Position numbers and translations under genes: made by a program
Notes under the pieces: model-generated
The model's input: the letters and a program-made list of their open reading frames with translations, nothing else
Told to the model about the DNA's origin: nothing
The model's database searches: none
NCBI GenBank assembly: GCA_004402915.1
Contig: SORU01000014.1
Location: forward strand, 1 to 37,451
DNA from: Fidelibacterota bacterium MT.SAG.2
Lineage (GTDB): Bacteria; Fidelibacterota; SORT01
DNA length: 37,451 nucleotides
Direction: 5' to 3'
Shown: piece by piece, positions 1-37,451 of the stretch
Numbering within the stretch: the first letter of the stretch is position 1
How the letters are laid out: each line of letters opens with the position of its first letter

Positions 1-2
1 TA

Positions 3-36
3 GTCTCGTGGGCTCGGAGATGTGTATAAGAGACAG
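3..36 (+). other. Illumina Nextera transposase adapter (artefact)
   Basis: These 34 bases match the Nextera read-2 transposon adapter, ending in the 19-bp mosaic end (AGATGTGTATAAGAGACAG). This is library-preparation sequence left at a contig end. Translated in the frame of the next gene it yields the well-known artefactual N-terminus MYKRQ. Genomic sequence begins at 37. Confidence 0.97.
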
Positions 37-690
37 CGTGAGCAGGGCGCGAACGTCACTTTAGTGAAAGGCACGATTTCCGATGCGGGAAGAGCTATGT
101 CCGAACTGCTTGATGAGAGCTGGTTTAATCTTTCTACTCTGAAGGAGCCTTACAGGGTTGAAGGAAAGAAAACGATGGGTTATGAATTAGCCGAGCAATT
201 CGATTGGAAACTTCCCGACGTCATTCTCTATCCCACAGGCGGAGGAACCGGATTGATAGGGATGTGGAAAGCGTTCGACGAGATGGAAAAGCTCGGATGG
301 TTAGGCAGTGAAAGACCTAAAATGGTAAGCGTCCAAAGTGAGGGGTGTGCTCCGATCGTCAGGGCGTTTCACGAGGGAAAAGATTTCGCCGAGCATTGGG
401 AAAACGCAAAAACAAACGCTCTCGGTCTGCGAGTACCGTCCGCAGTCGGTGATTTTCTGATATTGGAAGCGCTCCGTGAAAGTAATGGTACAGCGATTGC
501 CGTCAGTGAAGAAGAGATAATTGAAGGGATCAGACTCGTAGAAGAACATACAGAGCTTAGTCCCGCGCCTGAAGGGGGCGCTGCCGCGATTGCCGCAAAG
601 AAGCTTGTTGATAATCAATTCCTTAAAGGGGCTGAGAGTGTCTTGCTGTTCATCACCGGAAGTAAAGAAAAATATTCTGAATTATATTAG
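37..690 (+). CDS. thrC: threonine synthase, C-terminal part (5' truncated)
   Basis: About 217 residues of a fold-type-II PLP enzyme. Threonine synthase converts O-phosphohomoserine to threonine in the cytoplasm, the last step of threonine biosynthesis. The glycine-rich PLP-phosphate loop GGGTGLIG is followed by MWKAFDEME and by VQSEGCAPIV, which is typical of threonine synthase rather than threonine dehydratase. The C-terminus carries the conserved LLFITGSKEKY. The N-terminal half with the PLP lysine is missing because the contig starts here behind an adapter; the apparent GTG start at 22 lies in the adapter. No terminator is evident after the TAG. The other option is a related PLP lyase, which I consider less likely. 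Confidence 0.85.
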   Translation, partial: REQGANVTLVKGTISDAGRAMSELLDESWFNLSTLKEPYRVEGKKTMGYELAEQFDWKLPDVILYPTGGGTGLIGMWKAFDEMEKLGWLGSERPKMVSVQSEGCAPIVRAFHEGKDFAEHWENAKTNALGLRVPSAVGDFLILEALRESNGTAIAVSEEEIIEGIRLVEEHTELSPAPEGGAAAIAAKKLVDNQFLKGAESVLLFITGSKEKYSELY

Positions 691-779
691 CTTAACGGTT
701 TAATACCCAACTTGAACTAATAACATCTTTGAGATATATTGTAATCTAATAATTTGTTTAATTAACCGATGGATAAAAA

Positions 780-1001
780 ATGTCAAAACCATTATGGGAA
801 GATATACTCGAATTTCATAAGAACAGGCAATTAATAGGAATTTTATTGGTAATATTGGGTTCTGCAGGACTTCTTCTGCCGATTCTACCCGGAGTATTAG
901 TAATATTATTGGGTCTTGCTTTACTCGCGCCTGATAAATTCGGTTCGATTTTAAGCTGGATGAGAACTAAATCAGACGATGAGGATGAAGAATCTGAATG
1001 A
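780..1001 (+). CDS. small PGPGW-type transmembrane protein
   Basis: 73 residues. A short hydrophilic start (about 1-17) is followed by two hydrophobic segments (about 18-34 and 37-50) joined by LPILPGVLVILLGLALLAP, then an acidic, probably cytoplasmic tail (DDEDEESE). The proline/glycine turn between the helices resembles the PGPGW family of small inner-membrane proteins, whose function is unknown. The ATG at 780 follows a weak GGAT ribosome site. It stands alone between thrC and the MOSC gene. The family assignment is by motif only. Confidence 0.6.
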   Translation: MSKPLWEDILEFHKNRQLIGILLVILGSAGLLLPILPGVLVILLGLALLAPDKFGSILSWMRTKSDDEDEESE

Positions 1002-1121
1002 AGCGATTATTTTTACATTCTGCTTCATTGTCTCCCGTAACTATTCTCCACGCAGAAGCAGGATCAGATTCTGATAATGCCATAAATTTGGATCAGGAGC
1101 ATATATAATGGCGGTCTTGTA

Positions 1122-1778
1122 ATGGAAAACATTATGAAAATAATTTCTGTGAACGTCGGGAAAAGCAGGACTATCGAATACAAAGGTAAGATGGAAGAAA
1201 CAGGAATTTACAAGGAACCCACAACTATTCCCGTTATGATCAGTAAAAAGGGTCTTGATGGTGATACTATAATCAATAAAAAAGTTCATGGAGGGGAAAA
1301 CAAGGCGGTTTACATCTACTTTCAATCTAATTATGATTATTGGATCAATGAAACCGAAAGAGATGATCTGACGCCGGGGATGTTCGGGGAAAACTTAACA
1401 GTCGCCGGAACGGACGAATCAGGTATTTGCGGAGGCGATCGCATTCGGGCAGGCGAGGCTCTTCTTGAAGCTGTCTATTTGCGTTTACCCTGCTATAAGC
1501 TCGGTATCAAGTTTGGAGACAACGGCATCATAAAACGGTTTATGCGTAGTGAGCGGTTCGGCATTTATTTTAAGGTGATCGAAGAGGGATTCGTAAAAGA
1601 GGGGGATTCTATTTCGGTAGAATATAAACACCCTGCAAGGATTAAATTTTCAGATCTGATATCAATGTATGTTCATCATGAACCTGATCCCGAACTTCTG
1701 AAAAAAGCTCTGACGATAGAGTCTCTTGATGCAGGTTTGAAAGATCGATTGGCTAAAAAGATTAAGAATCAAATTTAA
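1122..1778 (+). CDS. MOSC-domain protein (YiiM-like)
   Basis: 218 residues. MOSC proteins bind molybdenum cofactor; YiiM of E. coli uses it to reduce N-hydroxylated bases such as 6-N-hydroxylaminopurine. Visible family features are the N-terminal strand IISVNVGK, KKGLDGDTIINKKVHGGENKAV, the GMFGENLTV segment, and RLPCYKLG, whose cysteine is the expected Moco ligand. The C-terminal HHEPDPELLKKAL helix fits the YiiM three-alpha domain. An alternative start at 1134 (MKIISVN) matches the usual family start and has GGA six bases upstream. A five-codon ORF (ATG 1108, behind CAGGAG) ends in TAA overlapping the 1122 ATG, so coupled initiation at 1122 is possible. The in vivo substrate is not deducible. 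Confidence 0.8.
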   Translation: MENIMKIISVNVGKSRTIEYKGKMEETGIYKEPTTIPVMISKKGLDGDTIINKKVHGGENKAVYIYFQSNYDYWINETERDDLTPGMFGENLTVAGTDESGICGGDRIRAGEALLEAVYLRLPCYKLGIKFGDNGIIKRFMRSERFGIYFKVIEEGFVKEGDSISVEYKHPARIKFSDLISMYVHHEPDPELLKKALTIESLDAGLKDRLAKKIKNQI

Positions 1779-1936
1779 TCACTTTCCTAAAATACGTTAT
1801 ATTTTAATTTAGTAATTTAAAATACATCAGGTCGACGGGTAAATTTATATCTTCTTCCGAATCGGGTAATATTTGATTTTATTCGATTGATTAAAAAAAT
1901 GGATTTAAGAGAAAGCGAAACAGAAGGAGAAGAATA

Positions 1937-2341
1937 ATGAATGCGATAAATAAAATAGCGCCCTATTCACATTGGTTTATAAGATTAAGTTTAGCCGGTA
2001 TATTTTTATATCATGGTCTTGGTAAATTTATGGCAGCGGAGATGATGGCTAAGATGATGATGATGCCTATTGGGATGGTATATATGGCAGGAATGATGGA
2101 AGTTAGCGGCGCGCTCCTTGTCTTATGGGGAGGGTTCGGGCGTGATTGGGCTACACGTTTGAGCGGACTCATATTCAGTATGGTAATGATTGGCGCGATA
2201 ACGATGTTCCATTGGCCACAATGGTCATTCGTCGCAAACGAAGCCAAGCCGATGGGCGGAATGGAACTTCAACTTTTAGTTGCCATGGTTGGGTTATATT
2301 TCTTTACGAAGGGAAATAAGATCGTTTCAGCAGAAGCATGA
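1937..2341 (+). CDS. DoxX family membrane protein
   Basis: 134 residues with four hydrophobic segments (about 14-30, 45-65, 75-93, 105-123). The N-terminal RLSLAGIFLYHGLGKF and the EVSGALLVLWGG of helix 2 are DoxX-family hallmarks, a group including DoxD and MhqP/SURF4-like proteins with quinone or redox roles. The protein is methionine-rich around residues 32-56. The ATG has AGAAGGAGAAGA upstream, a good ribosome site. A strong terminator directly follows, so it is the end of a transcription unit. The specific function is unknown. Confidence 0.8.
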   Translation: MNAINKIAPYSHWFIRLSLAGIFLYHGLGKFMAAEMMAKMMMMPIGMVYMAGMMEVSGALLVLWGGFGRDWATRLSGLIFSMVMIGAITMFHWPQWSFVANEAKPMGGMELQLLVAMVGLYFFTKGNKIVSAEA

Positions 2342-2356
2342 ATTAACAGTGCGCTT

Positions 2357-2389
2357 AAAAAAGACCTGTTCTGATACAGGTCTTTTTTT
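2357..2389 (+). terminator. intrinsic terminator after doxX-like gene
   Basis: Stem AAGACCTGT / ACAGGTCTT with a six-base loop, preceded by an A-run and followed by seven T. The A and T runs make it a plausible bidirectional terminator. Confidence 0.9.
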
Positions 2390-2483
2390 GTGCCCGGTCG
2401 AAGAAGAGTGCGACATTATCATTGCGATTATAGGAGTTTCGTGATATATTTTCGCGACAAAATTTAATTATAAAATACGAGGA

Positions 2484-2684
2484 TTGAATTGCAGCATTCC
2501 GGTGACAATTGAACTTTCAGAAATGATGGAAAACGAGATATATATACACATGAAGACCGGCTCCAATTCAATCGTATCGCGGGTTCCACCTAACGCCAAA
2601 GTAGAAGAGGGCAGCAGCGTTGATGTGGACTTTGATTTATCAAAAGCGCACTATTTTGACGCCGAATCGGAAGAAAATTTTTAG
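2484..2684 (+). CDS. orphan TOBE domain, like the C-terminus of MalK/UgpC-type ABC ATPases
   Basis: 66 residues. The pattern IELSEMMENEIYIHMKTG, then SIVSRVPPNAKVEEGSSVDVDFDLSKAHYFD, matches the TOBE_2 domain that ends sugar-type ABC transporter ATPases (usual form: VE..GSE.YLY...G...VARV....L..GD.V.L.FD...LHLFD). No ATPase domain is present: the frame closes upstream at 2442. The start is uncertain; TTG at 2484 has GAGGA directly abutting it, which is poor spacing. Either a stand-alone TOBE-like protein or the last exon-like remnant of a deleted malK/ugpC gene. I favour a remnant that may still be translated. Confidence 0.5.
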   Translation: MNCSIPVTIELSEMMENEIYIHMKTGSNSIVSRVPPNAKVEEGSSVDVDFDLSKAHYFDAESEENF

Positions 2685-2698
2685 AAAGCAGTGGAACT

Positions 2699-2866
2699 TT
2701 GTCGTTCAAAATAGGTAAAACCTTACAACTGATAGGATTGATACAGGTTCTATTCGGACTCTATCACGGAATAGTGGAGGAATCAGAAATAAATGAATTG
2801 ATAGCATTCCTTATAGGAGCATCGTTTTTTGTGGTGGGAACCCTGATCCTGCGAAAAGCTAAGTGA
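2699..2866 (+). CDS. small two-helix membrane protein
   Basis: 55 residues starting at TTG 2699, with GTGGA as ribosome site. Two hydrophobic segments (about residues 9-22, LQLIGLIQVLFGLYHG, and 34-50, IAFLIGASFFVVGTLIL) flank a short acidic loop (VEESEIN) and end in a basic tail (RKAK). It begins 15 bases after the TOBE ORF, so the two could share a transcript. I do not recognise a family; the evidence is the intact frame, ribosome site and membrane topology. Confidence 0.55.
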   Translation: MSFKIGKTLQLIGLIQVLFGLYHGIVEESEINELIAFLIGASFFVVGTLILRKAK

Positions 2867-2928
2867 CTGTTGCTATTCGATGAATATATTCTAAATTTAA
2901 GGGTTAATGAGCAAGGAGGAAAATTAGC

Positions 2929-3267
2929 ATGTCAAATTTGTTTGATGATGTAAAAAAGAATTTAAAAGAGTGGGGGAGTCTAGCTGCCGACAAAGCTGAG
3001 GAGTTGACCAAGGTAGGCAGATTGAAGATCGACATTCTTAGCCTGAACAGAGAGATTGAAAAAAACTTTGTGGAACTCGGAGGAAAGGTTTACGAACTGA
3101 TTTATAAGGAAGATCAGGGTAGAATAAAAAGTAATGATGAAGTAAAGAAGATCATTCAGAGGATCGCGACTTTTGAAGAGACTCGGGAAGAAAAAATCAG
3201 CGAGATACGCGATTTTAGTTCTGATGATGATATAGACGTCAAATCTGTCAAGAAAGAATCAAAATGA
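2929..3267 (+). CDS. coiled-coil hypothetical protein
   Basis: 112 residues, highly charged, predicted mostly helical (about residues 10-95), with an acidic stretch SSDDDIDV and a lysine-rich end. No signal peptide, membrane segment or cysteine. The ribosome site AAGGAGGA is near-perfect, so it is probably well expressed. It resembles small stress-associated or apolipophorin-like coiled-coil proteins, but I cannot name a family. A strong terminator follows at 3306. Confidence 0.65.
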   Translation: MSNLFDDVKKNLKEWGSLAADKAEELTKVGRLKIDILSLNREIEKNFVELGGKVYELIYKEDQGRIKSNDEVKKIIQRIATFEETREEKISEIRDFSSDDDIDVKSVKKESK

Positions 3268-3305
3268 TAAAATAATTCAATACAGATCAGGTAATTCTAC
3301 TATTC

Positions 3306-3340
3306 AAACCCCTCGTTAGATGAGGGGGTTTTCTTTTTTT
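3306..3340 (+). terminator. intrinsic terminator
   Basis: Stem AACCCCTC / GAGGGGGTT (one bulged G) with a seven-base loop, followed by a long T-rich run. It ends the coiled-coil gene unit and isolates the sigma factor gene. Confidence 0.9.
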
Positions 3341-3440
3341 TACTACTGTCAGAAAACGGTATGAATATGGAACTTAACTCACCAATAGGCGTATTAAGTA
3401 ATGACCGGGTATAAATGCTTGTAAGATAAAAGAGGCAAAA

Positions 3441-4274
3441 GTGGAAGAAAGCTATACGTTAGACAGGTACTTCGACGAAATCAGCAAGGAATCGCTTTTA
3501 AAGCCGGACGAGGAAATTGCCCTCGCCAAAAAAGTTCGTAGTGGGGATGAATCGGCTCTCGAAAAGATGACACGGGCAAATCTAAGATTTGTTGTGAGTA
3601 TCGCAAAGCGTTATCAAAATCAAGGACTTTCTCTTGGTGATCTGATCAACGAGGGTAATCTCGGCCTTATCAAAGCGGCAAAACGATTTGACGAGACACG
3701 TGGATTCAAATTTATATCTTATGCAGTATGGTGGATACGCCAGTCAATACTGCAAGCATTAGCCGAACAATCAAGAGTAGTTCGTTTACCTTTGAACAGG
3801 GTCGGCGTGATGAACAAGGTAAACAGAACATTGGGCGATCTTGAACAAAAATATGAAAGAGAACCGACTGCCGAAGAAGTAGCGGAAGTACTTGAGATGA
3901 CTTCCGTGGATGTTTCTGACACAATACAGATGTCATCAAGGCATTTGTCTGTGGATGCGCCCTTCTCAGGGAATGATGAGAATTCATTATTGGATGTATT
4001 GCGTGATGACGGTTCTTATTCCGAACCTGATTCTCCACTTATTGAAGAATCATTAAAAATGGAAGTGGACAAAGTGCTGAGCTCTCTGAGCGAGAGAGAA
4101 GCGGAAGTTATCAGGTTATATTTTGGATTGGTCAATGAACGTTCTATGACGCTTGAAGAAATTGGTGATCGGTTTAAATTGACCCGGGAAAGAGTCAGGC
4201 AGATTAAAGAGAAATCTATCAGGAAATTAAGACATACCTCGCGGAGTAAAAATTTAAGATCATATCTCGGTTAA
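3441..4274 (+). CDS. rpoD: primary RNA polymerase sigma factor (RpoD/SigA type)
   Basis: 277 residues, sigma-70 group 1. It directs RNA polymerase to housekeeping promoters. Region 1.2 is [13 protein letters not shown] at the N-terminus. Region 2 includes [38 protein letters not shown] and [17 protein letters not shown] (the -10 melting and recognition helix). Region 3 begins RVVRLPLNR. Region 4.2 ends the protein, with the -35 helix [18 protein letters not shown]. Region 1.1 is absent, as is usual for Bacteroidota-like primary sigmas of about 285 residues. The GTG start at 3441 has AGAGG six bases upstream. Confidence 0.92.
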
Positions 4275-4324
4275 TTCTAAGTCTTTTACTCTGAAAACAT
4301 TTCTCAAAATATAAAAGAAAATTC

Positions 4325-4354
4325 TTGACTATATATTCGTAAGTATTTTAATAT
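4325..4354 (+). promoter_or_regulatory. possible sigma-70 promoter
   Basis: TTGACT (4325-4330), 18 bases, then TAATAT (4349-4354), in an AT-rich gap behind rpoD. A hairpin-terminator lies only about 20 bases downstream (4376-4401), so if active the promoter would make a very short leader or be attenuated. Sequence match only. Confidence 0.3.
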
Positions 4355-4375
4355 ATAGAGACCTGATACAATTAC

Positions 4376-4401
4376 TGGGAAATTGGCTATTTCCCATTTT
4401 T
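4376..4401 (+). terminator. intrinsic terminator
   Basis: Stem TGGGAAAT / ATTTCCCA, loop TGGCT, followed by five T. It probably ends the rpoD transcript, or attenuates the 4325 promoter. Confidence 0.75.
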
Positions 4402-4450
4402 AAATTAAGAGTTTAATTCCGCCTATGAAAGTTTTGTAACCGGAGTATTG

Positions 4451-5392
4451 ATGAGAGATACGCAGTACCAAGTGGTCGTCATATCAGATGATGCCGCAGA
4501 TGTGCGTGAACTGAATACATCACGAGTGAACATTCTTCTTACAATTTTGCTCATTGTATTCACCTTACTCATGGGTCTTTATTTTACAGCTGATTTCCTC
4601 ACCGATGTTTTTTATGGAAAACGGCTTGCTACGCTTAGAAACCAGAATAAACAACTTGTAACCCGCATCAATGATATAAACAACAGAATTTCATCGCTTA
4701 CCGAGCAAATGATAGTTGTTAACCAAAAGGATCAGGCGATAAGAACATACGCAAATCTACCTTTGATAGATGCTGATATCCGTAAGGTTGGGGTTGGAGG
4801 TGTGTTGAACCCAAAAATTTCCAGCTTGGATTATTTGCTTCCCGCCTCCGATATTACCATAGCGGAAGTTGAATTTGACCTTGATGCAATAGAACGAGCG
4901 CTCAATTTAGAATTGACAAGTCTGGATGAAGTATATAACTCATTTAAAGCAAAGAAGGATATGCTTCAACATGTACCGACCATTCGACCGCTTCTTAGGG
5001 GTTATATCACGAGTGGTTTTGGTGAAAGAAGGGATCCCTTCACAGGAAATATGAGAGATCATCTCGGCATTGATATAGTTACGAAAAAGGGTGAACCTAT
5101 ATTTGCTACTGCAGACGGCGTTGTTTCAGATGCGCGTATGGATAGTCCGTCATTCGGTATCACGATTAAAATTGATCATGGTTACGGATACCAGACAAGA
5201 TATGCTCACCTCTCTAAACTTCTTGTGAGGAAACATCAAAAAATAATGAGAGGTCAAAAAATCGGCGAAGTGGGATCAACGGGAAGGTCGCAATCTCCGC
5301 ATCTGCACTATGAAGTTATTAAAAACGGAGTAAGAAAAGACCCAGCTCAAAAATATTTTTATCTGTCGGAGCAAGACCTGAGCCGCCTCTAA
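4451..5392 (+). CDS. M23 family metallopeptidase (cell-wall hydrolase)
   Basis: 313 residues. The N-terminus is cytoplasmic, one membrane helix spans about 27-47 (ILLTILLIVFTLLMGLYF), a helical stalk with glutamine/asparagine follows (about 60-100), and the LytM/M23 domain is at about 180-300. Zinc ligands are seen as the H and D of RDHLGIDIV and the HLH of SPHLHYEV, with the catalytic-side histidine in YAHLSKL. Such proteins cut peptidoglycan cross-links in the periplasm or activate amidases. The ATG at 4451 has CGGAG five bases upstream; a TTG sits immediately before it. Followed by a terminator. Confidence 0.85.
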   Translation: MRDTQYQVVVISDDAADVRELNTSRVNILLTILLIVFTLLMGLYFTADFLTDVFYGKRLATLRNQNKQLVTRINDINNRISSLTEQMIVVNQKDQAIRTYANLPLIDADIRKVGVGGVLNPKISSLDYLLPASDITIAEVEFDLDAIERALNLELTSLDEVYNSFKAKKDMLQHVPTIRPLLRGYITSGFGERRDPFTGNMRDHLGIDIVTKKGEPIFATADGVVSDARMDSPSFGITIKIDHGYGYQTRYAHLSKLLVRKHQKIMRGQKIGEVGSTGRSQSPHLHYEVIKNGVRKDPAQKYFYLSEQDLSRL

Positions 5393-5417
5393 AATAAAAT
5401 TCAATTTTGCTGTTTTC

Positions 5418-5439
5418 AACCGCTTAAAAGCGGTTTTTT
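5418..5439 (+). terminator. intrinsic terminator
   Basis: AACCGCTT / AAGCGGTT hairpin with a very short A-rich loop and a T-run, directly after the M23 peptidase gene. Confidence 0.85.
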
Positions 5440-5513
5440 ATTTTCTAATTGTCGGTCATAGTATTTTGCTTGCGAATCGGAAAGCATCTATCTAACTTAT
5501 ATGATTATGAATT

Positions 5514-6851
5514 TTGCAATTTAAGCTGAATAATTATTTGAAACAATTATATCATATAGAAACTTACGGTTGTCAGATGAATGTTTACGATTCGGAGCTG
5601 GTAGCGCGCATTCTTGATAACAAAGATATTTCTCCAACTGATTCGGCAGAAGCCGCAGATTATATATTTATAAATACCTGTTCGGTTCGCGATAAAGCAG
5701 AGCTGAAAGTGTTAAATCGTCTTAAACATTTAGAAGCCTTGAAAAAGAAAAATACATCTCTTGTGATCGGAGTGATCGGCTGCATGGCTCAAAATCTTAA
5801 AGAAGAGATCTTGGAAAATAAGCCGTTTGTAAATTTTGTGTTAGGTCCTGATTCTTACGGAAAATTATCGGCGCTTCTTGACGCAGAAAAACCATGGGAG
5901 GTCAAAGAGGTACATACCGATCTATCAAAGTATGAAACCTATGATTATATCTACCCGCTGAGAAATGGTGGTAACAGCGCAATGATTGCCATAATGCGTG
6001 GATGTGATAAAATGTGTACATTTTGTATTGTCCCCTTTACGAGAGGAAGGGAACGAAGTAAATCCGCGGAATCTGTGGTCAACGAGATTAAACAAGCAGT
6101 TGCCGAAGGGTTTCGTGAAGTTACGCTTTTGGGACAGAACGTAAATTCGTATGACGATGGAGATCTGAAATTTCCTGATCTCATGGAGAGAGTGGCTCAG
6201 ATCAAAGGAGTAAAAAGAATTCGCTTTACTTCGCCTCATCCTCAGGATGCATCGGATGAACTTATCGAAGTTATGCTGAAGTATGATAACATTTGCAATC
6301 ATATTCATCTACCGCTTCAATCCGGTTCTGATTCTATGCTCGAAAGGATGAATCGAAACTATACAAAAGAGGAATTCATATCCCTTGCGGAAAAATTCAA
6401 GAAAAGAATTCCCGGGATAGCTATATCAACTGACATAATCGTTGGTTTTTGCGGAGAAACTGAAGAGGAATTCTCTGATACGCTTGATGTGGTTCGACGC
6501 GTTAAATTCGACAGCGCCTTTATGTTCAAATATTCGGAGAGACCGCACACAGCCGCATTTAAAAGAATGCCTGATGATGTTCCCGAGGAGCTGAAGGGGG
6601 AACGGTTGACGCGGCTGATAGAACTACAAAAGATAAATGCGCTCGAAATCAATAAGAAGCTGGTAGGAAAGACTTTAGAAGTGCAGATAGAAAAAATAAG
6701 TAAAAAATCTGATGATCATTATATCGGAAGAACAGACAGCAATAAGCTTGTAGTTCTTCCCAAGAATGGTAAGGTTCCGGGTGATTTTCTAAAAGCATTA
6801 ATAACGGAAGCGGCAGGTATAACGCTATTCGGTGAACCTGTTTCACTGTAG
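5514..6851 (+). CDS. miaB: tRNA-2-methylthio-N6-dimethylallyladenosine synthase MiaB
   Basis: 445 residues, the usual length. This radical-SAM methylthiotransferase adds a methylthio group to i6A37 of tRNAs reading UNN codons. Cysteines of the auxiliary 4Fe-4S cluster are C20 (YGCQMN), C56 (NTCSVRDKA) and C90 (GCMAQ). The SAM cluster is C164, C168 and C171 (CDKMCTFC). GEN..SYDDG and TSPHP are typical MTTase motifs, and a TRAM RNA-binding domain covers about 380-445. The start is unclear: TTG 5514 has no good ribosome site and another TTG lies at 5538; both keep the first cysteine. It begins a run of close genes with lapA, lapB and the SPOR gene. Confidence 0.9.
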   Translation: MQFKLNNYLKQLYHIETYGCQMNVYDSELVARILDNKDISPTDSAEAADYIFINTCSVRDKAELKVLNRLKHLEALKKKNTSLVIGVIGCMAQNLKEEILENKPFVNFVLGPDSYGKLSALLDAEKPWEVKEVHTDLSKYETYDYIYPLRNGGNSAMIAIMRGCDKMCTFCIVPFTRGRERSKSAESVVNEIKQAVAEGFREVTLLGQNVNSYDDGDLKFPDLMERVAQIKGVKRIRFTSPHPQDASDELIEVMLKYDNICNHIHLPLQSGSDSMLERMNRNYTKEEFISLAEKFKKRIPGIAISTDIIVGFCGETEEEFSDTLDVVRRVKFDSAFMFKYSERPHTAAFKRMPDDVPEELKGERLTRLIELQKINALEINKKLVGKTLEVQIEKISKKSDDHYIGRTDSNKLVVLPKNGKVPGDFLKALITEAAGITLFGEPVSL

Positions 6852-6866
6852 ATATATGGAGGAAAG

Positions 6867-7262
6867 ATGCGTTTAATTTCATTGTTTTTCATAGTTATCA
6901 TAGTATTGATCATCATGTGGTTTCTGACTCAAAACGCAGACCAGGTTGTCAAAGAGCTGGAGATTTTCCAATATTCCTTCGAGGATGTAGATCTTATAAA
7001 AGTACTGTTCGGAACGTTCGCTTTTGGTGTTATAATGGGTTTTCTCATTCCGGTTTTTCAATATATCGGCGCTAAAGGAGAGGTTAGAAGATTTAAGAAG
7101 GAAGTAAAGAAACTCAGGTCGGAATTAAATGACTTGAGAAACGTCGGGATAGAGAGTGAGCTCGAAGTGGAAGAAGATCTGCTCGATGATAAAGAGGCAG
7201 AAGATGATTTGGCTGATGACTCTGCCGGGAGCGAAACAGAGGACGATAACAAGGCTCAGTGA
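6867..7262 (+). CDS. lapA: LapA-like (DUF1049) inner membrane protein
   Basis: 131 residues. Two membrane helices (about 4-19 and 48-67) flank a short loop containing NADQVVKELEIFQYSF, then a coiled coil (about 72-100) and a strongly acidic tail. This is the LapA/DUF1049 layout; in E. coli LapA partners LapB in lipopolysaccharide assembly control. The ATG follows TGGAGGAAAG, a strong ribosome site, 15 bases after miaB. The acidic C-terminal extension is longer than in E. coli LapA. Its stop overlaps the next start by four bases, so the pair is translationally coupled. Confidence 0.75.
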   Translation: MRLISLFFIVIIVLIIMWFLTQNADQVVKELEIFQYSFEDVDLIKVLFGTFAFGVIMGFLIPVFQYIGAKGEVRRFKKEVKKLRSELNDLRNVGIESELEVEEDLLDDKEAEDDLADDSAGSETEDDNKAQ

Positions 7263-8407
7263 TAGATTCAAAGCTCATATTTCAGCTGCTTATTCCGGTA
7301 ATTGTAGGGGGGATACTTCTATTTCTGTGGGTTTGGAGCGGAAAGCGGAAAAGACTTAAAAAAAGTCTTTCGTCGCCGTACACCGAGGCGCTGAGCGCTC
7401 TGATAAATGGCGATAAAATAAAGGCGATGAACAAGCTTCGAGAGGTAGTGAGAGACGACACGGACAATTTAGACGCCTATCTCAAGCTTGGGGATATTTA
7501 CCGTGAATACGGAAAAAATGTTCAAGCGCTCAGAGTTCATCAATCACTTACCGTACGGACTGGCTTGACAAATTATCAAAATATAAGTATTTGGAAAAGC
7601 CTGCTGCAAGACCATCGACTTCTCAGGGAATGGGACAAAGCTATCAAGTACTCTGAAATGATAACGGAACTTGACAGGAACAATATGTGGGCGAGAAAAG
7701 AGCTTTTGGAGATTTATAAGGAGAAGGGAGACTGGGACGGAGCGGTAGAAGCGGCTAAAAGCATTCAGAAACAGGAAAAGAAAAAGGACGTTGAGACTCT
7801 TGCCCTCTATCAGATCCAACAAGGATTGGAATATAGGAAAAAAGGCGAAGAAAGGGATGCCCGGATTCTATTTAAAAAAGCGTTGAAAACTTCAAATAAG
7901 TGCGCAGCAGCTCATTATTTTATCGGTGTATCATATTTGAGCGAGGGTCGCAAGAAGGATGCGGTCGAATCATGGCGGAAATTCGTTAAAACGGATCCCA
8001 AACATGCGTACTTGGTGTTTGACGAACTGGAAGAAGTGTTATATGATCTCGGCAATTTTGACCAGAGTGAAAGGATCTACCAGGAGATATTGGATTTGGA
8101 TTCAGGAAATGTCAGCGCCTTGGTAGCTCTATCCGATCTGAATGAAAGAAAGGGAAATCGGGAAGAATCAATTCGTATGCTTCGCAAAGCAATTGAAAAG
8201 GACAGCTCTTCTCTCCGAGCTAAAGCTTACCTGATACAAATGTTGTTAGGTCCGGATGTAAGCGATGAAATAAAAGAGAATCTCCAATCGTTGATTCAAA
8301 GTACCAGACGGCCGAGAAAATTTGATTGCCGGAACTGTGGATACCACAGCGATAAACCTCTATGGGTCTGCCCGGATTGTTTGAATGAAAATACATTTCT
8401 TGACTAA
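7259..8407 (+). CDS. lapB: LapB/YciM-like TPR protein with rubredoxin-type zinc ribbon
   Basis: 382 residues, close to the 389 of E. coli LapB. One N-terminal membrane helix (about 5-24), TPR repeats through about 35-330, and a C-terminal rubredoxin-like metal site with CRNCGYHS and WVCPDC. LapB regulates FtsH-dependent LpxC turnover and recruits LPS assembly factors at the inner membrane. The order lapA-lapB is the same as in enterobacteria. The GTG start overlaps the lapA stop (GTGA). The target of regulation here is inference from the family. Confidence 0.8.
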   Translation: MIDSKLIFQLLIPVIVGGILLFLWVWSGKRKRLKKSLSSPYTEALSALINGDKIKAMNKLREVVRDDTDNLDAYLKLGDIYREYGKNVQALRVHQSLTVRTGLTNYQNISIWKSLLQDHRLLREWDKAIKYSEMITELDRNNMWARKELLEIYKEKGDWDGAVEAAKSIQKQEKKKDVETLALYQIQQGLEYRKKGEERDARILFKKALKTSNKCAAAHYFIGVSYLSEGRKKDAVESWRKFVKTDPKHAYLVFDELEEVLYDLGNFDQSERIYQEILDLDSGNVSALVALSDLNERKGNREESIRMLRKAIEKDSSSLRAKAYLIQMLLGPDVSDEIKENLQSLIQSTRRPRKFDCRNCGYHSDKPLWVCPDCLNENTFLD

Positions 8408-9197
8408 ACTGATTTTGAGGATCAAAAGTCTCCTCTTCCTTCTGACTTTATTTATAATTGTATCCGAAGCTGCTGCGCAATCAAATATCGAGTCGTTCGT
8501 GAAAGAGGGGAAGTTTTCTGAGGCACGCGAACTTCTTCCCGCTTTGGTGAAGGAAAATCCCGCCGATGCCAGAACTATCTATTTTCAAGGTTTGTTAGAA
8601 AAAAACGGTGAGACTTCCCTTGAATATTTCGAGTCGCTTCTCTCAAAATATCCTAAGAGCGAGTACGCCGATGACGCTCTGATGCAGATAAGCGAGTATA
8701 GGTACTCCCGCGGTCTTTATATCAGCGCCGAACGGACACTGTTGATGATACCACGCAAATATCCTGAATCTGAGCATATCGAACGGGCGATCAATCTTCT
8801 TATGCAGGCTATGCTCGTAACGGGAAAAGCCGATACGGCAAAAATGTATTTAGACGTCTTCAAGAAAAAATGGAAAAACTTAGATGTAGAACTTCCGGAA
8901 AGTGTATTAGCGAAATTAGAGGAGCCGGCAGAGTTATCAGATTCCCGCAGGAACGAGGAGTATACTATTCAGATCGGAGCATTCGGGTCTAAAAAGAATG
9001 CCGAAAGGCAAAGAGATGTGTTCAAAGGACGCGGATTCAAGGTCTCTCTCGGTAAGAAGAAAGTGGCGGATAAACGGCTTCACTTAGTCTGGGTCGGGTC
9101 ATACAGTTCTTATGACGACGCTCTTGCCGAAGCCCGTGTATTGAAGGCAAAGTTCGGCGTGAACTACGGTATTGTGGACAGAACAAAAAACAAATAG
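8385..9197 (+). CDS. exported TPR protein with C-terminal SPOR domain
   Basis: 270 residues. A basic, hydrophobic N-terminus (about 1-31, ending SEAAAQ) looks like a signal peptide. Helical repeats of TPR/BamD-like type follow (FSEARELLPALVKENP, YPKSEYADDALMQISEYRYSRG). Residues about 193-266 form a SPOR domain (YTIQIGAFGSKKNAERQRDVFKGRGF ... HLVWVGSYSSYDDALAEARVLK), which binds denuded peptidoglycan glycan strands at septa. The start lies inside the lapB end (23-base overlap), indicating co-transcription. A role in division-site or envelope maintenance is inferred. Confidence 0.8.
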   Translation: MKIHFLTKLILRIKSLLFLLTLFIIVSEAAAQSNIESFVKEGKFSEARELLPALVKENPADARTIYFQGLLEKNGETSLEYFESLLSKYPKSEYADDALMQISEYRYSRGLYISAERTLLMIPRKYPESEHIERAINLLMQAMLVTGKADTAKMYLDVFKKKWKNLDVELPESVLAKLEEPAELSDSRRNEEYTIQIGAFGSKKNAERQRDVFKGRGFKVSLGKKKVADKRLHLVWVGSYSSYDDALAEARVLKAKFGVNYGIVDRTKNK

Positions 9198-9203
9198 TTA
9201 TTT

Positions 9204-9295
9204 GGGAGTGGATGTGACCCTGGTGGGCGCCACGGTCTTCAAAACCGTTGGGACGAAGCAATTCGTCCGCTAGATTCGATTTCTAGACACTTCCG
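9204..9295 (+). tRNA. selC: tRNA-Sec (anticodon TCA)
   Basis: A 92-base tRNA of selenocysteine type. The acceptor stem is GGGAGTG pairing with CACTTCC. The anticodon stem ACGGT / ACCGT encloses loop CTTCAAA with anticodon TCA at 9239-9241. The long variable arm is a perfect 7-bp stem GGACGAA / TTCGTCC with loop GCAA (9250-9267). The T arm is CTAGA / TCTAG with loop TTCGATT. The discriminator is G and CCA is not fully encoded. The gene implies a SelA/SelB selenoprotein pathway elsewhere in the genome. An integrase lies 72 bases downstream, so the 3' part of this gene is the likely attachment site. Confidence 0.92.
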
Positions 9296-9300
9296 CAAGG

Positions 9301-9323
9301 CCCTGTAAGCATTGCCTACAGGG
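9301..9323. repeat. inverted repeat just after tRNA-Sec
   Basis: CCCTGTA (9301-9307) and TACAGGG (9317-9323) form a hairpin with a nine-base loop, six bases after the tRNA. There is no immediate T-run; a T-rich stretch lies at 9348-9353. It may help end the tRNA transcript, or be an arm site of the integrase. Confidence 0.4.
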
Positions 9324-9367
9324 CATATTACGGGATTCAATGTAGCCTTTTTTACGATTTGTCGTTT

Positions 9368-10495
9368 TCACTCTTTGTTTGCCTTTTGGTCTCCATTAGT
9401 CTGGTTTGGTCTGTATTTTGGCACCAATATGGCACCACTTTTTTCTATTTCAAACTCAACAGAAGTTTGACCAAGTAGAAGAGCTATGTCCTCATATTCG
9501 CTGTTCAATAGATCAACATAATGTCGCTCTGTGACAGCGACTGTTGAGTGACCAAGCCACTTACTAACACGATATATATCTACTCCCTTCTGGATAAGAA
9601 GAGAGCCACATGTTTTTCTTAATGTGTGTACATTAGCATTTTCTATGTGAGCTAATTTATAATACTTTTTAATCCTTCCTGATACTTGATACCCTGAGAA
9701 AGTAAATGGGTGGGAGAAGGATTTACGCCTTTTTAAAATCTCTTCGAGAAGATTATTCAAAGGCAGTGTACGTCTTTTATTTCGTTTTCCTGTTATTACA
9801 ATCAATTTGCGAGTGAGATTAACATTATTCCAAGTGAATTTTGGAGGCAGTATTTCCGATCTACGTGCTCCAGTCTGAAGGTAAAAGGTCACGAGATCTC
9901 TTGCGTCGATATCATTCGCTTCATTGATTACATAATACAAAGATTTGATTTCACTTGGAGATAGGAATCTCACAGGCTTTTCCATTATTTTGGGAATCAA
10001 TACGCCTACAAATGGAGATCGTACTAAATATCTCATCCTTACAGCCCAATTGAACATAGCTTTCTGATGTTTAAGTTCCGCAATTAACCCCGCTAGAGTG
10101 AGTTTAGTTCCCCTGGGTGTAACTTCAGTTAATCGAATTTGTTTATAATTTTCTAAAGTTACCTCAGTGATATCTGTAATAAGGATTTTCGCACCGATTA
10201 TCCGTTGAAGAGCATCGGTAGCATTTTTAATGCGTGTAACGGTTAGGGGAGATTTACCATCTGTTTCAGATACCATTAAATATTTCATTATGAGGTCTTT
10301 TAAGGGCATATATCGTTCACCAGTTGACAGGCCCCTCTTTCTCTTCTCAATTTCACTAAGAATTAAACCCAATTGTGTTTCGGCTACTGATTTAGAACAA
10401 TAGATACGCTTTCGGCATCGTTTGCTATTTTCGTCAACGTAATCGAGAGTCCACGCTGGTTGGCGTTTAGATCTTAAATCTTTTCGAATGGCCAT
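9368..10495 (-). CDS. tyrosine recombinase (site-specific integrase)
   Basis: 375 residues from ATG 10495; a GTG three codons upstream overlaps the Shine-Dalgarno and is less likely. The ribosome site is a perfect AAGGAGGTGA. An N-terminal core-binding domain (about 60-170) precedes the catalytic domain. Active-site residues are R211 (TGARRSE), the beta-hairpin lysine in GKRNKRR, H290 and R293 (HTLRKTCGS), H316 (WLGHS) and nucleophile Y326 (RHYVDL). It would integrate or excise the element at the selC 3' end. The gene points towards the tRNA, as in many selC- and other tRNA-borne islands. Confidence 0.93.
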   Translation of the reverse strand: MAIRKDLRSKRQPAWTLDYVDENSKRCRKRIYCSKSVAETQLGLILSEIEKRKRGLSTGERYMPLKDLIMKYLMVSETDGKSPLTVTRIKNATDALQRIIGAKILITDITEVTLENYKQIRLTEVTPRGTKLTLAGLIAELKHQKAMFNWAVRMRYLVRSPFVGVLIPKIMEKPVRFLSPSEIKSLYYVINEANDIDARDLVTFYLQTGARRSEILPPKFTWNNVNLTRKLIVITGKRNKRRTLPLNNLLEEILKRRKSFSHPFTFSGYQVSGRIKKYYKLAHIENANVHTLRKTCGSLLIQKGVDIYRVSKWLGHSTVAVTERHYVDLLNSEYEDIALLLGQTSVEFEIEKSGAILVPKYRPNQTNGDQKANKE

Positions 10496-10516
10496 TATAA
10501 TCACCTCCTTTCATGA

Positions 10517-10747
10517 CTAGTTTTTGAGTAATTGTAATTCATCCTGAATGGATGGAATAAATTCTGTTATCTTTAACAGTTCTGAATGTGGGATCCTCAC
10601 GAGTCTGCCTACTTTGATAAATCCTATCTTCCGATCTCGGATGAGATTTCGAAAGAACTGTTGACTGCAATTGAATAATTTTGCTGCTGATTCAATAGAG
10701 TAATGTCGCTCGAGTGGAGATGCACAATGTTCACAGAAATGTTCCAT
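10517..10747 (-). CDS. excisionase-like HTH_17 DNA-binding protein
   Basis: 76 residues. An N-terminal CEHC (possible zinc knuckle) is followed by a MerR/Xis-like winged helix: YSIESAAKLFNCSQQFFRNLIRDRKIGFIKVG then RLVRIPHSELLK. Small proteins of this kind act as recombination directionality factors or repressors. It sits 21 bases upstream of the integrase and in the same orientation, so the two are likely co-transcribed. The role in excision is inferred from family and position. Confidence 0.75.
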   Translation of the reverse strand: MEHFCEHCASPLERHYSIESAAKLFNCSQQFFRNLIRDRKIGFIKVGRLVRIPHSELLKITEFIPSIQDELQLLKN

Positions 10748-10784
10748 CTATATTCTTATACCATCATATTACTGATTGTGAAAG

Positions 10785-10804
10785 GGGTTGGCCAGACCCC
10801 CTTC
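10785..10804. repeat. imperfect hairpin upstream of the xis-int pair
   Basis: AAGGGGTTGGCC followed by AGACCCCCTT can fold as a GC-rich hairpin in the 155-base gap between the xis-like gene and the coiled-coil gene. Function unknown; no T-run. Confidence 0.35.
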
Positions 10805-10868
10805 AGTTATCTATGTAATGTCATCCTCAGTTCCACCATTGGATTTCTCCTTGGAGTTGGCATAGTTT

Positions 10869-10890
10869 GGAGGGCTCTTGCGAGCCCTCC
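10869..10890 (-). terminator. perfect 9-bp GC-rich hairpin, possible terminator
   Basis: GGAGGGCTC (10869-10877), loop TTGC, GAGCCCTCC (10882-10890), just past the stop of the leftward coiled-coil gene. No proper U-tract on either strand, so it may be a Rho-assisted stop or a 3'-stabilising hairpin. Confidence 0.45.
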
Positions 10891-10902
10891 GGTTATTTAT
10901 CG

Positions 10903-11406
10903 TCATTCAGATTGACCAGACTCACCAAGTTCTGCGTCAAGTAGATGGACAAGTCGAACTTTAGCGGTCTCGATCAGATCTGTTTTCTTTGAGATTTTCT
11001 CTTCGAGCCTTTTCTGCTTCACTTGTAGCTTCTTTCCGTCAATCTCATCCGTGGTCTGGATAATTTGTTTTCCGAGCCAGTCGAGATCTGCTTCATCAGC
11101 TTTTAGCAACGCTGATAATCGAGTTATATTGGCATTTAGAATTCCGGTATTATTGACTTCGGAGAGATTTTTTCGGGAGACAGGCTTTTTAATATCAGTT
11201 CCACCTGATCTTATCTCCTCGATTACCCAAGCATCGTACTGCGTAACATTTATGTTACACATACCGCTTATGATTGCTCCGAAGCCGAACGATAAAGCTT
11301 CTCGCTCAAGAATTTCAGGATCGAGCCCTCTTAATTTTGCAAATTCTTCTGCCGTCATTACCAATGATCCTGTTAATGATCGTTGGATCTTCTTTTTTCT
11401 TTTCAT
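10903..11406 (-). CDS. hypothetical coiled-coil protein of the integrated element
   Basis: 167 residues from ATG 11406, chosen because AGGAGT lies seven bases upstream; a longer ORF from 11445 has no ribosome site. The N-terminus is very basic (MKRKKKIQ). Residues about 15-65 could form a small helical DNA-binding domain (TAEEFAKLRGLDPEILEREALSFG), and about 100-155 a coiled coil (DEIDGKKLQVKQKRLEEKISKK). It resembles small phage packaging-type (terminase small subunit) or DNA-binding proteins, but I cannot assign it. It is downstream of the sigma gene on the same strand. Confidence 0.6.
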   Translation of the reverse strand: MKRKKKIQRSLTGSLVMTAEEFAKLRGLDPEILEREALSFGFGAIISGMCNINVTQYDAWVIEEIRSGGTDIKKPVSRKNLSEVNNTGILNANITRLSALLKADEADLDWLGKQIIQTTDEIDGKKLQVKQKRLEEKISKKTDLIETAKVRLVHLLDAELGESGQSE

Positions 11407-11511
11407 TCTATTACTCCTATATTTATTTAGTTTGTCGCTCAACATGAGAGACTTCTGTAAACGTTATACAGAATGCGATGTGAGAAAATGTGAGAGAAAG
11501 CGTGAGAAGTT

Positions 11512-12087
11512 CTAATTCCGTAGAAATTTTATCGAATCTTCGATGATATCCTTAATAATGTCGGCATCTAAGTCATGATCTTTGCCAATTTCTTCAAGGC
11601 TCAGTGGTTGATCACAACTTATTCCGTAGTAATCCTTGACAATTTCTTTATCCAATTCAGGGAGTTTTTCAAGTAACTCAAGAGCATTAAGAAACATATC
11701 TCTATCATGAGGAAGGAGATTTGTATGTGTGTGAATCTCCAATATGTTCCCGATTTCATCTTTATAATTTTGTCGATTTTCATCAATCTCGAAGACTGAT
11801 TTTTCCTCTCTGAAAGCTTCTCGCAGGAATTTTTTTATCCAAGGAATTGCATATGTTGAAAGTTCTGTACCTCTTGAAAAGTCAAATCGCTTAACCGCTT
11901 CGATAAAACCCCTTGTTGCAAGCTGGTCAAGATCTTCTTGATTATAGGCAGGGTCAATCCTCTTCATATTAAATGTATTGTATGCGGTATTCTTAATGAG
12001 CCCTAAGTACTGATCGATAAGTATTTCCATGCTCTTCTCATTTCTCCTTTGAGCTTGATGGATAAATGTCTTTTCTGCCAGAGTCAT
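11512..12087 (-). CDS. element-encoded sigma-70 family factor
   Basis: 191 residues. Region 2 is clear: NQEDLDQLATRGFIEAVKRFDFSRGTELSTYAIPWIKKFLREA. A linker follows, then a region-4-like end: LPELDKEIVKDYYGISCDQPLSLEEIGKDHDLDADIIKDIIEDSIKFLRN. The helix that normally reads the -35 element (RERVRQIE... with arginines) is here DADIIKDIIEDS, acidic and without arginine. So promoter choice may rely on -10 contacts or a partner. Its ATG overlaps the TGA of the upstream winged-helix gene (ATGA), so the two are coupled. A sigma factor on a small element points to its own transcription programme. Confidence 0.82.
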   Translation of the reverse strand: MTLAEKTFIHQAQRRNEKSMEILIDQYLGLIKNTAYNTFNMKRIDPAYNQEDLDQLATRGFIEAVKRFDFSRGTELSTYAIPWIKKFLREAFREEKSVFEIDENRQNYKDEIGNILEIHTHTNLLPHDRDMFLNALELLEKLPELDKEIVKDYYGISCDQPLSLEEIGKDHDLDADIIKDIIEDSIKFLRN

Positions 12088-12575
12088 TGAAGAATCTCTA
12101 TAATTTTTACAGAAGAATGGAATCGTCGAGTCTTTAGGGGTAAAATGTCAGAGCCGATAATTTTTCGAAGGTCCTTATAATATCCACGGATACTTTCATT
12201 TCGATTTTTACTTGCCCGCAGAATACCACAAGTTTCTTCGGCGATTTGTCTTTTGGAAGGTATATCAGGATAGTTTTTGAGAATTAAATTCATAACTCGA
12301 AAAGGAGATGTATCCTTAATCTCAACTGTTTCTCTCTCATCATCAAATTCTAATACACCCTGAGGTCTGTTAATTATGAGATCTGATGATTCATGGGAGG
12401 CTGACATCGTCGTTACTTTGTTGTTGTAATAGACTCTGACATTAAGCGAGGGAACTACAATAGGTACATTAAAACATGGGTGATACCCCATCTCTTCAAA
12501 AATAGATGTCAGTTTTTCAATATCAGCCAAACCAGGCATATTAGGAAAACTTATAAGTAATTGAGCTCGTTTCAT
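12084..12575 (-). CDS. winged-helix DNA-binding protein coupled to the sigma factor
   Basis: 163 residues from ATG 12575; the frame opens to a TTG at 12635 that would run through a palindrome, so the shorter start is preferred. Residues about 1-70 are alpha/beta (LLISFPNMPGLADIEKLTSIFEEMGY, receiver- or ACT-like in appearance). Residues about 90-163 resemble an OmpR/PhoB-type winged helix (SPFRVMNLILKNYP, KRQIAEETCGILRA, then NESIRGYYKDLRKIIG). The four-base overlap with the sigma gene argues for joint action. The gene is not a full response regulator: no DD/D/K receiver signature is seen. Confidence 0.6.
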   Translation of the reverse strand: MKRAQLLISFPNMPGLADIEKLTSIFEEMGYHPCFNVPIVVPSLNVRVYYNNKVTTMSASHESSDLIINRPQGVLEFDDERETVEIKDTSPFRVMNLILKNYPDIPSKRQIAEETCGILRASKNRNESIRGYYKDLRKIIGSDILPLKTRRFHSSVKIIEILQ

Positions 12576-12616
12576 TACGAGTTTAATATACCAAAATATG
12601 GCAGGTTGGTTGGTTA

Positions 12617-12630
12617 CCGTAACGTTACGG
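12617..12630. promoter_or_regulatory. perfect 14-bp palindrome, candidate operator
   Basis: CCGTAACGTTACGG, 42 bases upstream of the chosen start of the winged-helix gene, on the leftward transcript. A likely binding site for a dimeric regulator such as the downstream winged-helix protein or the TPR regulator. A related GTAACAT-TT-ATGTTAC palindrome lies inside the coiled-coil gene at 11243-11258. Confidence 0.5.
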
Positions 12631-12681
12631 ACCAATATTTTGAATTATTTTATAATTAAAAGGAGTGAATAGAGGCTAATA

Positions 12682-14127
12682 TTATTCCGAGGTAAATTTG
12701 ATAATGGAAATGTTTTTTGATAATGTATAGATACCACCCATTCCCTGCGAGCCACGGGGCATCCGTATCAAATTTACATCTCTATTATTATTAAAAGGTT
12801 TTCTAATCGCGGAGTTAATTTGGCTCGAATGTGTTTTCTTAATTTTATTATCTCTATCAAGTGGCCATCTCCCACCAATTTTTCTATAAACTAATCTTCT
12901 ATTTAGAACTAATTCTTCTCCTTCTAATCCGGAAGTAAATTTTTCATATAAGACAGAATTTGATTCCTCTATTTTATCTAATATATCTCGAAAATCTTCA
13001 TTGATATTTTCGTAAGATTCAATTAAGGCATCCATATGATTTAAAGAATCATAAGTCCAATATTCTTTGGGTGATTTTGTTTGGCCAATGGAAGAATGAC
13101 ATTCTAATGCCAGAAAATAGAGGAAAGTAAAATTCTCTTTAGAGATGAAGATCTGCTTACGTTTTCGTGATTTACTGCTCATGCCTAAGAAAAACGACAT
13201 TAGATTACTATCTTCATTAGATGAATTTGAATTGACTCCTTTGGTAAATATCAGAGTGTCAAAGCTATTAGATGAATTGTTCTTCTTAATATTCCTTGCC
13301 TTGGCTTTAATCAAATATTTATTAAAATTTGCTTTGGAAATTAAATTTAATTCGTTATAAACAGACCCGGATTTCAGTACGTAATCTGATTTATCGATTA
13401 AAATATCTTCGGGACGCCTCTTTGGAACATTCGCTTTTTGGAGTTGCTTTAAATAATTTAATGATTTTAACTTTAATAACTGAACTTCTTCATTATCTGT
13501 GTCGATATTTTCTGCATTTTCTAAAGATTTCAAGGCTCCAATATAATCTCCTTCCGAGATAGAGAAACGGGCAAGGATACAAATTGCAGGTATATTTTGC
13601 TTATCAGAAAGCAAGATTTTTTTAGCAGTCTCTTCTGCTAAATTCCATTTGTGTAATGCCATATATGAATTCATACGAAGCACTAAGATATCGACTCCCT
13701 TTGGGCATTTCTTCCACAAAGAGAGACTTATAACCCAATTGAAATGAAAATCAGCATATAAGTTTTTTACAAGTATATCTGCTGGAAACTTGAATTCTTT
13801 CAATTTTCTAAAAGTGCTTTGTATTCCGTCCATATCGCTGTTATACGAATATTCAAGAAAATTTATGTAATATTTCATCACAAGAGGGAGACCAAACATT
13901 ATTGAATCGGACAATTTCCGGAGAAGTCCTAATCGCTCATCACCCTTAAAACTTTTCGTAATAGTATATATGGTAAATAAATGAATTTGAGATTCTTCAC
14001 TTGATAACTTTCGTAATAACCCAAATCCCCTTTTAAAGTGACCTTCAGAGAATTTAAATCTTATTTCAGCTTCAATTCCCTCATGAGGTGGACCGTCAAG
14101 AACAAGCTCAATTCTGGTATTGGTCAT
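12682..14127 (-). CDS. TPR-containing putative regulator with C-terminal winged-helix-like region
   Basis: 481 residues from ATG 14127, which has AGAGGA nine bases upstream; an extension to TTG 14175 has no ribosome site. Residues about 1-60 hold a beta-rich start (IELVLDGPPHEGIEAEIRF). About 60-240 are helical repeats of TPR type (WNLAEETAKKILLSDKQN; GDYIGALKSLENAENIDTDNEE). A low-complexity serine/asparagine and basic linker is at about 285-320. The C-terminus (VYRKIGGRWPLDRDNKIKK ... INSAIRKPFNNN) looks like a winged helix. It is divergent from the replication block across an operator-rich region, the position of a master regulator. Family not recognised. Confidence 0.55.
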   Translation of the reverse strand: MTNTRIELVLDGPPHEGIEAEIRFKFSEGHFKRGFGLLRKLSSEESQIHLFTIYTITKSFKGDERLGLLRKLSDSIMFGLPLVMKYYINFLEYSYNSDMDGIQSTFRKLKEFKFPADILVKNLYADFHFNWVISLSLWKKCPKGVDILVLRMNSYMALHKWNLAEETAKKILLSDKQNIPAICILARFSISEGDYIGALKSLENAENIDTDNEEVQLLKLKSLNYLKQLQKANVPKRRPEDILIDKSDYVLKSGSVYNELNLISKANFNKYLIKAKARNIKKNNSSNSFDTLIFTKGVNSNSSNEDSNLMSFFLGMSSKSRKRKQIFISKENFTFLYFLALECHSSIGQTKSPKEYWTYDSLNHMDALIESYENINEDFRDILDKIEESNSVLYEKFTSGLEGEELVLNRRLVYRKIGGRWPLDRDNKIKKTHSSQINSAIRKPFNNNRDVNLIRMPRGSQGMGGIYTLSKNISIIKFTSE

Positions 14128-14214
14128 AGGTATTGTCCTCTTATTTCCTATTTTTAATTTGTAAATTTCTCCCAATAGGGGAGGTTATTAAAGAAGCTAC
14201 CGACTTTGCAAGAC

Positions 14215-14250
14215 ATATTATCAATTACAAATGTAACTTCTTGATAATAT
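14215..14250. promoter_or_regulatory. 10-bp inverted repeat in divergent control region
   Basis: ATATTATCAA (14215-14224) and TTGATAATAT (14241-14250), a perfect inverted repeat. Between them sits a second small palindrome, TTACAAATGTAA (14225-14236). Both lie between the divergent regulator and DUF5659-like genes and are candidate operators. Confidence 0.5.
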
Positions 14251-14271
14251 AGCGTTTAGACAAAATAACTA

Positions 14272-14300
14272 TTGACTTTTCTTATAAGATTTCTTATACT
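14272..14300 (+). promoter_or_regulatory. near-consensus sigma-70 promoter of the replication block
   Basis: TTGACT (14272-14277), exactly 17 bases, then TATACT (14295-14300). The predicted start near 14307 falls inside the inverted repeat at 14305-14330, so repression by a bound regulator is easy to picture. It would drive the DUF5659-like and primase genes. Confidence 0.7.
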
Positions 14301-14304
14301 TATA

Positions 14305-14330
14305 ACAGATAGACAAGTAAGTCAATCTGT
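14305..14330. promoter_or_regulatory. operator candidate over the transcription start
   Basis: ACAGATAGAC (14305-14314) and GTCAATCTGT (14321-14330) form an inverted repeat, 9 of 10 bases matching, with a six-base spacer. It is immediately downstream of the -10 box of the rightward promoter. Confidence 0.6.
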
Positions 14331-14413
14331 CTAATTCAAGCCTCAATTCCCGCAATGAAAATAGGCTGTAAGCCTTTAGTTATAGTGTTTATAGCCAAAC
14401 TAACAATGAGGTA

Positions 14414-14647
14414 ATGAATATGAATAATAAGATAAATACGTCTGATTTCTATTTTTCTGCCTTTCTATTATCACAAGGGTATGAAATTGAAGAGACATCA
14501 AAAATCGGAAAATCCATCACATTTCACTTTGAATCGGAGGGCCTTGAAGAGATCAGAAACGAGTATTTCTTAGGAAAGGCAACAGTAGAACCGCTTTCGT
14601 TTCAAAACGCTATACATAATTTAAAAACGCTTACATATAATATTTAG
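14414..14647 (+). CDS. DUF5659-like small protein
   Basis: 77 residues. The pattern TSDFYFSAFLLSQGYEIEE, then ITFHFESEGLEEIRNEYFLGKATVEPLSFQNAIHNLKTLTY, matches the DUF5659 type found in front of replication genes in phages and plasmids: one strand-helix unit, the 'G.A.V.P..F..A...LK' end. Start at 14414 or at 14420; GAGG at 14408 is better spaced for 14420. It is the first gene behind the rightward promoter and lies 16 bases before the primase. Function unknown. Confidence 0.6.
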   Translation: MNMNNKINTSDFYFSAFLLSQGYEIEETSKIGKSITFHFESEGLEEIRNEYFLGKATVEPLSFQNAIHNLKTLTYNI

Positions 14648-14663
14648 GATTAATTGATGAAAA

Positions 14664-16817
14664 ATGAAAAATCATATAGAAAAGCAGGAATCTACTGCTG
14701 ACCAAGGAGATTTAACTTATATTATTAAGGCACTTAATGAAAAGAGTGCATTTAATGATCTTAAAAAGATAGAAACTGATCGATCGAATCCAAATCAGAT
14801 AATTAATAATACATATGAAGAAGTTAACGGTAATCAATTCACAACTGTTTTACCCTTATCGCCGGATGCTGAGGCACGTAAACAGAAATTCTCCGACTTC
14901 ACCGGTGCGGTTCAACCGATAGTCATTGAGTTTGATGATTGTCCAATTGAACTGCAGAGGGAAAGAGCGAAGAAACTTTCTGAAGAGATAAAGACTCCCA
15001 TAGGAACGGTGTATTCCGGTAAAAAGTCTATCCACACATATGTATGGTTCTCCAATTTTGCATCTAATCCCATCGAATACCGGGATTATTGTGAAGGATT
15101 CGTGGAGTATCTGGCGAGTAATCTTCCAGAGTACTTTCAGGTACGTGGAGGTGATAAACTTTCTTTGATACCTGACTACTCGATGTTTGATTCAGTTCGC
15201 TACTGCCGACAGGCAAACGGAATCAACATATCAACAGGGAAAAAGCAGGAGTTCACTGAACTAAAAAGTATTGATTCCTGTGAGCCAATGGACATACGAG
15301 AACTTATAGGGGAGTTAAATAGAAGGGAAGCACCAACTCCCACCAATGGGCATAAAAGTAAAGATGACCTTTTTAAACATACTTTAAAGTTCATAACACT
15401 TGGAAGCAAAAAGGGTTCACGTGATAATGACTGTTTCGATGCAGCACGTGATTTACATAATTGCGGATTTTCAGAAGAGGAGGCTAAATCCTTACTTCAG
15501 GAGGGCGCTAAGCGATGTGATCCACCATTCAGTGAACAGGAGATGCTCAAAAAGATCAAATCTGCCTATAGTTATGAAGTGAACGGCCATAAAACGTTTA
15601 AGTATTTAAAGTTACCTGATGGAAAAGCATACGCATTCATAGAACAGTCAACAGGTGCTTATCATTATGCACTTGATGGTGAGCTATATCATGCTGTAAA
15701 GGGTATATTGATTGATACGTTCAAGAGTCTCGGCCAAAATCTACCAGATCCGTATCCACTCCTTCGTTTTAAATATGATGTTCATGACGACAATATGATC
15801 GATGAAGCAAAACACTCTTATAACCTCTTCACTCCAACCGAATATATGCTTTTGGAGAAGAATGAAGAGGAAATTGATCCTGTGATAGATTTCCCTACGA
15901 TAAATAGATTGTTGGAAAATCTCATACCAATAAGAGAGGAGAGGGAACACTTCTTGAACTGGTTTGCTACAGCATTCAATACTCGTGAGAAACAGTTGAC
16001 ATCTTGGGTACTAAAAGGGGCACAAGGATCAGGGAAGGGATTGTTCCTTAAATTTATTATAAAACCTCTTTTCGGGAAGAAACAAGCGATACAAGTGGAA
16101 GACCAGCAGTTAAAAGACGATTTTAATTCCTGGATGAAAAGTACCTGTTTTATCTGTTTTAATGAGGTCGCGAGTAGCAACAATGCTCGTAATAGTATTA
16201 ACAGCAAGGTGAAGGCCATAGTCACTGATTCGGAAACGATGATAAACGAAAAAAATATTAAGTCGTACCTGATCACAAATTATGTAAACTGCATGTTCTT
16301 CTCCAATGAGGTGGTTCCTCTACTTGTAGAAGAGAACGACAGGCGCTTTAATGTTGTAGTAACAGGAGGGGCGTTAGTTAACCTATCGTGGTTTGATATT
16401 GAGAGCACACCTTCTGCTCTTACACGGGAAGTACCATTGTTTGCTCAATATCTCAAGAACTATAATTACGATGAGAAAGATGCCAAGAAAGTGATCAAAA
16501 ACCAGGCTAAAAAAGATATTGTTTCAGCCGGTATGGGTCGCTTTGAGGAGTTAGCAAGAAAACTCAAAAGTAATGATCACGATTGGTTTGAGGAACACAT
16601 GGCCCTGCATGAATTTGATAAATCAGAGATTGAGCAAATTCGAGGATTTAAAGGATATATAGAGAAATCACTGGTGCTCAAACTGTCGAAGCAAATTTTT
16701 AATGATAATAATGTCTCACCGGTCAGTTTGTCTAAAAGACTGACATTATATGGCGTTATCCCTAAGAGGTTGCAAATCGCAGGGTTAAAAGGACAATATT
16801 ATACCTGGAAAGATTAA
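14664..16817 (+). CDS. replication protein: archaeo-eukaryotic-type primase plus SF3 helicase
   Basis: 717 residues. The N-terminal primase-polymerase (AEP) domain shows the metal-binding pair in PIVIEFDDCP (about 86-92) and the sxH motif in SGKKSIHTYVWF (about 118-124). A helical linker with CFDAARDLHNCGFSEEEAKSLL (PriCT-like) is at about 250-300. The C-terminal helicase (DUF5906/SF3 type) has Walker A GAQGSGKG (about 451-458), a Walker-B region CFICFNEVAS, and the sensor stretch VNCMFFSNE followed by arginine-rich NDRRF. It would prime and unwind the element's DNA. The iteron-like cluster directly downstream is a candidate cognate origin. No strong ribosome site is seen, so coupling to the upstream gene is possible. 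Confidence 0.82.
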   Translation: MKNHIEKQESTADQGDLTYIIKALNEKSAFNDLKKIETDRSNPNQIINNTYEEVNGNQFTTVLPLSPDAEARKQKFSDFTGAVQPIVIEFDDCPIELQRERAKKLSEEIKTPIGTVYSGKKSIHTYVWFSNFASNPIEYRDYCEGFVEYLASNLPEYFQVRGGDKLSLIPDYSMFDSVRYCRQANGINISTGKKQEFTELKSIDSCEPMDIRELIGELNRREAPTPTNGHKSKDDLFKHTLKFITLGSKKGSRDNDCFDAARDLHNCGFSEEEAKSLLQEGAKRCDPPFSEQEMLKKIKSAYSYEVNGHKTFKYLKLPDGKAYAFIEQSTGAYHYALDGELYHAVKGILIDTFKSLGQNLPDPYPLLRFKYDVHDDNMIDEAKHSYNLFTPTEYMLLEKNEEEIDPVIDFPTINRLLENLIPIREEREHFLNWFATAFNTREKQLTSWVLKGAQGSGKGLFLKFIIKPLFGKKQAIQVEDQQLKDDFNSWMKSTCFICFNEVASSNNARNSINSKVKAIVTDSETMINEKNIKSYLITNYVNCMFFSNEVVPLLVEENDRRFNVVVTGGALVNLSWFDIESTPSALTREVPLFAQYLKNYNYDEKDAKKVIKNQAKKDIVSAGMGRFEELARKLKSNDHDWFEEHMALHEFDKSEIEQIRGFKGYIEKSLVLKLSKQIFNDNNVSPVSLSKRLTLYGVIPKRLQIAGLKGQYYTWKD

Positions 16818-16828
16818 AATAACTAAAT

Positions 16829-17054
16829 GTGCCAGGGTTCGTGCCATAGTTGTACCATAGTTAGTGCCAGGGTTAAGCCCTTGTTTATAAAGGATGTACC
16901 ATAGTACCATAGTATATTTCTATTGAGAGAGAAATAATATATAGATATATATTAAAAGGGTTTGGTAATAACCCCTGGTACCCTGTCACACCTCGATTTA
17001 TCAATGACTTTCAGTGATCTTAGTCTGGCACTTACCCTGGCGCATGCCATAGTT
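16829..17054. other. iteron-like repeat cluster with AT-rich core, candidate replication origin
   Basis: Gene-free 287-base gap holding about nine copies of an 11-bp motif GT(G/A)CCA(T/G)(A/G)GT(T/A). Direct copies are at 16829, 16841, 16852, 16864, 16896, 16904 and 17044. Inverted copies are at 16971-16981 and 17034-17043, with a partial one at 17024-17030. Between the two groups lies an almost pure A/T stretch (16931-16956), a natural unwinding element. The layout, iterons around a DUE next to a PrimPol-helicase gene, is that of a plasmid- or phage-like origin. The origin function is inference; the repeats are direct observation. Confidence 0.65.
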
Positions 17055-17104
17055 AATAAAACATAAATAAGCCCATAATGGGGCAGAACAAATAGGAATA
17101 AAAA

Positions 17105-17452
17105 ATGAAATACGAAATATTTAAGTCCGCAAACCTTGCGGACCACATAGGACAACCTACTTATAGAGACCACATCATATGTTTAGTCGATACGGGGTAT
17201 TTTTACACGTACGACAAGCACCCTATGTTCACGACATACACTTCATACCATAAAGAGAAACTTAAATTGGAAGAAGAAGATGCCCTCTTACTTATTGATC
17301 TTTTCAATCAGGATATATGGTATGATAGAATTTCTGAATACGTTCTAGATGCTGACGGTACCGTTATCTTGCCAGAGTTTGGGAAAGTAAAATTGAATAA
17401 TTACAGAAATAGCGGTGAAGGATATAAATGGAAGAGCGTAGAGGAGGAGTAG
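17105..17452 (+). CDS. hypothetical protein
   Basis: 115 residues, soluble, rich in aromatic residues (FYTYDKHPMFTTYTSYH) and acidic at the C-terminus (EEE). No recognised family. The ribosome site is AGGAATAAAA before the ATG. It lies directly after the candidate origin and opens a run of small element genes. Confidence 0.55.
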   Translation: MKYEIFKSANLADHIGQPTYRDHIICLVDTGYFYTYDKHPMFTTYTSYHKEKLKLEEEDALLLIDLFNQDIWYDRISEYVLDADGTVILPEFGKVKLNNYRNSGEGYKWKSVEEE

Positions 17453-17521
17453 CACCCTCCCTGCTAGGTGTGAGCGAATTTAGGCCAACTAATATATCAA
17501 CTTTAATATAAGGAAATCGAT

Positions 17522-17812
17522 TTGAAGAAGCGAAATTATCCAAAAAACAGAAAATCACGTCTGCTTACAAACACAATGACATATAAACTTGAGTATATGA
17601 ACGAATTAGGAAAAGTAACTGACTATTTTATTATGCACGGTCAGTATAAAACAGCGGAGCGATTTAAAATTTCTTGTTTTATTGTGAGATATGTCATGAT
17701 GAAGCACGGGATAAAAAGACCGTTGCCTCCTCATTTATGTAAAGCATATAAAAATAAAACATGGCCTCCAAAAGGGAGAAAGATGAGAACTAACTACCTG
17801 CCAGAGAGTTAG
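17522..17812 (+). CDS. small basic protein, possible HTH
   Basis: 96 residues from TTG 17522, with AAGGA eight bases upstream. Strongly basic at both ends (KKRNYPKNRKSR; KGRKMR). The middle, QYKTAERFKISCFIVRYVMMKHGIKR, has the length and spacing of a helix-turn-helix. A DNA-binding role is plausible but unproven; no family recognised. Confidence 0.5.
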   Translation: MKKRNYPKNRKSRLLTNTMTYKLEYMNELGKVTDYFIMHGQYKTAERFKISCFIVRYVMMKHGIKRPLPPHLCKAYKNKTWPPKGRKMRTNYLPES

Positions 17813-17890
17813 TGTGCCCCACTTAAAGAATGTTCTTAGTGAAGCATAGGTGAAGGGAAGGTAACAACTTAATAAACGAAAGGTAATGAG

Positions 17891-18073
17891 ATGGTAAAGC
17901 GTAAGTGGCGACCCTTAATTGATACAGTAAAGGCAAGGAATGTACGTAAAGAGATATCAATGAAGAAGATGAAGGGGAATCGTGTGGAAGAAGGCCCTCC
18001 TAATGAATGGATTCGCAGTTTTAATGCATTAATGCGGACAACGCCCCCTGACTTTAATAAGATGCTTAAGTAA
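17891..18073 (+). CDS. small basic hypothetical protein
   Basis: 60 residues, N-terminus rich in lysine and arginine (MVKRKWRPLIDTVKARNVRK). GAAAGG lies upstream of the ATG. Followed by a strong terminator at 18133, so it closes the small-gene unit. Function unknown. Confidence 0.45.
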   Translation: MVKRKWRPLIDTVKARNVRKEISMKKMKGNRVEEGPPNEWIRSFNALMRTTPPDFNKMLK

Positions 18074-18132
18074 AGTCTTTATAATATTCAGATAAACCAA
18101 CCGTTTTCAAAAGAGACGTGGTATATAGTAAG

Positions 18133-18158
18133 AGAGGCGATATATCGCCTCTTTTTTT
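18133..18158 (+). terminator. strong intrinsic terminator
   Basis: AGAGGCGAT / ATCGCCTCT with a two-base centre, followed by seven T. It separates the small-gene unit from the DUF932-nuclease unit. Confidence 0.92.
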
Positions 18159-18210
18159 ATGGTATAAGATAATTGTGGATTCACATTAACCAATTAAAAG
18201 GAGCAAAATC

Positions 18211-18954
18211 ATGGAATTTTTAAAAGAATATCAATTTCCAATTGAGGTAAGACCCGTAACAGTACCTGATGGAATAATGGGATCTAATTATCAGCTGCCA
18301 ACAAATTACAAATCCATAATTAGAGCCGACACGAACGAAGTTATATCAATTGTAAAATCCAGTTATAAGTTGGTAAAAAACGAAGATCTTATTGACATCC
18401 TATTAGAAGAGTTAACAGGGCTTTCCACGCCCTATACAATTAGAAAAACACATTCATTTTGCGACAATAAGAGGATGCGATTAGAGATAACTTTTCCCGA
18501 ACTAACAATGCACGACGAAAATAGTCAATTAGAATTGAGCCTGTATTTGCATAATTCTTATGATTTGTCTGAGAGTGTTAGAATGCGATGGGGATTTTTT
18601 CGCCTCATTTGTTCAAACGGAGCAATTCTTGGTAAGATTTTAGCACAAACTTATTCTCGGCACACGAAGGGTTTTAAGATTGCAAACCTGAAACAATCTC
18701 TAACAGAAACATACGATCGGATACCCGCTATTCAGAACCGGATCAAACATTTAGAATCCGCTCCTGTAACAGCAGATCTCATGGACCGGGTAGAGAACCA
18801 GGTGGGTAAGAAATTATCGAAGACCGTATTCGAGCAGAATCCTGAAACGCAATGGCAGATGTATAATGCACTGACCAATTATATCTCACATATAATGGAC
18901 CAGCGATTCAGAGCACGCTATCAACTAGCAATTGCTCATGCCTTCCAATTATAA
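18211..18954 (+). CDS. DUF932 domain protein
   Basis: 247 residues. DUF932 proteins are common in phages, plasmids and ICEs near recombination genes; their role is not established. Family features: a start with YKSIIRADTNEVISIVKSSYKLVKNEDLIDIL, and RWGFFRLICSNGAILGKI, the usual 'R..CTNGM'-like segment. The ATG follows AAAGGAGCAAAATC. Its TAA overlaps the ATG of the 22-residue micro-ORF (TAATG). It likely shares a transcript with the two small ORFs, the nuclease and the SSB-tip protein. Confidence 0.75.
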   Translation: MEFLKEYQFPIEVRPVTVPDGIMGSNYQLPTNYKSIIRADTNEVISIVKSSYKLVKNEDLIDILLEELTGLSTPYTIRKTHSFCDNKRMRLEITFPELTMHDENSQLELSLYLHNSYDLSESVRMRWGFFRLICSNGAILGKILAQTYSRHTKGFKIANLKQSLTETYDRIPAIQNRIKHLESAPVTADLMDRVENQVGKKLSKTVFEQNPETQWQMYNALTNYISHIMDQRFRARYQLAIAHAFQL

Positions 18955-19022
18955 TGGAAAAAATATTACTGGCAATCGCTCTAATACTTTTAGAAATATT
19001 CGGTAAAGGAGGAAAAAGATGA
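18954..19022 (+). CDS. 22-residue hydrophobic micro-ORF
   Basis: Begins MEKILLAIALILLEIF and ends in a glycine/basic tail (GKGGKR): a possible single-span membrane peptide. Its ATG overlaps the DUF932 stop (TAATG) and its TGA overlaps the next ATG (ATGA). Seamless overlaps on both sides are the main evidence that it is translated. It also carries the Shine-Dalgarno of the next ORF in its last codons. Too short for family assignment. Confidence 0.45.
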   Translation: MEKILLAIALILLEIFGKGGKR

Positions 19023-19138
19023 ACCAAGAAAGGCTAAATAAACTTATCGATGCTATTTCAACTCTGGTACGAGAGATCGTAACAGAAATAGTAAATATGG
19101 AGGAAAATAATGATGAAAAAGAAGGAGATACTCAGTAA
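19019..19138 (+). CDS. 39-residue acidic small protein
   Basis: The ATG is preceded by AAAGGAGGAAAAAG, one of the best ribosome sites in the window. Residues 1-25 form an amphipathic helix (LNKLIDAISTLVREIVTEIV) and the tail is acidic (EENNDEKEGD). It overlaps the nuclease start by 29 bases, so translation is probably coupled. No recognised family. Confidence 0.6.
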   Translation: MNQERLNKLIDAISTLVREIVTEIVNMEENNDEKEGDTQ

Positions 19139-20006
19139 GATACAATTAAGGCAGTCAACCATCAAAGATTACCTCTCATGCCCTCTAATGTTCAAGTTTA
19201 AGCATTTAGAGGGCATTAAGCCGTCGTACAGGCACCCGGCAGCACTGCATGGCTCAACTATCCATAAGATCATATATCTCTTCCACCAGGAAGGTTGGGA
19301 TCTTGATATTGAAAGAGAGTATCGAGAGATATTTGATCAATACTCCAAAGAATCAGATGTGCCGATATTCTGGAAAGGAGATCCAGGGAGAGAGTTAGAG
19401 CGACTGGTCAAGAACGGTGTCGAGATACTAAACGGATACAGAGGCAATCTTGATAACATTCTCGCCAAGGTCATCTACAGCGAGGTAAAATTCCGAGTAA
19501 AGGTTACTGGTGAACTCTTCACTGGTACAATAGATCAGGTTCGCGAAAACTCCGAGGGATTTACCGATCTCATCGACTTCAAATCCAATCGGCAGAAACC
19601 GACAGACGCTTTTCTTAAGAACGACTGGCAGTTGAGTCTATACGCTTATGCCCTCAGGTTCGGTGAAATGTTGATCGCAGGTGAATGGATAAAGCCGAAG
19701 ATCCTTCCGAAAAATACAACATGGTACTTCCTGCGAAACCACGAGATAAGAAAAACTAACACGATGTACGGAAAGAAGGGAGAAGAGAAAGGAGATCCGA
19801 TCTTCCGGTCCAAAAGGAGCATGGATGATCTGAAGAAGTTCAGAGTTCACACAAAACATCTTCTGAACTCCATGCTTAAGGATTGGTACTACCCCAACAC
19901 CAATCACTGCATAATGTGTGCATACAAATCTGATTGTATAGGTGGAGAGTATCAGATCCAAGAGGAACTGATAGACGAAGTGAAGAAGATTCTTGAGAAA
20001 ATATAA
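19110..20006 (+). CDS. PD-(D/E)XK nuclease with 4Fe-4S cysteines (Cas4/RecB-like)
   Basis: 298 residues. The nuclease core has the histidine motif HGSTIH (about 47-52), D142 in GTIDQV, D156-x-K158 in LIDFKSN, and the QxxxY motif WQLSLYAYA (174-178). Cysteine C24 (YLSCPLMF) with C267, C270 and C276 near the C-terminus (HCIMCAYKSDC) reproduces the Cas4/AddB iron-sulphur staple. Such enzymes are 5'-3' exonucleases in phage recombination. There is no cas1/cas2 nearby, so a role in element recombination or replication is more likely than CRISPR adaptation. GGAGG precedes tandem ATGs at 19110 and 19113. Confidence 0.85.
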   Translation: MMKKKEILSKIQLRQSTIKDYLSCPLMFKFKHLEGIKPSYRHPAALHGSTIHKIIYLFHQEGWDLDIEREYREIFDQYSKESDVPIFWKGDPGRELERLVKNGVEILNGYRGNLDNILAKVIYSEVKFRVKVTGELFTGTIDQVRENSEGFTDLIDFKSNRQKPTDAFLKNDWQLSLYAYALRFGEMLIAGEWIKPKILPKNTTWYFLRNHEIRKTNTMYGKKGEEKGDPIFRSKRSMDDLKKFRVHTKHLLNSMLKDWYYPNTNHCIMCAYKSDCIGGEYQIQEELIDEVKKILEKI

Positions 20007-20018
20007 AACGGAGGTATA

Positions 20019-20729
20019 ATGGAAACAGCGCTGATAAAACATGAAGAGATACTGAGTCAACTGACAGAGGCTGGTTTAGATCTAAATGAAGAACTTGATC
20101 TGTCAAGTAAGATAGATATACCACGGATACGGATAGAACATAAGAACAACGGTAAACATAGGATGTATATAGACCACGGAGAGAACTACCTTGGAATAGA
20201 TTCTCAGGAAGAAGCGATTGAAGGTAACAGATTCAAGGCGGTGGTCTTCTCCGAACAGGAGATACGCGCTCTATGGGTTGATGGAGAAAGTCTACCCAAA
20301 TGCTCTGCGGTAAACGGAATACCAACGGTTGACGATCCGGTAAACCCGCAATGCAACGGATGCCCGGAATCAGTTATAGGTGAAGGAGACTGTAAGCCGA
20401 AAGTACGGCTCTGGCTTCTAACAGAACATGAAGACATGATCAAACCTTTCGTCCTTGCTCTATCCCCAACTTCAATAAAACACTGGAGAAGTCATAAACG
20501 TAAACTCCAGCGGAGCAGACTACCGGTGATTGCTGTAAACACCATCTTCACTCTTGAAGATGTAAAGAAGAACTCATACCGCTGGGCTGAAGTTACCTTT
20601 GATGTTGATGGTATACCTGATAAACCGATGCTGATCAAGGCAAAGGAAGCACGTGAAGAACTCAATCGTATAATGGGTAAGATAACAGATTCAGACTTCA
20701 CAGAACCTGGAGACAAGTTACCGTTTTGA
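20019..20729 (+). CDS. putative ssDNA-binding or recombination protein with SSB-like tip
   Basis: 236 residues. Four to five cysteines in the middle (CSAVNGIP..., NPQCNGCPES, GDCKP) suggest a zinc-binding insertion. The C-terminus ends EPGDKLPF, close to the acidic ...PF tip by which SSB proteins recruit partners. It follows the RecB-like nuclease by 12 bases, with CGGAGG before the ATG. By analogy to phage SSB/annealing-exonuclease pairs it may coat or anneal single strands. The main fold is not recognised, so this is a hypothesis. Confidence 0.5.
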   Translation: METALIKHEEILSQLTEAGLDLNEELDLSSKIDIPRIRIEHKNNGKHRMYIDHGENYLGIDSQEEAIEGNRFKAVVFSEQEIRALWVDGESLPKCSAVNGIPTVDDPVNPQCNGCPESVIGEGDCKPKVRLWLLTEHEDMIKPFVLALSPTSIKHWRSHKRKLQRSRLPVIAVNTIFTLEDVKKNSYRWAEVTFDVDGIPDKPMLIKAKEAREELNRIMGKITDSDFTEPGDKLPF

Positions 20730-20733
20730 AATT

Positions 20734-20754
20734 AAAAGGGCTGGCAGTCGATGA
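20734..20754 (+). repeat. 21-bp direct repeat, left copy
   Basis: Begins AAAAGGGCTGG and ends GTCGATGA. Identical to 24569-24589. The left copy forms the ascending half of a working terminator; the right copy lacks the partner strand. Confidence 0.9.
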
Positions 20755-20772
20755 TTGTCAGCCTTTTTTTCT
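20734..20772 (+). terminator. intrinsic terminator ending the replication/recombination unit
   Basis: GGCTGGCA pairs with TGTCAGCC (one mismatch) around a nine-base loop, followed by seven T. Its 5' half is the left copy of the 21-bp direct repeat. Confidence 0.8.
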
Positions 20773-20972
20773 GTGAATTTCTCAAGCAGAAAAAATTAAG
20801 TTTTAGCGTTATTTCTTTCAACACGTTTTCTGCACAAATAGTCAGAAATGTTCAGAAACTAATACAAGTATAACTTCCATAATTCAGTTGCAGGATGAGC
20901 TGTGAAACACTATATTTAACCGTTTGCGAGAGGCATGTTAAACTCATAAAATCTATATTTAGGGGTTTCATC

Positions 20973-23900
20973 ATGAGAAATCTTTTAGTTTTTCTTTCAT
21001 TTTTATTTTGGTTATCAGATGCATTGGCTCAGCTTGGTGTCAACACCGCCTTGAACCTTGTATGGCACGAAGCGTCTGATGTCGTCTTTTCGCGGGGTTA
21101 CGTAGTATTAGCCGGCATTGACATCGACCAGGACGGCAAGGGCGAGATATTGACTTATGACCCTGACGGGGGTAAGAAAATCGTGTATCTCTTCGAGTCT
21201 TCAGGAGACAATAACTACGATATCATCTGGCAGTATCAATTTTCCGACGATTTTACCAGTATATCCGGCTCTACGCCTGGGATCATGGTGACGGATATAG
21301 ACAATGATGGATTTCAGGAGATAGTTGTCATCGTTGGTTCTGAAAATCCCGATTCCACAAATGGTTTAGATGCGGGTCATATATTCGAATGGGACGGAAC
21401 TGACAACGGCTTGCCTAACTTCCCGACGGCGACGTTTGATCCACCCAGGGACGCTCTTGACCAGGTCAGATTGGGATATACTTCCACGGCATTGGATTTG
21501 GACAACGACGGCAATATCGAGCTTGTTCTGCCGTATTTCGGCGGTAACGGTAAGTTGCTGTCTATCATACAGCTCACTTCATCTGACTTGTCCGTTGGAG
21601 TTACGATGACCGTCGAGTTTGATGAAAATTTTGCCCCGATAGATACAACTCATTTCCTGGCGAGGAACATAGGAGGATTCGGTATAACCGACATCGACCT
21701 TGACGGCTTGAACGAGGTCATTATGTTTAATTTTGACAATAACACGGGCTTTGTTCGTGTGTATGAAGGCACAGGTCCAAATGCGTATGCTTTTGTGAGA
21801 GAGTGGCAGCCGAACCCGATAGGATGGGTTACGGATGCCCACGTAACCTACGTAAGAAGCCTGATAATGGAAGCGGATTTTGACGAGGACGGTGTTTTTG
21901 AGCTCTACCTTTCCGATACGAAGGGTAACTCGTGGATTATAACCCCCGGCGGGGATGTTGCCACGATGTTCGACGACGTTAACTGGACCAAACTTCACGA
22001 CTGGAAGATTTCCAACCTTTTCGTTGAGGACGGCAACATTCACGGTGGCATTATAGGCGACGTAGACTTCGACAACAAGCCGGACATCTATTTTGCCGGT
22101 AACACCTTCGGCTCGATTCTGGACATAGAGTATGACGGCGGCGATGTGACTGACGGGGATAATTACAGTTATTATGTCACGGCGATAGATTCCAACAATG
22201 ATGTTGATGGTGGTCATTTTGCCCGTCCATCCAACATTGCTCTGAGTGATATGGACGATGATGGACTTTTTGAGGTCGTGGTGATTGTTCCATTCACGGG
22301 TGGCGACCCTGTAACCAACTTGTCGGGATTGTACGTATTTGAACACGAAGGTTTAGATTCAGTTCCAATTTCTGTAATTATCGCAGAAAACGAATGGTTT
22401 GATATTGATAGAGATGGCTATGCCGATGGTCTGCTTGATGGCACTGAGAGCTACAATACAGGTGGTTTAGAAATCATCTCTTATATTTGGACGATTAACG
22501 ATTCGGTTCTTGGGACGGCGGCTCAGATTACAGCCTCATTACCTACTGGAACAAATCAGGTGAATTTGACTGTAACAGATACAAACGGATTGTCAAATAT
22601 TGCAACGAAAAGCATCAGCGTTGTCCTCGGTGAACTACCAACTCCGGTCATAACTGCTGCATCAGAGTGGCAAGACATAACTGGAGACGGATTCGCTCAA
22701 GGTACTCTTGACGCTTCGAACAGCACTCATCCTGCGGGTTTCACTATAACAGGATATGAATGGACGCTGAATGATTCAACACTTGGGACGGCGGCTCAGA
22801 TTACAGCCTCATTACCTACTGGAACAAATCAGGTGAATTTGACTGTAACAGATACAAACGGATTGTCAAATATTGCAACGAAAAGTATCAGCGTTGTCCT
22901 CGGTGAACTACCAACTCCGGTCATAACAGCAGAATCACTATGGCTAGATATTACAAGAGACGGATTTGTTCAGGGCACTCTTAATGCTTCAAACAGTATT
23001 CATCCTGCGGGTTATGCAATTACAGGTTTCGAATGGAGACGTAATGGAATTACCATCGGAAGTGAGAGTATTATTAACACTTTTTTGCCGACTGGTACGA
23101 ATACAGTTTATCTAATTGTTACCGATGAGAACGGATTAATCGATTCAACATCAAAAAATATCAACGTTCACGCACAGAAAATACAGACAGCTGGGCCCAT
23201 ATCCTCAGCGGTCAGTAGTATCGGCGATAGCCTATTCTTTGCAAGTTCAGCGGATGACAAGATATATAACTTCGATACCGATGGAATAGTGCGATGGTTC
23301 TTGAAGGTTGGAGGGGATATACAATCAACTACCACGATCGGACCGAATAATCGAATCTATGTCGGTTCTTCAGATACCCGTCTTTACGCATTTAACCTGA
23401 ATGGAAATTTTGAGTGGGATATCTCAATGGGGGGTATTGTGACTGCCTCTCCTGCTATCACATCAGGTGATATACTGTATGTAGGAGTAGATAACGGCAG
23501 ACTTTTTTCCCTTAATGGTTCAGATGGTTCAATTAATTGGAATTATCTTACTGCTGGACCCATTAATTCTTCTGCTTCTGTTGGAACTGATGGAATAATA
23601 TATGTAGGAAGCGATGGAGGTCTAATGTATGCCATTAATCCAGATGGTAGCCTCAGGTGGAGTTTTATTACAAATGAGCCAGTCCGATCTTCGCCAGCAT
23701 TGGATTTGAGCGGCAATATATACTTTGGAAGTGATGATAAGAACTTCTACTCGTTGGATAGTGATGGAAACGAGAACTGGCGATTCTCAACGGGTGGTAC
23801 TATCCAGTCTTCTCCAGTTATTAGCGGTGATGGTACTGTTTATTTTGGGTCTACGGATAGCCTTGTTTACGCAATCTCAGCGTCAGGTGAGTTTGTTTGG

Positions 23901-24533
23901 TCTTATGATGCAGGATCAGCAGTTAATGGAACCCCAACAACGCTACCTGATGGAAAATTGGCAATTGGAACGGATGATGGAAGGCTAATAGTCCTTAGTT
24001 CGATTGGTGAATTGGTATGGTATTATCAGACTGGATCTTCTATAATTGCACCACCATTAGTTACTAATAAAGGTATGATCTATGTTGGAAGTACAGACGG
24101 TTCAATTTACGGCCTGGTAGATGCTGACTTGGCTTCTCAAAATCTTAGCAAAATGACTTCAGCAGGTATTTGGCCAACATTCCAGGGAAATAATCAAAGA
24201 ACAGGATTTCAGGGAGACGTAGTTGCGGTTGAAGATGAACAAGCAACGCTTCCCACAGAATATAGCCTTTCAGATAATTGGCCCAATCCGTTCAACCCAA
24301 AAACGACAATCAGTTATGGACTACCTCAGCAGTCAGACGTGACTTTAGTAATCTATAACCTAATGGGCCAAGAAATAATGCGTTGGGACGAACAAAACGT
24401 CCTGCCAGGCTATCACCAAAAAACCTGGAACGGCACAAACAAGTTCGGAGTTTCGGTTGGAAGTGGAGTTTACCTATATCGGCTTGTTGCAGGGAATTTT
24501 GTGGAGACGCGTAAAATGGTTTTCATTAAGTGA
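20973..24533 (+). CDS. large secreted FG-GAP / Ig-like / PQQ-type beta-propeller protein with T9SS sorting domain
   Basis: 1186 residues from ATG 20973 (AGGGG upstream); the ORF opens earlier, but the signal peptide (MRNLLVFLSFLFWLSDALAQ) fixes the start. About 30-470: at least seven FG-GAP/VCBS units with DxDxDG calcium loops (DIDQDGKGE, DIDNDGFQE, DLDNDGNIE, DIDLDGLNE, DFDEDGVFE, DMDDDGLFE). About 470-765: three Ig/PKD-like repeats of about 91 residues. About 770-1080: PQQ-like propeller blades (IYVGSSD.RLYAF, IYVGSDGGLMYAI and others). About 1110-1186: T9SS C-terminal domain with NWPNPFNPKTTISYGL and VYLYRLVAGN. It is probably exported by the type IX system and surface-attached or released. 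The FG-GAP part looks GC-richer than the rest. Confidence 0.88.
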   Translation: MRNLLVFLSFLFWLSDALAQLGVNTALNLVWHEASDVVFSRGYVVLAGIDIDQDGKGEILTYDPDGGKKIVYLFESSGDNNYDIIWQYQFSDDFTSISGSTPGIMVTDIDNDGFQEIVVIVGSENPDSTNGLDAGHIFEWDGTDNGLPNFPTATFDPPRDALDQVRLGYTSTALDLDNDGNIELVLPYFGGNGKLLSIIQLTSSDLSVGVTMTVEFDENFAPIDTTHFLARNIGGFGITDIDLDGLNEVIMFNFDNNTGFVRVYEGTGPNAYAFVREWQPNPIGWVTDAHVTYVRSLIMEADFDEDGVFELYLSDTKGNSWIITPGGDVATMFDDVNWTKLHDWKISNLFVEDGNIHGGIIGDVDFDNKPDIYFAGNTFGSILDIEYDGGDVTDGDNYSYYVTAIDSNNDVDGGHFARPSNIALSDMDDDGLFEVVVIVPFTGGDPVTNLSGLYVFEHEGLDSVPISVIIAENEWFDIDRDGYADGLLDGTESYNTGGLEIISYIWTINDSVLGTAAQITASLPTGTNQVNLTVTDTNGLSNIATKSISVVLGELPTPVITAASEWQDITGDGFAQGTLDASNSTHPAGFTITGYEWTLNDSTLGTAAQITASLPTGTNQVNLTVTDTNGLSNIATKSISVVLGELPTPVITAESLWLDITRDGFVQGTLNASNSIHPAGYAITGFEWRRNGITIGSESIINTFLPTGTNTVYLIVTDENGLIDSTSKNINVHAQKIQTAGPISSAVSSIGDSLFFASSADDKIYNFDTDGIVRWFLKVGGDIQSTTTIGPNNRIYVGSSDTRLYAFNLNGNFEWDISMGGIVTASPAITSGDILYVGVDNGRLFSLNGSDGSINWNYLTAGPINSSASVGTDGIIYVGSDGGLMYAINPDGSLRWSFITNEPVRSSPALDLSGNIYFGSDDKNFYSLDSDGNENWRFSTGGTIQSSPVISGDGTVYFGSTDSLVYAISASGEFVWSYDAGSAVNGTPTTLPDGKLAIGTDDGRLIVLSSIGELVWYYQTGSSIIAPPLVTNKGMIYVGSTDGSIYGLVDADLASQNLSKMTSAGIWPTFQGNNQRTGFQGDVVAVEDEQATLPTEYSLSDNWPNPFNPKTTISYGLPQQSDVTLVIYNLMGQEIMRWDEQNVLPGYHQKTWNGTNKFGVSVGSGVYLYRLVAGNFVETRKMVFIK
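22509..22654 (+). repeat. 146-bp tandem-domain repeat, copy 1
   Basis: Pairs with 22782-22927, 273 bases (91 codons) away; I see one mismatch (AAAAGC / AAAAGT). It encodes the second half of an Ig-like domain including ASLPTGTNQVNLTVTDTNG. Near-identity at DNA level, including synonymous sites, shows recent duplication or gene conversion. Confidence 0.9.
22782..22927 (+). repeat. 146-bp tandem-domain repeat, copy 2
   Basis: Second copy of the 22509-22654 segment. The neighbouring parts of the two Ig-like units are much more diverged, so the repeat covers only part of the domain. Confidence 0.9.
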
Positions 24534-24536
24534 TTA

Positions 24537-24555
24537 GGAGGGGCTTCGCCCCTCC
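24537..24555 (+). terminator. GC-rich hairpin after the T9SS protein gene
   Basis: GGAGGGGC / GCCCCTCC with a three-base loop, four bases past the stop. No U-tract follows, so it is a weak or Rho-assisted terminator. Confidence 0.5.
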
Positions 24556-24568
24556 CGATGCTTGCTTC

Positions 24569-24589
24569 AAAAGGGCTGGCAGTCGATGA
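24569..24589 (+). repeat. 21-bp direct repeat, right copy
   Basis: Identical to 20734-20754. Directly after it the sequences diverge (left TTGTCAGCC, right ATATCGTCC), so no hairpin forms here. The copies bracket the whole T9SS protein gene. Confidence 0.9.
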
Positions 24590-24748
24590 ATATCGTCCTT
24601 TCTCTTATAAACTCACCATATTTCCACGGATATATCCTGAGTTTCGGAGAAAAATCGAGAGTAATATCGTGAGTTCTTAAGGTAATGTAATGAGTTTTCG
24701 AGCTGTTTAACTTTAGGGCAAATCCAATGGAGACATGTCTAGAAAGAA

Positions 24749-24780
24749 ATTGGCTATATAAGTGTCCTTTTATATCCAAT
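24749..24780. repeat. imperfect palindromic repeat, copy A
   Basis: ATTGGCTATATAAG, a short loop, then CTTTTATATCCAAT. Similar to copy B at 28194-28225, with paired changes in the two arms. The surrounding 24590-25041 has no credible gene; no other feature was recognised there apart from TCTGGTTCA (24876) and its inverse TGAACCAGA (24992). Confidence 0.7.
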
Positions 24781-25041
24781 ATTAAGATGAGATATATCAT
24801 AAGATCATGAATATAGAAAATCTTGGATTTTTATAGAAATTAGGTTATGTTTATTTGAATTTGCTAATGTTCATCTGGTTCAAGGAATTTAGAGGAGTTA
24901 AAATCATCCGTTTAATTAAATTTGAGATATAGTGAAGTACAAAAAATGGATGGTCGCAATATCTGATAACTGATAAAGAATAATATCTCTGAACCAGAAG
25001 AGTTATAACTTCCTCGAATGTGATAACTGGGTAACAACAGA

Positions 25042-25069
25042 ATTTCTGATAATGGTTTTTATGCGAATT
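25042..25069 (+). other. dif-like XerC/XerD recombination site 1
   Basis: Left arm ATTTCTGATAA, centre TGGTTT, right arm TTATGCGAATT: the 11-6-11 layout of dif. The arms form the usual imperfect inverted repeat (..GATAA / TTATGCGAA). 58 bases upstream of the SH3-protein gene; same orientation as sites 2 and 3. Confidence 0.6.
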
Positions 25070-25126
25070 TGAGTATTAGTTACTGGGATAACTGAAAACG
25101 CAGCCGGAAAGGAAGGAGGGAGTGAT

Positions 25127-26149
25127 ATGAGAATAAGAGGTTTAGTTTTAGTTTCTTCATTATTTATCAGTAGCAATATTATTTCTGCGCAAGATTTTGC
25201 ATTCATCTTGCCGTCGATCGTCAATATAAGAAGCGGTCCTGGAATGAACTTTGAAGTTGTAACTCAGCTGAGACAGGGAACAATAAAATCGATCACCTCA
25301 AAATCTGGAAATTGGATAGAATTAAATTTGGGTTCGAAGTCAGGTTACGTAAGTAAACGAATCGTATTCAGTACAAGTACAGACAATATCGCAAATGAAT
25401 TTAAAGAGCAACATGAAGTAAATAATTTTAATGGCTACCAATACAAACTGAAACGGGTTAACTATAAAAAAGATGTACCAATATTTATTGCCGTTTATCC
25501 TACGACATTACCGCGAGACGATGATATAATTCTCAGTCAAATGGTTAATCATATATCAAAGGTCTGGGGAATTAATAATATATATACCGGATCAGCATAT
25601 ATTCAGAAACAAGCCGGTACTAATTTAATCGTATTTGATAAAGAGTCAAAAAAGTACTATTTTTTGTTAATCAAGGATGAAATTTCAGCGAGAACGGGAG
25701 TTCTTGTATTCTGGTGTAAAGATTCAAACTGGAATCTTGTTCATTCCAAGGGCAAATATCACGGGAGGAATAAGCATACTCAAACATCGTTAAAATCTAA
25801 TACATCTGCCTCGAATAATAAAATTTATACACTAGGGCGCAAAACCCAAACCTTGGATTCGGATAAAAGGATAGAACAGTACATGAATACTAAATATAGT
25901 CAATTTGGTGTAATATCTGTTGATGCTGTCGGTACATATATGAAACTAAATGTTAATACCACTCTCTACTCCGGATTCATGGTAGGACCCGCAGACACAA
26001 AATTTATTCTCACGGAAATGATTAACCAAATTAAAAGGTTTACGCTAAAAAATAATGCTAAAATTGATGTATTCTATCTTAGTTCAAAGGTGATCACGGC
26101 TGAATCCAGATCAGGGCGTTCAGAAATTGACATTATTTATCATGATTAA
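25127..26149 (+). CDS. exported protein with bacterial SH3 domain
   Basis: 340 residues. Signal peptide about 1-22 (LVLVSSLFISSNIISAQ). A bacterial SH3 (SH3_3) domain is at about 25-85: VNIRSGPGMNFEVVTQLRQGT ... WIELNLGSKSGYVSKRIV. Such domains often bind peptidoglycan. The remaining 240 residues (two alpha/beta stretches, VPIFIAVYPTTLPRDDD and FVGPAD/KFILTEMINQI-like) match nothing I know. The ribosome site GGAGGG is strong. The gene is the only one between dif-like sites 1 and 2, so it looks like a Xer-mobilised module. Confidence 0.65.
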   Translation: MRIRGLVLVSSLFISSNIISAQDFAFILPSIVNIRSGPGMNFEVVTQLRQGTIKSITSKSGNWIELNLGSKSGYVSKRIVFSTSTDNIANEFKEQHEVNNFNGYQYKLKRVNYKKDVPIFIAVYPTTLPRDDDIILSQMVNHISKVWGINNIYTGSAYIQKQAGTNLIVFDKESKKYYFLLIKDEISARTGVLVFWCKDSNWNLVHSKGKYHGRNKHTQTSLKSNTSASNNKIYTLGRKTQTLDSDKRIEQYMNTKYSQFGVISVDAVGTYMKLNVNTTLYSGFMVGPADTKFILTEMINQIKRFTLKNNAKIDVFYLSSKVITAESRSGRSEIDIIYHD

Positions 26150-26249
26150 GTCCAAAGGAAGAAAATACAGTAACGGTACATGTGTTTGCTTGTTGATTTA
26201 CGATTCGATTTTGCAAGTAATGAAAATTAGCTCGCCCGGCTATATCCGT

Positions 26250-26277
26250 ATTTCCGATAATAGTTTTTATACGAAAA
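26250..26277 (+). other. dif-like XerC/XerD recombination site 2
   Basis: Left arm ATTTCCGATAA, centre TAGTTT, right arm TTATACGAAAA. It lies 101 bases after the SH3 gene and 103 bases before the DUF6119 gene, in the same orientation as site 1. Confidence 0.6.
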
Positions 26278-26379
26278 GGTATTCAATAATCATTTGAAAT
26301 ATAAGTTCCTCGGAGCTAGAGTTAGGCAATGAACTAAAGATTTAGAGTATCAAAATGATAATAATTAGGTGAAGAAAGT

Positions 26380-27996
26380 ATGAGCACGAAAAAGTCCGAA
26401 ATACGAATCCAAAGATTGCGCGTAAGATTATTCAAAACATCCGTAAAAGCATTTGAAGAAACATTAAAAGATTCTGTTGAATTGACAAAATACGATCTTT
26501 TAGGCAACTTGGGCTTCGATGGAACACTCTTCATATCGAAGCCAACGCAAGGCACGCCAGCTTGGCTTCAATTTATGCAATCTGGAACACAAAACACGAT
26601 CGAAGTGCTAAGCAACCAGTCTAATTCAGCGGTTCTCTTAGTTAAAATTGATGAGAACATATATGGTATAGCTTTTGGACATGGTCGACATTTACTTAAA
26701 GAAGAATTACTTGTACAGGATTTTGGAATAAAAGTTTCATTGAATGGTATTGAGCCGGCTAGTATGCGTAGTATTGATACTTTCACAATAGAAGAGCAGA
26801 CTGTGCATAAGCGTACTCAATCTAGTCGAGCAAGTGGAATAGAGATTTTTGGATTAGATATATCTCGCGATATTGTTAGAGCAATTACTGGAATTCCAAA
26901 AAATTATTTGAGGTTTGAGTCATTGGCAGGAAGTGATGCAACGGTTGCAGTATCTGCCAGAATGGAATTCTCAAGTATTGAGAAGGTATGCAAGAAATTG
27001 AACAGACTTTATAAAGGTACGAGCTATCAGAGCAATTTTGCTTGGGTTGATCATATTAAAAAAGTGAAAGAATCATCTAAAATTAAAGAATTAGATAAGA
27101 AATTAATTGATGATATTAACGATGATAATCCTACATCGTACCTTGCTCCTCCTGAACCAATTAATTGGGTAGATTTTAATTATTTTTCATTTACCCAAAA
27201 AGGTAAAAATCAAATCTTTGATCTTAATCTAGCGTCTTATCGGCAGAATCTAAAGTCAAAGACAGTAGATACTGAAAAAATTAAGAGAGATCATGCTTAT
27301 CTGTTTTCAAGTGGATTGAATGAGGCTATTATAAGTTGGTCAATCTATAATTGCTTGACTTATGAGGTAATCGAAGGTAGTTCACGCTTCGTCTTTACCA
27401 AAAGTACTTGGTTTGAGATTGAAAAGTCCTTTGCTGAAAAAATTAATAATCAAGCGAGTAAGATTGAGAAAATCGACTTGAAGTTTCCACAAATAGAGAT
27501 CGATAAAGAAGGTAAAATTGAGCGAGAGGATGAATATAATATTAGAGCGGCAAAATCCCAAAAGGGCATTGCTCTCATGGATAAAAAGTTAGCGAAATGC
27601 GAATCAACTTCGACTTACATCGAAATTTGTGATCTCATGAGTGAAGATCAAATGATTATTCATGTAAAAAAGAAGAAAGGCGGATCTTCGGGGTTAAGCC
27701 ATTTATTTGCGCAGGGTAGAATATCAGGAGAAGCGCTCCTTAATGATAAAGCATTTAGAAAAAAGGCCAAGTTACATCTTGGTTCACTGAGTAAGGATTA
27801 TGCTAAAAGGATTCCAGAAGATGGGTTTATTTCAAACAAATATAAAATAGTTTATGTGATTCTTGGAGTTGACCCTGCAACTGTAGTAGAAGACCTACCA
27901 TTCTTTAGTCTTCTAAATCTGGTAGGAGCTAAACAATTTCTTACCTCAATCGGGTACCAGGTGGCCATAGCCGGTATAAGTGTCAAAGAATCTTAG
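26380..27996 (+). CDS. DUF6119 / TIGR04141 family protein, probable defence gene
   Basis: 538 residues. TIGR04141 (DUF6119) proteins are sporadically distributed and found in defence islands next to restriction systems; their activity is not established. Typical features are the N-terminal LRVRLFKTSVKAFEETLK, the GIAFGHGRHLLKEE segment, FGIKVSLN, SLAGSDATVAVSARMEFSSIEKVCKKL, and the late CDLMSEDQMIIHVKKKKGGSSGLSHLFAQGRISGEAL, which resembles a degenerate nuclease-like core (IHVKKK). No signal peptide. Flanked by dif-like sites 2 and 3, so it forms a one-gene module. A role in anti-phage defence is inferred from family and context. Confidence 0.75.
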   Translation: MSTKKSEIRIQRLRVRLFKTSVKAFEETLKDSVELTKYDLLGNLGFDGTLFISKPTQGTPAWLQFMQSGTQNTIEVLSNQSNSAVLLVKIDENIYGIAFGHGRHLLKEELLVQDFGIKVSLNGIEPASMRSIDTFTIEEQTVHKRTQSSRASGIEIFGLDISRDIVRAITGIPKNYLRFESLAGSDATVAVSARMEFSSIEKVCKKLNRLYKGTSYQSNFAWVDHIKKVKESSKIKELDKKLIDDINDDNPTSYLAPPEPINWVDFNYFSFTQKGKNQIFDLNLASYRQNLKSKTVDTEKIKRDHAYLFSSGLNEAIISWSIYNCLTYEVIEGSSRFVFTKSTWFEIEKSFAEKINNQASKIEKIDLKFPQIEIDKEGKIEREDEYNIRAAKSQKGIALMDKKLAKCESTSTYIEICDLMSEDQMIIHVKKKKGGSSGLSHLFAQGRISGEALLNDKAFRKKAKLHLGSLSKDYAKRIPEDGFISNKYKIVYVILGVDPATVVEDLPFFSLLNLVGAKQFLTSIGYQVAIAGISVKES

Positions 27997-28056
27997 GGGA
28001 TACATAATATCCGTAATGGATTGAATAGTTCAAATGAATTTTAGTATATGGGAATG

Positions 28057-28084
28057 TGTTCTGATAATGGATTTTATGCGAAAC
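28057..28084 (+). other. dif-like XerC/XerD recombination site 3
   Basis: Left arm TGTTCTGATAA, centre TGGATT, right arm TTATGCGAAAC. It lies 60 bases after the DUF6119 stop, same orientation as sites 1 and 2. No gene follows until 28515; the gap also holds palindromic repeat B and an integrase relic. Confidence 0.55.
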
Positions 28085-28193
28085 TAGTTTCAATTATTAA
28101 AACAGATCTCTGTTGGGAATATACACAAATCGGAATCATAATTTGATACAAATCCATATTGTTTTTATGCTAATATCTCTCTTTTCAACATGA

Positions 28194-28225
28194 ATTGGCT
28201 ATATTAGTGCCCTAATGTATCCAAT
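28194..28225. repeat. imperfect palindromic repeat, copy B
   Basis: ATTGGCTATATTAG, loop TGCC, CTAATGTATCCAAT. Relative to copy A the changes in the left arm (A to T) are matched in the right arm (T to A), which supports a conserved stem-loop. The flanking AAT...ATAAGAT is shared too. Confidence 0.7.
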
Positions 28226-28232
28226 ATAAGAT

Positions 28233-28254
28233 AAAAGAGTCTTACGACTCTTTT
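28233..28254. terminator. bidirectional hairpin terminator
   Basis: AAAAGAGTC / GACTCTTTT with a four-base loop; A-run on one side and T-rich on the other. The stop codon of the leftward integrase relic lies in the loop. Confidence 0.7.
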
Positions 28255-28352
28255 ATTATACTATTTACAGCCTTCTCAACGTCTTCATTCATAACATTTG
28301 CATATACAGTTGTAGTCTGAACTGGCCTTGAATCTGGATTATTTCTTATCGT
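28242..28352 (-). pseudogene. C-terminal relic of a tyrosine recombinase
   Basis: The minus-strand frame ending at 28242 reads RNNPDSRPVQTTTVYANV then MNEDVEKAVNSIIKES. QTTTVYANV is the usual setting of the nucleophilic tyrosine of phage-type integrases, and the following helix is their typical end. A TAG at 28353-28355 closes the frame upstream and the rest of the gene is not recognisable, so this is a decayed remnant. The rest of 28353-28514 holds nothing I can name. Confidence 0.5.
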
Positions 28353-28514
28353 CTACGGGCTAGGGATTGCCCTGACAGCAACGAATAAATCTTCTCCTTT
28401 ATGCCAAATTCGTCAGGTATGGATTTTCTGTTGCATTCAACACTCATATCGTCTATTATACCGATAGTCTTTCAGCTAAATATATAATTTGATAGACTCT
28501 GGATTTAATCAGAA

Positions 28515-29009
28515 ATGAAAATTGAAAAAATTCAAATATCAAATTTCAGGCTATTGCACTCATTTTCTCTAGATGTAGAAGATAATTTATCATTGGTTAT
28601 TGGAAAAAATAATACGGGGAAAACATCATTTTTAGCTCTATTAAACAGATTTCTAAAAGAAACGGGTAATACTTTTTCGATTGATGATTTTAGTATTCAA
28701 TCCCAGGAAAATCTACAAAAGATCGTTGAAGATGACAAAATTTTAGAGGACGAATTATTTTCTCTCTCCTTAAAATTAATAATATCCTATGAAGATCATG
28801 ATAATTTAATCAATATTTCTGATTTTCTTCTTAATCTTTCCCCAACTGAAAATAAGATAATTCTTTCGTTTAAATACGGATTAGACAAAGAAAATTTAAA
28901 AAGATTAAAAAGTGACTTTAAAGAATATAACAAGGAATTTAAAGAGAAAAATGTATTAGACTTTTTAAAGCATAATCAGATTCATAGAACCTACTTTAAG
29001 ACTTATAAA
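28515..29009 (+). pseudogene. Gabija GajA-like OLD-family nuclease, 5' part (cut by IS)
   Basis: Codons 1-165 of an ATP-dependent OLD-family nuclease. The N-terminus KIEKIQISNFRLLHSFSL and Walker A GKNNTGKTS (about 31-38) are typical of the SMC/RecF-like ATPase of OLD proteins. The gene is split by an IS3-family element at 29010. Fusing codon 165 (AAA, 29007-29009) to CGT at 30327, with one TAAA target copy removed, restores an unbroken frame of 667 residues. With the UvrD-like helicase directly downstream this is the GajA-GajB arrangement (class 2 OLD). GajA is somewhat shorter (about 580), so a related OLD-helicase system is possible. As it stands the product is truncated after the insertion (stop at 29028-29030). 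Confidence 0.8.
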
Positions 29010-29081
29010 TGGAGTGCACCCCTTGCGTGAGACACTTTCTTGGTTATTTTAGACACACCAAAACCGGGAGGGTATCACACG

Positions 29082-29414
29082 ATGACAGGAAGTCGACGTA
29101 GGTATGGGAGTTCTTTTAAGATTGACGTAGTTCGTAAAGTCGAGAGTGGGCTATCTGCGGCCCGAGTTGCTCGCAGATATCAACTTAGTCCTCATTTGGT
29201 ATATAAATGGCTTCGTCTGTACAGAGAGAACCCTGAAAAAGCTTTTAAGAGTGGTGGATCCGGGGAGTTTGAGAATTTGGATGCAGAAGCCCGTATTGCC
29301 GAGTTAGAGCGAAAGGTCGGAAGTTTGACCATGGAGAATGGGTTCCTAAAAAAAGTCTTAAGACGGTTAGAGAGCAATGGGGGAGCAAAGATCCCAATGG
29401 ATGGAGAGAGATGA
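29082..29414 (+). CDS. IS3-family transposase OrfA
   Basis: 110 residues from ATG 29082 (GGGAGGG upstream); the longer reading from 29040 starts in the terminal repeat. HTH_Tnp_1 domain: RRYGSSFKIDVVRKVESG, then SAARVARRYQLSPHLVYKWLRLYRE, followed by a leucine-zipper-like helix (IAELERKVGSLTMENGFLKKVL). It binds the IS ends. It overlaps orfB by four bases (ATGA). Confidence 0.9.
   Translation: MTGSRRRYGSSFKIDVVRKVESGLSAARVARRYQLSPHLVYKWLRLYRENPEKAFKSGGSGEFENLDAEARIAELERKVGSLTMENGFLKKVLRRLESNGGAKIPMDGER
29348..29355 (+). promoter_or_regulatory. programmed -1 frameshift signal A7G
   Basis: AAAAAAAG inside orfA. The orfB frame is -1 relative to orfA and open from here to the orfB ATG at 29411, so slippage gives the OrfAB fusion transposase, as usual in IS3-family elements. 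Confidence 0.7.
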
Positions 29415-30310
29415 TCTATACACTGATCGCACAACATTCTGTAGGACTCCCCAAAGGGGCTTTGTGTGAAATCACAGAAGTCAGCCGTAGCGGTCTTTAC
29501 CGGTTTCTATCAAGCGTTAAGGAAAAGGTCGATTCAATTGAAGCGAAACTAATTGAACATATTGAACATATCTGTGTAGATATGCCGGGATACGGGTATC
29601 GGAGAGTGACAAAGGCATTACAACGAATGGGATACCGAATAAATCACAAGCGTGTACTCAGACTTATGCGCAGTAACGACCTGTTATGTAAGCGTAAAAG
29701 GGGTTCTGTACGAACGACTGATTCCCGGCACCATCTTGGTATCTATCCCAACTTGGCTAAAGAAATAAAGCCCACCGCTCCGGATCAGTTGTGGGTTGCG
29801 GATATAACGTATATCAGACTTCCCAAAGCATTCGTATATCTGGGGGTGATAATGGATCAGTTCACTCGCCGTATAGTCGGATGGTCGCTTGGAAGGGATA
29901 TTGATACGAGGTTAAGCATTAGCGCGCTTAGGATGGCATTGAGAAACCGTTCTATCAAACCGGGTTTGATCCATCACTCCGACAGAGGAGTGCAATATGC
30001 TGCAGGTAAATATATAGAGATGTTGAAGCAGCATGGAATAATTGTTAGTATGTCGCGAAAGGGTAATCCCTATGATAATGCCACTATCGAGTCATTTATC
30101 AAGACATTGAAATACGAGGAGGTCCTGCTGAATGAATATGAATCCTTTGAGGAGGCGTACGATTATATTGCTTACTACATCAATGAGGTTTACAATAAGA
30201 GGCGGTTGCACTCAGCATTGGGATATAACTCGCCTGTTGAATTTGAAAATGCATTCGAGGAAAGAAGATTAGAAATGTCCTTAAAACAGGAAGAAAGTGT
30301 CCCAGTTTAG
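29411..30310 (+). CDS. IS3-family transposase OrfB (DDE integrase core)
   Basis: 299 residues. N-terminal HTH_21 (IEHICVDMPGYGYRRVTKAL, then INHKRVLRLMR) followed by the rve core with the DDE triad: D in WVADITYI, D in HHSDRGVQYAA, and E in YDNATIESFIKTLKYE. It ends RLHSALGYNSPVEFE, typical of IS3 transposases. Apparently intact and active-looking. Confidence 0.93.
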   Translation: MIYTLIAQHSVGLPKGALCEITEVSRSGLYRFLSSVKEKVDSIEAKLIEHIEHICVDMPGYGYRRVTKALQRMGYRINHKRVLRLMRSNDLLCKRKRGSVRTTDSRHHLGIYPNLAKEIKPTAPDQLWVADITYIRLPKAFVYLGVIMDQFTRRIVGWSLGRDIDTRLSISALRMALRNRSIKPGLIHHSDRGVQYAAGKYIEMLKQHGIIVSMSRKGNPYDNATIESFIKTLKYEEVLLNEYESFEEAYDYIAYYINEVYNKRRLHSALGYNSPVEFENAFEERRLEMSLKQEESVPV

Positions 30311-30326
30311 GGGTTCACTCCATAAA

Positions 30327-31835
30327 CGTAGTTTAGAATACAAGAATGAAGAAAATTTCAAAGATATTGAGCAGAATCAACTAAATAAAATTATTAAGTT
30401 CGAATCCATTAGCGCTAAAAGAGATGTAGCTAATGTAGATGAAGATAGTGCACTTTCTAAATTATCTTATAAATTTTTTAAATCTACTAAATCTTCAAAA
30501 GAAACAGATATTACTGATTTGCAAAGAAAATTAATTAAAACTGACTCTGATTTAAATAAAACATATGAAACAATATTTAAAGATATTATAGACAATGTAA
30601 AAAAATTCAGCTATTCTGAGAAAGAATCACAGCTTTCTGTTCTATCTAAGTTAGAAGAGCTTAATGTTTTAAAAGAAAACACTTCTGTCGTCTATGAACA
30701 AGAAGGACATTTTTTACCGGAAGAACTTAATGGATTGGGATATATGAATCTTTTTGCGATGATATTTAACATACATATAATAATGGATTTGTTTAAAACA
30801 AAAAATCTCGAATCTAAAAGACCAGCTGACATAAACTTGTTATTTATCGAAGAGCCGGAGGCCCATACGCACCCTCAAATGCAGTATGTATTTATTAAAA
30901 ATATTAAGAATCTATTGCAAGAAGAAGGAAAGGATTTAAATAATCTTCAAACGATAATCAGTACGCATTCAGCTCATATAACATCGCAATGCGATTTCAA
31001 TGATATAAAGTACTTTTTAAGGGAAAATTCAAATATAATAGTTAAAAACATATCTGAACTACAAAAAAAATATGAGGATAGAGATTCTGATAAATCAATA
31101 TTTCAATTCTTAAAACAATATTTAACCTTGAATAGAGCTGAGCTATTTTTCTCTGAAAAATTGATACTAATTGAAGGTGATACTGAAAGAATTTTAATCC
31201 CTGCAATGATGAAAAAAATAGACTTAGAGAACAAAGATGTAAAAGAATACACTCCTCTTTTATCTCAGAATATATCAGTCACGGAAGTCGGAGCATATTC
31301 ACATATCTTTGATCAATTTATCGACTTTTTACAGATTAAAACTATGATTATAACTGACATTGACTCAGTAGAACCCGCTGTAAATGGAAAAGCATGTCCT
31401 GTTTCCAAAGGCACTCACACAAGCAACGCCTCTATTCGATATTTTACAAATGATAAGTCTTTAAATGAATTAATAAAATTAGATTTTAAAGATAAAATCT
31501 TTCTATTGAAGGATAACAAATGGGAGTCCCATAAAGATGGAAATCTGTGTATCACATATCAAACAGAAGAAAACGAATATCACGCGAGAAGTTTTGAAGA
31601 CGCTTTTATTTCGTTAAACTTAGAATATATAAAGTCAAATAAAGACAGCTTCAAAAGCTTAAAAAACCGTGAAGTTTTAGAGGCTACATCTCCTGATTAC
31701 TATGAGATTGCAAAAAATTGTATAGGGAAAAAATCTATTTTCGCAACTGATATATTATATTACAGTAATAGTGAGTTTAGTGATTGGGATATCCCTAAAT
31801 ATATCAAGGATAGTTTGCTATGGCTAGCGGAGTAA
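30327..31835 (+). pseudogene. Gabija GajA-like OLD-family nuclease, 3' part (cut by IS)
   Basis: 502 codons in frame with 28515-29009 once the IS is removed. ATPase C-lobe: LNGLGYMNLFAMIF (signature-like) and Walker B LLFIEEPEAHTHPQMQ, then STHSAHITSQ. TOPRIM nuclease domain: LILIEGDTERILI (catalytic glutamate) and IITDIDSVEP (DxD). The frame now runs back into the IS right end to a GTG at 30297 (MSQFRGSLHKRSL...), so the C-terminal part might still be made, without Walker A. The stop lies inside the helicase gene (16-base overlap), showing the two were an operon. Confidence 0.8.
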
Positions 31836-33640
31836 TAGAAAAAATAAAAAGCCATATCAATAATGGCGAAAATTTTCTATTAAGTGGCGGCGCCGGAAGT
31901 GGTAAAACCTTTACGCTAATGGAGGTATTAGAATTTGTACATTCCACCGATCCAAGCGCCAATATAGCATGCATTACTTATACGAATGCTGCGGTAGATG
32001 TAATCAAAGATAGAAGACCATATAAAAATATTAAGACTTCCACAATTCACGATTTTCTATGGGATATCATCAAAAATTATCAGAATGATCTAAAAATTTC
32101 CCTTTTAGCCTTACTTAGGAAAGAAAAAGAAAAGGAAAACACTGGCATAAAATATTTTGGAGATCAAAATTTAAATTCAGAATTATATCAGCACCAGGAA
32201 ATAAAATATAAGGAATATAAAAAATTAGAAGAAGGTATAATATCACACAATGAAGTTTTAAAAATTACAAGCTATATGTTCGAAACTTATCCTTTATTAT
32301 GTGAAATACTAATTGATAAGTACGATTACATATTGATAGATGAATACCAAGATGCTGAGGAACAGGTAATTAAGATTTTTCTTAACTATATCAATAAAAT
32401 AGAGCATAAAACAAATATTATTGGAACCTTTGGTGATTCAATGCAATCAATTTATAATAATGGTATTGGCAATTTAAATTCCTACATAGAAGACGGCACA
32501 ATTAAGGAAGTTATAATAGAAGATAATTGGCGTTGTTCCACTGAGGTCATAAAATTACTAAATAATATTAGAACAGATATTACTCAAAAACCAAAACCAG
32601 AAGGAAAGGCAGATAGTGGAAGTATTAACTTTGTATTCTCATATGCTGAAGATGTAGATATTGAATCATTAAAAAACAATGAAGATTTATTCAATGATTG
32701 GGATTTTACAGATTATAATGAAACAAAAGAATTATACCTAACCCACAAGTTAATTGCGTTGGATGCAGGTTTTGGTGAAATATTTGATGTCTATAGCAAA
32801 GATGAAATTATTAAACAAGTATCTAAAATCAAAACATATATGAAGAATCATCTGGAAGAAAAGACAAAAATTGAAAATAAAACCTTTGGTGAAGTCTTAA
32901 ATTTAAATTTAGTTAATGCTGCTAACAATTTCAAAAATTTTATAAAATTAAATCCAGAATTGTTTGATTATGCAAAAAATATTCCATTTGAAAATCTTTC
33001 TAAAATTTATTTAAATAGTGACAAATTATTTGGTGATGATAAAGACGCATTAATTAATCATCTATTTAAAATACAAGAAGTTATCCATCTGTATGAAAAA
33101 AACGATGTCAACAGTTTCATTAGAAAAACTGAGTATAAAATTAAATCTGTTCAAGATAAAATTGACTTAAAAAAATCAATTGAAGATCTAAAGGAAATGA
33201 GAGATAAAACAATTTTAGATATAATCGCGTTTGCTCATGATTCTAGGTTAGTAATTAAAGACGATAATTTTAATTCTTTTCAAGCAGAAAACGAATATAC
33301 ATTTCATAAAGTCAAAGATCTTATATATGAGCAGCTAATAAATCTTTACAATTTTGAGCAAGATTTAACTCCTTACTCAACACAGCATGGAATTAAAGGA
33401 GAAGAATTTAATAATGTTTTTGTGATTTTAGATAATGGCGGATGGAATAATTATAATTTTAAATATTTGTTTGAAGACACACCAGAGAAAGAAAGCATTA
33501 TTGAAAGAACAAAAAAAATGTTTTATGTTTGTTGTTCACGAGCAAAAGAGAATTTGGTAGTTTTTTATTATAATCCAACACCGGAAGTATTATCAAAAGC
33601 AGAATTTTTGTTTGGAGGAGAAAATATGGTAGAAGTATAG
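31820..33640 (+). CDS. UvrD/Rep-like SF1A helicase, GajB-like
   Basis: 606 residues. Walker A GGAGSGKT (23-30), motif Ia ACITYTNAAVDVIK, Walker B ILIDEYQDAEE, motif III GTFGDSMQSIYN, motif IV region EDNWRCS, then HGIKGEEFNNVFVI and motif VI FYVCCSRAKENLVV. The pairing with an upstream OLD nuclease is the Gabija architecture, where GajB helicase/ATPase activates the GajA nuclease on DNA ends. It is longer than the best-known GajB (about 490), through an extra helical insert at about 290-480. Probably still translated although its partner is broken; expression may now depend on the IS. Confidence 0.85.
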   Translation: MASGVIEKIKSHINNGENFLLSGGAGSGKTFTLMEVLEFVHSTDPSANIACITYTNAAVDVIKDRRPYKNIKTSTIHDFLWDIIKNYQNDLKISLLALLRKEKEKENTGIKYFGDQNLNSELYQHQEIKYKEYKKLEEGIISHNEVLKITSYMFETYPLLCEILIDKYDYILIDEYQDAEEQVIKIFLNYINKIEHKTNIIGTFGDSMQSIYNNGIGNLNSYIEDGTIKEVIIEDNWRCSTEVIKLLNNIRTDITQKPKPEGKADSGSINFVFSYAEDVDIESLKNNEDLFNDWDFTDYNETKELYLTHKLIALDAGFGEIFDVYSKDEIIKQVSKIKTYMKNHLEEKTKIENKTFGEVLNLNLVNAANNFKNFIKLNPELFDYAKNIPFENLSKIYLNSDKLFGDDKDALINHLFKIQEVIHLYEKNDVNSFIRKTEYKIKSVQDKIDLKKSIEDLKEMRDKTILDIIAFAHDSRLVIKDDNFNSFQAENEYTFHKVKDLIYEQLINLYNFEQDLTPYSTQHGIKGEEFNNVFVILDNGGWNNYNFKYLFEDTPEKESIIERTKKMFYVCCSRAKENLVVFYYNPTPEVLSKAEFLFGGENMVEV

Positions 33641-33673
33641 TTTCTGTGACATTTTATCATCGGAAAGAAGTGA

Positions 33674-33808
33674 AAACCCAGGCGGATCACTCCTCGCACC
33701 GCTCATTTTATCAGTAAATATTTTATCACACTCAATTTTATTAAGAGCATCCATCTGCATATCTAAATTCTGATCCCCAGTTGAAACTCTAGCATAGCCA
33801 ATTTTCAT
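33674..33808 (-). pseudogene. N-terminal relic of a serine recombinase (resolvase/invertase)
   Basis: 45 residues: MKIGYARVSTGDQNLDMQ, then DALNKIECDKIFTDKMSGARSDPPGF, the start of the resolvase domain including the catalytic serine of RVST. Homology stops abruptly at 33674 and the frame runs on into the antisense of the helicase gene end (33593). The catalytic domain is incomplete, so this is a remnant, marking an old recombination junction between the Gabija-like and restriction-modification loci. Confidence 0.8.
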
Positions 33809-33900
33809 GGTATAAGCACGTCGAAGGAGGACTCAAATATAAATTGGTTTTGATTTAGGCCGAAGTGTTTAGAATGAGGATGGAATAATATCTACTAAAG

Positions 33901-34989
33901 TCAAAAGTAATTATAAAACTTGCGTTTATTAGGTGTTGTTTCAGTTAATTTTGGGAGGAGAATTTTATATTTACTTGAATTAGACCGGACAAGTTCGATT
34001 TCGTATTCTATTGATTTTGAGGGTGTTTTTTTAATTAACATTATATCATTCGGGTTACCGTTTCTTTTTATACCCTCACATTGTAATCGAAATTCCGATT
34101 TTGTATCGTAGTAGTAAATTCTTATTGTCTTTCTTTTTTGGGTTCCATTGATCTTGACATCCGTTGGAGCATAATATTGTGGATAGCCTCCACCTGATCT
34201 CATATACAAGAATGGCCAATTCCAAAATGTAGGATTCTTTCTTAAAGCAGTAATGGGAATAAGTATTACGGGATCTTGACTTTTCGAACTTACATCAAAT
34301 TTGGATAATGTCATCGCAAACGAATTAAAGGAAGAAGGTGTTGTAGTAGTGATTTTATTACTAAGAGGAGGAAGCTTCGGTGGCTTTCTATTTTTAAAAG
34401 GTAATCCAGATGCTTCACCTATATTTGTCTTAAAGGAACCGTGTTCATTTTCGTCATATAATTTTCCCGCGTCAAACAATTGATCAATGAGTTTTCTATC
34501 GGCTTTGACCGTGTTCTCATCGGATGAAAGATTTTTCCAGTAATTCTCAACTTGATTTCTAAACCTTATGGTAGATTTTGAGGAGTCTAAATTCACACTA
34601 ATGTTCGCTTCAAAATTCATGTATAATCCACCAGCAGTCAGATTTGATGAACCAACAATAACTTTATCTATTTCTGTGTTTCCAAATAGATACATCTTCG
34701 TATGAAAATTTATCGTTCCATTATCGTGGTGGATGTAAAGGTTTTCTTTTGTAATTGCTTTTAAATTAATGAGAGATTGATAGGAAGTAACTTTCTGATC
34801 TATGCCTACTATCGCTTCCACCTTTCCACCTTGATTAGAAAATGAGCTTAGATCATTATACAATCTTCCAATTCCGGAGTTCTTAGCGAATGCTACCACC
34901 ATTTTAAAGTTCTTATACTGGCCACTACCAAGAGAGGTGGTGATTTCGTTTCCAATTACTGTTTCATGTGTGAGTAACTTTAATTCCAT
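33901..34989 (-). CDS. BfiI/NgoFVII-type restriction endonuclease (phospholipase D fold)
   Basis: 362 residues, near BfiI (358). The PLD-type catalytic set is H96 and K98 (FHTKMYL), N116 (GSSN) and E127 (NFEA), with the same H-to-N (20) and H-to-E (31) spacing as H105, N125 and E136 known in BfiI. Two chains would form one metal-independent active site. The C-terminal part (about 210-362; FWNWPFLYMRSGGGYPQ, then CEGIKRNGNPNDIMLIKK) fits the B3-like DNA-recognition domain of this family. It starts three bases after the methyltransferase gene ends, so it is the last gene of an R-M operon. The recognition sequence cannot be read from sequence. Confidence 0.82.
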   Translation of the reverse strand: MELKLLTHETVIGNEITTSLGSGQYKNFKMVVAFAKNSGIGRLYNDLSSFSNQGGKVEAIVGIDQKVTSYQSLINLKAITKENLYIHHDNGTINFHTKMYLFGNTEIDKVIVGSSNLTAGGLYMNFEANISVNLDSSKSTIRFRNQVENYWKNLSSDENTVKADRKLIDQLFDAGKLYDENEHGSFKTNIGEASGLPFKNRKPPKLPPLSNKITTTTPSSFNSFAMTLSKFDVSSKSQDPVILIPITALRKNPTFWNWPFLYMRSGGGYPQYYAPTDVKINGTQKRKTIRIYYYDTKSEFRLQCEGIKRNGNPNDIMLIKKTPSKSIEYEIELVRSNSSKYKILLPKLTETTPNKRKFYNYF

Positions 34990-34992
34990 AAT

Positions 34993-36576
34993 CTATTTTT
35001 TCCTCAAAACCAAAATGAATTCAGAGTTTATTGAATTTTTTGAGTGAATTAGATACCCTGGCTGAACTGACATAGATATCTTATCGACAATTTCAAATTT
35101 ACATTGCTTAGCAATTAATTCAATAAAATTAGCTGTTGGAATTACAATATCTTTTCCCCCGGCTTTTGTTTTATTATTGCCTATAACAAAGAACGCGAAT
35201 TTCCTCCTTTTCATGGCTTTATAGATTTGCTGCAACCCTTCATGCATATGTAAGAAATACTTAAAAAGCATAGCGGCTTTATTTTTTCTTCTAAATCCGA
35301 CGTCCGCATTTTTGTTAAGGAAGTAAATATTTTTTAATGATTCAATAATTTTATCTGGAAGGTCTGAGTGCTTAAAATTCTTCTCCAGCTCTATATCAAT
35401 CAATTTGCGCTTATTTTTTGTGATCTCCCTATTTCCAATTAAACTCTGTTCTAATTGCCCAAAATTCTTTTTATCGGTAAAACCAAATACAAACAATGAG
35501 AGTCTGTCAGTATCAATATAGGGGAGAGCTGTTGCATATGGTGGAGATGTAATTACCAGATCTACGGAATTGGGTTTGATTGAAGTTGTACTAAATATAT
35601 CGCGTACATCACCTAGAAAAATATCAATTGATGATTCGACTTGAAAAGAATTTAATCGTTGAAAACTCTCTAGTGTAGTAAGTCGTTGACCAAGGCTTTT
35701 CTTGAATATTTGTAAAAGATTTATTGGAGGAATATCCTTACGTCGTCTTATGCGAAGTTGTCTGGGATCTTGCAGTGAAAATTGTCGTAAAATGCTGCTT
35801 AAAACAACTTTTAGTAATAAATTCTCATCTTCATTGTCGACGCTCTCAATTCTATTAATCAAATAGAAAATCTTTTTTAGGTTTTCTTCCGGGAACCAAT
35901 TTATTAAATATTTTATATCTAGGTGCTCAATATTTGTGACGTTTATTTTCTGCCAAGCTGTGTTTGTGTCAATTGAATTGAAACGTTTTTTTAATTTCTT
36001 GATTTGGTTGAGAGGGATTTGGAGGCTTCTAACTTTTGCTTTCGCAATCATGTGAGCAGCAGGATTAATATCAATTCCAATTGCATTTACGCCGTAAAGT
36101 AAACTTTCTACAAGAGTTGTACCACTTCCACAAAATGGATCCAATACCGTATGCTTCGATTTAATTCCAGAAGAGTTAATAAATGATCTCACTAACTGTG
36201 GATAAAATCTACCCTTATATTCATGAAATGAATGACTTAGATATCGGGTCTTTCTTGAAGAATTTATCACTAAATTTGGCGCTTGATTTTGATCCAATTT
36301 ATTGATTTCATTATGATTTAAATGTTCAAGAATAGTTTGCTCGGTATAATTATTTTGTCCCAATAGTTTCTTGTTTTCAATATTAAATTGTGAGAAAAAC
36401 GTTAATTTCTTGAGTCTATTTTCGTTCAATTTATTTTTGGTTTCCACTTCAATATTATCAAGATTAATCTTCTTATTTTTTAGATGTGGAAAAAGAGTCT
36501 CAAATTCACGAAGAGCTAAGATCATCTCATAATCCCTAAGCTTGTAATTAGAAAAAGATATTTTGTATTTATACAT
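34993..36576 (-). CDS. DNA (N4/N6-amino) methyltransferase of R-M system
   Basis: 527 residues. AdoMet-binding motif I is DPFCGSGTTLVESLL (about 146-160), with the acidic strand GIDINPAAH after it. Catalytic motif IV is TSPPYATALPYIDTD, nearly 200 residues later; the space between probably holds target recognition. The KGRFYPQLVRSFI lead-in is typical of amino-methyltransferases. The ~100-residue N-terminal extension (MYKYKISFSNYKLRDYEMIL) is not recognised. It modifies one strand or site so the host DNA resists the PLD endonuclease encoded directly downstream. Cytosine versus adenine target is undecided. Confidence 0.85.
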   Translation of the reverse strand: MYKYKISFSNYKLRDYEMILALREFETLFPHLKNKKINLDNIEVETKNKLNENRLKKLTFFSQFNIENKKLLGQNNYTEQTILEHLNHNEINKLDQNQAPNLVINSSRKTRYLSHSFHEYKGRFYPQLVRSFINSSGIKSKHTVLDPFCGSGTTLVESLLYGVNAIGIDINPAAHMIAKAKVRSLQIPLNQIKKLKKRFNSIDTNTAWQKINVTNIEHLDIKYLINWFPEENLKKIFYLINRIESVDNEDENLLLKVVLSSILRQFSLQDPRQLRIRRRKDIPPINLLQIFKKSLGQRLTTLESFQRLNSFQVESSIDIFLGDVRDIFSTTSIKPNSVDLVITSPPYATALPYIDTDRLSLFVFGFTDKKNFGQLEQSLIGNREITKNKRKLIDIELEKNFKHSDLPDKIIESLKNIYFLNKNADVGFRRKNKAAMLFKYFLHMHEGLQQIYKAMKRRKFAFFVIGNNKTKAGGKDIVIPTANFIELIAKQCKFEIVDKISMSVQPGYLIHSKNSINSEFILVLRKK

Positions 36577-36579
36577 ACG

Positions 36580-37451
36580 TTACTTCAAATTCTTGAAAAT
36601 GAGAATCTTCTCGCTTTTGATATTACCGATTTTCGGATTGAACGATTTTCTGTGCAATTGAATATTTCTTGAGAATTCAGAAATAAAGGAGAATTTTGTA
36701 CTTTTGGCAGCATTTTTGAGGATTTCATTGTTTTTAATATTCCTTCCCTTCAAGATAGAATCCCCTATGACCAAAACGAAGTGACCTTCCCTTTTAAGAA
36801 TATTGCTAACATTTTCAAAACATTGTTTCATATCCCTCTGAAAATCAAATTCATCAAGACTATTCTTTTTTGAATAGTCTGCATGTGAACCGATTTCTTT
36901 ACTTCTTAATTCCTGAGGATTCATACCAAGCCACAACAACCTATATTTATGATATAAGTGATAATCCCATGCATTTGGATATGGAGGAGATGTGACGGCC
37001 ATATCGGCAGTATCTTCAGCGAAGATATTTTTATCACGAGTATCAGCCACCTTGAGAATAGAATTACCTTTAGCAATTTTTCCAGATTCTATAAACATTA
37101 TATTTCTCATGCTGTTAAGCTTCCGGACGAATTTATTGTACACGTCCTTATTTTTATGATTCTTTTTTACTCGTACATATCTGGTATCGCTATCTTGATT
37201 AGAAACATTTACAATTATGCTGGAAAGCGCACTATTGCAGAAATCTATTAAATCTAGATTTTTGATATTATCTATTTCTTCTTTTAATATCACTAATTCT
37301 TCAATTATAAAATCCTCGAACCATCGATCAAGATTGATGATATTTGGATGAGTTATTTTTTCTGGTTTACCATTGTAATGATCCGATAGGCGAAAAAATA
37401 ATCGATTGATCATCGAGTCAAGGTTTCTCAAATCTTTAGCATCTATAGGAG
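36580..37451 (-). CDS. second DNA methyltransferase of the R-M system (5' end outside window)
   Basis: At least 290 residues. The frame has no stop up to the window edge, and the TTG at 37431 is only the first possible start seen, so the gene probably begins beyond 37451. Motif IV is TSPPYPNAWDYHLYHKYRLLWLGM, followed by FVLVIGDSILKGR (motif VI-VIII-like strand). Motif I (DPFxGSGT) is not present in this part and should lie upstream. It ends three bases before the next methyltransferase. Two methyltransferases with a BfiI-like nuclease suggest an asymmetric recognition sequence, one enzyme per strand. Confidence 0.78.
   Translation of the reverse strand, partial: PIDAKDLRNLDSMINRLFFRLSDHYNGKPEKITHPNIINLDRWFEDFIIEELVILKEEIDNIKNLDLIDFCNSALSSIIVNVSNQDSDTRYVRVKKNHKNKDVYNKFVRKLNSMRNIMFIESGKIAKGNSILKVADTRDKNIFAEDTADMAVTSPPYPNAWDYHLYHKYRLLWLGMNPQELRSKEIGSHADYSKKNSLDEFDFQRDMKQCFENVSNILKREGHFVLVIGDSILKGRNIKNNEILKNAAKSTKFSFISEFSRNIQLHRKSFNPKIGNIKSEKILIFKNLK

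Follow-up and report, generated by a model that had tools for sequence, protein, structure and literature searches.

Modules bounded by Xer-type sites are, in the literature that we searched, described only for Acinetobacter, where they spread resistance genes. In these dif modules the XerD arm reads TTATGTTAAAT, and the orientation of C and D modules must alternate (PMC13141974). Chromosomal islands of dif modules have already been reported (PMC12907356), and the modules seemingly move by replicon fusion and not by excision of circles (PMC11705084).

Here we analyze a 37,451-nucleotide stretch of DNA (the window) that forms contig 14 of genome G000 (family f1), a MAG of 67% completeness from Ca. 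Neomarinimicrobiota, an uncultured, largely marine phylum distant from Acinetobacter. Three dif-like sites in the window delimit two one-gene modules. Together with related arrays in other genomes of the phylum, they share several traits with the Acinetobacter modules, namely 28-bp sites with an 11-6-11 layout and a variable spacer, an XerC-type arm of the ATTTCG[CT]ATAA type, and arrays of one- or few-gene modules that hold accessory cargo and need no recombinase inside the module. The two systems nevertheless differ in the right arm, which is TTATCAGAAAT and not TTATGTTAAAT, leaving the XerD motif TTATGT(TAAAT) without a match, and in orientation, which is direct throughout as opposed to alternating; furthermore, the array sites do not track the host dif. 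A chromosomal, defence-gene version in this phylum would be new according to the preliminary description of this locus. For Marinimicrobia, a limited literature search found no paper describing such arrays; chromosomal modules as such are already known from the Acinetobacter islands.

Sites, cargo genes and defence island of the window

The preliminary description had placed the sites at 25042, 26250 and 28057, and their coordinates, arms, centres and shared orientation proved to be as stated there (Table 1). All are 28 bp long, and reading them on the minus strand puts the XerC-type arm (TTCGCATAA) first. When the window was scanned with a site consensus drawn mainly from the sites of relatives, allowing up to 3 mismatches, the matches were exactly these three sites, and 100 dinucleotide shuffles of the window gave a mean of 0.01 matches. 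Under a matrix built from other genomes, the runner-up position in the window reached 4.8 bits, leaving a gap of more than 26 bits to the sites, and the highest score over 60 simulated windows was 17.7 bits. Three such sites in the window are not expected by chance. The rest of the window genome, at only 67% completeness, yielded no further convincing copy.

Table 1. Features of the window and arrays of dif-like sites (positions refer to the window; spacings in bp)
Feature	Position	Strand	Description	Score or spacing
dif-like site 1	25042..25069	-	minus strand AATTCGCATAA AAACCA TTATCAGAAAT	34.8 bits, matrix trained without the window
dif-like site 2	26250..26277	-	minus strand TTTTCGTATAA AAACTA TTATCGGAAAT	31.3 bits, same matrix trained without the window
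dif-like site 3	28057..28084	-	minus strand GTTTCGCATAA AATCCA TTATCAGAACA	34.6 bits, matrix trained without the window
Module 1 cargo gene	25127..26149	+	secreted-looking 340-aa protein, bacterial SH3 domain	Pfam SH3_3 7e-9
Module 2 cargo gene	26380..27996	+	538-aa DUF6119 / TIGR04141 'sporadically distributed' protein	Pfam 5e-144, NCBIfam 5e-139
tRNA-Sec	9204-9296		start of the defence island	
Tyrosine integrase	9368-10504		adjoins tRNA-Sec	
Direct duplication	22488-23037		277 bp, within a T9SS/beta-propeller protein gene	87% identical
Palindromic repeat, two copies	24749-24782, 28194-28227		ATTGGCTATAT...TATCCAAT, 32-35 bp, one on each side of the array, same orientation	
gajA	28515-31835		Gabija pair; interrupted	
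gajB	31820-33640		Gabija pair; apparently intact	
Array G000 (window)			3 sites	1208, 1807
Array G020 C28			4 sites	3558, 3558, 4626
Array G240 C159			4 sites, one weak	1666, 4382, 5482
Array G044 C162			2 sites	4952
Array G051 C13			2 sites	5668

Between the sites lie the SH3-protein gene and the DUF6119 gene named in the preliminary description, each now backed by a domain match. Module 1 has a GC content of 0.35, compared to 0.41 in bases 1-9200 of the window. The DUF6119 gene is present in 1 of the 245 genomes of the phylum; a short-peptide scan found no relatives of its protein in GTDB genomes, and the sole relatives found, at no more than 36% identity, reside on proteobacterial plasmids and one phage.

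The array sits inside a low-GC defence island, which starts at tRNA-Sec with an adjoining tyrosine integrase and also contains a Gabija pair and a methylase region. This setting would suit an explanation by integrative elements (phages, IMEX) with a single target, in which the sites would be their attachment scars and the intervening genes what is left of them; IMEX-type elements use dif. The array sites do have an Xer-type core in common with chromosomal dif and with the elements that use it (IMEX, CTX-type phages). Unlike all of these, however, they number several in a genome and lie apart from its one host dif, and the array modules contain ordinary genes and neither phage genes nor an intact integrase. 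One array even repeats a module in tandem (3558 + 3558 bp, G020), and the integrases found near arrays adjoin tRNA genes or fragments (tRNA-Sec in the window, tRNA fragments in G240). We consider such scars quite improbable. No repeat of the tRNA-Sec end was found within the window.

Several further features of the island were observed. An IS3-type transposase (rve domain) interrupts gajA between the parts of its ATPase domain. The palindromic repeat that flanks the array is dispersed in 5 of 5 family f1 genomes and absent from the others among the 245; it is usually co-directional with genes, often with a terminator-like hairpin after it, and on contig C15 of genome G003 two copies flank a single gene. 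The copies at 24749 and 28194 were considered as the outer boundary of the array and rejected because this repeat is scattered between genes across family f1.

A site family with homology breaks at its edges

In a first pattern search of 60 relatives, a single 15-kb contig of G020 proved to carry four sites of the same orientation, and G044 had two sites. Pattern and sequence-model searches across the phylum then delimited a site family with arms TTTCGCATAA and TTATCAGAAA and a variable centre, amounting to about 23 good sites in about 9 of 245 genomes and four families: G000 (f1); G020, G044, G238, G239, G240 and G052 (f3); G051 (f17); and G221 (f18). Two sites were left out of this count, one at the 3' end of a recombinase remnant in G004 and one within an ORF in G232. 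Arrays thus recur in relatives, where the preliminary description had suggested looking, with unrelated genes between their sites. Fifteen sites fall on five array contigs (Table 1), and within each array only one orientation is seen, an outcome with a chance of about 1 in 1000 under random orientation.

Scanning 84,980 species gave 24 matching stretches, 9 of them from Neomarinimicrobiota. The other 15 are single sites that we judged to be chance matches, three from Bacteroidota sharing one conserved stretch, and the two matches in viral contigs are likewise chance-like. Separately, an identical 23-mer, TCGTATAATATGAATTATCCCAA, was noted in four genomes of three families (G067, G034, G163 and G200).

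The preliminary description had also raised the prospect that the 28-mer is a widespread promoter or regulator site. Operators, promoters or terminators with a chance likeness to dif could account for imperfect palindromes near gene ends, several of them 7-25 bp past a stop codon. Such an explanation is at odds with the small number of copies in the phylum, and with their placement, which is mostly intergenic, includes convergent gaps and takes both orientations relative to transcription. Nor does it agree with arms that stay constant around a variable centre, or with flank homology that ends at the site on either side. A regulatory role was already disfavoured on these grounds and appears very improbable.

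The ends of homology were traced by comparing 600-bp flanks across all sites. Six site pairs have a long similarity on one side only that stops at the site edge. In G020, sites 1 and 2 are similar on the right side alone, and pairs 2/3, 2/4 and 3/4 on the left side alone, with similarity ending at +26 to +38; the left flanks of sites 3 and 4 are 84% identical along 178 bp, a similarity that ends within the site. Similarly, G044:245 and G052:7587 have only the left side in common (454 bp, ending at +29), and G051 C69:6726 and C13:2063 only the right side (194 bp, starting at +3). Dozens of site pairs from different genomes align across the 28 bp with nothing alongside, as in G238 and G239, which have a stretch identical at 27 of 27 bases at the site and are unrelated in their flanks. 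One exception does not fit: homology between G239 C6 and C107 ends 76 bp before the site. Crossovers inside a site leave such breaks behind, and we read them as the footprint of site-specific recombination, which neither a promoter nor a terminator would produce.

The cargo of the arrays is accessory and mixed, and not defence only. The defence-gene character named in the preliminary description is only partly borne out. The module between two sites of G051 C13 (L090:2388-7403) holds LmuB-like, ABC-3C MC3 and CTD7/Cap4-nuclease genes and a frameshifted integron integrase, which adjoins a Lamassu-like operon. DUF6119 is without known function, and the cargo of family f3 is mostly secreted proteins with T9SS sorting tails.

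Host dif and candidate recombinases

Canonical dif patterns found no host dif in families f1 and f3, and the host dif of both families was recovered only by a sequence model. In the single-contig genome G018, dif lies at position 1,395,008 of 2,788,509 bp, halfway round. The host dif of the window genome is ACGACGCATAA CATATA TTATGTATAGT; G001 and G002 have an identical dif and G004 a nearly identical one. Family f3 has a dif with an unusual XerC arm (..GTTAA TATATA TTATGTCGAGT), conserved and present once per genome (L206-L216), and the dif sequences of families f17 and f18 are ATTTCGCATAA TAGATA TTATGTCTTTA and ATTGCGTATAA TATATA TTATGTTAAGT, respectively. The window genome and its relatives therefore have a dif separate from the array sites, which are not the single-copy chromosomal dif.

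Comparing the two kinds of site bears directly on the resemblance, drawn in the preliminary description, to the pdif modules of Acinetobacter plasmids, where XerC/XerD shuffle single genes. The array sites could be degenerate dif sites worked by host XerC/XerD exactly as pdif modules are, moving mostly by replicon fusion and resolution. The 11-6-11 layout and the ATAA/TTAT inner arm ends are consistent with this, as is the left arm, a good XerC-type arm with up to 11 of 11 bases identical to the f17 dif. Near-complete carrier genomes encode two Xer proteins each, and the unusual palindromicity of the array sites is also seen in Acinetobacter (PMC11705084). However, the right arm is not XerD-like, with 4 to 8 of 11 bases matching; TTATGT occurs in every dif found and in 0 of 20 array sites, read in either direction; and no array site matches the dif of its own genome at more than 14 of 22 arm bases. 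The array site is moreover unchanged across families with differing dif, including f3 with its quite different XerC arm, and the arrays are direct and not alternating. The preliminary description is thus partly supported, in the dif shape, the shared orientation and the recombination footprint of the sites, and we regard the action of plain host XerC/XerD as rather unlikely. On these comparisons, the array sites appear to share the plan of dif without being copies of the host dif.

A site that stays constant while the host dif varies is more simply read as belonging to a recombinase that would travel independently of the host Xer pair. We therefore somewhat favour a dedicated or non-canonical tyrosine recombinase acting in trans over the host XerC/XerD, and infer more broadly that a tyrosine recombinase, either dedicated or an unorthodox Xer, is behind the sites. 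No recombinase maps to the arrays. The integrases on contig C175 of G240 were rejected as the array recombinase because they adjoin tRNA fragments. Xer proteins are missing from the window genome, probably because the bin is incomplete.

Arrays of small modules placed head to tail in one orientation between recombination sites are also a trait of integron cassettes. An integron whose IntI uses a simplified site would be in keeping with the true IntI genes of G239, G240, G052 and G051 and with the frameshifted IntI between two G051 sites. Against it, G020, G044, G238, G221 and the window genome yielded no IntI, and a radius of about 1.5 kb around the intact IntI genes examined is free of dif-like sites. 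The short dif-like site is itself unlike integron cassettes, as is the lack of an attC-like hairpin family: in a crude pattern scan for attC (RYYYAAC...GTTRRRY), the window and the G020 contig each gave a single match, palindromic and chance-like, and the other array contigs gave none. No intI with attI was found beside the arrays, apart from the frameshifted intI in one G051 module. This makes an integron extremely improbable.

A candidate gene-cassette system

Taken together, the sites are likely to be core sites of a tyrosine recombinase that links small gene modules together and detaches them again in Neomarinimicrobiota chromosomes. A module would consist of a single gene or a few, together with one site. 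The recombinase is proposed to bind both 11-bp arms, which form imperfect inverted repeats, with strand exchange taking place in the 6-bp centre. Two direct-repeat sites that recombine may then release the module between them as a circle, and a circle that recombines with a site may be inserted there. Insertion of circles at sites would make modules pile up head to tail, every site pointing the same way.

We count in favour of such cassettes the site family, the direct-repeat arrays, the unrelated cargo, a DUF6119 gene unique in the phylum, the XerC-type arm and the variable centre. Counted against them are that neither circles nor empty sites were seen, that paralogous T9SS genes supply the bulk of the f3 evidence, and that the centres of adjacent window sites differ by 1-2 bases, a mismatch that would slow a standard tyrosine recombinase. 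The arrays resemble a gene-cassette system that is related to the Acinetobacter dif modules yet differs both from them and from integrons. More tentatively, and with more doubt than confidence, we suggest that they may represent a third kind of bacterial gene cassette, with direct-repeat dif-like arrays served by a dedicated tyrosine recombinase in trans, independent of the host dif, and carrying defence and accessory genes in some Neomarinimicrobiota families and T9SS-secreted proteins in another.

A version in so distant a phylum, with a site independent of the host dif and integron-like direct orientation, would imply that dif-like cassette systems arose or spread more than once. It also makes it testable whether an Xer-type site can be served by its own recombinase, and such cassettes would give these uncultured bacteria a route to swap defence and surface-protein genes.
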